Origin: Phenylobacterium zucineum HLK1
GTDB taxonomy: Bacteria; Pseudomonadota; Alphaproteobacteria; Caulobacterales; Caulobacteraceae
Assembly: GCF_000017265.1 (NCBI RefSeq)
Contig: NC_011144.1
Span: 1,652,001 to 1,716,000, forward strand
Length of the DNA: 64,000 nucleotides
Reading direction: 5' to 3'
Part shown: positions 1 to 64,000 of the stretch, in pieces
Numbering within the stretch: position 1 is the stretch's first letter
How the letters are laid out: each line of letters opens with the position of its first letter
Notes under the pieces: generated by a model
Told to the model about the DNA's origin: nothing
Seen by the model: only the letters and a program-made list of their open reading frames with translations
The model's database searches: none
Program-made: the position numbers and the translations under genes

Positions 1-952
1 CGGGGGGCAGGCTGCGCTTCAGTTCCAGAAGCTTGGCCTTCACCGCCAAGATCGTCGCGCGGGCGTTCTCGCCGGACCGCAGGACCACCACGCCGCCGGC
101 GACCTCGCCCTGGCCGTTCAGCTCGGCGATCCCGCGCCGCATCTCCGGCCCGACCTGCACCGTGGCGACCTCGCCCAGGCGCACCGGGACGCCGCCCGCC
201 GCCGTGCGCAACGGGACGGACCGGAAGTCCTCAAGGCTCGCCAGATAGCCCCCGGCGCGGACCATGTACTCGGCCTCGCCGAGCTCCAGGACCGAGCCCC
301 CCGCCTCCTGGTTGGCGTTGCGCAGCGCCTCCACCACCTCGGCGTGGGCGACGCCATAGGCGGCGAGCTTCGTCGGATCGACCACCACTTGGTACTGGCG
401 CACCATCCCGCCGATGCTGGCGACCTCGGCGACGCCCGGCAGGCTCTTGAGCTCGTAGCGCAGGAACCAGTCCTGCAGGCTGCGGAGCTGGGAGAGGTCG
501 TGCCGGCCGCTGCGGTCGACCAGCGCGTATTCATAGATCCAGCCGACGCCGGTGGCGTCCGGGCCTAGGGCCGGCCGGGCTGCGTCCGGCAGCCGCCCCT
601 GCGCCTGGTTGAGGTACTCGAGGACGCGCGAGCGGGCCCAGTAGAGGTCGGTCCCGTCCTCAAACACCACGTAGACGAAGCTGTCGCCGAAGAAGGAATA
701 GCCCCGGACCGTCTTGGCCCCCGGCACCGACAGCATGGTCGTGGCCAGGGAATAGGTGACCTGGTTCTCGACGATCTGCGGCGCCTGGCCGGGGTAGGTG
801 GTGCGGATCACCACCTGCACGTCGGACAGGTCGGGGAGGGCGTCGACCGCCGTCGTGCGCACGGCCCAGAGCCCCGCGAGGAGCAGGGCGACCGCCGCGA
901 TCAGGACCAGCAGCCGCCCCCGGACCGACGCCCGGATGAGCGCGGCGATCAA
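1..952 (-). CDS. cusA: CusA/CzcA-type heavy-metal RND efflux pump, N-terminal part (cut by window edge)
   Basis: Inner-membrane proton-driven RND pump of a tripartite Cu/Ag exporter; only the first ~317 residues are in the window. Read on the minus strand from a TTG at 952, which overlaps the cusB stop codon. The protein opens with [16 protein letters not shown], the usual start of this family, followed by a first membrane segment (about residues 12-30) and the periplasmic porter region containing [27 protein letters not shown] and [15 protein letters not shown]-like text. No in-frame stop occurs to base 1. The TTG start is chosen because the N-terminus matches the family and it gives translational coupling to cusB. 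Metal-relay methionines that would separate Cu/Ag from Zn/Co/Cd pumps lie outside the window; Cu/Ag is inferred from the CusF domain on the partner. Confidence 0.9.
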
Positions 953-2415
953 CGGCCCGCCTCCAGCTTGGCGATGCGGCGCACGGTCGCGACGCCGCCG
1001 GCCTGGTCGAAGGCGAAGCGCACCGTGTCGTCCTCCTTGAGGCCGGCCGCCAGCCTCGGATCGGCGAGGGTGAAGGTCATGGTCATGGCCGGCCACTGCA
1101 GCGCCGGCACAGGCTGGTGGCTCAGGGTGATGGAGCGCCCCTCAAGCCGCTCGATCCGCCCGGTGGTCTCGTAGGCGCCGGGCTGCGCCTGCGCCGGCGC
1201 CGTGGGGCCGAGGGGGCGCGCATCCAGTCCGGCGAGGCTGGCTTCGGAGTCCAGCAGGAACTGGCCCGAAGCCACCACCTGCTCGCCGGCCTGAAGCCCC
1301 GCCAGGATCTCGGTGCGGTCGCCGGCCTCACGGCCGACCTGCACCTCGGCCGGCCGGAACCGGCCGCCGGGCTGCGCCAGCATGACGAGCGCGCGGCGGC
1401 CGGTGCGGATCACCGCCTCGGATGGAACGAGCAGCGCAGGCGAGGCCGCGCCCGCGAACTGCGCCTGCCCGTACATGCCTGGGCGCAGCCGTCCGCCCCG
1501 GTTGGGCAGTTCGATGCGGGCGGTCAGGGTCCGGCTTTCCGCGGCGGCCTCCGGAAGGATGGCCGACACCCGCCCGGCGAGCCGCTCGCCCGGGTAGGCC
1601 GCCATCGTCACGCCCACCGCCTGGCCCGGCCGCACCTGCCCGGCCACGGCCTCGGGCACGGCGACATTGAACCAGACCGTGGAAAGGCCGCTGATCTCCG
1701 CCAGGGTCTGGCCGGCGCTCAGGGTCATGCCGCTCCGCACGCCGAGCGTCCGGATGACGCCGCCGGCCGGGGCGGTGACGCGGAACGTCGTCTGCGGCCG
1801 CCCGCTGCGCTCGACCGCGGCGATCAGCCCTGGCGGCATGCCGAGCAGCGCCAGCCGCTGGCGGGCCGCGGCGGTCAGGGCCGCGTCTTTCGTGCGCCGG
1901 ACGGCCAGGAACTCGGCCTGGGCGCCGCCCCACTCGGGAACCAGGACGTCGGCCAGCGGCGCGCCGGCGCCGACGACGTCGCCGGGCGCGCGGCGGTAGG
2001 TCCGCTGCACGAAGCCGCCGGCGCGGGCCTGGACCACCACGAGGTCGCGGCCGTTGAAGTCGACCACGCCGGGCGCCGTGACCTCGCTCGGCAACGGGCC
2101 CCGTTCCACGCGGGCGAGCCGCACGCCCAGGCTCTGGATGCGGGCGGGATCGACCGCGACGGTCTCTGCGCCCGCCTCGTCGGCGTATTTCGGGACCAGC
2201 TGCATGTCCATGAACGGAGACTTTCCCGGCCGGTCGAACCGCTGGCCGGGGACCATCGGGTCGTACCAGTAGAGCACTTCGCGGCCGGGTTCGGCCGAGG
2301 CGCCGGGGCTGTGCTGGACGAGGCGTGAGAGGCCGAAGCCGGCTCCGGCCCCAACGGCCAGGAGGCCGGCGGCGGCGAGGGCGAGGGTCGTGCGGGAAAC
2401 GCGGGTCGGGGTCAT
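949..2415 (-). CDS. cusB: CusB-type periplasmic adaptor with C-terminal CusF-like domain
   Basis: Membrane-fusion adaptor (488 aa) linking the RND pump to the outer-membrane channel. An N-terminal membrane anchor (about 10-31) is followed by a heavy-metal-binding segment ([20 protein letters not shown]), the usual lipoyl/beta-barrel/alpha-hairpin adaptor core, and, from about residue 414, a domain resembling the copper chaperone CusF. In it [17 protein letters not shown] has His, Trp, Met, Met at the spacing of the CusF Cu(I)/Ag(I) ligands (H+8 W, +3 M, +2 M). In many bacteria CusF is a separate protein, so here chaperone and adaptor are fused. The start overlaps the cusC stop by 4 bases and the stop overlaps the cusA start, so the three genes form one transcript. 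Confidence 0.92.
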
Positions 2416-3641
2416 GGGGCCTCGCCGTAGCCGAGGTTGATCTGGACCGCCGCGCGGACGGCGGCGGCTTCCCGCTCAATCACGGTCAGGCGCACCTCCG
2501 CGAGCTCGGTGAAGGCCTGCAGCACGTCGGTCAGGCCGGCCCGGCCGGCGGCGTAGCTGGCCGTCTCGAGGTCGGCCTGTTGCTGGGCGGCCGGCTGCAC
2601 GACGTCGCGGGCGCGCGCCCATTGCGCCTGGCGCATCTCGTGCTCTGCGAGATCGCCCTCGAGTTCGGCGGCGAGCTGGCGACGGGCGGCTTCCCGCCCG
2701 ACCCCGACGCGCGCCGCCTCGGCGCGCCGTGCGGCGATCAGCGGATCCTGCCGCCGGGTCGGGAAGAGCGGCAGCCGCACGGTCACCGCGGCGGACACCA
2801 TGTCGCCGAACATTGGATCGCGGCGGCCGTAGCCGACCTCCACCGCCCAGTCCGGCCGCTTGGCCGCCCGGGCGAGTTCGACCTCGGCGCGGGCCTTGGC
2901 GCCCGCCGCGCCGAAGACCTGCAGCGCCGGATGGGCGTCCAGCGCGGTCCGCAGGCGGACCGGATCCGGCGCGGCATCAGGCGGCGGGCCGCTGACGACG
3001 GGCGCCGGGTCGCCGGTCCAACGGGTCAGTTCGGCGCGGGCGCGGGCCGCGGCCGCCGCCAGCTCGCCGCGCCGATCCTCGAGGCCGGCGCGCAGCCGGA
3101 CGGGCGTGAGCGCCATGGCCGGCCGGCTCGCGCCGGAGGCCAGCGCCGAAGGCGCCGCGTCCCAGAGCGGCTGCAGCTGCCGCAGCACCTCATCGAGGGC
3201 GGCCAGCCGCCGCTCGGCGTAGTGCAGGTCGAGCCACGCGAGGGCGGCGCCCACCCGCACCTCGCGGTCGCTGACGCCGGCCTGGGCCTCGGCCTCGGCC
3301 GCGTCGGCCCGGGCCCCGGCGACCTCCGCCCGACGGCGCGCCTGGTTGGGGATCTCCTGCATGAGGCCGATGGTCGCCATCGTCATCTCGTCGGCTCCGA
3401 ACCGGCCGGCCATCGGCCCGGAGACCGGGTAGTTCTCGACGCCCAGCTTGAGCTGGGGGTCCGGCAGGCGGCCGGCCGCCCCGGCCGCGCTGCGGGCGGC
3501 CTCGGTCCGCAGGGTCGCGGAACGGATCGGCGGAGCCGTGCTCCGGGCGCGGGCGAGGGCCTGCTCGAAGGTGAGCGGGCCGGCGTGCGCCGGACCGCCC
3601 AGCGCCAGGAGGATGAGGGGCAGGGGAAACAGGCAACGCAT
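2412..3641 (-). CDS. cusC: TolC-family outer membrane efflux protein (CusC-type)
   Basis: Outer-membrane channel of the Cus system, 409 aa. It has a cleavable signal sequence (MRCLFPLPLILLALGGPAHA), then two tandem outer-membrane-factor halves rich in long Ala/Arg/Glu alpha-helices (for example AEVAGARADAAEAEAQAG and QQQADLETASYAAGRAGL). The gene is first of the cusCBA order on the minus strand and overlaps cusB by the ATGA motif. Assignment to the CusC branch rests on its partners; the family alone would only say outer-membrane efflux protein. Confidence 0.9.
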   Translation of the reverse strand: MRCLFPLPLILLALGGPAHAGPLTFEQALARARSTAPPIRSATLRTEAARSAAGAAGRLPDPQLKLGVENYPVSGPMAGRFGADEMTMATIGLMQEIPNQARRRAEVAGARADAAEAEAQAGVSDREVRVGAALAWLDLHYAERRLAALDEVLRQLQPLWDAAPSALASGASRPAMALTPVRLRAGLEDRRGELAAAAARARAELTRWTGDPAPVVSGPPPDAAPDPVRLRTALDAHPALQVFGAAGAKARAEVELARAAKRPDWAVEVGYGRRDPMFGDMVSAAVTVRLPLFPTRRQDPLIAARRAEAARVGVGREAARRQLAAELEGDLAEHEMRQAQWARARDVVQPAAQQQADLETASYAAGRAGLTDVLQAFTELAEVRLTVIEREAAAVRAAVQINLGYGEAP

Positions 3642-3660
3642 GGGATCTCCGGAGCGACTC

Positions 3661-3705
3661 CGGGACGCGGCGCGCGTCAGTGGGGGAGCGCCGCGCCGCG
3701 TCCCG
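3661..3705 (-). terminator. 14-bp perfect inverted repeat upstream of cusC
   Basis: Arms 3661-3674 and 3692-3705 (CGGGACGCGGCGCG and its complement) are perfect and enclose a 17-base loop. It lies between the small gene ending at 3739 and cusC. No T-run follows, so it may be an attenuator or mRNA-stability hairpin and not a classical terminator. Confidence 0.45.
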
Positions 3706-3738
3706 CCTGCCGCAAGACGGCAGGGTCGCCGCTGGCCC

Positions 3739-3996
3739 TTAGGGCCGCGGCTCGGGGACGGCGGCCCGTGCGGCCGGCGCCATCATCGGGCAATCGGCCG
3801 CCGCCGGGCGGGCGGCGACCTGCGCGCGAGGACGAGGGACCGTCACGCGCCGGACGAAGACGTCCTTGCCGTTCGGCGAGCGCTCGGCGCGCACGATCGT
3901 CTCCGCGGAGCCGGGCGCGGCGGCCGCCGCGTGGGCGGCCGGCGCGAGGGCGAGGGTCGCCGCAGCGGCCGCGCCCAGGAGCGTTGAAATTTCCAT
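3739..3996 (-). CDS. small exported protein of unknown function
   Basis: 85 aa, not recognised as a named family. The first ~25 residues (MEISTLLGAAAAATLALAP...) form a signal peptide; the mature part contains one Cys and a Met pair near the end (ADCPMMAP) and a basic middle. It lies between another small exported, metal-ligand-rich protein and cusC on the same strand, which suggests a periplasmic accessory role in the efflux operon. That role is inference from position. Confidence 0.55.
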   Translation of the reverse strand: MEISTLLGAAAAATLALAPAAHAAAAAPGSAETIVRAERSPNGKDVFVRRVTVPRPRAQVAARPAAADCPMMAPAARAAVPEPRP

Positions 3997-4093
3997 GTCG
4001 GTTTCACCTGAAGAGGGGCGTAGCAGATCCGCGCGGGGGCGCGCGGCGCGTCCCGGCGTCCGCAGGTCCGAAGGTCCCTGCGGGCGACGGCGC

Positions 4094-4112
4094 CCGGCCG
4101 CGAAGCGGCCGG
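4094..4112 (-). terminator. 8-bp GC hairpin after the Cys-rich small gene
   Basis: CCGGCCGC, a GAA loop and GCGGCCGG directly follow the stop of the gene ending at 4114. There is no T-run, so termination strength is uncertain. Confidence 0.35.
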
Positions 4113-4113
4113 C

Positions 4114-4509
4114 TCAGGCGAAGGGACGAGGGGGGCGTTCGAGCCCGGGCGGCGGGTGGGCCCGGTAGCTCTTTGGCGTGGCGGCTTCCAGCACCATGCG
4201 CCCGATGCGGCGCGCCGGCGCCGGCCCGGGTTCGGCGATCGCCGCCGTGGTGACGCACATCTGCGCGCAGGCCTGGGCGCAGGCCTTGCTGTCGTGCTTG
4301 ACGGGGTTGTCCCCGGCGGGATCGCAGCAGCCGTGGTCTCCGGCCGCCCCTGTGTCGGCCTGCGCCATGGCGGCGCCGGGCATGGCCCCGTCCATCACCA
4401 TGGCCTGGCCTTCGCCCATGTGGTGGGCGCAGGCCGCGGCCCCCGCCGAGGCGGCGGCGGGCGACAGCAGCAGGCCGACAAGGGCCAGAAGGGCGAGCAG
4501 GAGCCGCAT
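4114..4509 (-). CDS. exported Cys/His/Met-rich protein upstream of cus genes
   Basis: 131 aa with a clear signal peptide (MRLLLALLALVGLLLSPAAA). The mature protein has HHMGEGQAM, MVMDGAMPGAAMA, HGCCD and a CAQACAQMC cluster, all plausible soft-metal ligands. No named family is recognised, but small exported Met/Cys-rich proteins are common near cus/cop genes. It is transcribed in the direction of cusCBA, 117 bases before the next small gene. A periplasmic copper- or silver-binding role is inferred. Confidence 0.65.
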   Translation of the reverse strand: MRLLLALLALVGLLLSPAAASAGAAACAHHMGEGQAMVMDGAMPGAAMAQADTGAAGDHGCCDPAGDNPVKHDSKACAQACAQMCVTTAAIAEPGPAPARRIGRMVLEAATPKSYRAHPPPGLERPPRPFA

Positions 4510-4543
4510 TTGCTGGGACGTTACGCCAGACGCCCGCGCCGGG

Positions 4544-4861
4544 TCACATGAATTCTGCTTCAGGCGAAGCCCCGGGCGCGTCCGCCGCGGCCGGCGTCGC
4601 CAGTCCGTCCAGCCGGGCCTGGACCGCCGCGCAGAGGCTCGCCGGATCGCACCCGAGCGCCAGGGCGATGCGGTGGAATTCGAGCAGGTCCACCCGGCGC
4701 TGGCCGCGTTCGATCATCGACACGTGCGAGCCGGCCTTGCCGAGAGCCGCGGCGAGGTCGCGCTGCGACAGGCCCGCAGCCCGACGGGCGGCGACAAGCA
4801 CCTCGCGCACCTGCTGGTACTCGGCGCTGAACACCGGATTGGGCTGGCGGGCGAAGGGCAT
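4544..4861 (-). CDS. XRE-family transcriptional regulator
   Basis: 105-aa helix-turn-helix protein. The core VLVAARRAAGLSQRDLAAALGKAGSHVSMIERGQRRVDLLEF is a standard Cro/C1-type HTH (about residues 20-70, quoted here in outline), with a short Ala/Pro-rich tail. I start it at ATG 4861 because the longer open frame upstream reads through the ABC ATPase gene in another frame. It is the last gene of the same-strand run metC-ABC importer-XRE, 14 bases after the ATPase stop, so it probably controls that operon. Confidence 0.8.
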   Translation of the reverse strand: MPFARQPNPVFSAEYQQVREVLVAARRAAGLSQRDLAAALGKAGSHVSMIERGQRRVDLLEFHRIALALGCDPASLCAAVQARLDGLATPAAADAPGASPEAEFM

Positions 4862-4875
4862 GGGCGGCGGCAGGT

Positions 4876-5637
4876 TCAATGCAGGAGCTGGCCGAGGAAA
4901 GCCCGGGTGCGTTCGTGCCGAGGGTGCGCGAAGAAGTCGCCGGGCGGGGCGGACTCGACGATCTGGCCCTGGTCCATGAACACCACCCGGTCGGCGACCT
5001 GGCGGGCGAAGCCCATCTCGTGGGTGACCGCCAGCATGGTCATGCCTTCGCCGGCCAGTTCGATCATGGTGTCGAGCACCTCCTTGACCATTTCCGGGTC
5101 GAGCGCCGAGGTGGGCTCGTCGAACAGCATGATCTTCGGCCGCATGCAGAGCGCCCGGGCGATGGCCACCCGCTGCTGCTGGCCGCCGGACAGCTGCCCC
5201 GGCCGCTTGTGCGCCTGGTCGGCGACCCGCACGCGCCCGAGCAGGGCCATCGCATGCGCCTCCGCCTCGGCGCGGGTGGCGACGCCCGTCCGCACGGGCG
5301 CAAGCGTGCAGTTTTCGAGCACCGTCAGGTGCGGGAAGAGGTTGAAGCTCTGGAACACCATGCCGGCGGCCCGCCGGATCGCCTCGAGGCGCCGGGGCTC
5401 GGCGGTGGCTTCGAGGCCGTCCACGCGCACGACCCCGGCGTGGTGGCGCTCGAGCTGGTTGATGCAGCGGATCAGCGTCGACTTGCCGGAGCCCGACGGG
5501 CCGCAGATGACGATGCGCTCGCCCGTCGCGACGGCGAGTTCCACGCCCCGCAGGGCGTGGAACTCGCCATACCACTTGTGGAGGTCGCGGACCTCGACGG
5601 CCAGGTCTGCGGCGGGGGAAGGCGTCTCTCGGGTCAT
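4876..5637 (-). CDS. aapP: polar amino acid ABC transporter, ATP-binding protein (AapP/GlnQ type)
   Basis: 253-aa cytoplasmic ATPase that powers an amino acid importer. Walker [11 protein letters not shown]-loop [11 protein letters not shown], signature [15 protein letters not shown], Walker [15 protein letters not shown] and H-loop [12 protein letters not shown] are all intact, and the text is typical of the GlnQ/AapP branch. The start (5637) overlaps the stop of the preceding permease by ATGA. Substrate cannot be read from the ATPase. Confidence 0.93.
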
Positions 5638-6710
5638 GGCGTGGCCTCGGCGCGGCGTTCGAGCGCCCGGGCGAAGCGGCCGAAGCCGAAGCACAGGGCG
5701 AAATAGACGGACGCGATGAAGATGTAGGTCTCCATGGCGGGGGAGCTCCACTCCGGGTCGGCCAGGGCCGCCCGGCCGGAGCTGATCAGGTCGAACAGTC
5801 CCACCACCAGGACGAGGCTGGTGTTCTTGATCATCACGATGATGGTGTTGGTGAGGCTCGGGATCACGAGGGCCAGGGCCTGCGGCAGCACCACGAAGCG
5901 CTGGGTCCGCCAGTAGCCGAGCCCCAGCGCCCGGGCCGCCTCGGCCTGGCCGGGCGGCAAGGCCTGCAGGCCGCCGCGGATCACCTCCGCCAGGTAGGCG
6001 GCGGCGAAGAGCAGCAGCGCGATCATCGCCCGGAAGAACTTGTCGGGCAGCAGCGGCTCCGGAAGCAGCAGCGGCAACATGATCGAGGCGATGAACAGCA
6101 GGCTCAGCAGCGGCATCGCCCGGGTGACCTCGATGAACAGCACGCATAGCGTACGGATCACCGGCAGGTCGGCGCGGCGGCCGAGGGCCAGCAGGATGGC
6201 CAGCGGAAAGGCGCCGCCGATGGCGGTGACGGTGAGGATGAGGGTGACGGGCAGGCCGCCCCACATGGTGGTGGCCACATAGCTCAGGCCGGCGAAGCCG
6301 CCGAACATCAGGAGCAGCACGCCGGGCAGGGCCGCGGCCCAGAGCGCGGCCAGGTGCGGCCGCCAGGCGGCCGGCCGCAGCGAATAGGCGAGCAGGCCCA
6401 GCAGCACGGCGCACACGAGGGTCGGCCGCCACCGCTCCTCGATGGGATAGATGCCGAACAGGATCTGGCCGCTTTTGGCGACGACGAAGCTCCAGCAGGC
6501 CCCCGAGATGTCGCGGCAGGCGGCGGGTTCGGCCGGCAGGACGGCGGCGTCCAGCACCGCCCAACGCACCAGCGGCGCGGCCAGGGACCAGGCCGCCCAG
6601 GCCACGGCCAGGGTCAGGACGACGTTGAGCGGCGAGCCGAACAGCCTCGCGGCCAGGACGGCGGGGCCGCGGGCGGCCCGCGGCGGGCCCGGGGTCGCGA
6701 CGGAGGTCAT
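5634..6710 (-). CDS. aapM: amino acid ABC transporter permease (AapM type)
   Basis: 358-aa inner-membrane permease. An N-terminal block of hydrophobic segments with a periplasmic loop precedes the conserved His/Glu/Gln-permease part, with [42 protein letters not shown] and [21 protein letters not shown]. This long form with an extended N-terminus is the AapM/YhdY type. It is separated from the other permease by one base and overlaps the ATPase start. Confidence 0.92.
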
Positions 6711-6711
6711 C

Positions 6712-7878
6712 TCAGCGGCCCTCCAGCTGGACGCGCCGGTTGTAGAGGTCGAGCAGGGCCGCCAGCGCCAGGTTCAGCGCCAGGTAGACGAGGAGAATGA
6801 TCAGGGTGCCCTCGATCGGGTGGTTGGTCCGGTTGATGACCGTCCCCATCACGGTCATGAACTCCGAATAGCCGATGGCGATGGCGAGCGTGCTGTTCTT
6901 GACCGTGTTGATGTACTGGCTGGTCATCGGCGGGACGATCACCCGCAGCATCTGCGGGAAGGCCACGAGCCGCAGGATCTGCCGCTCCTTGAGCCCGAGC
7001 GCGCGGGCGGCCTCCCACTGGCCGCGCGGCACCGACTGGACGCCCGAGCGCACGATCTCGGCGATGAAGGCCGCGGTGTAGACGGTGAGGCCGGCGAACA
7101 CCGTGGCGAACTCCGGCGTCAGGCGCGCCCCGCCGGCCAGGTCGTCGCCCGTGGCCGCCGGCGTTTCCAGACGCAGCGGCGGGTGAATGGCGAACGCCGC
7201 CAGCGCCCCCAGGACGATCACGCCCGCCGCAGCCGCCCGGTGGGGGCGTGGCCGGCCGCGGCGGGCGGCGGCGCGGCCGGCGAGGGCGGCTGCGCCATAG
7301 ACGGCGGCCCCGGCGGCGAGCGCGCCGGCGAGGCCGAGGAGCGGCCACTCGGCCACGAGGCGGGGGGCGGCCACCCCGCGGATCGAGACCAGCAGGCCGG
7401 GCAAGAGTTCCCGGGCCCCGCCGACCGGCATCACCTGCCCCCAGTAGGCGTAGAGGAAGATGAGCAGCAGGACCGGCGGGGTGTTGCGCATCGCCTCGAC
7501 CCACACCGCCGCCAGCCCGGCGACGAGGGGGTTGGCGCTCAGCCGGGCGACGCCCAGCGCCGTTCCGATGACGGTGGCGGCGACGCAGACCAGGGCGGAC
7601 AGGAACACGGTGTTGGCGACGGCGACGCCGATCGCCTGCAGGTAGGTGTCTTCCGGGCCGAAGGGCAGCACCGTGTCGGCGATCTTGAAGCCGGCGCGAT
7701 CCCCCAGGAACTCCAATCCGAGCGGCAGGCCCCGGGCCTGCAGGTTGGCCGCCGTGCTGACCGCCACCAGCAGGAGCGCGGCCGCCACCAGGGCGACCGC
7801 GCCGGCCTGCGCCAGGATGGCGGCGGGGGAGGCCGGGACCCGGCGCGGGCGTCGGGGGGCGGAGGAATGCGCCGTCAT
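6712..7878 (-). CDS. aapQ: amino acid ABC transporter permease (AapQ type)
   Basis: 388-aa partner permease. After a first membrane segment comes the long periplasmic/insert region typical of AapQ/YhdX (LEFLGDRAGFKIADT), then the EAA-type loop [27 protein letters not shown] and NTVKNSTLAIAIGYSEF. Start chosen at ATG 7878, four bases after the binding-protein stop; the open frame continues further upstream inside that gene in a different frame. Confidence 0.92.
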   Translation of the reverse strand: MTAHSSAPRRPRRVPASPAAILAQAGAVALVAAALLLVAVSTAANLQARGLPLGLEFLGDRAGFKIADTVLPFGPEDTYLQAIGVAVANTVFLSALVCVAATVIGTALGVARLSANPLVAGLAAVWVEAMRNTPPVLLLIFLYAYWGQVMPVGGARELLPGLLVSIRGVAAPRLVAEWPLLGLAGALAAGAAVYGAAALAGRAAARRGRPRPHRAAAAGVIVLGALAAFAIHPPLRLETPAATGDDLAGGARLTPEFATVFAGLTVYTAAFIAEIVRSGVQSVPRGQWEAARALGLKERQILRLVAFPQMLRVIVPPMTSQYINTVKNSTLAIAIGYSEFMTVMGTVINRTNHPIEGTLIILLVYLALNLALAALLDLYNRRVQLEGR

Positions 7879-7882
7879 CGGC

Positions 7883-8989
7883 TCACACGTCCCAGGGATA
7901 GGGGAACAGCAGGCCGCCGTCCTTGTACGGCCGGTTGAGGCGGCGGTCGGCCTTGATGCGGGTGCGGGCGCCGAGGTTGCGCTCCCAGATCTCGCCGTAG
8001 TTCCCCACCTGCTTGAGGACCTGGTAGCCCCAGTCCGGCTCCAGGCCGATGGCCCGGCCGAAGGCCGGGTCGGCCCCGAGCACGCGGCGCACATCGGCGG
8101 GGCCGCTGCGCCGCAGCTCGTCCACATTGGCCTGGGTCACGCCGTTCTGTTCGGCCCAGATCAACAGATTCACCGTCCAGCGGACGACGTCGAACCAGCG
8201 ATCGTCGCCGCGGGCGATGGCGACCCCCTGGGGCAGCAGGTGGTCCAGGTAGAGGAGGGCGTGGTCGTCGGGGTCGCGCGCCACCGTCGCCACCTGGCTG
8301 GCGCCCAGGAAGCCGTCGGTGACATAGACGTCGCAGCGCGCCGAGAAGTAGGCGTCGCGGGCGGTGATGGTGGAGTCGAAATAGACCCGCTCGAAGCGGA
8401 TCTTCGCCTCCGCCTCCACCCGGGTGAGCGTGTTGTCGGCGGAGCTGCCGCCGCTCTGCAGGCAGACCGTGCGGCCGTTCAGGTCCGCGGGCGAGGCGGC
8501 CCCCAGGCGCTTGCGGAAGATCAGCACGTCGGTGTCGAACTGGGTGACGGTCACGAAGCGCACCGCCATGTCCCGGGTGAAGGTCATGGTGGTCGTGCGC
8601 GAGAGCACATCGATCTCGCCGGTCTGCAAGGCGGGCAGCCGCTGCGCGGCGTTGAGCGGGATGAAGCGGATCTTCTGGGCGTCGCCGAGCAGCGCCGCGG
8701 CGAAGGCGCGGCAGACGTCGACGTCGAAGCCGCGCCAGACGCCCCGCTCGTCGGGCCGGGAGAGGCCGGTGATCCCCTGGCTGGCCCCGCAGGTGACGTA
8801 GTCGCGGCCCTTCATGCGCGGGATCGCGCCGCGCTCCTCCCCGGCTCCGCCGGGGGCGCAGGCGGCGGCCAGAACACCGACCAGTCCGAGCGCGGCCAGC
8901 CGCCGTCTCGCCGCCCCGAGCCTGGCAAGGGCGGATGTGCGGGCGGCGGGGCGTGTGTCCGGCGCCGCCTGGACCGAGCTGCCTTGCAT
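7883..8989 (-). CDS. aapJ: amino acid ABC transporter substrate-binding protein
   Basis: 368 aa, periplasmic solute-binding protein family 3. A basic N-terminus and hydrophobic segment end in LAAAC, a lipobox, so it is probably a lipoprotein instead of a freely soluble protein. The mature part has the family start VTCGASQGITGLSR, the WRGFDVDVCRAFAAALLG block and SSADNTLTRVEAEAKIRFE. The gene lies 3 bases after the metC stop. With a C-S lyase as first gene, cystathionine, cystine or a related sulfur amino acid is the likely ligand; this is inference. Confidence 0.9.
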   Translation of the reverse strand: MQGSSVQAAPDTRPAARTSALARLGAARRRLAALGLVGVLAAACAPGGAGEERGAIPRMKGRDYVTCGASQGITGLSRPDERGVWRGFDVDVCRAFAAALLGDAQKIRFIPLNAAQRLPALQTGEIDVLSRTTTMTFTRDMAVRFVTVTQFDTDVLIFRKRLGAASPADLNGRTVCLQSGGSSADNTLTRVEAEAKIRFERVYFDSTITARDAYFSARCDVYVTDGFLGASQVATVARDPDDHALLYLDHLLPQGVAIARGDDRWFDVVRWTVNLLIWAEQNGVTQANVDELRRSGPADVRRVLGADPAFGRAIGLEPDWGYQVLKQVGNYGEIWERNLGARTRIKADRRLNRPYKDGGLLFPYPWDV

Positions 8990-8992
8990 GGC

Positions 8993-10189
8993 CTAGGCCC
9001 GTCGCTGGGCGCCGCCGCCCTGGTCAGGGGCGGCGAGGCGGGCGAAGCCACGGGCAAGGTCCTGCAGAAGATCCTCGGGATCCTCCAGTCCGATGCTGAA
9101 ACGGACTACGGGCCCGGTGTGGGCCGGCGGCGCCACGGTGCGCAGCGGCGGCCGGTCGAGCACCGCCACGAGGCTGCGCGTGCCGCCCCAGCTGGCGCCG
9201 ATGGCGAACAGCTGCAGCGACTCCACGGCTTCGGCGAGCGCCGGACGGGTCCAATCCTCCAGGAAGACCGAGAACAGACCCGCCCCGCCGGTGAAATCGC
9301 GCCGCCACAGGGCGTGGCCGGGGGACGTGGCCAACTGCGGGAAGCGCACCTCGGCGACGCCGGGCTGGGCGACGACCCAGTCCACCAGTCGCCGCGCGGA
9401 CTGTTCGGCGCGGTCCATGCGGATCGCCAGCGTCTCCAGGCCGCGGAGCACGAGGCTGCTTTCGTCCGCCGAGACCCCCAGCCCGAGGAAGCGGCTGTAG
9501 TCCTTGAGCTTGCGGTAGAGCCCGACATCGTTCACCGACACCGAGCCCATCATCACGTCCGAATGCCCCGCCACGTACTTCGACAGGGCGCAGACGGAGA
9601 AGTCGACGCCGTGCGCCAGCGCCTTGAACCGCAGCGGCGTCGCCCAGGTGTTGTCGGCCGCCACCATGGCCCCACGGGCGTGGGCCGCGGCGGCGATGGC
9701 GGGAACGTCCTGCACCTCCATGGTCATGGAGCCGGGCGACTCCACCCACACCAGGCGGGTCCCCCCGTCGAGCACCTCGGCCAGGCCGGCGCCGATCATC
9801 GGATCGTAGTAGCGCGAGCCGATGCCGAGGCCGGCGAGGAACCGTTCGGCGAACGGTCGCACGGTGTCGTATGTTGTGTCGGGGAACAGCACCTCTTCTC
9901 CCGGGCGGACCGCCGCGAGGGTCGTCATCGCGATGGCCGCGAAGCCGGAAGGCAGGGCCAGCGTCCGCGCCGCGCCTTCCAGGCGCGCCAGCCGTGTCTC
10001 GAGTTCGCGGGACGTGGGCGTGCCGTAGAGGCCATAGGAGAAGCCGTCGTAGATCTCGTCCCGACGGCCCTGGTAGGCGGCCACGGTCGGGAAGACCACG
10101 GTGGACGCCCGGTGCACGGGCACCGCAAGGCTCTCGAACGCGCCTCCGAGGCCGTCCCCCGGCGTCAGGCAGAGTGTGGGGTCGCGCAT
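8993..10189 (-). CDS. metC: cystathionine beta-lyase (PLP-dependent C-S lyase)
   Basis: 398-aa cytoplasmic Cys/Met-metabolism PLP enzyme that cleaves cystathionine or related thioethers to homocysteine (or a thiol), pyruvate and ammonia. Seen: the PLP-binding lysine in FSVCALSKYVAGHSD, the upstream YGTPTSRELETRLARLEGA block, and VWVESPGSMTMEVQD. Length fits MetC. It is the first gene of the five-gene run ending in the XRE regulator, divergent from the LysR gene at 10285. The 2-aminoacrylate intermediate of such lyases is the substrate class of RidA, encoded nearby. Confidence 0.9.
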   Translation of the reverse strand: MRDPTLCLTPGDGLGGAFESLAVPVHRASTVVFPTVAAYQGRRDEIYDGFSYGLYGTPTSRELETRLARLEGAARTLALPSGFAAIAMTTLAAVRPGEEVLFPDTTYDTVRPFAERFLAGLGIGSRYYDPMIGAGLAEVLDGGTRLVWVESPGSMTMEVQDVPAIAAAAHARGAMVAADNTWATPLRFKALAHGVDFSVCALSKYVAGHSDVMMGSVSVNDVGLYRKLKDYSRFLGLGVSADESSLVLRGLETLAIRMDRAEQSARRLVDWVVAQPGVAEVRFPQLATSPGHALWRRDFTGGAGLFSVFLEDWTRPALAEAVESLQLFAIGASWGGTRSLVAVLDRPPLRTVAPPAHTGPVVRFSIGLEDPEDLLQDLARGFARLAAPDQGGGAQRRA

Positions 10190-10284
10190 GCTGTACTCCC
10201 TTCGGGACCCGGCGTAGCCCGGCCCTGGAACTCGTTCAAATTCATAGTTGCGGCGAATTCATGCGCCGAGGTTATGATGCGGCC
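10190..10284. promoter_or_regulatory. divergent metC / LysR intergenic region
   Basis: 95-base divergent promoter region. It contains AATTCAT twice (10239-10245 and 10257-10263) within an AT-richer patch, the sort of place where a LysR protein would control both itself and the operon. No exact LysR box is proven. Confidence 0.4.
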
Positions 10285-11217
10285 ATGAACCTGACGCTCA
10301 TCGAGGCCTTCAGCGCGGTGATGAAGACCGGCTCCACGACCGCCGCCGCCGAGCTGCTGCGCGTGTCGCAGCCTGCCATCAGCCGCTCGCTGAAGCGGCT
10401 CGAGGACACCACCAAGCTGAAGCTGTTCGAGCGAAGCGGTCCTCGGCTGACGCCGACGCCGGAAGCGCACCTGCTCTACCAGGAGGTCCTCGACACCTTC
10501 GTCGGCCTTGACCGACTGCGGCAGTCGGTGGCGCGGATCCGTGCGGTGGGCACCGGATCGGTGCGGATCGCCAGCTCCGCGGCGCTGGGCCTCTCCTTCG
10601 TGCCCAAGGCGCTCAAGCGGTTCACGGACCGTCGCCCCGACGTCTCGATCCGCTTCGAGATCGGCAACTCGGTGACGGTCCGCAACCTGGTGGCCAGCGG
10701 CTCCTATGACATCGGCCTGTGCGCCGAGGAGATCGACCGCTCGAACCTGGTGGTGAAGCCGTTCATCGAGACCCGCGGCATTTGCGTCATGCCGCCGGGC
10801 CACCGGCTGATCGGCGAGCCGGTCATCCGCCCCGGGATGCTGGACGGCGAGCGGGTGATCTCCCTGGCGCCGGACGACACCGCCCGCATCCAGTTCAACG
10901 CCGCGCTGGCGTCGGCCGCCGCGACGCCGAAGTTCGTGGTGGAGACGCAATTCGCCGCCACCGTTTGCCAGCTGGCGATGGAGGGTGTGGGCGTCGGCTT
11001 GACCAACTCGCTCACCTACGTGTCCGACCGTTTCGAGCCGCTCGGACTGGCGGCGCGGCCGTTCGAGCCGGCGATCGCCTTCCGCTCTCTGATGATCCTG
11101 CCGCCGCATCGGGCCCGCTCGCGATTGGTGGACGAACTGGTGGGGTTTCTGGAGGCCGATCGCGACGCCCTCGCCCAGGCGTGCGAGAGCCGCTTCGGTC
11201 GGTTCTCGCCGCCCTAG
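10285..11217 (+). CDS. LysR-family transcriptional regulator
   Basis: 310 aa. N-terminal winged HTH (TLIEAFSAVMKTGSTTAAAE, SQPAISRSLKRLEDTT) and a C-terminal periplasmic-binding-like effector domain (VRIASSAALGLSFVPKALKRF). Start at 10285; an in-frame ATG at 10261 would add eight residues. Divergent from metC, so it most likely regulates the lyase and importer. Its stop overlaps the stop of the convergent RidA gene in the tetranucleotide CTAG (11214-11217). Confidence 0.88.
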   Translation: MNLTLIEAFSAVMKTGSTTAAAELLRVSQPAISRSLKRLEDTTKLKLFERSGPRLTPTPEAHLLYQEVLDTFVGLDRLRQSVARIRAVGTGSVRIASSAALGLSFVPKALKRFTDRRPDVSIRFEIGNSVTVRNLVASGSYDIGLCAEEIDRSNLVVKPFIETRGICVMPPGHRLIGEPVIRPGMLDGERVISLAPDDTARIQFNAALASAAATPKFVVETQFAATVCQLAMEGVGVGLTNSLTYVSDRFEPLGLAARPFEPAIAFRSLMILPPHRARSRLVDELVGFLEADRDALAQACESRFGRFSPP

Positions 11218-11684
11218 GGCCGGATGGCGAAGACCGCCGCCACTTCCACCGCCGCCCCGAGGGGCAGGCTGCCGGCTCCGACGGCGGCGCGGGCATGCCG
11301 GCCCGCCTCCCCGAACACCTCGACCATCAGGTCCGAGGCGCCGTTGACCACCTGCGGATGGTCGGTGAACGCCGGGCCGGCGTTCACGAACCCGGTCAGC
11401 TGGACGCAGCGCACGACCCGGTCGAGGCGACCGCCGAGGGCCCCCCGCAGCTGCGCGATCACCGCAAGCCCGCACAGCCGCGCCGCCGCCTGCGCCGCCT
11501 CGGGGGTGAGGCCCTCGCCGACCTTGCCCGTGACGAGCCCTCCGGCGTCGCGCGGCAGCTGCCCGGACACCGTGGCGAGCCCGTCGTGCAGCACCACGGG
11601 GACATAGTTGGCGACAGGCGCCCCGGCCGGCGGCAGCTCGATGGCGAGGTCTTTCAAGCGGTCGTCGAAGGAAGCGGTGGTCAT
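11214..11684 (-). CDS. RidA/YjgF-family protein
   Basis: 156 aa, Rid-family imine/enamine deaminase-like fold. The text PVANYVPVVLHDGLATVSGQ, CVQLTGFVNAGPAFTDHPQV and the Arg in HARAAVGAGSLPLGAAVEV match the longer Rid branch. Family members hydrolyse reactive 2-aminoacrylate-type imines made by PLP enzymes, which suits the metC gene close by. It is 64 bases downstream of the TonB receptor on the same strand and may be co-transcribed with it. Confidence 0.85.
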   Translation of the reverse strand: MTTASFDDRLKDLAIELPPAGAPVANYVPVVLHDGLATVSGQLPRDAGGLVTGKVGEGLTPEAAQAAARLCGLAVIAQLRGALGGRLDRVVRCVQLTGFVNAGPAFTDHPQVVNGASDLMVEVFGEAGRHARAAVGAGSLPLGAAVEVAAVFAIRP

Positions 11685-11748
11685 GCGGGGCCTTCGGGCC
11701 GCGCCGGGCGGCCCTCTCTCGTGGGAAGGAAGCGGAGGCGGGCGGCGG

Positions 11749-14238
11749 TCAGAACTTGCCGGTCAGGCGCACGTACCAGAAGCCGCCGTTGAATCCGAAG
11801 GGCGAGAACTGCGGATAGACGATGCCGTTGTTGATCTGCGCCTGGCGCCGGTCCTTGTCGGGGTAGGCGTCGAGCAGGTTGTCCGCGCCCACGGCGATGG
11901 AGATGTTCTCGGTCGCCTGGTAGCTGACCTCGGCGTCGACGAGCCATTCCGCGCCGAAACCCTGATCGAAGGACAGCGCTGTCGGCGTGGCGTTGGGCAC
12001 CGCATCGACCCACGCGCCGTAGTAGTTCGCCCGCAGCAGCACGTTCCAGCGGCCACTCTCCCAGGTGCCCGTGACATTGCCCCGCCAGCGGGGATTGAAC
12101 CGGCCGATTTCGATCCGCCGCTCACGATCCACCGCGCGGGCGTCGCGAAGGTTGGTCACCTTGCTGCGGGTGTAGTTGGCCGCCGCCGTGAGGCCGACCC
12201 TTCCGATGTCCAACGGCCAGGACCTGGACAGCACCACATCCAGACCCTCGGTCTCGGTGTCGAAGAAGTTGCCGAAGAAGCGGACGCTCTGCAGGTCCCC
12301 GGCCGGCGTGCCGCGGGCGGCGAGGGCGGCGCGGTCGGCCGCGGTGATCGGAATGCGCGAGGTGAGGGCGATGCGGTCCTTCACCTCGATGTTGAAATAG
12401 TCCGCCGTCAGCACCCAGCCGGCCACGTCGAGCACGGCGCCGAAGGCGAAGTTCTTCGACTCCTCCTCCTTGAGCGGCTTCGCGCCGTAGTACTGGGCGA
12501 TCGGGTCGGTGGGCGGCCGCGTGGCGATCAGCAGCAGCCCGCCGGTGAGCGGGTCGATGTTGGTGGCAACGTCGGAGATGTTGGACTGTCCGGGCGTCGG
12601 CGCGCGGAAGCCGGTGTTGACCGAGCCGCGCAGGGCCAGGCCGTCGAAGAGCTCGTAGCGGGCGGTCAGCTTCCAGTTGAAGGTGGAGCCGAAGTCGGAG
12701 AAGTCCTCGTAGCGGGCCGCCGCACCGACGGTCAGCCGCTCGACGACCTCGGTCTCCAGGTCGACGTAGGCCGCCCAGTTGCTGCGCGAGAAGGCGCCTG
12801 CGGAAGCCGGCGTGTAGCCCGGGAAGCCGCTGGAGCCCACCGCCAGCCCGATGATCCGGCCGGTGTCGGGATCGGTGAGGCTGGCGAACCGCCCGGCCTG
12901 GTAGGACGCGGGCTCGCCCGCCTTGATCTCGAAGGTCTCGCGCCGGTACTCCGCCCCGAACGCCACGTTCAGCGGCTCGGCGAACATTCCCGTCTCGACA
13001 GGGTAGACGAAGTCGGCGTTGAGCCGGGCCTCGCGCTGCTGCAGCTCGCCGGCGCGGAAGGAGGCGGGCGAGTCCGGCCCGAGGGACGGGTTGACCGTGT
13101 TGTCGAGCTTGAATTCGATCTCGTTCTGCGCGAGCCCGGCGCTGAGGTCGTAGCGCAGTCCCCCGAAGGCCTCCCCCTTGACGCCGCCCGTCAGGCTCAT
13201 GTCGAGCATGTTGCTGCGGAAGACCGGCGCGAAGCCGCCCGGGAACCGGCTTGTGAAGCTGAAGCGGGGCCCGCCCGGCTGGTTCGTCAATGGCACGCTG
13301 GCGAAGACATCGGCGCGGTTCAGCGGACGGTAGAAGAAGTCTGACTCGGCCGAGGCCTGGCCGAAGTTTCCGAAGGCGTAGGCCGTGGCCGTCCCGCTTG
13401 TGGGGAGTTCAGCGTTGAAGAACAGGCGCGCGGCGTCGACGCTGGGCGCGCCCCAGCGCTGGGCCGGGTCGGGCACCGCCGTGTTGCCGGCGTCGATCAG
13501 GGCCTGAGCGTCGGGCCGCTGGCGCCCGCGGGACGTCTTGGCGGAGCTGGAGAGCTCGCCGCTGACGTTGAAGAAGCCCTCTTCGCCCAGCGGCAGTCCG
13601 ACGTTGAGCTGCAGGTTGTAGTCCTCGCCGTCGCCCTCGTAGAACTGGCCGTAGCGGGCGATGGCGGTGACCCCCTCGCGGGCCCGCTTCAGCTGGAAGT
13701 TGATCACCCCGGCGATGGCGTCGGACCCATATTGGGCCGCCGCGCCGTCGCGGAGCACCTCGATGCGGTCGACGGCGATGGCCGGGATCGCCGAAAGGTC
13801 CGGCCCCTGGGCGCCGGCGGCGAGCGGCTGGTTGGTGATCTGCACCACGGCCGAGCGATGCCGCCGCTTGCCGTTCACCAGCACGAGCGTCTGGTCCGGC
13901 GGCAGGCCCCGGAGGCTGAAGGGACGGACGAAGGCCGAGGCGTCCTGCGCCACGAACTTCTGGACGTTCAGGGAGACAACGGTGGTCTTCAGGGCGTCAT
14001 TGAGGTCCGAGGCGCCCTGCCGCTGCAGCGTTTCGCCCGACACCACGTCCACGGGCGTCGAGGACTCCGTCAGGGTCACGCCGGCGCGCCGGGTGCCGGT
14101 GACGACCACCTCGTCCACCTGCCCGGCCGCAGCGTCCTGCGCGGATGCGGCCGCCGGCAGGCCGAGGATGAGACCGCTCCCGAGAGCGGAAACAGAAGCC
14201 AGAAGCGCCGCGCGAGCGGCCGAGCGCCGGTATCCCAT
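11749..14238 (-). CDS. TonB-dependent outer membrane receptor
   Basis: 829 aa from the chosen start. Signal peptide (AALLASVSALGSGLILGLPA...), TonB box region and plug start [14 protein letters not shown], plug domain with VLVNGKRRHRSAVVQI and VEVLRDGAAAQYGSDAIAGVINF-like text, then a large beta-barrel ending in YVRLTGKF. I prefer ATG 14238, preceded by GGGGGAAGG, over ATGs at 14250 and 14337. Substrate unknown; being upstream of RidA and close to metC and the importer, an amino-acid-related or thioether substrate is possible. No metal motif points to copper. Confidence 0.9.
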   Translation of the reverse strand: MGYRRSAARAALLASVSALGSGLILGLPAAASAQDAAAGQVDEVVVTGTRRAGVTLTESSTPVDVVSGETLQRQGASDLNDALKTTVVSLNVQKFVAQDASAFVRPFSLRGLPPDQTLVLVNGKRRHRSAVVQITNQPLAAGAQGPDLSAIPAIAVDRIEVLRDGAAAQYGSDAIAGVINFQLKRAREGVTAIARYGQFYEGDGEDYNLQLNVGLPLGEEGFFNVSGELSSSAKTSRGRQRPDAQALIDAGNTAVPDPAQRWGAPSVDAARLFFNAELPTSGTATAYAFGNFGQASAESDFFYRPLNRADVFASVPLTNQPGGPRFSFTSRFPGGFAPVFRSNMLDMSLTGGVKGEAFGGLRYDLSAGLAQNEIEFKLDNTVNPSLGPDSPASFRAGELQQREARLNADFVYPVETGMFAEPLNVAFGAEYRRETFEIKAGEPASYQAGRFASLTDPDTGRIIGLAVGSSGFPGYTPASAGAFSRSNWAAYVDLETEVVERLTVGAAARYEDFSDFGSTFNWKLTARYELFDGLALRGSVNTGFRAPTPGQSNISDVATNIDPLTGGLLLIATRPPTDPIAQYYGAKPLKEEESKNFAFGAVLDVAGWVLTADYFNIEVKDRIALTSRIPITAADRAALAARGTPAGDLQSVRFFGNFFDTETEGLDVVLSRSWPLDIGRVGLTAAANYTRSKVTNLRDARAVDRERRIEIGRFNPRWRGNVTGTWESGRWNVLLRANYYGAWVDAVPNATPTALSFDQGFGAEWLVDAEVSYQATENISIAVGADNLLDAYPDKDRRQAQINNGIVYPQFSPFGFNGGFWYVRLTGKF

Positions 14239-14431
14239 GCCTTCCCCCATCGTTGTCTTCGTGCCGCTGCTGCGGTCGCGGCCGCGGAAACCCGCGAGCC
14301 TTGGCCAGAGCCGAACATGCACGGGGAAGGACTTCAAATGCGCAATCGATCGTCATTATGCGGCGCGGTTATGCAGATGATGAGCCAAGCGCGACGGGCG
14401 GATAGGAAGGCGGCCTTGCCGCTTCCCCTGC

Positions 14432-15091
14432 TCAGAAGTTCAGATGGTCGAGCCCCCGCACCAGGGCGCCGCCGATGAACCCGTTGATCCCGATTGCGGC
14501 GATCGTTGCGGCGAGCAGGACGGCGTAGACGACGCCCGCGCCACGCTGTCGGGCGCCGAGCCATCGCTCGTGCGCCCACCAGACCCCCAACGCCAGCAGC
14601 GCGATGGAGGTGCCCAGCGTCTGGTGGGCGGTGTGCAGGCGGTCGTAGCGACCGTAAGTCCAACCCATCGCCATCCAGCCGAGGACGGTGGCCGCCAGGG
14701 CCGAGAGCGCACCCAGGGCGACCATGAGCCGGGTGGCCTCCTCGACCCGTTCGCGGCGAAGCAGCAGGGCGCGCGCCTCGATCACGGCGACGACAATAAA
14801 CAGGGCGATCGGGAAATGGACGACGCTCGGGTGCCACCGGCCGAGCCAGTTCACCAGCCGGCCGCCGAAGGTCTTTGGCGCGGCGTCGGCGGCGGCCCGC
14901 CGGCCGTCGGCCGACATCTGCCCCTCCGGCGTCGCCATTTCCATGCCACCGTGCGGGCCGACCGCCGCCGCCGCCGGCGACGGGCCAGGCTTCGGAGCGT
15001 GGCCTTCGTGGGCCCCGCTGGGCGCGGCCCAGATCAAAGCGGCGCCCAACAGGCCGGCGCCCAGGGCCCGCAACGACGAGCGCGTGGTCAT
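14432..15091 (-). CDS. DUF2231-type membrane protein
   Basis: 219 aa. Signal sequence then a His/Met-bearing linker (HEGHAP, PHGGMEMATPEGQMS), followed by four hydrophobic segments with the family motif WHPSVVHFPIALFIV and HTAHQTLGTSIALLAL. DUF2231 proteins are integral membrane proteins of unknown function often found in metal-resistance clusters. The N-terminal HxxH and Met residues could bind copper. The 193 bases between it and the TonB receptor start contain no other gene. Confidence 0.8.
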   Translation of the reverse strand: MTTRSSLRALGAGLLGAALIWAAPSGAHEGHAPKPGPSPAAAAVGPHGGMEMATPEGQMSADGRRAAADAAPKTFGGRLVNWLGRWHPSVVHFPIALFIVVAVIEARALLLRRERVEEATRLMVALGALSALAATVLGWMAMGWTYGRYDRLHTAHQTLGTSIALLALGVWWAHERWLGARQRGAGVVYAVLLAATIAAIGINGFIGGALVRGLDHLNF

Positions 15092-15167
15092 TCAGCCTCC
15101 TTCGCTGCACCCGCATGCGCGGCGCCCGCCGACCCCTCCTCCTCGGGCGTGCAGCCTCAGCCCGGCC

Positions 15168-16652
15168 TCAGCCCGGGAAGATCCAGTCCGACCCTGCGTC
15201 GCTGATCCCCGGGACGAAGCCGGGCTCCTCCACGAACATGAAGTCGCTCTGCCGCAGGTCCGCCTTGAACACCCCCTGCAGCAGGACCCCGCCCTCGGGA
15301 TCGGCGTCGCGGTCGGTGTTCCAGGAGACGAAGGCCCCCTCCGCCCGGTCGACGACGGTGACCTGGTCGGGACGGATGTCGCGCAGCGCCAGGTGGTCGA
15401 ACGCGCCCTGCGCCTCGCCACGCACCTCCATGTCGAGGATCACGTCGAAGCCGCTGTGCGGATCGACGATGAAGGCGTCGGCGCCCGGGCCGCCGGCGAT
15501 CGTGTCATTCCCCATCCCGCCTTCGACCATGTCGTGGCCGGCGCCGGCGCCGATCGAGTCCGCCCCGTCCATGCCCATGATGTCGTCGACCATGGCGCCG
15601 CCCGTGAGCGTGTCAGCGCCCATCCCGCCGTCCAGCCGGTCCATCCCGTCGCCGCCGTCGAGCCGGTCGTCGCCGGCGTCGCCTTGCAGGACATCGTCGC
15701 CGCCCGCTCCGTCGAGGCTGTCGTCGCCATCCCGCCCGAAGATGTTGTCGGCGCCCGCGGCTCCGGTCAGTTCGTCGCCGTCACGATCGCCGACGATCAC
15801 CTGGTAGGGCTCGTCGCCGGCGAAGGCGAGGGTCAGGTGGCCGTCCCGCAGGGTCGCGTCCGCCGCCTGGTCGAAGCGCTCGCCGGGGAGGTCGCCGCGC
15901 CGGAGGGCCGGGCCCTCGACGCTGGGCGTCGCCCGCTCGGCGGTGGGCCCGCTCGCCTCCCGCGACGCCGGCGGCAGATCGGGCTCCTCGGCGAACATGA
16001 AATCGTCCTGCGCGAGGTCGGCCTGACGCACGCCCTCCAGCAGCACCGAGCCGCCGTTCCAGCTGACCCGCACGCCGGCGGCGGTGTCCACGAAGCTGAG
16101 GTCCTCCCAGCGCAGGTCCCGCAAGGCCAGGTGGTCGAACATGCCGGGCCCGGCGGTGAAGTCGCGGATCACGTCGTTCCCGCTCGTCGGATCGACGGCG
16201 AAGGCGTCGGGCCCCGCGCCGCCGACCAGGGTATCGTCGCCCATGCCGCCCTGGAGGTCGCCGTGCCCAGCCCCTTCGTCGAGGTGGTCGTCGCCCATGC
16301 CGCCCATCAGGGCGTCCGCGTCCGCGCCGCCGTAGAGCCGGTCGCCGTCCAGGCCGCCCGTGAGGCGGTCGGCGCCGTCACCGCCGCTCAGCGTGTCGGC
16401 CCCGGCGTCGCCGTACAGCACGTCGTTCTCGCGTGAGCCCGACAACTGGTCGTCCCCGCCGAGGCCCCAGAAGTGGTCGCGGTCGCCGCGCCCGGCCAAG
16501 GCGTCGCGTCCATTGTCGCCGACGGACACCTGGTAGTTGTAGCGCGCCCGACCGGCGTCGAAGTCAAAGGTGAATCCGCCTTCGGACAGATATCTATTTG
16601 CCAGTTCCTGGATGGGGGTATCCCTCCAGTCATGGGAAAGCTTGTGCGACAT
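15168..16652 (-). CDS. RTX (hemolysin-type calcium-binding repeat) protein
   Basis: 494 aa, acidic, with two arrays of GGxGxDxLx nonapeptides (for example GGDGADRLTGG, GGMGDDTLVGG, GGDGMDRLDGG, GGPGADAFIVD). The protein is an internal duplication: each half has a lead-in with YQVxVGDxxxD, a repeat array, then FDHLALRD, a V-x-V-S-W-N strand, and DFMF-EEP. No signal peptide; RTX proteins leave the cell by type I secretion, but no T1SS genes are in the window. No enzymatic domain is seen, so this is a calcium-binding secreted or surface protein of unknown role. Confidence 0.85.
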   Translation of the reverse strand: MSHKLSHDWRDTPIQELANRYLSEGGFTFDFDAGRARYNYQVSVGDNGRDALAGRGDRDHFWGLGGDDQLSGSRENDVLYGDAGADTLSGGDGADRLTGGLDGDRLYGGADADALMGGMGDDHLDEGAGHGDLQGGMGDDTLVGGAGPDAFAVDPTSGNDVIRDFTAGPGMFDHLALRDLRWEDLSFVDTAAGVRVSWNGGSVLLEGVRQADLAQDDFMFAEEPDLPPASREASGPTAERATPSVEGPALRRGDLPGERFDQAADATLRDGHLTLAFAGDEPYQVIVGDRDGDELTGAAGADNIFGRDGDDSLDGAGGDDVLQGDAGDDRLDGGDGMDRLDGGMGADTLTGGAMVDDIMGMDGADSIGAGAGHDMVEGGMGNDTIAGGPGADAFIVDPHSGFDVILDMEVRGEAQGAFDHLALRDIRPDQVTVVDRAEGAFVSWNTDRDADPEGGVLLQGVFKADLRQSDFMFVEEPGFVPGISDAGSDWIFPG

Positions 16653-16794
16653 GGTGAACCTCGGCGCGCATTGCAGTGGTGGGAAGGTTTTGCTGCCGCG
16701 TCATCTCAACGACATCGCGGCGACTCCCCAACTGGTCTTGGCCCGCCGAGTTCCGGCCCGGATCAGAAGAGTCCGGTCCTCGCCCTCAATTGTT

Positions 16795-17229
16795 TCATCG
16801 CCCGAAGCGGCGCCGTTTCGGGCGTACCGGCCCCGGCTCCTTTCCGCCGGTGAGGTCGGCGAGGATCGGGCAGTCCGGCCGGTCGTCGCCGGCGCAGCAG
16901 TGGGACAGGTGGCGCAGCGTGTCGGCCATCGCCTGCATTTCGGCGATGCGCGCCTCCAGGTCGCCCAGGTGGCGGTCGGCGATCGCCTTCACGTCGCGGC
17001 TCGGCCGCTCGCGGTCGCGCCACAGCGAGAGCAACTGGGTGATCTCGACCATGGAGAAGCCGAGGCTGCGCGCCCGTTTGATGAACCGGAGTTCGTTGAT
17101 CTCCCGCTCGCCGTACTCGCGGTAGTTGGAGTCGGTGCGGCTGGCCGGCTGCACCAACCCGATCTCGTCGTAGTAGCGGATCATCTTGGCGGTGACGCCC
17201 GACGCCTTGGAGGCTTGGCCGATGTTCAT
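16795..17229 (-). CDS. cueR: CueR-type copper-responsive MerR regulator
   Basis: 144 aa. MerR HTH at the N-terminus ([25 protein letters not shown]), a dimerisation helix, and the C-terminal metal loop [13 protein letters not shown] with two Cys eight residues apart in the CueR pattern (C-x7-C), as opposed to the three-Cys MerR pattern. It senses Cu(I)/Ag(I)/Au(I) and activates promoters with a 19-bp spacer. Its start overlaps the copA stop by ATGA, so it is expressed from the copA promoter, giving positive autoregulation. Confidence 0.92.
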
Positions 17230-19733
17230 GCGGGGGCTCCTTCGGAGCTGAGGCGTGGGGCTGACCCTGAGCGGGCTGCGGGCCGGAAGCGCCGCAGGCG
17301 CAGGGCGTTGGCGAGCACGCTGACGCTGGAGAGCGCCATCGCCCCGGCGGCGATCATGGGGGAGAGGAGGAGCCCGAACAGCGGATAAAGCAGGCCGGCG
17401 GCCACCGGGATCAGCACCACGTTGTAGCCGAAGGCCCAGGCGAGGTTCTGGCGGATGTTCGCCAGGACCGCCCGGCTCAGGGCGACCGCCGTCGCCACCG
17501 CCCGCAGGTCGCTGCGCATCAGCACCACGTCGGCGCTTTCGATGGCGATATCCGTTCCAGCGCCCATGGCCACGCCGACGTCGGCCGTCGCCAGCGCCGG
17601 CGCATCGTTGACGCCATCGCCCACGAACGCCACCCGCCCGTAGCGATCCTGCAACGCCTTCACGGCCGCGACCTTGCCGTCCGGCAGGACTTCGGCCACC
17701 ACGTCGTCGAGGCCGAGGGTGCGGGCGACGGCCTCGGCGGCGCGCCGGTTGTCCCCGGTGATCATCACCAGCTTGACGCCGGAGGCTCGCAGCGCATCCA
17801 GCGCCTCGGGGGTCGTCGGCTTGACCGGGTCGGCGACGGCGAGGACCGCCGCCAGCGCGCCGTCGACGGCGACGTACAGCGGCGACTTGCCCTCGTCGGC
17901 GAGCCGGCCCGCGGCGTCGCCGAAGACGGCGACGTCGAGGCCGATCCGGGCCATCAGGCGGTCGGCGCCGACCTGCACGCGGCAGCCGTCGACGCGCGCC
18001 TCCGCCCCGAACCCGGGGAGGGCGGAGAAGGCCTCGGCCCGCGCCGCGTGCAGTCCGCGCTCGCGCGCCGCCTCCACGATGGCGGCGGCGATCGGATGCT
18101 CCGACTGCGCCTCGACGGCGGCCACAAGCCGCAGCACCTCGTCCCCGTTGAAGTCGCCGGCGACCTCGAGATCGGTCAGGGTCGGGCGGCCCAGGGTCAG
18201 CGTGCCGGTCTTGTCGAAGGCGATCGCCCGGACATCCCGCAGGCTCTGCAGCGCCTCGCCGCGGCGGAACAGGACGCCGAGCTCGGCGGCCTTGCCGGTG
18301 CCGACCATGATGGAGGTCGGGGTGGCTAGGCCCATGGCGCAGGGGCAGGCGATGATCAGCACCGCCACGGCATTGACCAGGGCGAAGCTGAGCGCCGGGT
18401 TCGGCCCGAACCCCAGCCAGGTCGCGAAGGTGAGCGCGGCGACGCCGATCACCACCGGCACGAACCAGCCGGTCACCCGATCGACCAGGGCCTGGATCGG
18501 CAGCTTGGCGCCTTGCGCGGACTCCACCATCCGGACGATCTGGGCGAGCAGCGTGGCGCCGCCCACCGCCGTGGCCCGGAAGCGGAATGCGCCCGTCTTG
18601 TTGACCGTGCCGCCGACCACCACGGCGCCTGGGCCCTTCTCGACCGGCACCGGCTCGCCGCTGATCATCGACTCATCGACGAACGAGGCCCCGTCCAGCA
18701 CCTCGCCGTCGACGGGGATCCGCTCGCCGGGCCTGACCAGCACGAGGTCTCCGACGGCGACCTCCGCGATGGGCACCTCGACCTCCGCCCCGGCCCGCTG
18801 CACGCGGGCCGTCTTGGCCTGGAGCGTCATCAGCCGCTTGATGGCCTCGCTCGTGCGACCCTTGGCCTGCGCTTCGAACAGGCGTCCGACCAGGATGAGC
18901 GTGACGATGACCGCCGCGGCCTCGAAGTAGACGTGGTTCGCGCCCGCCGGCAGGAGCCCCGGGGCGAAGGTGGCGACCGCCGAATAGGCGAACGCCGCCG
19001 ACGCGCCCAGCACCACGAGGGAGTTCATGTCGGGGGCCCGGCGCAGCAGGTTTGGAACGCCCTTGCGGTAGAAGCGAAGCCCGGGGCCGAAGAGCACGAA
19101 AGCGGCAAGCGCCAGGCTCACGACCCGCCACGCTTGCTCGCCGATCCGCTCCGCCAGGAGATGGTGCGCCCCCGGCACGAAGTGGCGCGCCATCTCGATC
19201 AGGAAGAGCGGCGCGGTCGCCGCCGCCGCCAGCGCCACGGACCGGCCAAGGCCCTCAATCTCGCGCTTCCGCGCCGCCGCCTCGCGGTCTGTCGCGTCCG
19301 ACCCCTCGGCGACCGTCGACGCCCGGTAACCTGCGCGCACGACCGCGGCTGTCAGGGCGGACAGATCGATCCCGTCCAGGACGCGCACCACGGCGCGCTC
19401 AGTGGCGAGGTTGACGCTGGCGTGCAGCACCCCGGGTGTTGCGCCGAGGGCCCGCTCCACCCGGCCGACGCAGCTGGCGCACGTCATGCCCTCGATCTTC
19501 AGCTCGACGGTGCGTTCCAGCGGCGTATAGCCCGCCTTCCGGATCGCCGAAACGACGTCGGCCGTCCGCCCATCGGAGGTGAGTTGCACATGTGCGCGCT
19601 CGGCGGCGAGGTTCACCGCCGCGCTGGCCACCCCCGGAGCCGCCCGGATGGCCTTCTCCACCCGCCCGACGCAACTGGCGCAGGTCATGCCAAGGACGGG
19701 GATGTCGATCGGCGTAAGCGTTGTCTGCGTCAT
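17226..19733 (-). CDS. copA: copper-exporting P1B-ATPase CopA with two HMA domains
   Basis: 835 aa, inner membrane Cu(I) exporter. Two N-terminal HMA domains each with [12 protein letters not shown], eight membrane helices, the CPC ion motif in [13 protein letters not shown], phosphorylation site [18 protein letters not shown], and the hinge [10 protein letters not shown]. Start at ATG 19733, preceded by AGGAG at 9 bases; the open frame to 19784 would run into the CueR operator. First gene of copA-cueR. The upstream CueR box makes it the core member of the copper regulon. Confidence 0.95.
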
Positions 19734-19764
19734 CTGCGGGGCTCCTGAGCGTCGATGCGCACAG

Positions 19765-19795
19765 CAGATGGAGTTTCCCACCATGGGAGGGTCAA
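19765..19795 (-). promoter_or_regulatory. CueR-type promoter/operator of copA-cueR
   Basis: On the minus strand: TTGACC (19795-19790), a 19-base spacer holding the dyad CTCCCATGGTGGGA, then CATCTG (19770-19765) as -10. The overlong 19-bp spacer is the hallmark of MerR-family activated promoters, and the -35 plus dyad closely resemble the E. coli copA operator. Confidence 0.85.
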
Positions 19796-20057
19796 GCCCC
19801 GCGCGCGGGCGCGAATCCGACAGCAGCCCTCCCGGGACCAGAAGCTTTCCCGGGTCGATGTAAGCCGCGTCTCAGGCACGCCCAGTCCCGGCTGCAGCAG
19901 GCCGCGAGCACCGGCCCATCCAATACTGATACGGCCCGAGATCCCCGATCCCTCAGCATCTGACCGCAGGGGCCGGTTTATTTTCGAAGGACGGCGGCGG
20001 CTGGAACCGGCGAAGGCGGGGCGGGTTGAGCGCTCATCCCCGAAACGGAGAGCGGCC
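19796..20057. other. intergenic region between copA promoter and csp gene
   Basis: Together with the CueR box this makes a 324-base gene-free divergent region (19734-20057). No second CueR-type TTGACC/19-bp site is visible for the rightward gene, whose promoter I cannot place with confidence. Confidence 0.4.
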
Positions 20058-20459
<402 letters not shown>

Positions 20460-20490
20460 GCCAGATCAGACCCCAGCAGAAGGACTTCCG

Positions 20491-20871
20491 ATGAAGACGA
20501 TCCCCCTCCTGGCCGCCGGCGCGGCCCTTGTCGCCTTCCCGGCGCTCGCGCAGCATTCCGGGCACGCCGGCATGAAGCATGGGAACATGAGCCAGCACGG
20601 CCAGATGGCCATGCAGGAAGACATGCAGACCATGCAGAAGATGCAGCAGGCGATGATGCAGAAGCAGGACGCCGACCCGGACCGCGCCTTCGCCCTGAAG
20701 ATGATCGAGCACCATCGCGCCGGCATCGCCATGGCCCAGACCGTGCAGAAGCATGGCGACAACGCCGAGGCGAAGCGCATGGCCCAGAAGATGGCGGACG
20801 AGCAGCGCCGGGACATCGCCGAGCTGGAGCGCTGGCTCGACAAGAACGGCGGGCGTACGCCGAGAAAGTAG
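20491..20871 (+). CDS. exported DUF305 protein, Met/His-rich
   Basis: 126 aa. Signal peptide (MKTIPLLAAGAALVAFPALAQ), then a Met/His-rich stretch (HSGHAGMKHGNMSQHGQMAM, then a QEDM-QTMQKM run) and a DUF305 helix with KMIEHHRAGIAMAQ. DUF305 is a ferritin-like helical family; members here and at 28748 sit in copper loci. AAGGA precedes the ATG. Likely periplasmic copper binding, probably co-transcribed with the Csp-like gene. Function inferred. Confidence 0.8.
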   Translation: MKTIPLLAAGAALVAFPALAQHSGHAGMKHGNMSQHGQMAMQEDMQTMQKMQQAMMQKQDADPDRAFALKMIEHHRAGIAMAQTVQKHGDNAEAKRMAQKMADEQRRDIAELERWLDKNGGRTPRK

Positions 20872-21151
20872 CGGCCGCGCGGCGGTCTTCGCCGGAATCG
20901 CAAGGACGGAGGCCGCAGCGCGATCGGTCGGCGGAGGCGGGCGAGGCAAGTCGGATCAAATGGTCTGCGCCTGACCTGCCCGCGCCGCCGGCAAGTCAGG
21001 CGCAGCGGGCGGCGCCGTCGTGCAGCGCCCTGTGGCTGACGCCAGGCCCAACGCCGAACCTTGACGCTGATCAAGACGGCGGCGCCATCATGCTGGGAGG
21101 ACGCCGGCCGCATCGCGCCTGTGGCGGTCTACGCGGCGCGAGGAGAGCCAG
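20872..21151. promoter_or_regulatory. intergenic region with FNR/FixK-type box before second Cu-ATPase
   Basis: 280 bases without a gene. TTGACGCTGATCAA at 21061-21074 matches the FNR/FixK half-site pattern TTGAY-N4-RTCAA and lies 78 bases before the ATG at 21152. No CueR-type box is present here. Confidence 0.5.
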
Positions 21152-23524
<2,373 letters not shown>

Positions 23525-23551
23525 CGGCTCGCCCGCGGCGGCGGCCCGGCC

Positions 23552-24013
23552 TCAGCCGTGCCTGGCGAAGACCCGGGTCCGGCCCCTCGCGTCGAGCAGG
23601 AGCAGGGTCGCGTAGGGCTCGGTCGTTCCCTTGGGCGACTCCATTCCAGGCGAGCCGATGGGCATGCCGGGCACAGTGAGGCCGATGGCCTTGGGCTTCT
23701 CCTTCAGCAGCCGGACGACGTCGGCGGGCGGCACATGGCCCTCGACCACATAACCGCCGATCAGGGCCGTGTGGCAGGAGGACAGTTCGAAGGGCACGCC
23801 GTGCTGGCTGCGGATCGGGTTGAGGTCTTCGACTTCCCGGACGTCGGTCTTGAAGCCCGCCCGGGTCATGTGGGTGATCCACCCTTTGCAGCACCCGCAG
23901 TACGGCGTCTTGTATACCGTCAGCGCCTGCGGCGCCGCCTCGGCGCACCCGGCGACGGCGGCGAGCAGGAGGGGGGCGGTCAACAGAAATCGGCGGCGGT
24001 TCATCGGGGGCAT
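23552..24013 (-). CDS. DUF411 metal-binding protein
   Basis: 153 aa. Twin-arginine-like or lipoprotein export signal (NRRRFLLTAPLLLAAVAGC), then YKTPYCGCCKGWITHM, a thioredoxin-like C-x-CC motif, and GHVPPADVVRLLKE, VPGMPIGSPGME. DUF411 proteins accompany copper resistance genes and bind Cu(I) in the periplasm. ATG at 24013 or 24004 are both possible starts. Divergent from the sigma-factor module and convergent with the ATPase gene. Confidence 0.85.
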   Translation of the reverse strand: MPPMNRRRFLLTAPLLLAAVAGCAEAAPQALTVYKTPYCGCCKGWITHMTRAGFKTDVREVEDLNPIRSQHGVPFELSSCHTALIGGYVVEGHVPPADVVRLLKEKPKAIGLTVPGMPIGSPGMESPKGTTEPYATLLLLDARGRTRVFARHG

Positions 24014-24192
24014 CTCGGGCGTTGAGGGAGCGTCTGTAGCGGCAGGGGAACGCGCCGACCGGGCCTAAGTCGTCCCGCCTGTGCGGCGCAAGGTCGAAAG
24101 GATATACGCAAGCCGCGGGCTGGGCCCTCATTTGAGGGATCGCGGGCCGCAGTGCGTAGACCAGGCAGGGACGCGAAATTGGAGACGAACGA
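24014..24192. promoter_or_regulatory. divergent promoter region of DUF411 gene and ECF module
   Basis: 179 bases. An ECF-like pair GGAAC (24047-24051) and CGTC (24071-24074) occurs but the spacing of 19 is longer than usual, so I do not call the promoter. No CueR box. Confidence 0.25.
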
Positions 24193-24486
24193 ATGAGCCG
24201 CCGGCTCGAAGACGAACTGATCCAGTTGGGCGCCGAGCCCCCGCCCGCCGGACTCGACGAGCTGGAATCTCGCGTCTGGCGGCGGATCGCCGAGGTGCGG
24301 GCGGCCCGCGCCGCCGCGCCCGTGACGAATAGCGTGCGGGTGGCGGCGGTGATCGCCGCCCTCGGCCTCGGCGCCGCCAGCGGGAGCCTCACCGCCGCCG
24401 CGGCCGCCGTCGAGCCGTCGGAGATCTCCGCCTTTTCGCTGCGTGCGGACCTCGCCCCCTCCACCCTGCTCGACGGCCCCGGATGA
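24193..24486 (+). CDS. cnrY: small membrane anti-sigma-like protein (CnrY-type)
   Basis: 97 aa, one membrane segment around VRVAAVIAALGLGAASGS (residues 50-67) with a cytoplasmic N-terminal helix-rich part (SRRLEDELIQLGAEPPP) and a short outer part. Sequence alone would not name it. Size, topology and position as the first gene before a CnrX-like sensor and an ECF sigma factor match CnrY, the membrane anti-sigma of cobalt/nickel resistance. Its stop overlaps the next start by ATGA. Confidence 0.6.
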   Translation: MSRRLEDELIQLGAEPPPAGLDELESRVWRRIAEVRAARAAAPVTNSVRVAAVIAALGLGAASGSLTAAAAAVEPSEISAFSLRADLAPSTLLDGPG

Positions 24487-24923
24487 TCCTGTTCAACCGC
24501 GGCCTGCTGCTGACCATCCTGCTGGCCGTGCTGGCGGGCGCTGCGGGCGCCTGGCTCGCGGGCCGCCACGTCGTCCAACGGCACCAGCAGCCCTCCCTGC
24601 ACGCCTTCGTGCACGAGGAGCTGGCGCTCTCTTCCGAACAGGAGCGCCGGCTGGAGGTGTTGGAACAGGACTTCGCGGTGCGTCGACACGCCCGCGAGGC
24701 CGAACTGCGCGCCGCGAACGCGGAGCTCGCGGCGGCGATTCAGGCGCGCCACGAGTATTCGCCGGAGGTGCAGGCGGCCGTGGAGCATTTCCACCACGCC
24801 ATGGGGGAGCTGCAGAAGGAGACCATCCTTCATGTCCTCGCCATGCGGACCGTGCTGACGCCCGAGCAGGCCGTGAAGTTCGATCGCCGCATCAGCGAGG
24901 CGCTGACCGACCAGGCCCTGTGA
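24483..24923 (+). CDS. cnrX: periplasmic metal sensor of CnrX type
   Basis: 146 aa: N-terminal membrane anchor (LLLTILLAVLAGAAGAWLAG) and an all-helical periplasmic domain. The metal ligands known for CnrX (H42, H46, E63, H119, M123 in Cupriavidus) have counterparts at H40, H44, E61, H117 and M121, all shifted by exactly two with no gaps. This supports Co(II)/Ni(II)-type sensing, although the neighbouring genes are for copper. It would relay the signal to the anti-sigma partner upstream. Overlaps both neighbours by 4 bases, indicating tight stoichiometry. Confidence 0.8.
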   Translation: MILFNRGLLLTILLAVLAGAAGAWLAGRHVVQRHQQPSLHAFVHEELALSSEQERRLEVLEQDFAVRRHAREAELRAANAELAAAIQARHEYSPEVQAAVEHFHHAMGELQKETILHVLAMRTVLTPEQAVKFDRRISEALTDQAL

Positions 24924-25495
24924 GCGCCGCCGCAGACGAGAGCGACGCGGCGCTCGCGACCCGTGCGGCCGGTGGCGACGACCAGGCCTATGCCGCCCTG
25001 ATGCGGCGCCACAAGGCCAGCCTCTACAGCTTCGTCCGTCGCTACATCGGCGATCCGGAGGCGGCCCTCGACGTCCTCCAGGAGACCTTCGTGGCGGCGT
25101 GGCAGGCGATCCGCCGCTACGACGGCGGGCGGCCGTTCGCGACCTGGCTGCGCGCCATCGCCCTCAACAAGTGCCGCGATCGCGGCCGGCGCCTGGCGGT
25201 CCGTCGGCTGGTGTTCGGAGCGACGGACCTGGACTCCGCGGAGGCGCGGCGCCAGGCCGATCCGCAGGGCGACGCCGAGGGCGAACTCCAGTCCGCCCAA
25301 CGCTTCGCCGCCCTGGACCGCGCCATCGCCCGGCTTCCCGACAAGCTCAAGGTTCCGCTCATCCTGACCCAGCTGGAGGGGTTCAGCCAGCAGGCCGCGG
25401 CCGAGCAGCTCGGGGTCAGCGTCAAGACCATCGAGACCAGGATCTATCGCGCCCGGCGCCGACTTGCCGGCGAACTCGGCGATCTGGAAATTTGA
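24920..25495 (+). CDS. cnrH: ECF RNA polymerase sigma factor (CnrH-like)
   Basis: 191 aa from GTG 24920, which overlaps the sensor's TGA (GTGA). Sigma region 2 (YAALMRRHKASLYSFVRRYI, DVLQETFVAAWQAIRRYDG, FATWLRAIALNKCRDRGR) and region 4 (ALDRAIARLPDKLKVPLILT, SQQAAAEQLGVSVKTIETRI) are complete. Third gene of a Y-X-H order with 4-base overlaps, as in cnrYXH. Target promoters are unknown; no cnrCBA pump is in the window, but a multicopper oxidase gene follows. Confidence 0.9.
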   Translation: MSAAADESDAALATRAAGGDDQAYAALMRRHKASLYSFVRRYIGDPEAALDVLQETFVAAWQAIRRYDGGRPFATWLRAIALNKCRDRGRRLAVRRLVFGATDLDSAEARRQADPQGDAEGELQSAQRFAALDRAIARLPDKLKVPLILTQLEGFSQQAAAEQLGVSVKTIETRIYRARRRLAGELGDLEI

Positions 25496-25549
25496 GCGAT
25501 CGCGAGGGATAGACGCCTGCGCTGCGTATACGTCATCGCAGGCCCTCCC

Positions 25550-25580
25550 TTGACCCTCCCTACGTGGGAAGCGCTATCCC
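25550..25580 (+). promoter_or_regulatory. CueR-type promoter/operator of the multicopper oxidase operon
   Basis: TTGACC (25550-25555), 19-base spacer with CTCCCTACGTGGGA, and TATCCC (25575-25580). This is nearly identical in layout to the copA box. Because the -10 ends at 25580, translation must begin downstream of it. Confidence 0.85.
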
Positions 25581-25608
25581 TCCGCCAATGAGGACAGGAC
25601 AACTTCGT

Positions 25609-27543
25609 ATGCGACGCCGCCGCGACATCGACCTGGATCGCCGCAAGGTCCTGAAGGGGACCGCCGTCCTTGGGGGCGGCGCCGCGCTGAGCGCGCTGCT
25701 GCCGGCATGGGCGTGGAGCGCGAGCCCTGGCGTCGCTTCGACCTTGCCGACGCTTTCGGGCGAGGAGATCAAGCTCACGATCGGCCACACGCCCATCTCC
25801 ATCGACGGCAAGCGCAGCCACGCCGTGACCATCAACGGCACGGTGCCGGGCCCGCTGATCCGTCTGAAGGAGGGCCAGAACGTCCGCATCGCGGTCACCA
25901 ACACGTTGGACGAAGACACCTCGATCCACTGGCACGGCCTGCTCGTGCCCTTCCAGATGGACGGCGTGCCGGGGGTCAGCTTCCCGGGCATCAAGCCGGG
26001 CGAGACCTTCGTCTACGAGTTCCCGGTCATCCAGTCGGGCACCTACTGGTACCACAGCCACTCCAGCCTGCAGGAGGCGGAGGGGCACTACGCGCCGATC
26101 GTCATCGAGCCGGCCAAGCCCGATCCGGTCGCCTACGATCGGGAGCATGTCATCGTGCTCTCCGACCACAGCGAGATGCACCCGCACCTGATCTTCAAGC
26201 GCCTGAAGCAGATGGGCGGCGTTTTCAATTACCAGCGTCAGACCTTGGCGGGCCTTCTCGCGGGCAAGGACCAGACCCTTCAGGAGCGGATCGAGTGGGC
26301 CAAGATGCTCATGGATCCCACCGACATCTCCGACGTCACGGGCGCCGTGATGACCTTCCTCGTGAACGGCCACGGCCCGAAGGACAACTGGACGGCGCTG
26401 TTCACGCCCGGCGAGCGCGTGCGCCTGCGCTTCGTCAACGCTGCGGCCCAGATGATCTTCAACGTCCGCATCCCCGGCCTGAAGCTCACGGTGGTCGCCG
26501 CCGACGGCCAAAACGTACGCCCCGTCGAGGTGGACGAGTTCCAGATCGGCAACGCCGAGACCTACGACATCATCGTCCAGCCCACAGAGGACCGGGCCTA
26601 CACGCTCGTCTCTGAAGCTATCGACCGCTCCGGCATGGGCCGCGCGACGCTCGCCCCGCGGCCGGGCATGAGCGCCCCCGTGCCCCCACTGCGGGAGCGG
26701 CCGATCCTGACCATGAAGGACATGGGCATGGACATGTCGGCGCACGGGGGACACGGCGCCATGGCCGGCATGGACCACGCCAACATGCCGGGAATGACGC
26801 CGGCGCCCGCCGCGGCCGACCACGCCAACATGCCGGGAATGACGCCGGCGCCCGCCGCGGCCGACCACGCCAACATGCCCGGGATGGATCACGCCGCCAT
26901 GACGGCGATGTCCACTTCGCCCCCGCCTGGGATGGCGCCGCCGCGGGCGAGGGGCTCGGACGTCATGGGCGACATGGCGGGCATGGACATGAACATGCTG
27001 GACTGGTCGAAGGCACCCCAGATCAAGAAGGGGCCGGGCGTGCAGATGATCTCGCCCATGCCGATGGATCGCACCGGCGAGGCTGGCCTGGGCCTCGAAA
27101 GCGTGGGGCACCGGGTCTTGGTCTACAAGGACCTGGTGGCCCTGGAGCCGAACCCAGACCCGCGGGCGCCGGAGCGGGCGGTGGAAATCCGCCTGACCGG
27201 CAACATGGAGCGCTTCATGTGGGGCTTCGACGGCTGGAAGTTCAGCGAAGGGCCGCCGCCCTATTCGTTCCGGACAGGCGAGCGCGTGCGCATCACCCTG
27301 GTGAACGACTCGATGATGACCCACCCGATCCACCTGCACGGGCACTTCTTCGAACTCGTGCATGGGCCTGTCGGTCATCTGCCCCGCAAGCACACGGTCA
27401 ATGTGGCGCCCGGCGGGAAGGTGAGCTTCGACATCACGGCGGAGGCCGGCGACTGGGCCTTCCACTGCCACATGCTCTACCACATGCACGCGGGCATGTT
27501 CCAAGTGTTCAAGGTGCGCCCGATGCAAGGAGCGGCGGCATGA
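25609..27543 (+). CDS. copA: copper resistance multicopper oxidase CopA (PcoA type)
   Basis: 644 aa, periplasmic, Tat-exported (DLDRRKVLKGTAVL). It oxidises Cu(I) to less toxic Cu(II). Copper sites are visible: HWHGL, YWYHSHSS, HPIHLHGHFFEL and WAFHCHMLYHMHAGMF. A Met/His-rich insert (about residues 370-460) includes a 15-residue unit DHANMPGMTPAPAAA repeated in tandem. Start at ATG 25609 (AGGACAGGA upstream); ATG 25588 is only 8 bases past the -10 and lacks an RBS, and a GTG at 25564 lies in the operator. Followed by copB with a 4-base overlap. Not to be confused with the ATPase also called CopA. Confidence 0.93.
   Translation: MRRRRDIDLDRRKVLKGTAVLGGGAALSALLPAWAWSASPGVASTLPTLSGEEIKLTIGHTPISIDGKRSHAVTINGTVPGPLIRLKEGQNVRIAVTNTLDEDTSIHWHGLLVPFQMDGVPGVSFPGIKPGETFVYEFPVIQSGTYWYHSHSSLQEAEGHYAPIVIEPAKPDPVAYDREHVIVLSDHSEMHPHLIFKRLKQMGGVFNYQRQTLAGLLAGKDQTLQERIEWAKMLMDPTDISDVTGAVMTFLVNGHGPKDNWTALFTPGERVRLRFVNAAAQMIFNVRIPGLKLTVVAADGQNVRPVEVDEFQIGNAETYDIIVQPTEDRAYTLVSEAIDRSGMGRATLAPRPGMSAPVPPLRERPILTMKDMGMDMSAHGGHGAMAGMDHANMPGMTPAPAAADHANMPGMTPAPAAADHANMPGMDHAAMTAMSTSPPPGMAPPRARGSDVMGDMAGMDMNMLDWSKAPQIKKGPGVQMISPMPMDRTGEAGLGLESVGHRVLVYKDLVALEPNPDPRAPERAVEIRLTGNMERFMWGFDGWKFSEGPPPYSFRTGERVRITLVNDSMMTHPIHLHGHFFELVHGPVGHLPRKHTVNVAPGGKVSFDITAEAGDWAFHCHMLYHMHAGMFQVFKVRPMQGAAA
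26773..26879 (+). repeat. 45-bp tandem repeat inside the oxidase gene
   Basis: Two identical 45-bp units (26773-26817, 26818-26862) plus a partial third copy, encoding DHANMPGMTPAPAAA. Identity at DNA level points to a recent duplication; unit number may vary among strains. Confidence 0.85.
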
Positions 27544-28694
27544 TGCGCCCGGCCCTAATCGCCCTGCTTCCCGCCGCCATCGCGGCGCCCGCGCTGGCGC
27601 AGGACCCCCACGCGGGCCACCAGATGCCGGCCGCCCCTGCGTCCTCGGCATCCCGCGCCGGGACCGCGGACCCCCACGCCGGTCACCAGATGCCCGTCGC
27701 CGCGCCGCAGCCGGCGACCAACGCCCCTGCCGATCCGCACGCAGGCCATCAGGCGCCGCCGGCGCCGGCCGCCGTCGACCCTCACGCGGGGCACGCGGCG
27801 CCGCCGGACCCCGCGGATCCTCATGCGGGGCACACGAGCGCGCCCCCAACGGGCGCCGCGGCCGATCCTCACGCGGGACACGCCATGCCCGCGCCCGCGG
27901 ACCCACACGCGGGGCACGCAACGGGCGCCTCCGGGGGCGCTCAGACCGGCGCCGATCTGCCGGTGGGCGCCGCCGCCGCCCCCGCTGTGATCCGCGACAA
28001 CCTGGCCGACGCGGTCTTCGGCGCGGCGCCAATGCAGCGCGCCCGCTCGATCCTCGCCGAGGAACACGGCGGCGGACGCGCCTCGAAGCTGCAGGCCGAC
28101 CTTCTCGAGTGGTCGCCGAAGGGCGACGGCTACAGCTGGGAAGTCGAGGGGTGGGTCGGCGGCGACATCAACCGCTTCGCCTTCAAGACCGAAGGCGAGG
28201 GGGCCTCCGGCAAGGGCGTCGAGGCCGCCGAAGTGCAGCTTCTCTATTCCCGCGCCGTCGCCCGCTACACCGACGTTCAGGTGGGCCTGCGCTACGATTT
28301 CGAGCCCCGCTCCCGCGCCTACCTGACCGTCGGCGCCGACGCCATGTTCCCCTACTGGTTCGAGGCGGAGGCGGCCCTGTTCCTGTCCGACAAGGGCGAC
28401 CTCTTCGCCCGGGTGGAGGGAAGCTACGACTGGCGGCTCACGCAGCGACTGATCCTGCAGCCGCGCGCCGAGCTGGAATTCGCCGCCCAGGACACCCCGG
28501 AGGCGGAGACGGGCTCAGGCCTCTCCACCGCCGAGCTCGGACTGCGGCTCCGGTACGAGATCCGCCGCGAGTTCGCCCCCTACGTCGGAGTGGCCTACGA
28601 GCGGTCCTTCGGGGACACCGCCGATTTCGTCCGGGCCCACGGAGAGAAGGCGGAGTCGACGCGATTCGTGGTCGGGCTGAGGGCTTGGTTCTAA
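27540..28694 (+). CDS. copB: CopB outer membrane copper resistance protein
   Basis: 384 aa. Signal peptide (LIALLPAAIAAPALAQ), a ~110-residue linker with seven DPHAGH units, then an outer-membrane beta-barrel typical of CopB/PcoB (QADLLEWSPKGDGYSWEVEG, LRYDFEPRSRAYLTVG, YEIRREFAPYVGVAYERSFG) ending in Phe (LRAWF). The His pairs probably sequester copper. ATG 27540 overlaps the oxidase stop; earlier in-frame codons lie inside the oxidase gene. Confidence 0.92.
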   Translation: MMRPALIALLPAAIAAPALAQDPHAGHQMPAAPASSASRAGTADPHAGHQMPVAAPQPATNAPADPHAGHQAPPAPAAVDPHAGHAAPPDPADPHAGHTSAPPTGAAADPHAGHAMPAPADPHAGHATGASGGAQTGADLPVGAAAAPAVIRDNLADAVFGAAPMQRARSILAEEHGGGRASKLQADLLEWSPKGDGYSWEVEGWVGGDINRFAFKTEGEGASGKGVEAAEVQLLYSRAVARYTDVQVGLRYDFEPRSRAYLTVGADAMFPYWFEAEAALFLSDKGDLFARVEGSYDWRLTQRLILQPRAELEFAAQDTPEAETGSGLSTAELGLRLRYEIRREFAPYVGVAYERSFGDTADFVRAHGEKAESTRFVVGLRAWF

Positions 28695-28747
28695 GGGTGC
28701 GTTCGCGTCCCGAGGTGAGCGCGCAAGCCAGAAGGAGGCGGGAAACG

Positions 28748-29245
28748 ATGGATGAGTCTCACGGTCATGTCGCGGCCATGAGCGAGAAGACCATGAAACA
28801 TCACTATGTGATGCTCGCGGTGAACCTCGGCTTGAGCTTGCTGGTCATGTACTTGGCCATGTTCGCGATGATCTTCTCCTGGGGGGAGTTCATCCAGAAC
28901 ATCAACTTCCTCTACATGGCGCTGGTCATGTGGGCGCCCATGGCGGTCATCATGTTGCTGACCATGCGGTCGATGTACATGAACCGGAAGCTGAACGTGG
29001 TCCTGCACGTCGCCTTCGTGGCGATCTTCGTCCTCGCGCTGATCGGCATCCGGGCGCAGGGTTTGGTCGGGGATCGGCAGTTCGTGCAATCCATGATCCC
29101 GCACCATTCCGGCGCGCTCTTGATGTGCAAGGAAGCCGCCTTGAAGGACGCGGAGCTTCGCGAGCTCTGCTACGGCGCGAATGGGATCATGGAATCCCAA
29201 AAGCGGGAGATTGCGCAGATGAAGGCGATCCTGAAGCGGCTGTAG
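28748..29245 (+). CDS. DUF305 membrane protein
   Basis: 165 aa, three membrane segments (LAVNLGLSLLVMYLAMFAMI, MALVMWAPMAVIMLL, VAFVAIFVLALIGI) and a C-terminal DUF305-like helix QSMIPHHSGALLMCKEAAL with Cys in LCYGANG. Begins with His-rich MDESHGHVAAM. AGGAGG lies upstream of the ATG. Likely last gene of the copAB transcript and probably involved in copper handling at the membrane; the exact role is unknown. Confidence 0.8.
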   Translation: MDESHGHVAAMSEKTMKHHYVMLAVNLGLSLLVMYLAMFAMIFSWGEFIQNINFLYMALVMWAPMAVIMLLTMRSMYMNRKLNVVLHVAFVAIFVLALIGIRAQGLVGDRQFVQSMIPHHSGALLMCKEAALKDAELRELCYGANGIMESQKREIAQMKAILKRL

Positions 29246-29257
29246 GACCAGGCGCCC

Positions 29258-29288
29258 TTGACCCTCCCACTGTGGGAAGCTCCATCTA
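29258..29288 (+). promoter_or_regulatory. CueR-type promoter/operator of the copZ-like gene
   Basis: TTGACC (29258-29263), 19-base spacer with CTCCCACTGTGGGA, and CATCTA (29283-29288). ATG of the HMA gene follows 31 bases later. Confidence 0.85.
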
Positions 29289-29319
29289 GCGTGGCGAGGC
29301 GATCAAGAAGGAGATTCCG

Positions 29320-29562
29320 ATGCTTCGCTATCACGTCAGCGACATGAGCTGCGGCCACTGCGTCCAGGCGATCACCGAGGCCGTAAAAGGCGTCGATCCC
29401 TCGGCGGAGGTCACCGTGGACCTTGCCGCCAAACGGGTGGATGTGAGCGGAGCCCTTTCGGGCGAAGCCGCAGCCGCGGCCATTCGTGACGCAGGCTACA
29501 CGCCCCTTGCCGCCGGCGCCGGGGCTGGTCCCGCGAAGGCGGGTTGCTGCGGCAGCTGCTAA
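29320..29562 (+). CDS. copZ: CopZ-like copper chaperone (HMA domain)
   Basis: 80 aa. A single ferredoxin-like HMA domain with the metal site MSCGHC and a C-terminal CCGSC tail that adds three Cys. The first Cys loop has SCGHC where typical sites have TCxxC, which occurs in bacterial CopZ/CusF-type HMA proteins. Cytosolic Cu(I) carrier, likely delivering to CopA. Own CueR box upstream. Confidence 0.88.
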   Translation: MLRYHVSDMSCGHCVQAITEAVKGVDPSAEVTVDLAAKRVDVSGALSGEAAAAAIRDAGYTPLAAGAGAGPAKAGCCGSC

Positions 29563-29570
29563 CGGCGCGC

Positions 29571-29598
29571 GCCGGGACGGACGACCGTCCGTCCCGGC
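29571..29598. terminator. 13-bp dyad between convergent copZ and copD
   Basis: GCCGGGACGGACG (29571-29583) and its complement (29586-29598) form a perfect hairpin between two convergent genes. No T-run, but the position suits a bidirectional terminator. Confidence 0.55.
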
Positions 29599-29609
29599 TC
29601 GGCTCCGGC

Positions 29610-30539
29610 TCAGAGCGCCGCCGGCGGCGGCAGCGTGCCGAACCAGGCCACCAGGGCGAGGACCGCTAGCCCGAAGGCCGTTTCGACCACCAGGCTCCGG
29701 CGCAGGGCGGCCACGGCGACGTCGAGCCCCTCCGGCGCGCCGAGCGCCGCCCTCAGGGCTGGCGTGAGCCGATAGCGGTTGGCGGCCGCCAAGCCGAGCA
29801 TGCCGAGGAACAGCAGGATCTTGAGGCTGAGAAGCCGGCCGTAGGGGGTGGTCCATAGGCCTTCGATGCGGTCGAGGCCCACAAGGATGGCTCCGTTCAC
29901 CGCGCCGGTCATCACCAGGACGGCCACCACCAGCGAGCCGACGCCGGAGAACCCATGGAGCGCGCGGTGGAGGGCGGTCGCTTCTTCAGAGCTTCGCCGG
30001 CGCGCAAGCAGCAGGAACAGGAACGCGGCCAGTGCGCCGATCCAGACGGCGGCCGCCCAGCTGTGCAACACGTCCGAGATCAGGTGGATGCGCCCCATCG
30101 CGCCTTCGGTGGCGGCCCCGTGACCCATCCAGGCGAGGCTCGCCACGGCGACGGCGCCCAACGCCGCGACGGCGCTCCAACTGCCGCGTGACGGCCTGAG
30201 GGCCAGCACCAGGACGCACGCCGCGACCGCGGCGCAGGCGCGCACGACGGCCGCCTTGCCGAGCCCCATGGCGGTGACCAGGGCGGCGAGGGTTTCCGGG
30301 TTGAAGGCCTCCGACGCCGAGCCCGCCAACAGGCTCGCGTGGACTGGCAGCGACAGCAGGGCGGCCGCGGCCAGCAGCGCGGCGGCGGCAGCGATGAGGC
30401 CGCGGGCCCAAGGCGCCTCGCCTGCGGAGCCCGCGCCGCGTCGGGGGAGGGCGTGGATGAAGAAGAGCGATGATCCCAGGAGGATCATCGCTCCGCCATA
30501 CTGCAGCAGCCTTAGGGCGACGACCGCAGAGTCCAGCAC
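29610..30539 (-). CDS. copD: CopD-family copper resistance membrane protein
   Basis: 309 aa, about eight hydrophobic segments; conserved family text LWTTPYGRLLSLKILLFLGM, HSWAAAVWIGALAAFLF and FSGVGSLVVAVLVMTGAVN. CopD with CopC is thought to move copper across the inner membrane. It ends convergent to copZ and begins one base after the copC stop, so copC-copD is an operon. Confidence 0.88.
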   Translation of the reverse strand: MLDSAVVALRLLQYGGAMILLGSSLFFIHALPRRGAGSAGEAPWARGLIAAAAALLAAAALLSLPVHASLLAGSASEAFNPETLAALVTAMGLGKAAVVRACAAVAACVLVLALRPSRGSWSAVAALGAVAVASLAWMGHGAATEGAMGRIHLISDVLHSWAAAVWIGALAAFLFLLLARRRSSEEATALHRALHGFSGVGSLVVAVLVMTGAVNGAILVGLDRIEGLWTTPYGRLLSLKILLFLGMLGLAAANRYRLTPALRAALGAPEGLDVAVAALRRSLVVETAFGLAVLALVAWFGTLPPPAAL

Positions 30540-30540
30540 G

Positions 30541-30912
30541 TCAGCCGACCTTGAAGGCGACTTCGCCGCTCATCTTGTGCCCGTCGCCCGTCGCGGCGGA
30601 CCAGATGATCTTGTAAGCGCCCTTGGTCAGCGCGGCTTGCGGCGCGCCGGTGATGCTCTTGCCGTCCTTGGAGACAGCCGTCTTGACGGCGACCTTCATG
30701 CCCCCGTGCTCGGGCATGGTCAGTTCGAACTTCGAAAAGGCCGGGATCAGCTTCTCATTGAAGGTAAGCGTGATCGCCTTCGGCGGCGCCGAGAGGGTCG
30801 CGTTGGCGGCGGGGTCCGAACTCACCAGGCGGGCGTGGGCCCAGGCCGGGCTGGTCGCGGCCAAAGCGACGGTCCCGGCCAGGGCGGCGATGGTTTGGAA
30901 CTTGAACGTCAT
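30541..30912 (-). CDS. copC: CopC-family periplasmic copper-binding protein
   Basis: 123 aa. Signal peptide (FQTIAALAGTVALAATSPAWA) cleaved just before HARLVSSDPAANATL; the mature N-terminal His is the Cu(II)-binding HxxP/His-brace-like residue of CopC. Also LTFNEKLIPAFSKFEL and SAATGDGHKMSGEVAFKV. I start at ATG 30912 because the longer open frame begins inside the CueR operator. About 100 bases of leader separate operator and start. Confidence 0.9.
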   Translation of the reverse strand: MTFKFQTIAALAGTVALAATSPAWAHARLVSSDPAANATLSAPPKAITLTFNEKLIPAFSKFELTMPEHGGMKVAVKTAVSKDGKSITGAPQAALTKGAYKIIWSAATGDGHKMSGEVAFKVG

Positions 30913-31013
30913 GAGGCAGTCCTCTTCTTCTCGACACCAGGAAATACGCACCCAACGGCGCGAACCCTCAGATCGGCGACGGAGCCGTTCGTTGCGGCGC
31001 CGGGCGAAGTCGA

Positions 31014-31044
31014 ACCCTTCACCTTCCAATAGTGGGAAGGTCAA
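31014..31044 (-). promoter_or_regulatory. CueR-type operator of copCD
   Basis: Minus strand TTGACC (31044-31039), then TTCCCACTATTGGAAGGTG as the 19-base spacer. ACCTTCC and GGAAGGT form an exact dyad, closest of all four to the E. coli copA operator. The expected -10 position (AAGGGT) is poor. Confidence 0.75.
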
Positions 31045-31438
31045 GTTGGTTTCCGATCAAGGTCTGGCTGTGCAACCTGGCGGAGAGTGGAGCATTCGCC
31101 GCACCAGCTTCGCGCGATCCGGTGTTCTGCCTTGCCCTTCGAACTTGCTGATTTCGGAGGCACGCGGCAGCGCGTTCGCAACGAAATTAGCGAGCGGTTA
31201 AGAAAGCGAGGCTCTGCTCAATATTCGCCGGCATGCGGGCATGTTCTTCTCTCCAGCCTGGCCGAACCGCGTTTCGCGGCCCGTCCCCCGACGCGGACGC
31301 GCAATTCTTCTCTGCGGCGCGGCAGCTCTTATGTATATACATGACTTGACAGTCCCCGACCGCCGACCGGACAAATTCGCCGTCGACGGAAGATCGCGAC
31401 CTGAGCGCGGCCCGCGGCGCGGGAACAAGGGGGTAGTC
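31045..31438. promoter_or_regulatory. upstream region of TonB receptor with 12-bp palindrome
   Basis: 394 bases without a convincing gene. ATGTATATACAT (31331-31342) is a perfect palindrome followed at once by TTGACA (31346-31351), which could be a -35. A regulator bound there would block transcription of the receptor gene. The GntR protein at 35734 is the natural candidate. Confidence 0.6.
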
Positions 31439-34120
31439 ATGAACCGGATTTCGAAAGGGTTGCTGTTCGCGAGCGCCTGCGCCTCGCTCGGCCTGGTTGG
31501 GACCGCAGCCGCGGCGCAACAGACCGGGGGCGCTGCTGTGGACGAGGTGGTCGTCACGGGGAGCCGCATCAAGCGGGCCGATATCACCGGCGTCGGCCCG
31601 GCGACCGTCGTCACCGAGGAGGCGATCGCCCGGACCGGCGTAATGAATGTCGAGACGCTGCTTCAGCGTCTGCCGGCGTCGGCCGGCAACGCCGGCAACC
31701 AGACCAACGCCTACTGGACGGGCAACGGCTGGGGCACCGCCCAGGTGAACCTGCGCGGGCTCGGCATCAACCGGACGCTGGTCCTGCTGAACGGTCGGCG
31801 GGTGGTGTACGGCGGCACCGGCGCCAACAGCGCCGTCGACCTCAACACCATCCCCACCGGCATGATCGCGCGCATGGACGTCCTGAAGGACGGCGCCTCG
31901 GCGATCTACGGCGCGGACGCGGTCGCGGGTGTGGTCAACATCATCACCCGCACGGACTTCGAAGGCGTGCAGGTCACCGGCAAGTACGGGGTCACCGACG
32001 AGGGCGACGGCAACGAGTATGCCGTCGATGTCTTGTGGGGCCTCCGCGGCGACCGTGGCGGCTTCACCGCCGGCGTCAGCTACCAGAAGATGGATCCGGT
32101 CAACATGGCCGACCGCGAGCCCTGCGGTCTCGGCGAGGTGGGCGGCCAACTCGTGTGCGTCGGCAGCGCCGCGACGATCGGCGGCCGTGCGGTCCTGCCC
32201 AACGGCCAGCAGATCAACTTCAACCAGACGCCCGGGGGCAACGGCAACTTCTTCGAGCCGTACAGCGCGGCGAAGCACAACTTCAACTCCAACCCGTTCC
32301 TTAACGCGGTGAGCGCGCTGGAGCGGGTTAGCGTCGGCGTGTTCGGCGACTACGACCTGACCGACAATATCGAGCTCTTCGGGGAGTTCCTGTTCACGCA
32401 CCGCGAGACGGGGCAGATCGCCACGCCCGGCTCGCTCCGGAACCTGACCATCACCGCCAACAACTCGACGAACCCCACCGGCCAGGAGCTCCTGCTCATC
32501 CAGCGGCGGCTGGCGGAGCCCGGCCCGCGCGAGTTCTTCCAGGAGACCGACACCTGGCGCGGCGTGGCCGGCCTGCGCGGCGACCTCGGCGAGAAGTGGT
32601 CCTGGGAAGTGGCCGGCAACTTCGGCCGCACGACGGGTATCGATGGCTCCACCAACATCGCCAACCTGGAGCGGGTGCGGAACACCATCGCCGCCTGCGT
32701 GCCGGGATACACCGGCACTGCCCCCTGCGCAGACTATCTCGGCTACGGCGACCTGACCCCGCAGGTGCTGGACTACATCCTGTTCACGATGCGCGACACG
32801 GGCGGCAACGAGCAGGCCAGCGTCACCGCCGACATCACCGGGACGCTCTTCGATCTGCCGGCCGGCCCGCTGGGCGTGGCCGCGGGCGTTGTCTACCGGG
32901 AGGAAAAGGGCTGGCGCGACCCGGACGCCCTGACCGTCCTCGGCGTCGCCAACACCAATCAGCAGGACCCGATCTCGGGTTCGGTGAACACCAAGGAGGC
33001 TTATGTCGAGCTTTCCGCCCCGCTCATCGCCGACATGCCCTTCGCCGAGCGCATCGAGCTGAACGGCGCCGTCCGCTACTCGGACTACAACCTGTTCGGC
33101 GACAACATCACCTACAAGCTCGGCCTCGACTGGACGGTGATGGAAGGCCTGCGCCTGCGAGCCACCTACGGCACCGGCTTCCGCATCCCGAGCGTCCCTG
33201 AACTGTTCGGCGGGGTGGCTGAGGGCAACCTGACCACGACGGACCCCTGCAGCCGTTACTCCACGAGCGGGAACGCCACCCTGATCGCCAACTGCCAAGC
33301 CTCGGGCGTGCCGGCCGGCTACGTCCAGCTCGGCAACACGGTGCTGACCACGGTCGGCGGCAATCAGAACCTGCAACCCGAAGAGTCCGAGAACCTCACC
33401 CTCGGCGCAGTCTTCCAACCGGAATTCGTGCCCGGTCTGTCGGTCACCGTCGACTACTTCGACATCCAGATCAAAGACGCCATCCGCAACATCCCGGGCT
33501 CCACCAAGCTCGCGGTCTGCTACGCCAGCCCGAACCTCTCGCACCCGTTCTGCGGTCCGGAGCACTTCACGCGCAGTACGCGCACCGGCGAAGTGAATTT
33601 CCTCTCTTCGCAGCCGACCAACGCCGGCAAGGAGACCATGAAGGGTGTGGACTTCGGCGTCCGCTACGCCTTCGACGTGGCGCACCTGCGGGCCGACCTC
33701 GACTGGAACACCACGTACCTGGCGAAGTACGAGGTGATCCCGTTCCAGGGCGCCGACCCGATCATCTTCGACGGCTACATCGGCGGCGGCAACGGCGGCT
33801 ATCCGCACTGGCGCTCGAACGCCAGCCTGACGGTCTCCGACGTCAACTGGAACGCCACCTGGTCGGTGCAGTGGATCGGCAAGGCGAAGGACTTCAACGC
33901 CTCGCCCGGCGACATCGGCGACGAGACGCCGAACGTCTTCTACCACAACGTCCAGTTCGCCTACCGGCTGAGCGAAAAGGCCAATGTTGCGGTGGGCGTC
34001 GACAACGTGTTCGACCGGGACGCCCCGTTCATCCAGAGCTGGACCGACGCCAACACCGACACCATGACCTACGACCTGTTGGGTCGTAAGGGCTACGTCC
34101 GCCTGCAGTACACGTTCTAG
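31439..34120 (+). CDS. TonB-dependent outer membrane receptor
   Basis: 893 aa with signal peptide ([18 protein letters not shown]), plug domain starting [18 protein letters not shown], conserved [37 protein letters not shown] and a long barrel ending in YVRLQYTF. Matches the large oar-like/TonB receptors of alphaproteobacteria. It leads a cluster with two PepSY proteins and a GntR regulator. Ligand unknown; receptor plus PepSY pairs are commonly linked to metal-chelate or histidine-related uptake. Confidence 0.92.
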
Positions 34121-34133
34121 CGGACGTAGATCG

Positions 34134-34174
34134 GGACGCCGGGGAGGGGCCCCACCTCCCCGGCGTCCGTCTTT
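34134..34174 (+). terminator. strong hairpin terminator after the TonB receptor gene
   Basis: 14-bp perfect stem GGACGCCGGGGAGG (34134-34147) with its complement (34155-34168), loop of 7, then GTCTTT. It should reduce transcription of the PepSY genes relative to the receptor. Confidence 0.75.
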
Positions 34175-34190
34175 CCAGTCGAGAGTCACC

Positions 34191-34889
34191 ATGCGGCTGC
34201 CCGCCCTCGCCCGAACGACACACAAGTGGTTCGCCCTGATCCTGGCGATCCAGGCGGTGTTCTGGACGCTCAGCGGCGTCTACATGACCGCCGTCCACAT
34301 CGACATCATCCATGGCGACCGGCTGGTCCGAGCGCAGGCGCCGCAGCCGATCACGCTCGCTGGGCTCATGGAGCCGGCGCACCTCGCGCCGGGCCTGAGG
34401 AGCGCGCGCCTGGAGAGCCAGCTGGGCCAGCCTGTCTATGTCGTCGAAGCCGAAGGCGGGAAGGCCCTGTACGACGCGAGGACCGGGCAAAAGCTCTCGC
34501 CGCTGAACGAGGCGGCGGCGCGCGCCCGGGCCAAGGCCCTGTTCGCTGAGGACGGGGATGTCGTCAGCGCCGAGTTGCTCACCAAGGCGCCTCTGGAGAT
34601 TCAGACCCGTCCGGTGCCCATCTGGCGCGTGGAGTTCGAGGGCGCCTGGCGCCCGACCTTCTACATCTCACCGTACACGGGTGAGTTGGTGTCGCGGCGG
34701 CACGATCTGTGGCGCACCTTCGACTTCGTCTGGATGTTCCACATCATGGACTACGACGACCGTCAGGACGTGAACAACATCCTGATCCGCATCTTCACCT
34801 GGATGGGCGTCGCCACCGCCGCGACCGGCGGGTGGCTGCTCCTCTACAGCTTCCGCCGCAAGCGGCGGGTCCGAAAGGCCGCGGCATGA
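34191..34889 (+). CDS. PepSY-domain membrane protein
   Basis: 232 aa. Membrane helix near the N-terminus (HKWFALILAIQAVFWTLSGV), a periplasmic PepSY-type part (YVVEAEGGKALYDARTGQKL, RPTFYISPYTGELVSRR) and a C-terminal helix (MGVATAATGGWLLLYSF) followed by a basic tail. FVWMFHIMDYDDRQ is shared with the next gene. PepSY-TM proteins next to TonB receptors are thought to help reduce or move the imported ligand; unproven. Confidence 0.8.
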   Translation: MRLPALARTTHKWFALILAIQAVFWTLSGVYMTAVHIDIIHGDRLVRAQAPQPITLAGLMEPAHLAPGLRSARLESQLGQPVYVVEAEGGKALYDARTGQKLSPLNEAAARARAKALFAEDGDVVSAELLTKAPLEIQTRPVPIWRVEFEGAWRPTFYISPYTGELVSRRHDLWRTFDFVWMFHIMDYDDRQDVNNILIRIFTWMGVATAATGGWLLLYSFRRKRRVRKAAA

Positions 34890-35677
34890 CCTGGTCGCCG
34901 ATGTACCTGATCCGCTGGCTGCACAAGTGGTTCGGCCTGGTCCTGGGCTTGCAGTTCCTGCTGTGGGCGCTCAGCGGCGCCGTGATGGCCCTGCTCGACC
35001 ACCACAAGGTCTCCGGCGAGCACGCGTTGGCCCCGCCGGCCGAAATCCCCGCAGCCGCATCGCTGCTGCCGCTGGCGCGGGTGACCGACGCCGCAGGTCA
35101 GCCGATCACCAAGCTGAGGCTGAAACCGCTCTACGACAGCTGGGTCTATGAAGTGACGACGCCCGGCGGGGTCAAGATCCTCAACGCCTCCACAGGCGAG
35201 CCGATCGCGATCGACGCCGGCAAGGCGCGCGAGCTCGCCGTCGCCGGCTTCACCGGCTACGAGCCGCCGAAGTCCGTCACCTACGTGGCCAAGCCCACGC
35301 TGGAGACCCGGGACCTTTCCTTGCCGGTATGGCGTGTGGAGTTCGCGGACAAGGAGCGCCATGCCCTGCTGGTGTCCGCGACGACGGGTGAGGTCCTTGC
35401 GGCCAAGAACGATACATGGCGGCTGTGGGACATCGCCTGGATGCTGCACATCATGGATTATGACGACCGGCAGAGCTTCAACCATCCGCTGATCGTCACC
35501 CTGGGGACCGGCGCTGCCTGGCTCGCGCTCAGCGGCCTGATCCTCCTCTTCCGCAGTTTTCGCCGTTCGGACGTGGCCTGGATCCTGGACCCGCTGGAGC
35601 GGATCGCCGAGCGTCGACGCGCCAAACGAACCGCTTCGCTTCCGGCCGCAGCCAAGGACAGCCGGCCGCAAGCTTGA
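34886..35677 (+). CDS. PepSY-domain membrane protein (second copy)
   Basis: 263 aa, paralogue of the preceding gene: LHKWFGLVLGLQFLLWALSG, WVYEVTTPGGVKILNASTGE, WMLHIMDYDDRQSFNHPLI and a final membrane helix plus a basic cytosolic tail. Start overlaps the previous stop by ATGA. A tandem PepSY pair after a TonB receptor suggests a heterodimeric inner-membrane partner. Confidence 0.8.
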   Translation: MTWSPMYLIRWLHKWFGLVLGLQFLLWALSGAVMALLDHHKVSGEHALAPPAEIPAAASLLPLARVTDAAGQPITKLRLKPLYDSWVYEVTTPGGVKILNASTGEPIAIDAGKARELAVAGFTGYEPPKSVTYVAKPTLETRDLSLPVWRVEFADKERHALLVSATTGEVLAAKNDTWRLWDIAWMLHIMDYDDRQSFNHPLIVTLGTGAAWLALSGLILLFRSFRRSDVAWILDPLERIAERRRAKRTASLPAAAKDSRPQA

Positions 35678-35733
35678 TGCGGGCGGCCGCAGGCGTAAGG
35701 CTGCGCTCTGCCGGCGCAATCGGGAGCGAGTCC

Positions 35734-36468
35734 ATGAATTCGGTGGCCGACCTCACGCTCCACAAGCGGATCCGGTCGGATATCTCCGAGCGGATTCTCT
35801 CCGGGGCTTGGCCCCCGGGTCACCGCATTCCGTACGAACATGAGCTGATGGCGGAATACGGTTGCTCCCGCATGACCGTGAACAAGGCGCTTGCGCCCCT
35901 CGCCGAGGCCGGGCTGATCGAGCGACGGCGCAAGTTTGGAACCTTCGTGGCCCGACCCAAGATCCACTCGGCTGTCCTCGACATCCCCGATATCCCGACC
36001 GAAGTGACGGGGCGCGGCGAGGTCTACGACTACGAGCTGCTGTTTCAGCGGGTCCGAACAGCGACCCTACGGGAGATGGAGGAGCTTGGCCTTGATCGCT
36101 CGGCACAGGTCCTCGTCCTGCGCAGCCTGCACCGCGCCGCGGGCCGGCCCTTCGCCCTCGAAGAGCGACTGATCAACCTGGAGACCGTTCCGGAGGCGGC
36201 CGACGTGGATTTCGGCGCCACCGCGCCCGGCAGCTGGCTGCTCAGCCATGTCCCATGGACGGAGGCTGAGCACCGGATCAGCGCCGCGAACGTGCCAAGG
36301 GCTGTCGCGACGGCGCTCGGCATCGAACTGATGGCGGCCTGCCTGGTCCTTGAGCGGCGCACGTGGCGAAGCGCTGACCGGATCACCCACGTCCGTCTGA
36401 CGTTCCCGGGCGAAGCCTATGACCTCGTGGCCCGCTTCGCACCGCAGGGCGGACTATCTGCCAGCTGA
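35734..36468 (+). CDS. GntR/HutC-family regulator with UTRA domain
   Basis: 244 aa. Winged HTH (LHKRIRSDISERILSGAWPP, YGCSRMTVNKALAPLAEAGL, RRRKFGTFVARP) then a UTRA effector domain (RSLHRAAGRPFALEERLINL, WTEAEHRISAANVPRAVATA, RRTWRSADRITHVRLTFPG). The text is HutC-like; HutC proteins often respond to urocanate or related ligands. Start 35734 has GGGAG 8 bases upstream; ATG 35677 overlapping the previous gene is the alternative. Probable regulator of the receptor operon through ATGTATATACAT. Confidence 0.88.
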   Translation: MNSVADLTLHKRIRSDISERILSGAWPPGHRIPYEHELMAEYGCSRMTVNKALAPLAEAGLIERRRKFGTFVARPKIHSAVLDIPDIPTEVTGRGEVYDYELLFQRVRTATLREMEELGLDRSAQVLVLRSLHRAAGRPFALEERLINLETVPEAADVDFGATAPGSWLLSHVPWTEAEHRISAANVPRAVATALGIELMAACLVLERRTWRSADRITHVRLTFPGEAYDLVARFAPQGGLSAS

Positions 36469-37151
36469 CGCCTAGCGGTCAGCGGTAGAGGCGTCAGAAG
36501 ACCTGACGTAGCCTTGAGCGTGTGGCCGAGTTCCTGGCGCGGCAGGACCAGATAGGGTCAAGGTGGTTAGCGCTGAAGGCCGAGGGCCTGGATAGGCGGA
36601 ACCTGGCGCGGCCTGAGGTGGAAATCCTGCGCCCGTTGCCGGAGGGCAGCCTAACGCACGAACAGGTCCGCTAACGTCGAGGAGGGGAACGGCTTCCCCT
36701 GCGTCGGAGCCGAAGCCGTCTCCGCCGACCCCTTCGAGCGGGGGCTGCGCCCCCGCAACGCCCCCTAAAGGTGAGCGGCCGGCGGGCGTGCGCGGTCCCG
36801 CCGCTTGACCAGCGGCTCCTACGGGCCCGCCCCTTCGGGCGCGCGTTGCGCGCCGGCGGCCGCTCGACGGCGCGTCCCGCCGTGCAGCGCCTGGTGGCGC
36901 GCAGGCTCCTTGCAGCCTTCATTCGTCTTGGGCCGCCTGCGGCGGCCGTGGCTTAGGGCTCCGCCCTCGGCGCGCTTCGGAGCGGCTTCCGCCCAGCTTC
37001 GGTCCCTCGCTCGGGCGGCAGGAGGGCAGGGCCGTCAGGCCCTGCAGCCGGTTCCCCGCGAAGCCGCCCCTCCGCTTGCACACCCGGTCTCGCCGACGGG
37101 CAAGGCCGCAGGCGCGGCGTGCGCCTGCAACCTGCCCCAAGGAGCAAACCC
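36469..37151. other. GC-rich gene-poor spacer at left end of the integrated element
   Basis: 683 bases. Apart from one possible 50-codon frame (36522-36674) it is low-complexity, GC-rich DNA like the leaders before DUF736 and ardC genes further on. No tRNA, integrase or clear attachment repeat is seen, so the exact left end of the element is undefined. Confidence 0.4.
36522..36674 (+). CDS. possible 50-aa small protein
   Basis: GTG start, 50 codons: VAEFLARQDQIGSRWLALKA then EGLDRRNLARPEVEILRPLP and EGSLTHEQVR. The composition is protein-like (coiled, charged) but no RBS is convincing and no family is recognised. May be a remnant of a longer gene. Confidence 0.3.
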   Translation: MAEFLARQDQIGSRWLALKAEGLDRRNLARPEVEILRPLPEGSLTHEQVR

Positions 37152-39107
37152 ATGAACGCCCAGGCTGTGATCGAGTCCGGTTCGGTGCTCGACATCCCTC
37201 TCAACAAGCTCAAGAAGTCGTCCAAGAACGCCCGGAAGACCCCGCATGGCGAGGCGGCCATCGAAGCGCTGGCGGCCTCCATCGCCGCCAAGGGCCTCCT
37301 GCAGGCCCCAGTGGTGGAGCCGGAAACGGGCGAGGACGGGGAGCCCACCGGCTTCTATCTGGTGACCATCGGCGAAGGGCGGCGGCTGGCGCTGCTCTTA
37401 CGCGCCAAGCGCAAGGAAATCCGCAAGACCGAGCCGGTGCGCTGCGTGGTGGACACCGCCAACGACCCGCACGAGATCAGTCTCGACGAGAACGTCACCC
37501 GCACCGACATGCACCCGGCCGACCAGTTCGAGGCCTTCAGGCGGCTGAGCGACGAGCGCGGCTTGAGCGCCGAGGACATCGGCGCCCGGTTCGGGGTGTC
37601 GGCCCATGTGGTGCGCCAGCGCCTGCGGCTGGGGGCCGTCTCGCCCAAGCTGATGGCGATCTACCGCGAGGACGGCCTGACCCTGGACCAACTGATGGCC
37701 TTCGCCGTCAGCGAGGACCATGAGCGCCAGGAGCAGGTCTACGACCAGCTGTCGTGGAACCGCTCGGCGGCGCTGATCCGCCGCGCCATGACCGAGGCCA
37801 AGGTTCCGGCGACCGACCGCCGCGCGGTGTTCGTGGGCATGGATGCGTATGCGGCGGCGGGCGGCCAGACCCTGCGTGACCTTTTCACCGAGGACGGCGG
37901 CGGTTGGCTGGAAGACGCCGCCCTGCTGGATCGACTGGCGAGCGAGAAGCTGGAGGCGATCGCGGCCGAGGTGCGCGAGCGGGAAGGCTGGAAGTGGGCC
38001 ACGGCCTGCCTGGACTACCCGCACGGCCATGGCTGGCGGCGGGTGTATCCGAGGCCGGTGGAGCGGGCCGCGGACGAGGCGGCGCAGATCGCGGCGCTCT
38101 CGGAGGAATACGACGCTCTGGTCAGCCAGTGGGACGCGGTGGAGGACCTGCCGCCCGAGGTGGAGGCGCGATTCAAGGAGATCGATGCGGCGCTGGACGT
38201 CTTCGGCGACGGCACGGCCTACGATCCCGACGAGGTCGCGCGCGGCGGGGTGTTCGTGGTTCTCGGCCACGACGGTCAGGCACGTATCGAGCGGGGCCTG
38301 ATCCGGCCCGAGGACGAGGCGCCGGAGCCGAGCGCCGAAACGGAGGCGGACGGGGAGGGAGGCATCGCCGAACCGGGACACGACATCGGGACCGTGGACG
38401 ACGAGCCCGAGTACGAGGGTGTGGCGCCGCTCTCCGAGCGACTGGTTCTGGACCTCACGGCCCACAAGACCATGGGGCTGCGCGATGCGCTTGCCGCTAA
38501 CCCGACCCTGGCGCTCACGGCGCTCGTGCACGCCCTGGCGCTCAAGACCTTCTACCCGCCTTACGACCAGTCCTCCTGCGTGGAGGTGAAGCTGGTGTCG
38601 GCCTATCTGGACGGCCACGCCCCCGGCGTCAGCGAGAGCCCGGCAGGGCGGCGGATCGCGGAGCGGCATGAGGGCTGGGCGCAGCGCTTGCCGCGCGAGA
38701 GCGGCGACGCCTGGGGCTTCGTGGCAGGCCTGGACGGGGGCGAGCTTCTCGACCTGCTGGCGCACTGCGTCAGCCTGGGGGTCAACGCGGTGCGCAACCC
38801 CATGGACCGCAAGCCGGGGGCTTGGGCGCACGCCGAGGTGCTGGCGCAGGCGGCGGGCCTGGATATGACCCGCACCTGGGCGCCCACGGTGGCGAGCTAT
38901 CTCGGCCGGGTCACCAAGCCGCGCATCCTCGAAGCGGTGCGGGAGGCGGCCGGCGACGACGCCGCCGAGCGGATCGCCGGGCTCAAGAAAAGCGAGATGG
39001 CGGACGCCGCAGAGCCCCTGATCGCCGGAACCGGCTGGGTGCCGCCGCTGCTGCGGACGGCGCAGGTCGAGGCCGCGCCCGAGGCTGTGCCCATGGCTGC
39101 GGAATAG
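37152..39107 (+). CDS. ParB/Spo0J-family plasmid/ICE-type nuclease-like partition protein
   Basis: 651 aa, much larger than chromosomal ParB (about 300). N-terminal ParB domain (IPLNKLKKSSKNARKTPHGE, LVTIGEGRRLALLLRAKR, DENVTRTDMHPADQFEAFRR) and a KorB-like HTH (IGARFGVSAHVVRQRLRLGA). The long C-terminal part is acidic and typical of the big ParB-like proteins on alphaproteobacterial ICEs and plasmids. ATG 37152 has GGAG 8 bases upstream. Followed by a strong terminator. No ParA partner is visible in the window. Confidence 0.88.
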   Translation: MNAQAVIESGSVLDIPLNKLKKSSKNARKTPHGEAAIEALAASIAAKGLLQAPVVEPETGEDGEPTGFYLVTIGEGRRLALLLRAKRKEIRKTEPVRCVVDTANDPHEISLDENVTRTDMHPADQFEAFRRLSDERGLSAEDIGARFGVSAHVVRQRLRLGAVSPKLMAIYREDGLTLDQLMAFAVSEDHERQEQVYDQLSWNRSAALIRRAMTEAKVPATDRRAVFVGMDAYAAAGGQTLRDLFTEDGGGWLEDAALLDRLASEKLEAIAAEVREREGWKWATACLDYPHGHGWRRVYPRPVERAADEAAQIAALSEEYDALVSQWDAVEDLPPEVEARFKEIDAALDVFGDGTAYDPDEVARGGVFVVLGHDGQARIERGLIRPEDEAPEPSAETEADGEGGIAEPGHDIGTVDDEPEYEGVAPLSERLVLDLTAHKTMGLRDALAANPTLALTALVHALALKTFYPPYDQSSCVEVKLVSAYLDGHAPGVSESPAGRRIAERHEGWAQRLPRESGDAWGFVAGLDGGELLDLLAHCVSLGVNAVRNPMDRKPGAWAHAEVLAQAAGLDMTRTWAPTVASYLGRVTKPRILEAVREAAGDDAAERIAGLKKSEMADAAEPLIAGTGWVPPLLRTAQVEAAPEAVPMAAE

Positions 39108-39125
39108 TCAGCGTTCCGACCTTTG

Positions 39126-39155
39126 AAGCCCACGCGGGTTGGCCCGCGTGGGCTT
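39126..39155 (+). terminator. Rho-independent terminator after parB-like gene
   Basis: 13-bp perfect stem AAGCCCACGCGGG / complement with loop TTGG, then TTTGTCTTTG. It ends the ParB transcript and may also serve the convergent 62-aa gene. Confidence 0.85.
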
Positions 39156-39168
39156 TGTCTTTGTCCGC

Positions 39169-39357
39169 TCAGGCGTTGTCGGTGTCGCGCCCGTCCGGCT
39201 CCTTGGCGACGCCCTTGAACGGGGTTCCGTCGTCCTTCACCGACATCAGCTGCCCGGTGCGCTCGTCGCGCTTCTGCCAATTGCCGTCGGGGCGCTGAAA
39301 CTGCGTCCGTCCCGTCACGGCCCCCCGCCGATACCCGTCACCTGTGTTCTTCGCCAT
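39169..39357 (-). CDS. small conserved-looking basic protein
   Basis: 62 aa, hydrophilic: MAKNTGDGYRRGAVTGRTQF, QRPDGNWQKRDERTGQLMSV. The opening MAKNTGDGYR and the 'PDGNWQKRD' block are, from memory, seen in small uncharacterised bacterial proteins. No function can be assigned. Convergent with the ParB-like gene. Confidence 0.6.
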   Translation of the reverse strand: MAKNTGDGYRRGAVTGRTQFQRPDGNWQKRDERTGQLMSVKDDGTPFKGVAKEPDGRDTDNA

Positions 39358-39441
39358 GCTGGCCTCCGTCAGAACCCAAGGTGAACGTCGGGGCGGCCAA
39401 GCTCACGTTCAATACAGCCAAGCTAGCCAAGTTGTCGCAGG

Positions 39442-39818
39442 TCAGGACCGCCTCAAGGCCAAGGCGGAAGCGAGGTCCTGGTCGAGGCCATCACCCCCGT
39501 CCTGGAGGAAGGCGACTTCGGCCCTCGGTTGCCAGGTCACCGTTTCCAGGTCGGCCGGCGCCCCGGCGGGAATCTCCGCAGGCTTTCCGAACAGGTGCAC
39601 CAGCAGGCTGTCCATGCCCGCGCGCATAGCCCACTCCCAGCGGGGATGGCCCGCATCAGCCTCGCGGTTGATCGCCGCCGACAGGCCGAGGTGCAGCACC
39701 TCATAGGCGCCGCTGGGGGGGCGCCGGGCGAAGGCGAAGAGGCCCGCGGTCCGCATGAACCGGCCATCGTGGTGGCCGAGCGCCAGGAACGGCGCGCGCC
39801 GATGAAGATGTCGCCCAT
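39442..39818 (-). pseudogene. hypothetical gene, probably frameshifted near its 5' end
   Basis: A well-formed start with GGAGG (ATG 39818, MGDIFIGAR) changes frame at the GC-dinucleotide run 39791-39800; the other frame continues as APFLALGHHDGRFMRTAGLF and AYEVLHLGLSAAINREADAG, ending at 39442. Without a frameshift the gene could start at ATG 39756 (104 aa) with a weak RBS. No family recognised. A one-base indel in the element or in the assembly would explain it. Confidence 0.45.
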
Positions 39819-40199
39819 CACTGTCCTCCGCGGAAAGAACATAAGCGGAACTAACATTTGGTGGCGAGTCTCCTTTGTGAAGGTCGCGGGTCCGCCGGGT
39901 AGGGGAGGTCCCGAGGTGCAGCCGACCAGCTCCCGACCTCAAGCCGCCGCCCACGCGGCCTCCGATGTCTTGATCACGGCCGAGGGGGAGGGGCTTCGCC
40001 CCCGGACCGGCCGGCAACGCCGGCGCGCGACTTCTTTCCCCTGCCGGCTTCGCCGTCATTCCTCGCGACACAAACAAGTCGCGCGCCGCCGTCCTGCGCT
40101 GCGCTTCGGGCGTGCCGCTGCCGGCCGGTCCGCCCCTCGGCTCCGGATCGCCATCGAGGCCGCGATGGGCGCGGCCCGGAGGACGACAGGAGACTTCCC
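39819..40199. other. GC-rich leader before DUF736 gene
   Basis: 381 bases with no supported gene; low-complexity GC-rich text similar in style to the spacer before parB and the one before the second ardC. No promoter recognised. Confidence 0.35.
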
Positions 40200-40511
40200 A
40201 TGGCCACCATCGGCACCTTCCATAAGCAGGCGGACGGCAGCTACGCCGGCGCCATCAAGACCCTCAGCCTCAACGTCAAGGCCGCCCAGTTCCGGGCTTC
40301 GGAAACGGACAACGAGAAGGGCCCCGACTTCCGCATCTTCGCCGGCCAGACCGAGTTCGGCGCGGCCTGGAAGAAGACCTCCCGCGAGAACCGGGACTAC
40401 CTCTCCGTCAAGCTCGACGACCCCAGCTTCCCGGCCCCGATCTACGCCTCTCTGGTCGACGCCGAGGATGGCTACGCCCTGATCTGGTCGCGCAGCCGCG
40501 CCGCCGACTGA
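40200..40511 (+). CDS. DUF736 protein
   Basis: 103 aa. [40 protein letters not shown] and [20 protein letters not shown] are the DUF736 signature. These small proteins are markers of alphaproteobacterial conjugative elements, with unknown function. A GC hairpin (about 40526-40552) follows. Confidence 0.9.
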
Positions 40512-40587
40512 GCTCCCGCGCCGCCGCCGCCCCGGACCGCCGGGGCGGCGCCCCTTCCCGAACAATCCAAATCCAAAGGAGCCCGCC

Positions 40588-40981
40588 ATGTCGCGCGCGC
40601 CCGAACACACTCGCCCAGACCTCTACAGCCGCGTCACCGCCCAAATCATCGAAGACCTGCAGCGGGGCGTCCGCCCCTGGACCAAGCCTTGGTCCGCCGA
40701 ACACCTGGCCGGACGCATCACCCGGCCGCTCCGACACTGCGGCCAGCCGTACAGCGGCATCAACGTCGTGCTGCTCTGGGCCGACGCGGTCGCCAAGGGC
40801 TTCTCGGCGCCCATCTGGATGACCTTCCGCCAGGCCTTGGAGCTCGGCGCCCACGTCCGCAAGGGCGAGCGCGGCTCCACCGTCGTCTACGCTAACCGGC
40901 TGAGGCGCACAGAGATCGGCGACGACGGCCGCGACGTGGAGCGCGAGATCCCGTTCCTGAAGGCCTACACCGTCTTCAACG
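40588..40981 (+). pseudogene. ardC: ardC-type antirestriction gene, 5' part (exon before group II intron)
   Basis: First 131 codons plus one base of an ArdC-like protein: N-terminal DNA-binding ArdC_N domain ([72 protein letters not shown]). At base 40981 the group II intron begins. Joining 40588-40981, 44814-45136 and 54815-55006 gives an uninterrupted 302-aa frame. ArdC proteins are single-strand-binding, zincin-like proteins that protect incoming DNA from restriction. Confidence 0.9.
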
Positions 40982-41614
40982 GTGCGCCGTAACGGCGGAA
41001 GTATTGGGAGTGTCACGATGAGTGAATGAGCTTGCTGGTTATGGCTCATGCCCGCCGAACTAACCTCGGTCAGCAATGACTGAAACTCCGAAAGGAGCGG
41101 GGGAAAGTAGCATGTTCGGAAAAGGCCCGAATCGCCAAAGTCGTTTGCGGCGCGGAGGGTCAGGGCAAGACGTGCATGGCGAAAGCTAGACTGCCTGAAC
41201 CCTAGTTTGCAGCGGCTAACGACCGGAGCGGTGTCGCAGGACGACTGACGCGGCATCTCGGATGGAATGAGGACAGGGCGTTGAGGTCCTCCAAATCCCG
41301 GCTCGCCGGGAGAACCAGCCTATCCGACGCATCCTTCATCGAAGGGGCAAGTGAACGAACGGGGCGCCTAAACACGTCGTATCTCCCGCTTCCGTAATTA
41401 CGGGATGCCCTGCAGCTGGCGTCGCCTCGGCGGCGGCCTGTATGGGCACGGAGCCGCCATATTAGCCAAACGCCCGGCGTAACGGCCGGGACAGCCGGTG
41501 CGAAAGCGCCGGATGGTCGCCGACATAAGTGCGGGGCGACCCGCGCGAAACTCCCAGCGATCAGGTGAAGGGCGGCAGCGACTGCGATCCAACGACTTCA
41601 GAGGAGGCGTGCTA

Positions 41615-42625
41615 ATGCTGCCGAATACCATCGAAAAGGCCGTTGGATCACTCCCGACCGTTGTCAGGTCGGGTCGGCGGGTCAATGGACTCTTCCGCCT
41701 AATGAAGGCCCCGCTCCTCTGGGAGATGGCCTATCAGAAGATCGCCCCGAACAAGGGGGCGATGACGCCGGGCGTCGATGGCGAAACCTTTGACGGCTTC
41801 TCGCCGGAAAAGGTGCGCGCGATCATCGACCGGCTGGCGGACGGGACCTATCGACCCTCACCGGTGCGTCGGGTTTACATCCCGAAAGCCAACGGCAAGA
41901 AACGGCCGCTTGGCGTACCGACCACGGAGGACCGTCTGGTCCAGGAAGTGGTCAGGACCCTTCTGGAGCAGATCTATGAGCCGCTGTTCTCGCAGCGCTC
42001 TCATGGGTTCAGGCCAGGGCGATCCTGCCACACCGCCTTGGAGCATATCCGGGCGGTCTGGACTGGGGTGAAGTGGCTGGTCGATGTCGATGTGGTCGGG
42101 TTTTTCGACAACATCGATCATGACGTTCTCATGGGTCTGCTGGAAAAGCGGATCACGGACCGGCGCTTCATCGCGCTGGTGCGTGGGATGCTCAAGTCGG
42201 GCTACGTCGAGAACTGGGTCTTCCACAAGACCTACAGCGGCACGCCTCAGGGTGGTGTCGTCTCCCCGATCCTGGCGAACATCTACCTCCACGAACTCGA
42301 CGAGTTCATGGAGGCGAAGGTCGCCAGCTTCACCCGGGGAGGCAAACGTGCGCCGTCGGTGGAAGGCCGGCGGATCATGAACCGCCTCACGCGCCTCCGT
42401 AAACAGGTGGATCAGCTTCGCGCCGACAGGGGCGAAGATGACCCGCAGATCACGTCCATGTTGGACGAGATCGGTCAGTTGAAGGCGGAACGCATGACCG
42501 TTCCGGCCACCGACGCGTTCGATCCGAATTACCGGCGGCTCCGCTACTGCCGCTACGCCGATGACTTCCTCATAGGCGTGGTCGGCAGCAAGGAAGAGGC
42601 CCGTCAGTTGATGGCCGAGGTCAGG
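41615..42625 (+). pseudogene. group II intron maturase/reverse transcriptase, N-terminal part
   Basis: 337 codons up to the IS. Strong RBS GAGGAGG before ATG 41615. RT domain with KRPLGVPTTEDRLVQEVVRT, FSQRSHGFRPGRSCHTALEH, WLVDVDVVGFFDNIDHDVLM, GTPQGGVVSPILANIYLHEL and the catalytic YADD in RYCRYADDFLIGV. The frame runs three codons into the IS and stops. Removing the IS and one CAGG copy gives a 638-aa protein. Confidence 0.9.
42622..42625 (+). repeat. IS target duplication, left copy
   Basis: CAGG at 42622-42625; the same four bases follow the right end at 43883-43886. Confidence 0.8.
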
Positions 42626-42654
42626 TGACCTGCCCCCCGCCGGTCCCTCGATCA

Positions 42655-43566
42655 TTATGAGAGCCCAGGGGGTTGGTAGCTGATCTCCAGCGCCGGCGGT
42701 AGCGGCCGGGCGGTGGAGCTGATCAAGTTGCGCAGCCGGCCGGCCGCGGGGTTCAGACGCACGGCTTCCGGGGTCAGTCCGCCGTGCGCCGAGTGCGGCC
42801 TGACGTGGTTGTAGTCGAGCCGCCAGCGCTCGATGACAGCCCGGGCCTCGGCGAGGTTGGCGAAGACCTCCTCGTTCAGGCACTCGTCGCGCAGCTTGCC
42901 GTTGAAGCTCTCGACGAAGCCGTTCTGCTGCGGCTTGCCGGGCGCGATGTAATGCCAGTCGACGCCGGTGCGGTTGGTCCATTCCAGCATGGCCCGGCTG
43001 GTCATCTCGGTCCCGTTGTCGCTAACGATGGTCGCCGGCCGGCCGCGCCGGGCGATCAGGGCGTCCAGCTCGCGGGCCATGCGATGGCCGCCGATCGAGG
43101 TGTCGACCACCAGCGCCAGCGCCTCGCGGGTGAAGTCGTCGACGATGCACAGGATCCGGAAGCGCCGGCCCCAGCTCAGCGTGTCGGCCACGAAGTCCAG
43201 GCTCCAGCGCTGGTTCGGCCCGTCCGGCAGCGCCATGGGCGCCCGCGTGCCGGTGGCGCGCTTGCGGCCGCGCCGCCTTCGCACCGCCAAGCCCTCCTCG
43301 CGGTACAGCCGGAAGAGCTTCTTCTTGTTCATGCTGACGCCTTCACGCTCGAGCAGGATGCCGAGCCGCCGGTAGCCGAAGCGGCGTCGCTCCGCCGCCA
43401 GGCCCCGCAGCCGGGCGCGTACCTCCGCATCGCCTGGCTGGGCCACGCGGCGCACTGTCTTCGGATCGACCTGGACCAGCCCGCAGGCGCGCCTCTGCGA
43501 GAAGCCGCGCTCCGCCATCAGGCGAAGCACGGCCTCCCGGCGCGCTGCAGGCCCGATCAGTTTTTT
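42655..43566 (-). CDS. IS3-family transposase OrfB (produced by -1 frameshift)
   Basis: About 303 residues after the slippery site. DDE integrase core: first Asp in [14 protein letters not shown], second in [16 protein letters not shown], Glu in [20 protein letters not shown]. An HTH-like lead-in ([20 protein letters not shown]) precedes it. No start codon of its own with an RBS; the expected product is OrfAB fused at AAAAAAC. Confidence 0.9.
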
Positions 43567-43850
43567 CCCAGCAGGTCCTTCAGCGCCGACACGTCGAGCA
43601 TGGACTCCGCCAAGAGCTTCTTCAGTCGCCGATTCTCGTCCTCCAGCGTCTTCAGCTTCTGGGCATCCGACACGTTCATGCCGCTGTACTTCGCCTTCCA
43701 CCGGTAGAAGGTCTGCTCGCTGATCCCATGCCGCCGGCAAACCTCCGCCGTCGGGCTCCCGGCCTCCTGCTCCCGCAGCACGCCGATGATCTGCGCCTCG
43801 TTGAACCTGCTCTTCTTCACGTCCGTCTCCTCAGGGTGACGGACTCTCAC
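43557..43850 (-). CDS. IS3-family transposase OrfA (HTH)
   Basis: 97 aa. HTH_Tnp_1 type: [40 protein letters not shown], then a leucine-zipper helix [20 protein letters not shown]. Ends at LLGKN with the stop three bases after the slippery run. Confidence 0.9.
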
Positions 43851-43886
43851 TCAAACCGAGGGATCAGGAAGGGGGCAGGTCACAGG

Positions 43887-44792
43887 ACATTCCTGGCCGA
43901 GCACCTGAAGCTGACGGTCTCCGACGAAAAGAGCGGCATCCACAAGGCTTCGGACGGCGCACGCTTCCTCGGCTACGAGGTCTGCACCTCCACCAATCAC
44001 AACCCGCATAGGGCGATATTCAAGGATCGCCCCACATTGCGGCGCGGCTTGGCGGATCGGCTGAAGCTTCGTGTGCCCAGGGACCGGGTGGTCGGCTTCG
44101 TGAACGGTAGGGGGTGGGGCGATTACGACGCCTTCCGCCCTCGCCAGCGTGCCGCCCTCACCTTGACCAGCGATGTGGAGATCGTCCTCGCGTTCAATGC
44201 GGAATGGAGGGGCTTCGCGAACTACTATGCGCTCGCCGATGATGTGAAACGGAAGCTCAACAAGGCCGGTTACATGGCCCTGATGAGCTGCCTGAAGACC
44301 ATCGCAGCGAAACATAGGTCATCGGTTCCGAAGGTCGCCGCCCGTATGCGTGTCGGGACGGACTTCTACGTCCGGTTCAAAGTCGGTGATGAAGCCCGAG
44401 CGATCAAACTCTGGCAGTTGAAAGACCTCCGACGCGATGTGCGGACCTGGGGCGGCCTCGATATGTCGCCTTCACCGCAGTTCGTGTTCAGCAGGACCGA
44501 GATGGTCGAACGCCTTAATGCTCGCCAGTGCGAGCGTTGCGGCGGCACCGATCAGCCCTGCGAGGTCCATCACGTCAGACGGATCGCTGAGATGGAATAC
44601 GCCGGGCTGCCCCGCTACATGCGGGCGGCGCGCCAGCGAAAGCGGGTAGTGCTGTGCAAGCCCTGCCACAGCGCCGTCCACGCCCATGAGCCGACCGACA
44701 AGCAGCGCATGGTAGCACGCAGTCGTGGAGAGCCGGATGCGCTGAAAGGTGCACGTCCGGTTCGGAGGGGGGCTGAGCCGCGTCCTCACTGA
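43887..44792 (+). pseudogene. group II intron maturase, C-terminal part (X and HNH domains)
   Basis: 302 codons including stop. Begins TFLAEHLKLTVSDEKSGIHK directly in frame with the N-terminal part. Maturase X-like segment (LRRGLADRLKLRVPRDRVVG, NYYALADDVKRKLNKAGYMA) and an HNH nuclease with Cys pairs (CERCGGTDQPCEVHHVRRIA, CKPCHSAVHAHEP). The stop (44790-44792) lies 28 bases beyond domain V, so the ORF reads through domain V RNA. Confidence 0.88.
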
Positions 44793-44813
44793 GGCGTCGC
44801 CAGCCTACCCTAC

Positions 44814-45136
44814 TCGAGCAGATCGAGGGTCTGCCCGGTCACTTCCATGCGCTCGCCGAACCACAGCTGCAGCCGCAGCAGCGGATCGCCCACGCCGAGG
44901 CCTTCTTCCAGGCCCTGGGCGCCGACATCCGCCACGGCGGGAACAGCGCCTACTACGCCGTGGGCCCCGACTACGTGCAGTGCCCGCCCTTCGAGTCCTT
45001 CGTCGACCCGGAGAGCTACTACGCCACCCTGGCGCACGAGTGCACCCACTGGACGCGCCATCCGAGCCGCCTCGACCGCGACTTCGGCCGCAAGCGCTGG
45101 GGCGATCCGGGCTATGCACGGGAAGAGCTGGTCGCC
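44814..45136 (+). pseudogene. ardC: ardC middle part (zincin region), between intron and recombinase element
   Basis: Continues the frame as QIEGLPGHFHALAEPQLQPQ, then FFQALGADIRHGGNSAYYAV, PPFESFVDPESYYATLAHEC and THWTRHPSRLDRD. HECTHW is the zinc-binding HExxH motif. It breaks after the codons for ELVA at GTCGCC, where the 9.67-kb element begins. Reading on into the element adds LSGQSAPTHTLH and a stop. Confidence 0.9.
45131..45136 (+). repeat. 6-bp direct repeat GTCGCC at left end of recombinase element
   Basis: Matches GTCGCC at 54809-54814. The original ardC has only one copy here, so this is the target or crossover sequence. Confidence 0.85.
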
Positions 45137-45150
45137 TTATCTGGACAGTC

Positions 45151-45323
45151 TGCGCCGACTCACACGCTGCATTGAGAGGCGGATGCAGGGCGCGGCGCAG
45201 GCGGGCTCCAGGCCGGCCGCAGCGCTCCCAAGAAGCTGGCGGCGGCCGGCCTGGAGAGCGCCGTGACCAGGCCGCGCCGGCGCCGATGCAGGCTCCCTGA
45301 GGGGGTCCGGGGGAGTTTCGCCT
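45151..45323 (+). other. left subterminal region of the recombinase element
   Basis: 173 bases from the left inverted end to the first recombinase. An ACACGCTG follows the end repeat here as it does at the right end (ACACGCTG on the complement), suggesting shared binding sites. No gene. Confidence 0.4.
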
Positions 45324-46724
45324 GTGGACGAGCTTGCCGCGTCTTCGACGATCACGGTGCAGGAGCGGCGACCGGTGGAAGGTCTCGACACGCACGTGCC
45401 GATGATCCTGCGTGACGGCGCGCTCTACGATCCCGATCTCGACCGCTTCTTCCTCGATCTGCCGCTGAGCGGGGTGCCCTCGCGCCATTCGCTGCGCGCC
45501 TATGCCTACGACGTGGCGGTATGGGTCCGCTTCCTCGCCGCTGCCTGCGGCAAGCACGTCTGGGCGGCCGGCCGCGAGGACGTCGCCGGGTTCCACCGCG
45601 CGCGACGGCGCGAGGACGCCGGCACCCGGATCTCAGCGGCCTCCTGGAACCGCGCCGTGGCCGCCCTGGAGAAGCTCTACCGCTGGGGCGAGGCCGAGGG
45701 CCTTGTCGCCCAGACGCCGTTCACCCATCGCGCCATCTGGCGTCGCGGACACGCCGGCGGCCGCGGCCGGATGACCGGCCGCAACGACGCCTATGAGCGG
45801 GCGGCGAAGCGCGCCGACGTCCGCTTCGCCACGCTCGAGGACTATCGCCTGTTCCGCGACGTGGGTCTGCGCGGCCTTACGCTGGACGGGGGTGAGCGGC
45901 CGGGCGCGCGCGACCGCAACGGCGCGCGCAACGCGCTCTTCGCCGAGCTGCTGGTCACGACCGGGCTGCGGCTCGAGGAGGCGTCCTCGCTGTTCGCTGC
46001 CGAGCTTGCCGGCCTGGCTCCCGCTGCGGCGGCCGATCGGCAGGTCTGGCTGGAGCTGCCGCAGGGCCTCACCAAGGGCGAGCGCGGCCGGCGCGTTCTC
46101 ATACCCCGCCGGTTTGTGCAGCAGCTGCTGCCCTATTTGGCGGTCGAGCGCGCCAGCGCCGTCACTAAGTTCCAGGCGCGATCCGGCTGGCGCGCCATCG
46201 AGCGGCCGATCTTCGCCCGCGCGATCGATCCGGGATCCCGCGTGCGGCTGCGCGACGGCGGATCGGTCTCGATGGACGCGCTGACGCCGGATGAGCGAGG
46301 TCGCCTCGTGCTCTGCGCCGAGGACGGCGCGCCGGCCGAGCCGGCGGCGCTGTGGCTGACCGAGGTCGGCCAGCCGGTGCGGCCTAACTCCTGGGAGGCC
46401 GTCTTCGCCCGCGCCTCGCGGCGCTGCGCCGAGGCCGGCAGGCCCATCCGGATCAGCCCACACCAGCTGCGCCACACCTTCGCGGTCCACATGCTCGCCA
46501 TGCTGATCCAGCACCGGCTCGCCGAGGCTTCGCCTTCGGCCGGCCCGATGGCCGGCTACCGCGAGCTGCTCGGCGATCCGCTGCAGCAGGTTCAGCGCCT
46601 GCTCGGCCACGCCAGCCTCGCCACCACCTACATCTATCTCGACCACATCGCCTCGCGCGCCGACACGGTCGACGCCGCCGTCGAGGAGCTGCTGGCGCTC
46701 CTGCCCGCACGGCCGAGGGCGTGA
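45324..46724 (+). CDS. tyrosine recombinase A of the trio
   Basis: 466 aa from GTG 45324. N-terminal SAM-like core-binding domain (FLDLPLSGVPSRHSLRAYAY, DVAVWVRFLAA) and catalytic domain: Arg in LLVTTGLRLEEASSLF, HQLRHTFAVHML (H-x-x-R), LLGHASLATTYIYLDH (GH and the nucleophile Tyr). First gene of three with 4-base GTGA overlaps, the hallmark of RIT operons. Likely makes one of the two strand exchanges at the 6-bp core. Confidence 0.9.
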   Translation: MDELAASSTITVQERRPVEGLDTHVPMILRDGALYDPDLDRFFLDLPLSGVPSRHSLRAYAYDVAVWVRFLAAACGKHVWAAGREDVAGFHRARRREDAGTRISAASWNRAVAALEKLYRWGEAEGLVAQTPFTHRAIWRRGHAGGRGRMTGRNDAYERAAKRADVRFATLEDYRLFRDVGLRGLTLDGGERPGARDRNGARNALFAELLVTTGLRLEEASSLFAAELAGLAPAAAADRQVWLELPQGLTKGERGRRVLIPRRFVQQLLPYLAVERASAVTKFQARSGWRAIERPIFARAIDPGSRVRLRDGGSVSMDALTPDERGRLVLCAEDGAPAEPAALWLTEVGQPVRPNSWEAVFARASRRCAEAGRPIRISPHQLRHTFAVHMLAMLIQHRLAEASPSAGPMAGYRELLGDPLQQVQRLLGHASLATTYIYLDHIASRADTVDAAVEELLALLPARPRA

Positions 46725-48499
46725 GCGGCAGACCACGCAGGGGGCGCCGCGTCGGCTTCACCGCGGCCGACGGCGCCCGATCCGACGAGCCTGGCGATCA
46801 GGTCGCCGGCCTGCGGTTCACCATCATCGCCCAGGATGGCGGCGCGGTCCTAGTGGACTACACCGCCTTTCGACCACGACGCCTGGCGCTCGCCTTCGCG
46901 CGGGCGCTGCGCCGTCTCGCGGGTTCGGGCGGCCCGCTCGGAGTCCGCACGACGGTCAAGGCCTACGCGGTCACGCTCCCGCGCTTCTTCCAGTATCTGG
47001 CCGCGACAGACGAGCCGGTCGCCGGTCCGGAGGAGCTGCGCGGCCGCCACGTCGACGCCTTCGAGGCGTGGCTGGCGGCGCAGGGGCTCTCGCGCGTCCA
47101 CCTGTTCACCGTCCTGGTGAAGGTGGTCTGCGCCTTGCGGCAGATCGCCGCCGACGCGCCGCAGGCCGTCGCGCCGGACCTGCGCGAGCGGCTGCGCTAC
47201 ATCAGCGCCCAGCCGTACGAGCGGCCCCAGCCGCGCGATACGCTGAGCCCGTTCGTGGCGCACCAGCTCCGCGACGCCGCCCGCGCGGACATCGTGAGCC
47301 TCGTGAGGCGGGTGCTCGCCGGGCCGCCGGCCGAGGCTGACCCGGGCCTGGGCAAGGTGCTCGCCGCGGCGCACGCCGTGATCGCCGCGCGCGGCGTGCT
47401 CACCCAGGAGGATCCGGAGTGGATGCGGCTCTACGGCGCGCGCTGGCGGCGCGGGTTGCAGAGCCCGCAGCTGAGCCACGACCTGCACGCCGCCCACCAT
47501 CTCACCGCCGCGGACGTGGCGCCGTGCCTGGTGCTGCTGTCGCTGGAGACGGGCCTGGAGATCGAGTGCTGCAAGGGGCTCGTCGTCGATTGCCTGCGCA
47601 ACGCGTCCGGCGGCACGGTAGAGATCGCCTATGTGAAGCGCCGCGCCCGCGGCGCCGAGCACAAGACCATCCGCGTGCGCGACGGCGGCTCCACCACGCC
47701 CGGCGGGCTCATCCGCCGCCTCGTCGAGCTCACCGCCGCGGCGCGGCGGCGCCATCCCAGCGACAGCCTCTGGGTCTACTACCGGTCCGGCGCGCTCACC
47801 GCCGGCGTCCGGCACCCCCGCGAGACGATCGACGCCTGGACCGCCCGCCACGGTATCGTCGACGACCAGGGCCGGCCGCTTCGGCTCGTCCTGTCCTCGC
47901 TGCGCAAGACCCACAAGGCGCTCTGGTACCTGAAGACCGAGGGCCGGATGGCTCGCTTCGCCGTCGGCCACACCGCCGAGGTGGCGGCACGGCACTACGC
48001 CGATATTCCCGCCCTGCGGCCGCTGCACGAGGCCACGGTGGCCGACGCCCTGGAGGAGGCGCTGGCGGGTCCGCGGCTGGTCGCGTTGGACGCGGCGGCG
48101 CTCGACGCCACCAGCGGCGCGCCTGATCCTTCGCCGCCCCCACATGATGCTGGCCCGTCGGCGCAGGACCTCTGGCTGGCGAGCTGCAACGGCTTCTACG
48201 CCAGCCCGTTCGGCGAGGCGGGGTCGCCATGCCCGACACCGTTCTGGGGCTGCCTCAAGTGCCGCAACGCAGTGATCACCGCGCGCAAGCTGCCGGCGAT
48301 CCTGGGCTTCCTCGCCTTCGTGGAGGCCGAGCGGGCGGGGCTGGCCGTCGGCGACTGGGCCGCCAAGTTCGGCGAGGTTCACGCCCGGATCACCCGCCAC
48401 ATCCTGCCGGCGTTCTCCGACGCCGTCGTGGAGCAGGCCCGCGCGGCGCTCACCGACCGACCACCTGTGGCCTACCTGCCGCCGGAAGCCCGCGGGTGA
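46721..48499 (+). CDS. tyrosine recombinase B of the trio
   Basis: 592 aa, GTG start overlapping recombinase A's stop. N-terminal core-binding part (FFQYLAATDEPVAGPEELRG) and a divergent catalytic domain: LLSLETGLEIECCKGLVVDC in place of the usual Arg block, SLRKTHKALWYLKTEGRMAR (R-K-T-H), VGHTAEVAARHYADIPAL with the Tyr. A C-terminal Cys-containing segment (CNGFYASPFGEAGSPCPTPF, CLKCRNAV) looks like a zinc-binding extension. Such middle recombinases are always odd in RIT operons. Confidence 0.85.
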   Translation: MSGRPRRGRRVGFTAADGARSDEPGDQVAGLRFTIIAQDGGAVLVDYTAFRPRRLALAFARALRRLAGSGGPLGVRTTVKAYAVTLPRFFQYLAATDEPVAGPEELRGRHVDAFEAWLAAQGLSRVHLFTVLVKVVCALRQIAADAPQAVAPDLRERLRYISAQPYERPQPRDTLSPFVAHQLRDAARADIVSLVRRVLAGPPAEADPGLGKVLAAAHAVIAARGVLTQEDPEWMRLYGARWRRGLQSPQLSHDLHAAHHLTAADVAPCLVLLSLETGLEIECCKGLVVDCLRNASGGTVEIAYVKRRARGAEHKTIRVRDGGSTTPGGLIRRLVELTAAARRRHPSDSLWVYYRSGALTAGVRHPRETIDAWTARHGIVDDQGRPLRLVLSSLRKTHKALWYLKTEGRMARFAVGHTAEVAARHYADIPALRPLHEATVADALEEALAGPRLVALDAAALDATSGAPDPSPPPHDAGPSAQDLWLASCNGFYASPFGEAGSPCPTPFWGCLKCRNAVITARKLPAILGFLAFVEAERAGLAVGDWAAKFGEVHARITRHILPAFSDAVVEQARAALTDRPPVAYLPPEARG

Positions 48500-50700
48500 C
48501 CGCGCGCCCATCCCTCCAGCCGGCCGAGGAGTTCGACACCCGGCCGGTCCTGATGACGGCGCCGCTCCGGGCGGGTTTCCAGCGCGCCGATCTCTCCCGT
48601 TACGGCGACTCCGTCTGGGACCTCTCGCCCGCGGTGTTCCGCGAGAACGCCCGGCGCTGCCACGTGACGGTCCGCTTCGATGGCGTCGGCGATCCGGCTA
48701 CGGCCGCCGCGCTTCGCGAGTACCTCCACACCCGGCTCAACGTCGCGCGGCCTGGCGGCCGCCCGGTGCTGCCGCCGGCCAGCGCGCGCGGCGCCTTCAA
48801 CCGCTGCCGCCGGTTCTTGGCGTTCGTCACCGCCGAGCTCGGGTGTTGCGATCCCGGCCGGGCCGACCAGGCGCTGGCGGACCGCTACGCCAAGGTTCTC
48901 CGGGACGCAGGGCTCAGGCCTACCGCCATCTCGCACCTGCTGGAGGTCGTGTTCGATCTCTTCGCCCTGCGCGATCGGCTGCCGACCGCGCGGCTCGCCT
49001 TCGAGCCCTGGCCCGGCCGCTCCCCTGCGCTGGTCGCCGGCGTCAGGGGCGGCCCCGCCGAGAACCGCACGCCGCGCATTCCCGAGCCGGTCATGGCGCC
49101 GCTGCTCGCCTGGTCGCTGCGCTACATCGACCTGTTCGCCGCCGACATCTTCGCCGCCCGGGCCGAGCTGACCGGGCTCGAGCGTCGGCGCGACGCGCTC
49201 CTGCGCCAGGATGCGCCCCTGGCCGGGCTGGAGCGACGCCGGCGCCGGCGCGAGCGCCTGGCGGCCTTTTTCGACCAGCGGCGCGCGGAGGGCCGCGGCG
49301 TGCCGATCTGGACGAGCGCCCACAACGGCATCTGGCGGCGCGATCCTGCGACGGGAGAGGTCACCCCGCCCATCAACGCCCACCTCCTGCACCTCCACGT
49401 CGGGATCGACGCGCAGGACCAGCCCGGCGACCACCTGCAGCTCGACGGCGGCGCGCCCGACCTGATCGCCGCCGCCGTCGCCGAGCTCGGGGTGGAGGTA
49501 GGCGGCCTGGATGCCGCCATCGCCGAGCTTCCCGGCGCGGGTCATCCATGGCGACCGCGCTTCGACGCCAAGACGCTGGCGCGGGAGGAGCGGATGCTGC
49601 AGGCCGCCTGCTACGTCGTCTGCGCCTATCTCACCGGCATGCGCGATTGCGAGGTCCAGGCCATGCGCTCGGGTTGCCTCTCGCTCACGCGCAGCGAGGA
49701 CGGCGTGATCCTTCGCCATCGCCTGCGCTCCACCGCTTACAAGGGCAAGCGGGCGATCGGCGAGCCCGCCGAGTGGGTCACCATCGCCCCGGTGGCCCGC
49801 GCCGTGGAGGTGCTGGCCCAGCTTTCCGCCGCCCCGGCGGCCGCCCGCGGCGTCGATACTCTGTGGCCGGTGCTGTCGCTGAAGACCGGGACCAAGGCCC
49901 ACGTCTCGGCCGAGATCGTGCGCCAGCTCAACGCCTTCCGCGATCACCTCGACGGCCTGTTCGGCAGCCCCGGTGAGCCGGTCATCCCGCGCGATCCGGA
50001 CGGCGCGCCCTGGCGCTTCACCACGCGGCAGTTCCGCCGCACCATCGCCTGGCACATCGCCAACCGCCCGTTCGGGACCGTGGCCGGCATGATCCAGTAC
50101 AAGCACGCCTCGGTCGCCGCCTTCGAGGGCTACGCCGGGTCCAGCCGCTCGGGGTTCCGCGCCGAGGTCGAGGCCCAGCGCCGCCTTGGCCAGCTCGACG
50201 ACATCCTGGATTATTTCGATCGGCGCCAGGGCGGCGCAACGCTTTCCGGCCCCGCCGCCGGCAAGGTCGCCCGCACGCTCGACGCCGCGGCCGAGGCGCT
50301 GGGGCCGTCGCCGGTGATACTCGCCGACCGCGGACGGCTCCGGGCCCTGCTGGCGAGCCCGGCGCGCAGCCTGCATCCCGGCGTCCTCGCCGACTGCTTC
50401 TTCGACCCGGCGACGGCGCTCTGCCTCATCGGCCGCTCCGGCGAGGCCTCCGGGCCGGCCATTCCGCTCTGCCAGCCGACCCGCTGTCCTAACGCCTGCA
50501 TCACGGCGCGCCACCGGCCGGCATGGTCGCGGGCCGCCGACGACGCGCGCGGTCTCCTGCGCGAGAAGCGCCTGTCGCCGGCGCAGCGCACCGTCCTGGC
50601 CGGCGAGCTGGCGCGGTTCACGGCCGTTCTGGACGGCATCGACGGCGCGCCTGGACCTAACCAGGCTTCGCCGGGGCCTCCGCGTAGAGCGCCAGGATGA
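48496..50700 (+). CDS. tyrosine recombinase C of the trio (large)
   Basis: 734 aa from GTG 48496, overlapping B's stop. Large N-terminal part, then the catalytic domain: AYLTGMRDCEVQAMRSGCLS (Arg), RFTTRQFRRTIAWHIANRPF (R-R-T/H), MIQYKHASVAAFEGYAGSSR (K-H and Tyr). C-terminal Cys motifs (CFFDPATALCLIG, CQPTRCPNACITARHRPAW) parallel those of B. Its last 44 bases overlap the convergent merR gene. Confidence 0.85.
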   Translation: MTARPSLQPAEEFDTRPVLMTAPLRAGFQRADLSRYGDSVWDLSPAVFRENARRCHVTVRFDGVGDPATAAALREYLHTRLNVARPGGRPVLPPASARGAFNRCRRFLAFVTAELGCCDPGRADQALADRYAKVLRDAGLRPTAISHLLEVVFDLFALRDRLPTARLAFEPWPGRSPALVAGVRGGPAENRTPRIPEPVMAPLLAWSLRYIDLFAADIFAARAELTGLERRRDALLRQDAPLAGLERRRRRRERLAAFFDQRRAEGRGVPIWTSAHNGIWRRDPATGEVTPPINAHLLHLHVGIDAQDQPGDHLQLDGGAPDLIAAAVAELGVEVGGLDAAIAELPGAGHPWRPRFDAKTLAREERMLQAACYVVCAYLTGMRDCEVQAMRSGCLSLTRSEDGVILRHRLRSTAYKGKRAIGEPAEWVTIAPVARAVEVLAQLSAAPAAARGVDTLWPVLSLKTGTKAHVSAEIVRQLNAFRDHLDGLFGSPGEPVIPRDPDGAPWRFTTRQFRRTIAWHIANRPFGTVAGMIQYKHASVAAFEGYAGSSRSGFRAEVEAQRRLGQLDDILDYFDRRQGGATLSGPAAGKVARTLDAAAEALGPSPVILADRGRLRALLASPARSLHPGVLADCFFDPATALCLIGRSGEASGPAIPLCQPTRCPNACITARHRPAWSRAADDARGLLREKRLSPAQRTVLAGELARFTAVLDGIDGAPGPNQASPGPPRRAPG

Positions 50701-51076
50701 GCGGACAGCCGGGGTCCAGCCCCGCGTCGCAGGCTCGGACGGAGTCGGCGAGCACCCGTTCCATCCGCCTGAGGTCGGCGATCCGCGCCCGCACGTCCTT
50801 CAGGTGCGACCCGGCGAGCTCACGCACCTCGGCGCAGGCGGACTGCCCGCCGGCGGCGAGCCCCAGGAGGGCGCGCACCTCGTCCAGCGTGAAGCCCAGC
50901 TCGCGGGCCCGGCGCACGAAGCCCAGCCGGCCCACGTCTTCTGCCCCATAGCTGCGGTAGCGGCCGCGTCGCGGCGGGGCGGGCAAGAGGCCGATCCGCT
51001 CGTAGTAGCGGATCGTCTCGATGTTGCAGCCGGTGCGGCGCGAGAGCTCGCCGATGGGTATCGCGGTGTCCGCCAT
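50657..51076 (-). CDS. merR: mercury-responsive MerR regulator
   Basis: 139 aa. MerR HTH (IGELSRRTGCNIETIRYYER, YRSYGAEDVGRLGFVRRARE) and the three Hg(II)-binding Cys of MerR: SACAEV, RACDAG and PGCPLI, with LAGSHLKDVRARIADLRRME between, as in the Tn501 protein. This pattern separates it from CueR. Divergent from the merT-like gene with the operator between. Represses or activates at the 19-bp-spacer promoter. Confidence 0.92.
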   Translation of the reverse strand: MADTAIPIGELSRRTGCNIETIRYYERIGLLPAPPRRGRYRSYGAEDVGRLGFVRRARELGFTLDEVRALLGLAAGGQSACAEVRELAGSHLKDVRARIADLRRMERVLADSVRACDAGLDPGCPLILALYAEAPAKPG

Positions 51077-51097
51077 GCAAAGCCTTCCGATTAGGGC

Positions 51098-51128
51098 TTG
51101 AGTCTGTAGTCGCTACAGATGGCATCGT
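51098..51128 (+). promoter_or_regulatory. MerR-type promoter/operator (PmerT)
   Basis: TTGAGT (51098-51103), 19-base spacer containing the dyad CTGTAGTCGCTACAG, then CATCGT (51123-51128). Lies between divergent merR and merT-like genes. Confidence 0.85.
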
Positions 51129-51156
51129 GGGCGGCATGGCGCCAGGAGACGACGGC

Positions 51157-51570
51157 ATGACGGCGAGCAGCGGGCCCCAGGTCCGACGAGAGGGACAGGG
51201 CGGCAAGCCCATCGAGGCCGGCCTGAGCTGGGCCGCCGTCACCGCCGCGGCGGGCGCGGTCTTCGCCTGGGCCGCGTGCTGCGTGCTGCCGATGTCGCTG
51301 GCGCTGGCCGGCCTTGGCCTCGGCGGCCTGAGCTGGTTCGCCGAGCAGCGCACCTGGATCACGCTCGCGGCGCTGGGCGCGACCGGCGCGGGCTGGCTCC
51401 TGGCCTGGCGCCGCGCCCGGATGTGCCGGACGGACGGCGCCTGCGCCCCGCCGTCGCGGCTCGGGACCGGGCTGCTGGCCGCGGCCACGCTGCTTGCGCT
51501 GCTCGCGCTCGTCTGGCAGCCGCTCGTCGAGCCCTGGGCCCTGGCCCTGATCCGGAGCGCCCGCGGATGA
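51157..51570 (+). CDS. merT: MerT-like mercuric ion transporter
   Basis: 137 aa with three membrane helices. First helix carries the vicinal Cys pair in FAWAACCVLPMSLALAGL; a cytoplasmic loop has MCRTDGACAPP, the second Cys pair; then a third helix. Transports Hg(II) inward for reduction. ATG 51157 is preceded by AGGAG; an in-frame GTG at 51127 sits on the -10 element. No MerP gene is present between it and the next gene. Confidence 0.88.
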   Translation: MTASSGPQVRREGQGGKPIEAGLSWAAVTAAAGAVFAWAACCVLPMSLALAGLGLGGLSWFAEQRTWITLAALGATGAGWLLAWRRARMCRTDGACAPPSRLGTGLLAAATLLALLALVWQPLVEPWALALIRSARG

Positions 51571-51791
51571 GTGACGTGCAGATCGAGCTTCGCTCCACGC
51601 TCACCTGCCCGCACTGCGGCCAGCGGACGACGGAGACCATGCCGACCGACGCCTGCCAGTATTTCTACGACTGCCGGGGCTGCGGCGTGGTGCTCAAGCC
51701 CAAGCCGGGAGACTGCTGCGTCTACTGCTCCTATGGCGACGTGCCCTGTCCGCCGATCCAGGAGGGCGGCAGCGAGGCGTGCTGCGCGTGA
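51567..51791 (+). CDS. GDCCVxC-domain small protein of mer operon
   Basis: 74 aa. Zinc-ribbon-like start (LTCPHCGQRTTETMPTDAC, YFYDCRGCGVVLKPKP) then GDCCVYCSYGDVPCPPIQEG and C-terminal CC. This is the GDCCVxC family seen in mercury operons, sometimes with Sec in place of a Cys; here all positions are Cys. Function unknown, likely Hg(II) binding or relay. Start overlaps the merT stop by ATGA. Confidence 0.85.
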   Translation: MSDVQIELRSTLTCPHCGQRTTETMPTDACQYFYDCRGCGVVLKPKPGDCCVYCSYGDVPCPPIQEGGSEACCA

Positions 51792-51802
51792 CGATGGCCC
51801 TG

Positions 51803-51833
51803 TTGACTCTGTAGCCGCTACAGACGCTACGCC
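51803..51833 (+). promoter_or_regulatory. second MerR-type promoter/operator
   Basis: TTGACT (51803-51808), 19-base spacer with CTGTAGCCGCTACAG, then TACGCC. The dyad differs from the first operator by one central base. It would drive the membrane-protein and MerA-like genes separately from merT. Confidence 0.8.
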
Positions 51834-51853
51834 AGGATTGGAGGTAGTCGATC

Positions 51854-52240
51854 ATGGCCTCGCATGACCAAGCCGCACCAAGGTCGCGGGACTTCCTGGC
51901 CCGGCCGTTGAGCGCGATCCTCTGGTGGGGGCTGCCGCTCGCGGCGGGCTGGTCGGCGGACTTCCTGCCGATCACCCAGACGGCCACGACGCTCGTCTGG
52001 ACCGCCGCGCTCGCCTGGATGGGCGCGGGCTGCACCCTCAACGCCCGCCGCTGCCATCGGCTGCACTGCTACGTCTCGGCTCCGGTGCTGTTCCTGGGCG
52101 CGATCGGCACGCTGGCGGCCGCCCTGGGGTTCGCGCCGTTCGGCCCGCATACCGCCAGCTACGTGATCCACACGACCTTGGTGCTCGCACTCTCCACGTT
52201 CCTGGTCGAGCCGGTCTGGGGCAAGTACCGGTCCCGCTGA
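51854..52240 (+). CDS. four-helix membrane protein of mer operon, unknown family
   Basis: 128 aa. Hydrophobic segments ILWWGLPLAAGWSADFL, ATTLVWTAALAWMGAG, YVSAPVLFLGAIGTLAAALG and YVIHTTLVLALSTFLV. Cys/His cluster GCTLNARRCHRLHCY on the loop after helix two could bind Hg(II). GGAGG before the ATG. I do not recognise a named Mer transporter (not MerC, E or F); a mercury transport role is inferred from the operon and its own MerR box. Confidence 0.7.
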   Translation: MASHDQAAPRSRDFLARPLSAILWWGLPLAAGWSADFLPITQTATTLVWTAALAWMGAGCTLNARRCHRLHCYVSAPVLFLGAIGTLAAALGFAPFGPHTASYVIHTTLVLALSTFLVEPVWGKYRSR

Positions 52241-52274
52241 TCGTTCGTCGGCGTGACCGTCGCAGGAGGACGCC

Positions 52275-53621
52275 ATGGCCGGCTACGACCTGATCGTCAT
52301 CGGCAGCGGCACCGCCGCCCAGGTTGCGGTCGGCCGTGTCCGCGCGGCCGGCTGGTCCGTCGCGGTGATCGACCATCGCCCGTTCGGCGGGACCTGCGCG
52401 CTGCGCGGCTGCGATCCGAAGAAGATGCTGGTCAGCGGCGAGGAGGCCCTCGACGCCGCCGCGCGCATGGCCGGACACGGCGTCGAGGGCGCCCTGGCGA
52501 TCGACTGGCCGGGCCTGATGGCGTTCAAGCGGACGTTCACCGATCCGATCCCGGCCAAGCAGGAGGCCCGCTACGCCGCGCTGGGCGTCGACGCTTTCCA
52601 TGGGACCGCCCGCTTCGTGGGTCCCGATAGGGTCGCGGTTGACGGCCACACCCTGCAGGCCCGCCACATCCTGATCGCCAGCGGCGCGCGCCCGGTCCCG
52701 CTCGGCATCCCGGGCGAGGACCTGGTCGTCACGAGCGACGCGTTCATGGAGATCGAGGCCCTCCCGCGCCGCATCGTGCTGATCGGCGGCGGCTACGTCG
52801 CCGCGGAGTTCTCGCACCTGGTCGCGCGCGCCGGCGCCGAGGTCACCATCCTGCAACGGGCTGCGCGGCTCTTGCCGCACTTCGATCCCGACGCAGTGGG
52901 CTGGCTCATGCCGCGGTTCCGGGAGCTCCGCATCGCCGTCGAGACCGGCGCGACGGTCACCCGCGTCGAGCAGTCGCACGACGGCTTGCGCGTCCACGCC
53001 TCCCGGCGTGACGGGCCGCACCTCAGCGTCGCAGCCGACCTGGTGGTCCACGCGGCTGGGCGCGGTCCCGACCTCGACGCCCTGGACCTGGCGGCCGGCG
53101 ACGTCGCCGCGCGGGACGGCCGTCTGCAGCTGAACGACCACCTGCAGAGCGTCTCCAACCCACGGGTCTATGCCGCCGGCGACGCGGCCGGCGTGGGGCC
53201 GCCGCTGACGCCGGTCTCCAGCCACGACGCCAAGGTGGTCGCCGCCAACCTGCTCGACGGCCCCTCGCACCGGCCCGACTATCGCGGCGTCCCGAGCGTC
53301 GCCTTCACCGTGCCGGCCATCGCCGCCGTCGGGCTGTCGGAGGACGAGGCGCATCGCCAGGGGCTCAGGTTCCGGGTCAACGCCGCTTCCACGCCGGACT
53401 GGTTCACCGCGCGGCGCCTGGCCGAGCGGGTCTACGGCCACAAGGTGCTCATCGAGGAGGCCACCGACCGGATCCTCGGCGCGCACCTGGTGGGGCCGCA
53501 CGCCGAGGAGGTGATCAACCTCTTCGGCCTCGCCATCCGCCACGGGCTCACCGCGGCCGACCTGCGATCCACCATGTTCGCCTATCCGACCGGCGCATCG
53601 GACGTGAGCTCCATGCTCTGA
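52275..53621 (+). CDS. MerA-like FAD/NAD(P) disulfide oxidoreductase
   Basis: 448 aa. FAD-binding (DLIVIGSGTAAQVAVGRVRA), redox disulfide GGTCALRGCDPKKML, NAD(P)-binding (IVLIGGGYVAAEFSHLVARA), second FAD motif RVYAAGDAAG and dimerisation domain. Unlike classical mercuric reductase it lacks the N-terminal HMA domain and the C-terminal vicinal Cys pair, ending ...YPTGASDVSSML; the usual His-Pro base is also absent at FAYPTGA. The active-site text is closer to the glutathione-reductase-like branch. Its mer context suggests Hg(II) reduction or thiol reduction. Confidence 0.82.
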   Translation: MAGYDLIVIGSGTAAQVAVGRVRAAGWSVAVIDHRPFGGTCALRGCDPKKMLVSGEEALDAAARMAGHGVEGALAIDWPGLMAFKRTFTDPIPAKQEARYAALGVDAFHGTARFVGPDRVAVDGHTLQARHILIASGARPVPLGIPGEDLVVTSDAFMEIEALPRRIVLIGGGYVAAEFSHLVARAGAEVTILQRAARLLPHFDPDAVGWLMPRFRELRIAVETGATVTRVEQSHDGLRVHASRRDGPHLSVAADLVVHAAGRGPDLDALDLAAGDVAARDGRLQLNDHLQSVSNPRVYAAGDAAGVGPPLTPVSSHDAKVVAANLLDGPSHRPDYRGVPSVAFTVPAIAAVGLSEDEAHRQGLRFRVNAASTPDWFTARRLAERVYGHKVLIEEATDRILGAHLVGPHAEEVINLFGLAIRHGLTAADLRSTMFAYPTGASDVSSML

Positions 53622-53823
53622 GACGAAGGTTCGGCGGCAGGCCCGGCAGCGCCGGGCCACCCCGGCGATCGGCGGAGCAGGCGCTGGCCGCGCCCGGCCT
53701 GCAACGGCGCGCTTCCGCGCCGTCCTCCGCTCCGCTGCGGCCTTCGGTGCAGGCCGGTCCCGCCCATCGCTGAAGGCGCTCCGCCGCCGGGGATGGGCCT
53801 CGGCGGGACCCGGAGTTCCGATC
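53622..53823. other. GC-rich leader before second ardC
   Basis: 202 bases with no gene; similar low-complexity style to the leaders before DUF736 and parB. Confidence 0.35.
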
Positions 53824-54720
53824 ATGCCTTCTCATCGCGCAGACATCTACGCTCGCATCACCGGCGAGATCGTCGCCGCCATCGAAGCCGGCGCCGGCGA
53901 GTTCAGGATGCCGTGGCATCACGACGGCGCCGCGACCAGCCGACCCGTCAACGTCGCCTCGTCCCGGCCGTACCGGGGCGTGAACATCCTGGCCTTATGG
54001 ATCGCCGCGCGCGAGGCCGGCTATCCGTCCGGCCTCTGGGGCACCTACCGCCAGTGGCTGGCGCTGGGCGCGCAGGTTCGCAAGGGCGAGCACGCCACCT
54101 CGATCGTGCTCTGGAAGACCCTGCGCCCCGCAGGCGGCGACGAAGGCGACGAGCCCGAGGCGCCAGGCGGCCGCACGCGGATGTTCGCCCGCGGCTACGC
54201 GGTGTTCAACCTGGCCCAGGTCGACGGCTATGCGCCCGCGGCGTCGCCGCAGCTTCCTGAGTCCGAGCGCCTGGCCCACGCGGAAGCGTTCTGGTCCCGC
54301 CTCGGCATCGTCACCGTCTACGGCGGCTCGGAGGCCTACTACCTGCCGTCGAAGGACACGGTGTTCATGCCGCCGTTCTCGGCCTTCCACGACGCCGGCG
54401 CGCATTACAGCACCCTCTATCACGAGGGGGTTCACGCGACGGCTGCACGCCATCGCTGCAACCGTGATCTCTCCGGCCGCTTCGGCTCCGAGGCTTACGC
54501 CATGGAGGAGGTGGTCGCGGACCTGGGTTCGGCGCTGATCCTGGCCGACCTCGGCATCGCGGTCCACCCGCGGCCGGACCACGCCGCCTACATCGCCTCC
54601 TGGCTGAAGGTGCTGAAGAACGACACCTCGGCGATCTTCACGGCCGCCTCCAAGGCCCAGGCCGCCGCCGACTGGATGCACGCCCAGCAGCCTGCGGCGC
54701 AGGCGGACGTCGCCGCATGA
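53824..54720 (+). CDS. ardC: ArdC-type antirestriction protein, intact second copy
   Basis: 298 aa. ArdC_N part (ADIYARITGEIVAAIEAGAG, YRGVNILALWIAAREAGY, YRQWLALGAQVRKGEHATSI, MFARGYAVFNLAQVDGY) and a zincin C-terminal part with HEGVH in STLYHEGVHATAARHRC and the third ligand region AYAMEEVVADLGSA. Homologous over its length to the broken 302-aa copy outside the element but clearly diverged. Carried inside the element that disrupts the first copy, so it may replace the lost function. Confidence 0.9.
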   Translation: MPSHRADIYARITGEIVAAIEAGAGEFRMPWHHDGAATSRPVNVASSRPYRGVNILALWIAAREAGYPSGLWGTYRQWLALGAQVRKGEHATSIVLWKTLRPAGGDEGDEPEAPGGRTRMFARGYAVFNLAQVDGYAPAASPQLPESERLAHAEAFWSRLGIVTVYGGSEAYYLPSKDTVFMPPFSAFHDAGAHYSTLYHEGVHATAARHRCNRDLSGRFGSEAYAMEEVVADLGSALILADLGIAVHPRPDHAAYIASWLKVLKNDTSAIFTAASKAQAAADWMHAQQPAAQADVAA

Positions 54721-54762
54721 CAGGTCGTCTCGCGGCGGGCGCGTCCCCGTGTCCGCCGCCCC

Positions 54763-54799
54763 GTGTTGATGGAGTGTTGATGGCCCAGCGTGTTGACTG
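54763..54799 (+). repeat. three iterated GTGTTGA repeats at the right end
   Basis: GTGTTGATGG at 54763-54772 and 54774-54783, and GTGTTGACTG at 54790-54799, the last running into the inverted end. Probable recombinase arm-binding sites; unproven. Confidence 0.55.
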
Positions 54800-54808
54800 T
54801 CAGGATAA

Positions 54809-54814
54809 GTCGCC
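54809..54814 (+). repeat. 6-bp direct repeat GTCGCC at right end of recombinase element
   Basis: Second copy of the flanking hexamer; the ardC frame resumes at 54815. Confidence 0.85.
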
Positions 54815-55006
54815 GAACTGGGCGCAGCCTTCCTCTGCGCCGACTTGGGCCTGGAGTTGCAGCCCCGGGAGGACCACGCCGCCTATATCGACAGCTGGCT
54901 GAGCGTGCTGCAGGGCGACAAGCGGTTCATCTTCACGGCCGCCGCCTACGCCCAGCGCGCCGCCGACTTCCTGCACGGTCGTCAGCCGGCGAGCCTCGCC
55001 GCTTGA
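54815..55006 (+). pseudogene. ardC: ardC 3' part, after the recombinase element
   Basis: 63 codons plus stop: ELGAAFLCADLGLELQPRED, AAYIDSWLSVLQGDKRFIFT, AAAYAQRAADFLHGRQPASL. These align with the C-terminus of the intact copy (VVADLGSALILADLGI, YIASWLKVLKNDTSAIFT, AAADWMHAQQPAAQ). In frame with 40588-40981 and 44814-45136 once the insertions are removed. Confidence 0.92.
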
Positions 55007-55013
55007 GACGCCA

Positions 55014-55040
55014 CGCCCCGCGCCTGACCGGCGCGGGGCG
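55014..55040 (+). terminator. GC hairpin after ardC
   Basis: CGCCCCGCGCC / GGCGCGGGGCG, 11 bp with a 5-base loop, just after the ardC stop. No T-run. Confidence 0.5.
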
Positions 55041-55117
55041 CTCGCGCGCGTGCAAGCCGTTCGGCGCCGAAGCGTGACGGGGCGCCACGTTTCCGCCGCC
55101 GACTCGCACGACGATTC

Positions 55118-55131
55118 CCCAGTATACTGGG
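55118..55131 (+). promoter_or_regulatory. 14-bp palindromic operator upstream of QseC-like gene
   Basis: CCCAGTATACTGGG is perfect and lies 37 bases before the regulator's ATG. The AGTATACT core may overlap a -10. Likely autoregulatory site for the XRE protein. Confidence 0.7.
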
Positions 55132-55167
55132 TGGCTGAAGTGCGGCCGGCGCCGCCGTCTCCTCCTC

Positions 55168-55377
55168 ATGCGGTTGAGGGGAGTCGTAGCGAGGAATCTG
55201 CGCCGTCTGCGCCAGGCCAAGGGTCTATCGCAGGAGGAACTCGCCGACCGTGCCGACATCAATCGCAACTACGTCGGCTTGCTCGAACGCGAGGAGCACG
55301 CCGCGACCATCGACATGCTGGAGAAGCTGTCGGAGGTTCTGGAGGTCGAGCCGGCGGCATTTTTCGCCCGCGACTGA
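55168..55377 (+). CDS. qseC: QseC-like XRE regulator of ICE transfer
   Basis: 69 aa, a single Cro/C1 HTH domain (GVVARNLRRLRQAKGLSQEE, LADRADINRNYVGLLEREEH). Size and neighbours match QseC, the DNA-binding repressor that sets the on/off switch of qseM in ICEMlSymR7A-type elements. Here it is transcribed in the same direction as the DUF2285 gene, 54 bases upstream of it, instead of divergently. Name given by context; the HTH alone is generic. Confidence 0.7.
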   Translation: MRLRGVVARNLRRLRQAKGLSQEELADRADINRNYVGLLEREEHAATIDMLEKLSEVLEVEPAAFFARD

Positions 55378-55431
55378 CGCTTCAACTCTTAGGATGTGTC
55401 GGCCCCGCAGCGCGACGCGTAGGGTCAACCC

Positions 55432-55695
55432 ATGACCCAGGCGGAGCTCCGCGAGCGGGCGCCCGAAGGCGTGCCGCTGACCGAATACGATCGCGAGATC
55501 GCGCCGATCTATCTGCGCCTGCTGGACGCCGACGCGGCCGGCGCCGACTGGCGCGAGGTCTCGAGGATCGTGCTGGGGGTCGACGCCGCGACCGAACCCA
55601 GGCGCGCGGAGGTCATGCATGCCAGCCACCTGGCCCGTGCGCGGTGGCTGCGCGATGGCGGCTACCGCGAGTTTCTCGGGTCAACCTCAAGCTGA
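55432..55695 (+). CDS. qseM: QseM-like DUF2285 antiactivator
   Basis: 87 aa. DUF2285 text: VPLTEYDREIAPIYLRLLDA, ADWREVSRIVLGVDAATEPR, ASHLARARWLRDGGYREFL. In ICEMlSymR7A the small DUF2285 protein QseM binds and blocks the excision activator FseA and TraR. Lies between the XRE gene and the split fseA-like gene, as expected. Confidence 0.75.
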   Translation: MTQAELRERAPEGVPLTEYDREIAPIYLRLLDADAAGADWREVSRIVLGVDAATEPRRAEVMHASHLARARWLRDGGYREFLGSTSS

Positions 55696-55791
55696 ACTCA
55701 CGTTGAGCAACAACTCCGCTTTACGTCCAACCTCTGCGTGTGGATAACTAGTGCGGCTGTGGGGGCGCTTCCTCTGTATCGGGAGAGCGCC

Positions 55792-56569
55792 TTGAGTGAC
55801 GAGGACTGGCGTTCAGAAGAACGCTACGCCGGATTGCGCGAGCTTTCCGCGCCGGCCCTCGCCTGGGAGTTCTTGCGTCGTAACGACGACTACCAGGCCG
55901 ACTTCGAACATATCAAAGCCGAGGTGGCCTCCGGGGGGACAGGGCGCGCCGGCGACGCGCGCCTGGCCTTCTGGGGGCTGAGCTTTCGCTGCGGATCCGG
56001 CGCTCGCGGCGCCAGCACAGCCAGTGTTCTGGCGGCCTGACGCCTATCCCCGCACGGTCGTCCTGGCGCCGGCGCCGGCGGTCGAAGGCGGTCACCGTAG
56101 CATCCGTTTCGAGCCGGAAAGTTGGCCTGGACGGTTCGTCGCGCGCGCCGGTCCCGACGGCGTACATGCGATCCTGAAAACGCGGGACGATGAGCACCGG
56201 CTTTGGATGCCAGCCGCCCTGGCGCCCGGCCAGCCAGTCGCCTGCGTCGTCCCGTTCGGTGCCAATGCGGCCTGCGGAACGGCGGCGGCGTTGCACCTCT
56301 GGCGCCATCTCACCGGCCGGTCTGCGCCCGCCGCACGGCCGGACCGCAAGCTCCAGCGCTTCCAGCAAAGCCTGCGGGCGCACGATGGACATCTGGCCGG
56401 CGGCAGCTATCGGGAGATCGCCGAGCAGATCTTCGGCGCCTCCAGGGTGGCGGGTGAGAACTGGCGAACCTCGCCGCTGCGTGACGCCGTCATCCGCCTG
56501 GTGCGCTCCGGGGCCGCCCTGGTCCGGGGTGATTACAAGCGGCTTCTGCGTAGCAAACACGACGACTAG
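55792..56569 (+). CDS. fseA: FseA-like DUF6499/DUF2285 excision activator, two frames joined by +1 frameshift
   Basis: TTG start (GGGAGAG upstream). Zero frame: DUF6499 part (EDWRSEERYAGLRELSAPAL, AWEFLRRNDDYQADFEHIKA, LAFWGLSF) stopping at 56040. At AGC-TTT-C (55981-55987) a +1 shift gives AADPALAAPAQPVFWRPDAY and the DUF2285 half (LQRFQQSLRAHDGHLAGGSY, AVIRLVRSGAALVRGDYKRL). Fusion is 258 aa. In ICEMlSymR7A msi172 and msi171 are fused in this way to make FseA, which turns on rdfS. UUU-to-UUC slippage by one tRNA-Phe fits programmed shifting; a mutational frameshift cannot be excluded. Confidence 0.8.
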
Positions 56570-56687
56570 GGATGGCGGAATCGCCCTCCGCAAGTTCACC
56601 ATCCCCCCGCGCGCCCGCACTCCGACAAGGTGTCCAGGTCCTCGCTGCGCTCCGCCGCAGCATCCAGGAGAACCCTTGGAGTGTCCG

Positions 56688-56963
56688 ATGATGGCCGAAG
56701 CCACCGCCGCCCTGCCGCCCCGCCTGCTGCGCACCCCGGAAGCCGCCCGTTTCCTCGGCCTGTCCGGCCGAACGCTTGAAAAGCACCGCACCTACGGCAC
56801 CGGGCCGACCTACATGAAGATTGGCGGGCGGGTCGTCTATTCGGTCGGCGACCTGCAGACCTGGGCCGCCCGCGGGGTCAAATCCTCGACCGCCGACCCG
56901 GGCGTGGATGTCGTCCACCCGGCCCGCCGAGTCACCGAAGACCGTAGCTTCGCCGAGCGCTGA
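56688..56963 (+). CDS. rdfS: RdfS-like excisionase (AlpA/MerR-type HTH)
   Basis: 91 aa. HTH_17-type DNA-binding domain: PRLLRTPEAARFLGLSGRTL, EKHRTYGTGPTYMKIGGRVV, YSVGDLQTWAARG. Start ATG 56688 or 56691, with GGAG 6 bases upstream. Position between the FseA-like gene and DUF2840/traF matches rdfS, the recombination directionality factor that FseA activates. AlpA-type proteins are otherwise generic regulators. Confidence 0.75.
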   Translation: MMAEATAALPPRLLRTPEAARFLGLSGRTLEKHRTYGTGPTYMKIGGRVVYSVGDLQTWAARGVKSSTADPGVDVVHPARRVTEDRSFAER

Positions 56964-56974
56964 GGTCGTTCGCC

Positions 56975-57481
56975 ATGCTCACTGCGCTGACCCCCGCCAG
57001 CGCGCCGCCCGCGCTGGATCGCGCCCTGACCTGGGTGGAGCTGGTCTGGTACGAGAAGCGGATCGAGCGCTGGATTCGGTTCGGCCAGGTGCGCGAGGAG
57101 CGCCTCCTCGACCGCCGCCGGCGCCTCGTCGGCTTCGCGCCCGGCGACGTCTTCGCCTTCGTCCGCTGGCAGGCCAACGACCGCGGCACGGTCGGCTCGA
57201 GGCTCGACATCGTGCAAGCCGTCGCCCCTGGCGGGCGCTGCTCGACGGTTGCTGGCGTGACGCCGGGCGGCGAGCTGCTGCTGCGCCTGTCCGGCTGGCC
57301 GACGGTGCAAAAGGCGCTCGCCGCCATCGACGCCGTCGAACTGGTGGGTGTCGAACCGACGGCCGCTGCGCCGGACTACTGGCGGCAGGTGCACAACCGG
57401 CTGAAGGCGCGCGCGTCGCCTGAGCCCTACACGCTCGTGCGGCACCGGGCCTGGCGTCTCCGCAGCGCGGTGGGCGCCTGA
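56975..57481 (+). CDS. DUF2840 protein of ICE transfer operon
   Basis: 168 aa. DUF2840 signature: LTWVELVWYEKRIERWIRFG, RLVGFAPGDVFAFVRWQAND, GTVGSRLDIVQAV and WRQVHNRLKARASPEPYTLV. Always found next to traF in these elements; function unknown. Its stop overlaps the next start (TGATG). In related elements a parA gene often precedes DUF2840; none is here. Confidence 0.88.
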   Translation: MLTALTPASAPPALDRALTWVELVWYEKRIERWIRFGQVREERLLDRRRRLVGFAPGDVFAFVRWQANDRGTVGSRLDIVQAVAPGGRCSTVAGVTPGGELLLRLSGWPTVQKALAAIDAVELVGVEPTAAAPDYWRQVHNRLKARASPEPYTLVRHRAWRLRSAVGA

Positions 57482-58002
57482 TGGACCGCCGCTCCACCCT
57501 CGCGTGGGCGCTGCTCGGGGCGCTCGCCCTTGGCGTCCCCGTGGCGGCCTCGCTCCCGTCGCAGCTGGTTTGGAACGCCACGGCCAGCGCGCCGGAAGGG
57601 CTCTATCGCCTGCACGCCGATCGTCCGCCCGCGGTTGGCGACTGGGCGGCCGTCCGGGCGCCTCAACCGCTCGCCGGATGGCTCGAGCGCCGCGGCTACC
57701 TTCCGGACGGCGTGCTGCTGATCAAGAAGGTCGCGGCGCGCGCACCGAGCCGGGTTTGCCGCCAGGAGGGCGCGATCACGGTGGACGGACGGCTCGTGGC
57801 CCGCGCCGAGCCCCGCGACCGGGCAGGGCGGCCGCTGCCGGTCTGGCGCGGCTGCTTCGTCCTCGCCGAGCACGACCTCTTCGTCCTCAACCCCGCCGCC
57901 GGTTCGCTTGACAGCCGCTACTTCGGCGCCCTGTCGGACGCCGCCGTGGTCGGTCGGGCCGAGCCTCTTTGGCTGATCCAGGATCCCCGACATGGGCGAT
58001 GA
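57481..58002 (+). CDS. traF: TraF-type S26 signal peptidase
   Basis: 173 aa, one N-terminal membrane helix (AWALLGALALGVPVAASLP) and periplasmic protease domain. Catalytic Ser expected in NATASAPEGLYR and Lys in VLLIKKVAA; GDWAAVRAP and RYFGALSDAAVVGRAEPLW are family blocks. TraF processes pilin precursors for conjugation. The pilin and pore genes it would serve are absent from the window. Confidence 0.88.
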   Translation: MDRRSTLAWALLGALALGVPVAASLPSQLVWNATASAPEGLYRLHADRPPAVGDWAAVRAPQPLAGWLERRGYLPDGVLLIKKVAARAPSRVCRQEGAITVDGRLVARAEPRDRAGRPLPVWRGCFVLAEHDLFVLNPAAGSLDSRYFGALSDAAVVGRAEPLWLIQDPRHGR

Positions 58003-58156
58003 ACGCCAAGAAAGCCCTGCTCCTTTGTTCGATCGAACAAACGACGGCCGCTCCTTCGTCCCGACCAGGTTCCGCAGAGCCGCCGCGCGGAGCGGCGGTC
58101 CAGGGCGGCCGTCAGGCCGGCGCGCGAGCGCCTTGCCCTGGACGGCCGGGAGCACG

Positions 58157-58822
58157 GTGGCACGCTGGCGGCTGATAGGGACGAGCGTGCTTTGGCTCGC
58201 GGTGCTGCCGTCGGCGGAGGCCGCCGCCCAGGCGGCCCCGCCCCACAACGAGGTTGGCGGCGCGATCGCGGAGGCGGCGCGGCGCTTTGGCCTCCCGGAA
58301 GCATGGATCCGGGCGGTGATGCGCGTGGAGAGCGCCTTCCAGCCGCGCGCCGTGAGCCATGCCGGCGCCATGGGGCTGATGCAGGTGATGCCGCAAACCT
58401 ATGCGGAATTGCGCGGCCGCTACGGCCTGGGCGCCGATCCCTTCCACCCCCGCGACAACATCCTGGCCGGGGCGGCCTACCTGCGGGAGATGTACGACCG
58501 CTTCGGCGCCCGCGGCTTCCTGGCCGCCTACAATGCGGGCCCAGCGCGCTACCAGCAGCACCTGATCGAGGGGCGGCCGCTCCCGTTGGAGACGCGGGCC
58601 TACGTCGCCAAGCTCACGCCGGCCGTCGGGGCGGCAGGCGTTTCGCCTGCGCCAGCCGCGGTCGTCGCGCCCCCTGCTGAGGCGCGTTCCACGCTCTTTG
58701 TTGTCCTCGGTGGAGGCCAGGGAAAAGAGGCCGGGGCGTCTCCAGATGAGGCGCGCGCGGTTCTTGTGCCGGCGCGATCCCCGCTCTTCGCCGCGCTGAC
58801 GCCGCGGGTCGAGGCACGCTGA
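58157..58822 (+). CDS. lytic transglycosylase (conjugation-associated)
   Basis: 221 aa from GTG 58157 (GGGAG upstream), which gives a proper signal peptide (LIGTSVLWLAVLPSAEAAAQ). SLT domain: catalytic Glu in IRAVMRVESAFQPRAVSHAG, GAMGLMQVMPQTYAELRGRY, NILAGAAYLREMYDRFG and FLAAYNAGPARY. Opens peptidoglycan for the transfer channel. An ATG at 57992 overlapping traF would make a 276-aa protein without a signal peptide at its start. Confidence 0.88.
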   Translation: MARWRLIGTSVLWLAVLPSAEAAAQAAPPHNEVGGAIAEAARRFGLPEAWIRAVMRVESAFQPRAVSHAGAMGLMQVMPQTYAELRGRYGLGADPFHPRDNILAGAAYLREMYDRFGARGFLAAYNAGPARYQQHLIEGRPLPLETRAYVAKLTPAVGAAGVSPAPAAVVAPPAEARSTLFVVLGGGQGKEAGASPDEARAVLVPARSPLFAALTPRVEAR

Positions 58823-59057
58823 TGGTGGCCCACCTGCGTCGTACGGTCTCGCAGGTTGTCGCAGGTTCGGCGGCGGGCCACCGATTGATGGATCGATGGC
58901 AGGATAAAAGCCGCGAGGTGCGGGCGACGTCGGAGGGGGCAAAGCACAGGAGAATCAATAGCCGCGCGCGAGGTGCGCATGTTGTCGCCAGCCTGCGATT
59001 TCTGCCAAGTGGCTGCTTGGGCTCAGGAAATCGCACCTCGCGCGGCGGGGCGCGTCC
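58823..59057 (+). other. structured region before relaxase, candidate oriT
   Basis: 235 bases. Nested inverted repeats: GCGCGAGGTGCG (58966-58977) with CGCACCTCGCGC (59032-59043), and inside them GCGATTTC (58995-59002) with GAAATCGC (59027-59034). Position immediately upstream of the relaxase gene is common for oriT. An 79-codon frame covering it has no protein-like support. Confidence 0.5.
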
Positions 59058-60776
59058 ATGATCGAGGACGACTTTCATCTCCGCGTGGGGCGCATCCGCT
59101 CGCGGTTGTCCGGCGGGCCCCGGACCTTCGTCGGCCAGGCGCTGGCGGCGGCCGAACGGGCTGGCGGTCTGGTGCGCCGCGCCACGGCGCGGAACGGCGC
59201 CTTCGGGCGCGGCCGGGCGGCCAGCCTGGCCGCGCACCGACCGGGGGCGCGGAGCCGCGGCGCTGTCGTGAAGGCGCGGGTGGTGCGGCAGGGCGGCGGT
59301 CGGGCGCCACTGGCCACCCACCTCAACTACCTGCAGCGGGAGGGGGTCACCCAGGACGGCGCCCGCGGGCGGCTGTTCGACGCCGACACCGACGCGGCCG
59401 ACGCGCGCGGCTTTGCCGAGCGCTGCGAGGGCGACCGCCACCACTTCCGCTTCATCGTCTCGCCCGACGACGCCGAGCAGCTGTCGGACCTGAAGGCCTT
59501 CACCCGCGACCTGATGGAGCAGGCGCAGGCCGATCTCGGAACCCGCCTCGACTGGGTGGCGGTGGACCACTGGAACACCGGGCACCCCCATCTGCACGTG
59601 ATCGTCCGCGGCCGCACCGACCAGGGCGCGGACCTGGTGATCTCTCCCGACTACATCCGCGAGGGGCTGCGGGCCCGCGCCGGTCATCTGGTCAACTTGG
59701 AGCTTGGGCCGCGCACCGACGCCGAGCTGCAACGGCGGATGAACCTTCAGATCGGCGCGGACCGCTGGACGAGCCTGGACCGCGGCTTCGCCCGCCTGGC
59801 GGACGAGCAGGGCGTGGTGGACCTGCGCCGGGGCGGGGGCGCGGGTCCGGCCGACCTGCACCAGGCGCGCGTCGCGCGGATGCGCAAGCTCAAGGGCCTC
59901 GGTCTCGCCGATGAACTTTCGCCGGGCCGCTGGCGCCTGGGGCCGGACGCCGAAGCGGCCCTGCGCCAATTGGGGCAGCGGCAGGATGTGATCGCCCGCA
60001 TGCACCGGGCGCTCGCCGACCAGGGCGTGGAGCGGGATCCGGCGCGGTTCGAGGTGGACGGCGGACCCCCGGAGGGCTTGCTCGGGCGGCTTGCCGGGCG
60101 CGGCTTGGACGATGAGCTGCGCGGCAGCGGCTACGCGATCCTGGATGGTCTCGACGGCCGCACCCACCACGTCCGGCTGGCGGACCTGGACGACGCCAGC
60201 GACGCACCCCTGGGCAGCCTTGTCGAACTCCGCCGCCGCGAGTGGCAAGGCCGGCGCAGCCGGCTGGTCCTGCAGGTCCGCTCCGACCTGGGCTTGGCCG
60301 ACCAGATCCGCGCGGAGGGCGCCACCTGGCTCGACCGCCAGCTGGTTGGGCGCAACCCCGCCGGGCTGGGGGAGGGTGGCTTCCCAGACGAGGTGCGGGC
60401 GGCTCTCGATGCCCGTACTGACCACCTGGCCCGGGAGGGGCTGGCCCAGCGGAGCGGGCGACGGGTGGTGTTCGCCCGCGATCTCATCGAGACGCTGCGT
60501 CAGCGGGAGCTCGCGACCGCATCGCGCCGGCTCTCTGGCCAGACCGGCCTGGAAGCGCAGCCGATCGGCGCCGACGGCGTGGTGGCCGGGACCTACCGGC
60601 AGCGGGTCACCCTGGCCTCCGGGCGCTTTGCGATGATCGACAATGGCCTGGGCTTCACCCTCGTGCCTTGGCGGCCCGATCTCGAACGGCATCTGGGCGG
60701 CCACGTGCAGGGCGTGCTCACCCCAGGCGCCGGCGTCGCCTGGTCCTTCAGCCCCAAGCGCGGGCTCGGCCGATGA
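59058..60776 (+). CDS. rlxS: MobP-type relaxase with DUF3363 (RlxS-like)
   Basis: 572 aa. VirD2-like relaxase: basic N-terminus (SRLSGGPRTFVGQALAAAER), THLNYLQREGV, and the HxHxH metal site in WNTGHPHLHVIVRGRTDQGA (near residue 175). The C-terminal half is DUF3363 (VVFARDLIETLRQRELATAS, FAMIDNGLGFTLVPWRPDLE). It nicks oriT and pilots the strand. Start ATG 59058 right after the inverted repeats. Confidence 0.9.
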   Translation: MIEDDFHLRVGRIRSRLSGGPRTFVGQALAAAERAGGLVRRATARNGAFGRGRAASLAAHRPGARSRGAVVKARVVRQGGGRAPLATHLNYLQREGVTQDGARGRLFDADTDAADARGFAERCEGDRHHFRFIVSPDDAEQLSDLKAFTRDLMEQAQADLGTRLDWVAVDHWNTGHPHLHVIVRGRTDQGADLVISPDYIREGLRARAGHLVNLELGPRTDAELQRRMNLQIGADRWTSLDRGFARLADEQGVVDLRRGGGAGPADLHQARVARMRKLKGLGLADELSPGRWRLGPDAEAALRQLGQRQDVIARMHRALADQGVERDPARFEVDGGPPEGLLGRLAGRGLDDELRGSGYAILDGLDGRTHHVRLADLDDASDAPLGSLVELRRREWQGRRSRLVLQVRSDLGLADQIRAEGATWLDRQLVGRNPAGLGEGGFPDEVRAALDARTDHLAREGLAQRSGRRVVFARDLIETLRQRELATASRRLSGQTGLEAQPIGADGVVAGTYRQRVTLASGRFAMIDNGLGFTLVPWRPDLERHLGGHVQGVLTPGAGVAWSFSPKRGLGR

Positions 60777-60789
60777 GGAGGACACGGCC

Positions 60790-62766
60790 ATGAACGGCAC
60801 GAAGGTGATGTGGGGGCAGCTGGCGGCGGTGTTCGCCATCGCCTTGGCCGGCGTCTGGGCGGCGACGCAATGGACGGCCTGGCGCCTGGCGTTTCAGCCG
60901 GAGCTCGGACGCCCCTGGTTCGAGCTTGTGGGCTGGCCGGTCTATCCGCCGCCGGCCTTCTTCTGGTGGTGGTTCGCCTTCGACGCCTATGCCCCGAAGG
61001 TCTTCCTCGAAGGTGCGATGATCGCGGTGACCGGTGGCGGCGTCGCTATCGTCGTGGCCATGGCCCTGTCCATCTGGCGGGCGCGGGAGTCCCGCTCGGT
61101 GACGACCTACGGCTCCGCCCGCTGGGCCAAGCCTCGGGAGGTGGCGGCCGCGGGCTTGCTCGGCGAGGACGGCGTGGTCCTGGGCCAGCTCGACGGCGCT
61201 TACCTGCGCCACGACGGTCCCGAGCACGTGCTCTGCTTTGCGCCGACCCGCAGCGGCAAGGGCGTGGGCCTGGTCGTGCCCTCGCTGCTCACCTGGCCAG
61301 GGTCAGTGATCGTCCACGACATCAAGGGCGAGAACTGGCAGCTGACCTCGGCCTGCCGCGCCCGCGTCGGGCGGGTGCTGCTGTTCGACCCCACCAACCC
61401 AGAAAGCGCCGCCTACAATCCGCTCTTGGAGGTGCGGCGCGGCGACGCCGAGGTCCGCGACGTCCAGAACGTCGCCGATATCCTGGTGGACCCGGAGGGG
61501 GCGCTGGAGCGGCGCTCGCACTGGGAGAAGACCAGCCACAGCCTGCTGGTCGGAGCGATCCTGCACGTGCTCTACGCCGGCCCTGACAAGACCCTGGCCG
61601 GCGTCGCCGAATTCCTGTCGGACCCCCGCCGGCCGATCGAGGCGACGCTGCGGGCGATGATGGCGACCCCGCACCTCGGCGATCGGCCACATCCGGTGGT
61701 CGCGTCGGCCGCCCGGGAGCTGCTGAACAAGAGCGAGAACGAGCGCTCCGGCGTGCTCTCCACCGCCATGTCGTTCCTCGGCCTCTACCGCGATCCCGTG
61801 GTGGCCAAGGTGACCAGCCGCTGCGATTGGCGCATCGCTGACTTAGTCGACGGCGCACGGCCCGCCAGCCTCTACCTCGTCGTGCCGCCGTCCGACATCA
61901 GCCGAACCAAGCCCTTGGTGCGCCTGATCCTCAACCAGATCGGCCGACGTCTGACAGAGGAGCTGAGCGCGAAGTCGTCGCGGCACCGCGTGCTGCTGAT
62001 GCTCGACGAGTTCCCGGCGCTTGGACGGCTGGACTTCTTCGAGAGCGCGCTCGCGTTCATGGCCGGCTACGGCCTCAAGGCCTTCCTGATCGCCCAGTCC
62101 CTGAACCAGATCGAGAAGGCCTACGGACCAAACAACGCCATCCTCGACAACTGCCACGTCCGCGTCTGCTTCGCGACCAACGACGAGCGGACCGCTAAGC
62201 GGGTGTCGGATGCGCTGGGCACCGCCACCGAGCTGCGGGCGATGAAGAACTACGCCGGCCATCGTCTCTCGCCCTGGCTGGGTCACCTGATGGTCTCGCG
62301 CCAGGAGACCGCCCGGCCGCTGCTCACCCCCGGCGAGGTCATGCAGCTGCCGCCGGACGACGAGCTGGTCCTGGTCTCGGGATCGCCGCCGGTCCGAGCC
62401 AAGAAGGTTCGCTACTTCGAGGACGCGCGCTTGCGACGGCGGGTTGGCCAGGCCGCAACGTCCAGCCCGGCGGCATCGCCGCCGGACGACTGGTCGTCTC
62501 TCAAGCCGATCGCGGCGCCTGCCGCGCCGGTCCGGTCCCCGCCCGCCCTAAGCGAGGGGGATGCGGAGGAGGGCGGTCTCCGCCGCGAGCCCGAGCCGAT
62601 GTTCGAGGATGCCGCCGAGCCGCCGCCGCCCGTGCGCGAGTTCGGCTTCTTCGAAGACGAGCCGGACGATGACGGCGAGGGCGCTGAGCAGGCGGCCTTG
62701 CAGACCCGCTTTCGCCGGGTCGCGCGCCAGGCCGCCCTCGATCCGGACGATGGACTGGAGCTGTGA
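60790..62766 (+). CDS. traG: type IV coupling protein TraG/VirD4
   Basis: 658 aa. Two N-terminal membrane segments, Walker A in CFAPTRSGKGVGLVVPSLLT, Walker B in HRVLLMLDEFPALGRLDFFE, plus HDIKGENWQLTS and LIAQSLNQIEKAYGPNNAIL. Acidic C-terminal tail (FGFFEDEPDDDGEGAEQA). Hexameric ATPase that feeds the relaxosome to the secretion channel. GAGGAGG RBS. Normally followed by trb genes, which are missing. Confidence 0.92.
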   Translation: MNGTKVMWGQLAAVFAIALAGVWAATQWTAWRLAFQPELGRPWFELVGWPVYPPPAFFWWWFAFDAYAPKVFLEGAMIAVTGGGVAIVVAMALSIWRARESRSVTTYGSARWAKPREVAAAGLLGEDGVVLGQLDGAYLRHDGPEHVLCFAPTRSGKGVGLVVPSLLTWPGSVIVHDIKGENWQLTSACRARVGRVLLFDPTNPESAAYNPLLEVRRGDAEVRDVQNVADILVDPEGALERRSHWEKTSHSLLVGAILHVLYAGPDKTLAGVAEFLSDPRRPIEATLRAMMATPHLGDRPHPVVASAARELLNKSENERSGVLSTAMSFLGLYRDPVVAKVTSRCDWRIADLVDGARPASLYLVVPPSDISRTKPLVRLILNQIGRRLTEELSAKSSRHRVLLMLDEFPALGRLDFFESALAFMAGYGLKAFLIAQSLNQIEKAYGPNNAILDNCHVRVCFATNDERTAKRVSDALGTATELRAMKNYAGHRLSPWLGHLMVSRQETARPLLTPGEVMQLPPDDELVLVSGSPPVRAKKVRYFEDARLRRRVGQAATSSPAASPPDDWSSLKPIAAPAAPVRSPPALSEGDAEEGGLRREPEPMFEDAAEPPPPVREFGFFEDEPDDDGEGAEQAALQTRFRRVARQAALDPDDGLEL

Positions 62767-63212
62767 CGATGCAGAAGGCGAGACTGTCGGTCTATCTGGA
62801 GCCTGACACCTTGAAGGCCTTGGAAGCGCTCGCCGACCGACGAGGCAAGTCCAAGTCGCTGGTGGCGGAGGCCGCCATCGCTTCCTTCGTCTCTTCGGAT
62901 GCGTCAGAGCGCCAGGAAGCTGCGATCACGCGGCGGCTCGACCAGCAGAACCGGGCCACGGAGCGGCTCGAACGCAATCTCGGCATCTCAATCGAGATGA
63001 TGGCGCTGTTCGTGCGCTTCTGGCTCACCACGACGCCCGCCGTACCGGAGGCGGCGCAAGCGGCCGCTCAAGCGAAGGGCAAGGAGCGGTACGAGGGGTT
63101 CGTTGAGGCGCTGGGTCGGCGGCTGGCGCGAGGCGTCAGCTTCACGCGAGAGGTGAGCGAGGATTTGGCCGGATCGCCGCTGGGCGAAGGTGAATCGACG
63201 AGAAATCGCTAA
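62763..63212 (+). CDS. CopG/ribbon-helix-helix-like protein
   Basis: 149 aa. N-terminal RHH motif (ARLSVYLEPDTLKALEALAD, RRGKSKSLVAEAAIASFVS), then helices. GTG 62763 overlaps the traG stop; ATG 62769 is possible. Proteins of this type sit between traG and trbB in related elements. Last gene of the transfer module in this window. Confidence 0.8.
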   Translation: MTMQKARLSVYLEPDTLKALEALADRRGKSKSLVAEAAIASFVSSDASERQEAAITRRLDQQNRATERLERNLGISIEMMALFVRFWLTTTPAVPEAAQAAAQAKGKERYEGFVEALGRRLARGVSFTREVSEDLAGSPLGEGESTRNR

Positions 63213-63227
63213 TGCGACGACTTGGCC

Positions 63228-63434
63228 TCACCCCTGGCCCGATTGATCGCTTAGCGCCTCTGAACCCCAATCTGCGTTGTCGTTGGTGCGACCATCTCTA
63301 TGAGAGTGGGCGTCTACGGCCAGATTGTGCCAGCGCATCGCCTCGTCGATAAGCCGGCCCCGTTCCTTCATGTTCGTGGCTTCGCTCGCCTCTTTGAGCA
63401 GAGCTTCAGCCTTCCGGCGATAATTTTCGGACAT
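63228..63434 (-). CDS. small conserved-looking alphaproteobacterial protein
   Basis: 68 aa: MSENYRRKAEALLKEASEAT, NMKERGRLIDEAMRWHNLAV, then a polar tail. A helical charged protein; no function known. Start at ATG 63434 because upstream codons lack similarity and an RBS. Convergent with the transfer module, so probably host DNA beyond the element. Confidence 0.6.
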   Translation of the reverse strand: MSENYRRKAEALLKEASEATNMKERGRLIDEAMRWHNLAVDAHSHRDGRTNDNADWGSEALSDQSGQG

Positions 63435-63540
63435 GCGCGGTTTGTGATGGAGGAAGGGCGAACTTAGACCTGGGCGCAACGATCGTTCAAGGTCGCGGTT
63501 GCTCCAGCGCCCGCGTTACCCGGGCCAAGATGCGTTCGGG

Positions 63541-63999
63541 CTAGTCGGGCGTCCCAGCGTCTACTGCCGAGTCGGCATCACTCTCCCACATCGGTGAAGT
63601 CTGGGCAGCGTTGATCAAGCCAGCCACCGCTGTGATCAGTTGAGCGGCCGCGAAGGGCTTCTGAATGATCTGGCTGTTCGGCACACCATGCGACGCCCAC
63701 TCGTGGCCGCTGTCGCCGCTAACGTAGATCACTGGCAAACCCGGGTTTAGCTCACGCGCCCTTTTGGCCACATCCCAACCTGAGATCCGTCCCATATTGA
63801 CGTCGGTGACGAGGGCGATGATGTCCCTGCAGCGGTTCGACTCCACAAGCGCGATGGCATCCGCGGCCGCGGTCGCCGTCAAGACCTCGAAACCGCCCTC
63901 CACGAGCGCAGTCTCGATGAGGTCGAGGACAAGGACCTCGTCGTCTACGGCGAGCACGACGCGTGATTGAGGATGATCGGAAATAGCGCACCTCGTCAT
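63541..63999 (-). CDS. single-domain response regulator
   Basis: 152 aa. Receiver domain: acidic pair in VVLAVDDEVLVLDLIETALV, phospho-acceptor Asp in ALVTDVNMGRISGWDVAKRA, Ser in PVIYVSGDSG and Lys in SQIIQKPFAAAQLITAV. A short acidic tail and no output domain. Start ATG 63999 lies at the window edge, so upstream context (kinase) is not visible. Confidence 0.88.
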   Translation of the reverse strand: MTRCAISDHPQSRVVLAVDDEVLVLDLIETALVEGGFEVLTATAAADAIALVESNRCRDIIALVTDVNMGRISGWDVAKRARELNPGLPVIYVSGDSGHEWASHGVPNSQIIQKPFAAAQLITAVAGLINAAQTSPMWESDADSAVDAGTPD

Positions 64000-64000
64000 G

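Follow-up and report, generated by a model that had tools for sequence, protein, structure and literature searches.

The interrupted ardC gene and the element inside it

The window analysed here is a 64-kb stretch of Phenylobacterium zucineum HLK1, and at 45137-54808 it contains an element of 9,672 bp that lies between two GTCGCC hexamers and ends in imperfect 14-bp inverted arms (Table 1). The two arms are the only matches to the pattern TTATCNNGACAGTC in the window (0 expected from 100 shuffles), and the whole 4.38-Mb genome gives the same two and no others. The host location, which was missed by the sequence-only reading, is a second ardC gene besides the one that the element carries. The host ardC is split at codons EEL-VA|E; with a single GTCGCC retained, the two halves form one continuous frame, EELVA/ELGAAFL. 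The alignment of an intact homologue from the same genus (L105) is exact as far as 45136 and resumes at 54809. The group II intron upstream in the host ardC includes a match to Rfam RF00029 at 44728-44813, and its RT gene is cut by an IS3-type insertion, as read from the ORFs.

Table 1. Features of the element and of its host ardC (window coordinates; L105 is the intact ardC homologue)
Feature	Position	Strand	Basis
Host ardC, first part, ArdC-N domain	40588-40981	+	PF08401, E=5e-42; alignment to L105
Group II intron in host ardC, outside the element	40982-44813	+	Exact boundaries via L105
Host ardC, second part, ...HECTHW...EELVA at insertion point	44814-45136	+	PF18818, 1.6e-30; alignment to L105
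Left core hexamer GTCGCC, the target's own	45131-45136	+	Polarity via empty sites of two other targets
Left end arm TTATCTGGACAGTC	45137-45150	+	Pattern match; end common to relatives
Recombinase A, 466 aa, full catalytic set	45324-46724	+	PF00589, PF02899
Recombinase-fold protein B, 592 aa	46721-48499	+	Foldseek matches to Tn1549 Int and Cre
Large recombinase C, 734 aa	48496-50700	+	Similarity to GInt-like C proteins
MerR-type regulator, cargo	50657-51076	-	PF13411, PF09278
Operator-like dyad CTGTAG-TCG-CTACAG adjoining TTGAGT box	51098-51124	+	Sequence reading
Small membrane protein with Cys pair, cargo	51127-51570	+	MerT-like by reading only
GDCCVxC-domain protein, cargo	51567-51791	+	NF041374, E=3.5e-31
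Second operator-like dyad CTGTAG-CCG-CTACAG adjoining TTGACT box	51803-51829	+	Sequence reading
Small hydrophobic protein, cargo	51854-52240	+	ORF
MerA-like FAD oxidoreductase, cargo	52275-53621	+	TIGR02053, 295.7 bits (cut-off 454.45)
Element's own ardC, 298 aa, site codons EEVVADL	53824-54720	+	PF08401, PF18818
Right end arm TTATCCTGACAGTC	54795-54808	-	Pattern match
Right core hexamer GTCGCC, inferred from previous donor site	54809-54814	+	Family rule
Host ardC, last part	54809-55006	+	PF18818, 3.1e-15; alignment to L105

The catalytic residues R-H-R-H-Y of recombinase A are invariant in 59/59 elements, and R, RR, KH and Y of recombinase C are invariant among the elements of the family described below; from these residues, both proteins look catalytically competent. 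Protein B has Glu in place of the catalytic Arg I in 59/59 elements, and lacking this first arginine it is probably structural in role. The trio is intact in 59 of the 66 elements collected. GInt-like A, B and C proteins, taken from reference loci assigned by layout, match their respective family counterparts with E values of 1e-10 to 1e-18 (1e-10 to 1e-12 for C). No match to a fourth gene of the GinD/Srap/TnpC kind was obtained in the 66 elements with five fourth-gene proteins as queries, none of which is a named Srap.

The cargo is related to mercury genes and departs from a canonical mer operon. The best NCBIfam match of the MerR-type regulator is MerR at 122.9 bits, under the cut-off of 150.85, and the MerA-like oxidoreductase is likewise under its curated cut-off, has no HMA domain and no C-terminal Cys pair, and is cysteine-free at its C-terminus. 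Neither the small membrane protein nor the small hydrophobic protein has a Pfam or NCBIfam match. A mercury role for these genes seems likely.

The sequence-only reading had correctly delimited a separate element whose inverted ends frame a 6-bp core, with three overlapping recombinase-type genes and, between the ends, a large cargo that includes ardC. It had also proposed mercury genes with complete mer regulation, of which the presence of MerR-type and MerA-like genes stands; neither, as noted, reaches its curated threshold.

Relatives, target site and flanking hexamers

In all, 66 relatives possessing both ends were assembled, 50 of which have readable flanks. All 50 readable insertions share one site and one orientation, which bears out the expectation of a predictable target and crossover, and 49 of them lie in ardC-type genes. 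The target consensus is GARGARNTN-NNNGCN|GAR, which in nearly every case encodes EE(L/I)xA|E in an ardC zincin gene. Among open-licence papers, nothing relevant on ardC as a target of such elements was found. Identical C proteins are encoded by elements from different bacterial families.

The hexamer had been taken for a target duplication, a view that the comparison of flanks overturned. The left and right hexamers are identical in only 7/50 insertions and unequal in 43/50; Tardibacter chloracetimidivorans, with GTCGCC/CGGGCC, provides one unequal pair. The uninterrupted target of L002, L004 and L005 reads GTCGCC and that of L003 and L083 reads GTGGCT, in each case the left hexamer and not the differing right ones; the left hexamer is the target's own in 4/4 informative insertions, spread over the two targets. 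In 15/19 cases the hexamer at the right recurs as the left one of a different copy from the same genome (shuffled mean 8.3, p ~1e-4), so that chains of donors and daughters can be read. In Sphingobium sp. 15-1, for example, a three-step chain runs through L082 (GTAGCG/GTAGCC), L081 (GTGGCG/GTAGCG) and L083 (GTGGCT/GTGGCG), and donor and daughter copies of several generations are present together in one genome. This comparison shows that insertion keeps the target hexamer at the left end and that the right end receives the hexamer that flanked the previous site on the left. The equal hexamers of the copy in the window are a coincidence and no family rule, and because they are equal this copy is uninformative on polarity.

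The combination of a large cargo with ardC, which had seemed unusual, is the norm in these elements: 59 of the 66 have an ardC of their own, often directly 3′ of gene C, the position of the fourth gene in relatives, and the remaining cargo is variable. In relatives, the N-terminal domain of ArdC carries an ssDNA-binding annotation. The target consensus is fitted by 20/58 element-borne ardC sites, compared with 45/50 targets and 13/17 free genes. These counts are suggestive of self-immunity through a recoded own ardC, which we put forward as a hypothesis because EEICAEL, a common element-borne version of the site (16/58), does fit the consensus. L030, which consists of the trio plus 246 bp, sits at the same kind of site, as do six further ardC-less elements.

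Proposed mechanism and its alternatives

Taken together, we consider it probable (about 0.7) that the element is a site-specific transposon of the wider kind formed by the strand-biased circularizing integrative elements (SEs), GInts and Tn554, in which three recombinase-fold proteins act together. The family is a new one of a known kind and apparently has no name as yet. A, B and C would act jointly on the two imperfect inverted 14-bp arms and the 6-bp core. By analogy with SEs and Tn552-II, exchange of the top strands could join the ends with the left hexamer as the spacer, the circle could then be replicated in a copy-out manner, and integration would place the spacer of the circle at the new right end. 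Insertion breaks the host ardC, a loss of anti-restriction function that the copy brought by the element probably makes good during plasmid transfer; the mer-like genes are replaceable cargo.

Several points run against this explanation. The empty-site evidence for polarity comes from only four insertions and two targets, and the equal hexamers of the window's copy add nothing to it. A sequence search of 16 genomes, a viral contig collection and the collected loci gave no circular joint; contigs exactly one element long (L025, L034, L044, L058 and L093) were rejected as circles because their limits coincide with the element ends, as those of collapsed multi-copy repeats do. A fourth protein, which GInts and SEs cannot do without, is absent. 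Finally, GTCGCC occupies the left end in 22 of 50 insertions and the right end in 6, a bias that repeated targets explain only in part.

An ordinary cut-and-paste element of the Tn916/ICE-like sort would excise by double-strand exchange, form a heteroduplex spacer and keep either hexamer at random. Given the coupling sequences of Tn916-like elements, inverted arms about a 6-bp core and unequal hexamers on the two flanks, as seen here, would be expected under this reading too. In addition, empty sites were obtained from 3/7 tested GInt strains (PMC5385486). This reading is nevertheless unlikely in view of the constant agreement of the left hexamer with the target (4/4), the same-genome matches of the right hexamers (15/19) and the coexistence of several generations in one genome. 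Somewhat more credit, though still in the range of the doubtful, could be given to the idea that the element is a plain GInt or SE whose fourth gene has been lost or is unrecognised and whose ardC is chance cargo. Each of the three proteins has a match among the GInt-like proteins encoded on P. aeruginosa plasmids (L099, L100) and by the four-gene mer element L104, and the order of A, the Arg-less B and C is that of intA-tfp-intB in SEs (PMC10214605). However, L099, L100 and L104 are classed as GInt or SE by their gene layout, a fourth-gene homologue is found in 0/66 elements while all four genes are essential in GInts (PMC5385486), the target and hosts differ, and the presence of ardC in 59/66 is too regular for chance cargo.

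This regularity could instead mean that the element's ArdC is a working part of transposition that stands in for the absent fourth protein, for instance by keeping hold of single-stranded DNA. It is the sole conserved passenger, often encoded directly after gene C, and the annotation of its N-terminal domain as ssDNA-binding would suit such a role. Against this, L030 and the six other ardC-less elements inserted at the same kind of site, and Tn552-II bears a target-like gene beside a full tnpABC, for which a rescue role has been proposed (PMC12486829); we rate it improbable. A broader version, in which a distinct copy-out family built on three recombinase-fold proteins parasitises and replaces plasmid ardC and the divergent ardC of the element may aid a single-stranded step, also seems to us a long shot; if true, there would be no need for the fourth protein that SEs and GInts require.

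The sequence-only reading had placed the element among RIT (recombinase in trio) elements, here with an unusually large cargo. Three overlapping recombinase genes and short inverted ends are common to both, and in several relatives the targeted ardC genes also hold RITs. RITs have three catalytic recombinases of about 315-410 aa and 34-bp terminal inverted repeats (PMC10214605), compared with 466/592/734 aa, a B protein without the catalytic Arg I and 14-bp ends. Comparison of A with the true RIT trio of L001 (4747-7891) gives at best RitB at E=0.001, with RitC at 0.05, a background recombinase-level similarity, and the RIT ends form a different palindrome, TTATGCCGATATCGGCATAA, located ~31 codons upstream in the same ardC gene. 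RIT membership was rejected on these grounds and is very improbable.

With the site-specific transposon as the preferred reading, the right hexamer names the donor, and therefore the direction of transposition and the ancestry of copies can be followed in finished genomes. How Tn554, GInts and RITs transpose has been described as unresolved (PMC10214605); the ardC-targeting family supplies many naturally tagged insertions, and its copies with unequal hexamers turn a strand-bias test into a simple PCR. While disrupting the anti-restriction gene of a plasmid, elements of this family usually bring a substitute, and they carry mercury- and arsenic-type cargo from one alphaproteobacterial family to another.

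Comparison with known systems

RITs (PMC3414803, PMC10214605) resemble the present family in three overlapping tyrosine-recombinase genes and in their presence in ardC genes, and differ in the size of the proteins, in the ends, in where they insert and in how the sequences are related. The Tn554 family, especially Tn552-II (PMC12486829), displays the same 'fingerprint/footprint' behaviour, bringing in the donor att sequence at the right end, uses an ordinary and a large recombinase, and carries a target-like gene (tgl) plus resistance cargo. However, it has tnpABC with TnpC and no B protein, belongs to Staphylococcus, has a 7-bp att in Tn552-II and uses another target gene; no TnpC-like gene was found in the 66 elements with related fourth-gene proteins, not named Tn554 proteins, as queries.

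GInts (PMC5385486) share an operon of three recombinase-type genes, a variable cargo including mercury genes, site-specific insertion with an inferred 6-nt staggered exchange, and the similarity of A, B and C to GInt-like loci. They differ in the essential ginD, absent here, in direct repeats of 10-17 nt in place of just a 6-bp core that is unequal in 43/50, and in their targets, which are ssb and ABC transporter genes. The nearest trio proteins outside the family are those of four-gene elements on Aminobacter pSR2 (L101) and S. yanoikuyae pF1 (L103), with identities of 45/37% for A, 39/33% for B and 45/30% for C. L101 likewise has mercury cargo (merBA), but both have a fourth gene of 122-124 aa and no ardC adjoining the trio.

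SEs (SE-6283, SE-6945; PMC10214605, PMC9345347) have the same gene order, in which an ordinary recombinase is followed by an Arg-deficient protein of recombinase fold and then by a large recombinase, and they too have imperfect inverted ends (13-19 bp) and a 6-bp spacer. Unlike the present elements, they contain srap, and they are known solely from Gammaproteobacteria (PMC10214605), whereas the hosts here are alphaproteobacterial and the elements both target ardC and carry their own. The 'fingerprint/footprint' of SEs, with the target hexamer at the left, the donor hexamer at the right and coexisting copies, is the same as that found here.

Element ends and the interrupted host gene

Inverted 14-bp ends with GTCGCC on both sides had been proposed for a recombinase-trio element at 45131-54814 in a sequence-only reading, and both ends were located exactly where that reading placed them, with GTCGCC flanking each outer side. 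A search of the window and the 4.38-Mb genome gave only two matches to the end pattern, both of them the ends of this 9,672-bp element, whose trio is single-copy in the genome. The insertion point lies in the interior of a host ardC gene, the halves of which (...GYAREELVA / VAELGAAFLCADLGL...) are in frame when rejoined across one hexamer. An intact ardC of the same genus (L105) can be aligned to 45136 and resumes at 54809, with 92-93% identity in the end segments and 84% in the middle segment. The three PF18818 matches in the genome correspond to the ardC of the element and to both halves of the broken host gene. The host gene also contains an intron, and on plasmid pNL1 a trio element likewise shares one ardC with a reverse-transcriptase gene.

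Features of the element and its host gene (window positions)
Feature	Position	Strand	Remark
Left end TTATCTGGACAGTC	45137-45150	+	
Right end TTATCCTGACAGTC	54795-54808	-	
Operator-like dyads CTGTAG-N3-CTACAG	51098-51124 and 51803-51829		near-identical pair, adjoining TTGA(G/C)T boxes
MerA-like oxidoreductase	52275-53621		no C-terminal Cys pair as in known mercuric reductases
Group II intron in host ardC	40982-44813		bounds from L105 alignment; Rfam RF00029 at 44728-44813
IS3-type insertion	42655-43850		cuts RT gene of the intron

Target site and direction of the core hexamers

Plasmid and genome searches yielded 66 elements with both ends, gathered through similarity to a few close queries; several insertions have a target or lineage in common, so that the counts are not independent. 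All 50 insertions with both flanks readable have the same orientation and the same site, GARGAR followed by the core NNNGCN and then mostly GAR. The target is an ardC-type zincin gene in 49 of them, on the basis of HExxH just upstream (40) or a RIT-type end at HExxH (7), the remaining two starting too near a contig end. The exception, L010 (pTi-SAKURA), has no ardC of its own and interrupts a small ORF that is not an ardC but offers the same DNA site (EELKA/ELR); because this site is used outside ardC, the recognised feature is probably the DNA site and not ArdC itself. For the L010 element (5569-14011), both 11616 and 14011 are candidate right ends, which suggests a nested or composite structure. 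An unbiased left-end pattern gave 27 sites in 11 of 398 Sphingomonadaceae genomes, every one GARGARNTN-NNNGCN, and the control gave 0 matches. Viral contigs contain three left-end matches, two at ardC sites and one (L127) elsewhere; no right end was found in the L127 DNA examined, and this match may be due to chance.

The left and right hexamers are identical in only 7 of the 50 insertions. Two targets have uninterrupted versions on other plasmids, with identity at every unmasked base. One, interrupted in L002, L004, and L005 (right hexamers GTGGCC, CGGGCC, and GTCGCC), has the empty core GTCGCC; the other, interrupted in L003 and L083 (right hexamers GTCGCC and GTGGCG), has GTGGCT. In each of the five insertions, the left hexamer is that of the empty core. 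In 15 of 19 cases from multi-copy genomes, the right hexamer recurs as the left hexamer of a different copy in that genome (shuffled mean 8.3, p about 1e-4). The rare right hexamer CGGGCC of a Tardibacter plasmid copy, for example, is the left hexamer of a different copy in the same genome, and a three-step hexamer chain is readable in Sphingobium sp. 15-1. The same-genus genome G510 is consistent (left ATCGCC and right ATTGCC; left GTCGCC and right ATCGCC), its ends being paired by flank matches only since the element body is missing from the assembly. In the remaining whole genomes, coordinates served to pair the ends. GTCGCC is commoner at the left than at the right (22 vs 6 of 50), an excess that repeated targets explain only in part.

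Cargo and ardC as a shared target

An element-borne ardC is present in 59 of the 66 elements. Among the seven others, one carries a cation transporter, one carries an ATPase-like gene, and L030 has no cargo at all (trio plus 246 bp). The cargo of the relatives includes ars and mer genes. That of the window element comprises a MerR-type regulator, two operator-like dyads, small Cys-rich proteins, a GDCCVxC protein, and the MerA-like oxidoreductase, which scores under the MerA cut-off and is of uncertain substrate. The paired predicted dyads suggest two cargo promoters under one MerR-type regulator.

RIT-type ends (palindrome TTATGCCGATATCGGCATAA) adjoin the same ardC genes just upstream of the element in L001, L004, L032, L039, L054, L061, and L065, where the gene encodes HExxH, some 31 codons ahead of the site of the present family; two of these loci, L001 and L004, also have three recombinases of RIT size upstream. 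At least three types of mobile DNA thus seem to land in ardC. L035 and L061 have the ardC of L002/L004/L005 on the left and that of a different gene on the right; because of these mixed origins, copies may recombine with one another, yielding chimeric targets. Five draft-genome contigs (L025, L034, L044, L058, and L093) have a length of exactly one element, a sign of several copies with differing flanks.

Trio proteins, mechanism, and known elements

The trio is intact in 59 of the 66 elements. In all 59, A (466 aa in the window) has the complete R-H-R-H-Y set, B (592 aa) keeps R, H, and Y but carries Glu at the position of the first Arg, and the R, RR, KH, and Y of C (734 aa) are invariant. 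Neither Pfam nor PHROG gave a match for B; its model, of moderate quality (pLDDT 70, pTM 0.44), has no matches under E 0.05 other than tyrosine recombinases. The window C protein forms a lone long branch in the tree (best identity 67%). Identical C proteins were found across different bacterial families, which implies recent transfer.

Comparison of the insertions establishes the target site, the orientation, the core polarity, and the coexistence of donor and daughter copies. By analogy with SEs and Tn552-II, a circle carrying the left hexamer would be formed through single-strand exchange and replication, and its integration would leave the left hexamer of the donor at the new right end. Tn552-II has a target-like gene inside the element, suggested to rescue the broken target (PMC12486829); a comparable rescue of the broken host ardC by the element ardC would fit this precedent.

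Outside the family, the trio has its closest relatives in the four-gene elements from Aminobacter and S. yanoikuyae, followed by GInt-like elements of P. aeruginosa plasmids; similarity to a RIT trio is at background level. The fourth gene of these relatives was found in 0 of the 66 elements searched. No paper on the family was found in the open-licence literature. SE and GInt both have a defining fourth gene, whereas the present family lacks it and is therefore filed under neither. In its manner of operation, the family is like SE or Tn554.

Follow-up and report, generated by a model that had tools for sequence, protein, structure and literature searches.

A split fseA-type gene with a putative +1 frameshift site on a conjugative element of Phenylobacterium zucineum HLK1

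The window analysed is a stretch of 64,000 nucleotides (C2:1652001-1716000) from the genome of Phenylobacterium zucineum HLK1, 4.38 Mb in two contigs. At 55792-56569 it carries a coding region whose halves lie in different frames. Is this a gene broken by mutation, or one whose product is completed by +1 frameshifting? The region is very probably the split fseA of an integrated conjugative element, in which +1 slippage at a low rate would yield a 258-aa activator switching on rdfS and transfer. The device is already known; judged by its sequence, the window gene adds a new case to the family of FseA genes with a +1 frameshift. An FseA switch with a likely antiactivator and a likely excision factor is now placed on a Phenylobacterium conjugative element, and the codons under constraint at the slip site are identified.

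According to the available text of PMC10359603, about 61% of 4709 FseA homologues are split, and frameshifting was shown by experiment in the rhizobial element ICEMlSymR7A. FseA of this element (msi172-msi171, Mesorhizobium japonicum) consists of DUF6499 and DUF2285 joined by the +1 frameshift; the window gene is alike in sequence, and the kinship to msi172/msi171 suggested in the initial annotation accords with this published family. Genes of the FseA type are described there as often misannotated as fragments.

Frames, junction and fold of the split gene

The first ORF (msi172-like; 55792..56040, + strand) starts with TTG, is preceded by GGGAGAG, encodes DUF6499 and ends at the zero-frame stop TGA 56038-56040. 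TTG is found at the equivalent place in the homologues L002, L003, L004 and L006, and ATG in L081. The second ORF (msi171-like; 55982..56569, + strand) lies in the +1 frame, encodes a middle domain and DUF2285, and ends at TAG 56567-56569. Pfam matches are PF20109 (=DUF6499; 2.3e-18) in the zero frame and PF10074 (=DUF2285; 3e-30) in the +1 frame. The AWEFLRRN motif of the FseA DUF6499 domain is present in the translation.

The two frames overlap by 59 bases. Since a TGA at 55979..55981 closes the +1 frame, which is open from 55982, the frames join inside this overlap. At its 5' end, just 3' of that TGA, lies TTT-C (55984..55987), the only in-frame TTT-C along the zero-frame path, at which tRNA-Phe would slip from UUU to UUC. 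The zero frame reads CTG GCC TTC TGG GGG CTG AGC TTT CGC TGC at the break and continues to its TGA. A Shine-Dalgarno-like TGGGGG (55972..55977) is located 6 nt 5' of the slip codon. Frames and Pfam matches thus agree with the break originally assigned to AGC-TTT-C between the DUF6499 and DUF2285 halves. The fused product of 258 aa predicted with it is also obtained: TTTC read as a single Phe gives an FseA-like protein of 258 residues, free of stops.

The TTT-C break is not a chance feature, because TTT is rare in window genes (8 of 100 Phe codons in eight genes) and the same TTTC with the same offset recurs in other assemblies (L002, L003, L004, L005 and L006). In the window and in these five homologues AGC stands before TTT in place of the usual CGA, a difference from ICEMlSymR7A.

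The joined protein was modelled with AlphaFold2 from an input of 16 continuous homologues and 32 pairs of halves. The model has pLDDT 94.3 (at least 93 in the blocks around the junction) and pTM 0.90, and predicts that the two halves fold together as a single protein. The best match among solved structures is RovC of Yersinia (6xz5; Foldseek 5.4e-7), of the same overall fold (VIA Z 15.6, 202 residues, rmsd 3.6, 22% identity in the aligned part). RovC activates a type VI secretion system, unlike FseA in its role (PMC10359603, available text). QseM is next (Z 4.5, rmsd 6.1, 69 residues), a match too weak to stand by itself. Purifying selection acts on the +1-frame half, with dN/dS of 0.086 (L002) and 0.121 (L004) between the window and its closest relatives and 0.21-0.57 in the remaining pairs.

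Conservation of the break and competing explanations

The window protein or PF20109 was searched against 1119 genomes (own genome included), and named contigs were scanned in addition. The 185 loci reduce to 163 distinct DUF6499 genes when identical first 150 bases are counted once: 127 split with +1 offset, one split with +2 (L176), 30 continuous, and five dropped for lack of a DUF2285 match (L035, L062, L083, L121, L184). The offset is +1 in 127 of 128 split genes; this one-sidedness speaks against decay, which should give both directions. Across alphaproteobacteria the break keeps its direction, position, sequence and codon choice.

Alignment of homologues, proposed in the initial annotation as a check, bears out the conservation of frame break and TTT-C: in-frame TTT-C is found at the break in 117 of 127 split genes, TTT-T in seven (L112, L115, L119, L120, L130, L142, L165) and neither in three. 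TTT-T also permits re-pairing, and the working slip site is probably TTT-Y. The arrangement TGG GGN NNN NNN TTT C is present in 109 genes; TTT C stands one codon later in five and follows WR or WD, not WG, in three. The alignment consensus is WGLxFxxxPxxxxxxxxxxW. Codon choice at the site is skewed far beyond what the encoded residues need: Phe is TTT in 109/109 (background in the same genes elsewhere, 0.267), Arg is CGA in 70/74 (0.094), Gly is GGG in 76/109 (0.125) and TTG is used in 64/96 (0.106), although the P values are not independent, the 109 genes being related. Among 67 split representatives of <60% identity, TTT-C occurs in 62, TTT-T in three and neither in two, and CGA in 32 of 34.

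In the 50 nt 3' of the site no RNA structure was found (mean z 0.08 for 109 genes, 0.05 for the window; mononucleotide shuffles). Stimulating parts, if any, are therefore upstream: TGGGGG and the codons between. No Rfam family was detected in 54500-57500. In prfB, +1 slippage takes place at CUU with a stop codon next and an upstream Shine-Dalgarno-like sequence at closer spacing. The window site shares the +1 slip and the upstream sequence with prfB but has no stop in the A site and a wider spacing. UGGGGG precedes the site in ICEMlSymR7A as well, and the sequence has already been noted as ribosome-binding-site-like (PMC10359603, available text).

Continuous homologues had been named in the initial annotation as evidence against programming. 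They do exist (30 of 163, with L081 inside the window's own clade), which makes the frame break dispensable; those with a WG motif (25 of 30) never have TTT-C at the usual slip codon (0/25). TTT-C is found one codon later in L122 and L128 and one codon earlier in L124, all three members of a deep group without any split gene; in L019 and L020 the TTT is not followed by C. A rapidly built tree of 157 genes requires eight changes between the split and continuous states, at least six of them on well-supported branches. These changes, and the place of L081, indicate that the two forms have interchanged. In L040, L031, L048 and L057 the zero frame is open for hundreds of bases beyond the slip site, with DUF2285 in the +1 frame, so that ribosomes remaining in frame would make a long alternative C-terminus.

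Origin of the break by a one-base change in a pseudogene is highly improbable. Decay does occur in the family: L046, L088 and L177 are split without a usable slip codon, L176 has the other offset, and all four are probably decaying copies. Against this, 124 of 127 split genes have the slip-competent TTT-Y at the break, both halves are under purifying selection and the neighbouring genes are intact; conservation largely refutes decay. A sequencing error in the T run is scarcely conceivable: single-base indels are common errors, but identical TTTC and offset in L002-L006, from other assemblies, already refute it. Transcriptional slippage, which would give a mixed mRNA population, has next to no likelihood. 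It is the mechanism treated in the available text of PMC5009743, and some fusions do arise in this way, but the run here is merely TTT, and the constraint on CGA and GGG codons points to decoding.

Very unlikely, too, is the synthesis of two proteins, with the DUF2285 ORF reinitiated at GTG 56024, TGGGGG serving as its ribosome-binding site and the halves pairing afterwards. This GTG is indeed the first start of the DUF2285 ORF, and lone DUF2285 domains such as QseM exist. It lies, however, 46 nt 3' of TGGGGG; a conserved Pro, placed between the slip site and the following Trp in the consensus, precedes it in the window; the codon constraint falls on the slip codons; and continuous homologues are known. 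Programmed control rather than decay, as originally proposed, is supported by the conserved break, the codon choice, purifying selection on the +1 half, the one-protein fold model and the published family.

The lone DUF2285 gene and its co-occurrence with split genes

The initial annotation was right on frame break and family and overlooked the conserved TGGGGG, a QseM-like gene upstream and an RdfS-like gene downstream. The upstream gene (55432..55695, + strand) encodes a lone DUF2285 protein of 87 aa (PF10074, 4.6e-8; QseM 7uqt_A, 8.4e-15), a candidate QseM-like antiactivator. Together with fseA it accounts for the two PF10074 matches of the whole genome. Like QseM it is a lone acidic DUF2285 protein; it is QseM-like by sequence, but stands upstream on the same strand and is co-directional with fseA, unlike QseM of ICEMlSymR7A. 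Lone DUF2285 domains of the homologue set are acidic (mean charge -2.8, 82% negative, n=131 hits; window protein, net charge -3), whereas those of FseA are basic (mean charge +8.2, n=161 hits; window +9 in the last 95 residues). The same charge contrast is reported in the available text of PMC10359603. A small XRE-type HTH regulator of 69 aa (55168..55377, + strand; PF01381, 1e-14) precedes the lone DUF2285 gene and may have a QseC role. Of the 82 split genes preceded by a lone DUF2285 gene in the same orientation, 30 also have an XRE gene of this kind upstream on their strand, and the XRE gene was rejected as a constant partner.

Of the 127 split genes, 102 have a QseM-like lone DUF2285 gene no more than 1.5 kb away, compared with one of 30 continuous genes (L081; Fisher 1.2e-15); in most cases it precedes the DUF6499 match by about 150 nt in the same orientation. 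Flanks of about 10 kb, some of which end early at contig ends, contain a lone DUF2285 gene in 12 more of 20 split genes inspected (of 25 without a neighbour) and in none of 19 continuous genes (of 29 without a neighbour). Independent pairs on the tree number 3.3 in the same direction, 0 in the opposite direction and 2.7 without difference; with so few independent contrasts the median p is 0.25. The association is strong in counts, is not significant once relatedness is allowed for, and is not claimed as proven. No statement of this association was found in the available parts of PMC10359603, PMC8627217, PMC5882170 and PMC11963761; the 2015 PNAS paper on FseA may bear on it.

A tentative and rather doubtful proposal is that frameshift and antiactivator form one device: the pause at TGGGGG/UUU would expose DUF6499 for capture by the QseM-like protein before DUF2285 is made, and elements losing the frameshift would lose the QseM-like gene. 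Co-translational capture has been proposed for R7A (PMC10359603, available text). If the one-device reading is true, the co-occurrence counts would be comparative evidence for such capture, and the pairing makes the idea testable.

Transfer region and proposed circuit

An imperfect inverted repeat (56569..56605, + strand) is a candidate FseA box 5' of the rdfS-like gene; its position is conserved among 106 homologous gaps when these are aligned. Enumeration of hexamer pairs gave no clear picture of the box. The rdfS-like gene (56688..56963, + strand; HTH_17, 3.4e-7; RdfS 8dgl_A, 3e-8) encodes a putative recombination directionality factor and has two in-frame ATGs, 56688 and 56691. It is followed by genes for a DUF2840 protein (56975..57481, + strand; PF11000, 1.5e-66), a TraF-like S26 peptidase (57481..58002, + strand; PF10502, 2.7e-19), an SLT protein, a relaxase (DUF3363, rlxS-like; 59058..60776, + strand; PF11843, 1.3e-81) and the coupling protein TraG (60643..62766, + strand; PF02534, 5.8e-102 for 60691-62763); trb genes run beyond the window (L186). 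QseM and RdfS belong to the same circuit as FseA in ICEMlSymR7A (PMC10359603, available text), and relatives of both flank the window fseA.

Most ribosomes would translate the DUF6499 ORF in frame and halt at 56038, releasing a short N-terminal polypeptide. A smaller share, held by pairing of TGGGGG with the 3' end of 16S rRNA while wobble-paired UUU occupies the P site, would move forward by one base, from UUU to UUC, and continue in the DUF2285 frame to the 258-aa activator. The activator would bind the inverted repeat 5' of the rdfS-like gene and turn on rdfS and the transfer genes, whose expression would begin excision and conjugation. The QseM-like protein from the upstream gene would presumably inhibit the activator by binding to its DUF6499 part. 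The slippage, the low rate assumed for it, binding of the activator to DNA and the action of the antiactivator are postulated here by analogy with ICEMlSymR7A, as is a frameshift that may limit excision in this organism.

No terminator-like or sigma-70-like site was found in 54950-56750, and no tRNA in the window or 60 kb around it. The window is also free of LuxR and LuxI genes: the genome has its LuxI-type gene and its best LuxR-type gene on the other contig, C1, and a weaker LuxR-type match at C2:2264768. A quorum-sensing input like that of ICEMlSymR7A is therefore not evident.

Just 5' of the regulatory module is a gene for an ArdC antirestriction protein (53824-54720). MerR-like, small membrane and reductase-like ORFs at 50657-53621 were assigned by eye to mercury resistance. 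Three consecutive long ORFs occupy 45324-50700, the first encoding a tyrosine recombinase and the other two having no Pfam match; the arrangement looks like a recombinase-in-trio element. Group II intron-like pieces, with reverse transcriptase and maturase/HNH in separate ORFs, are present at 41498-44792.
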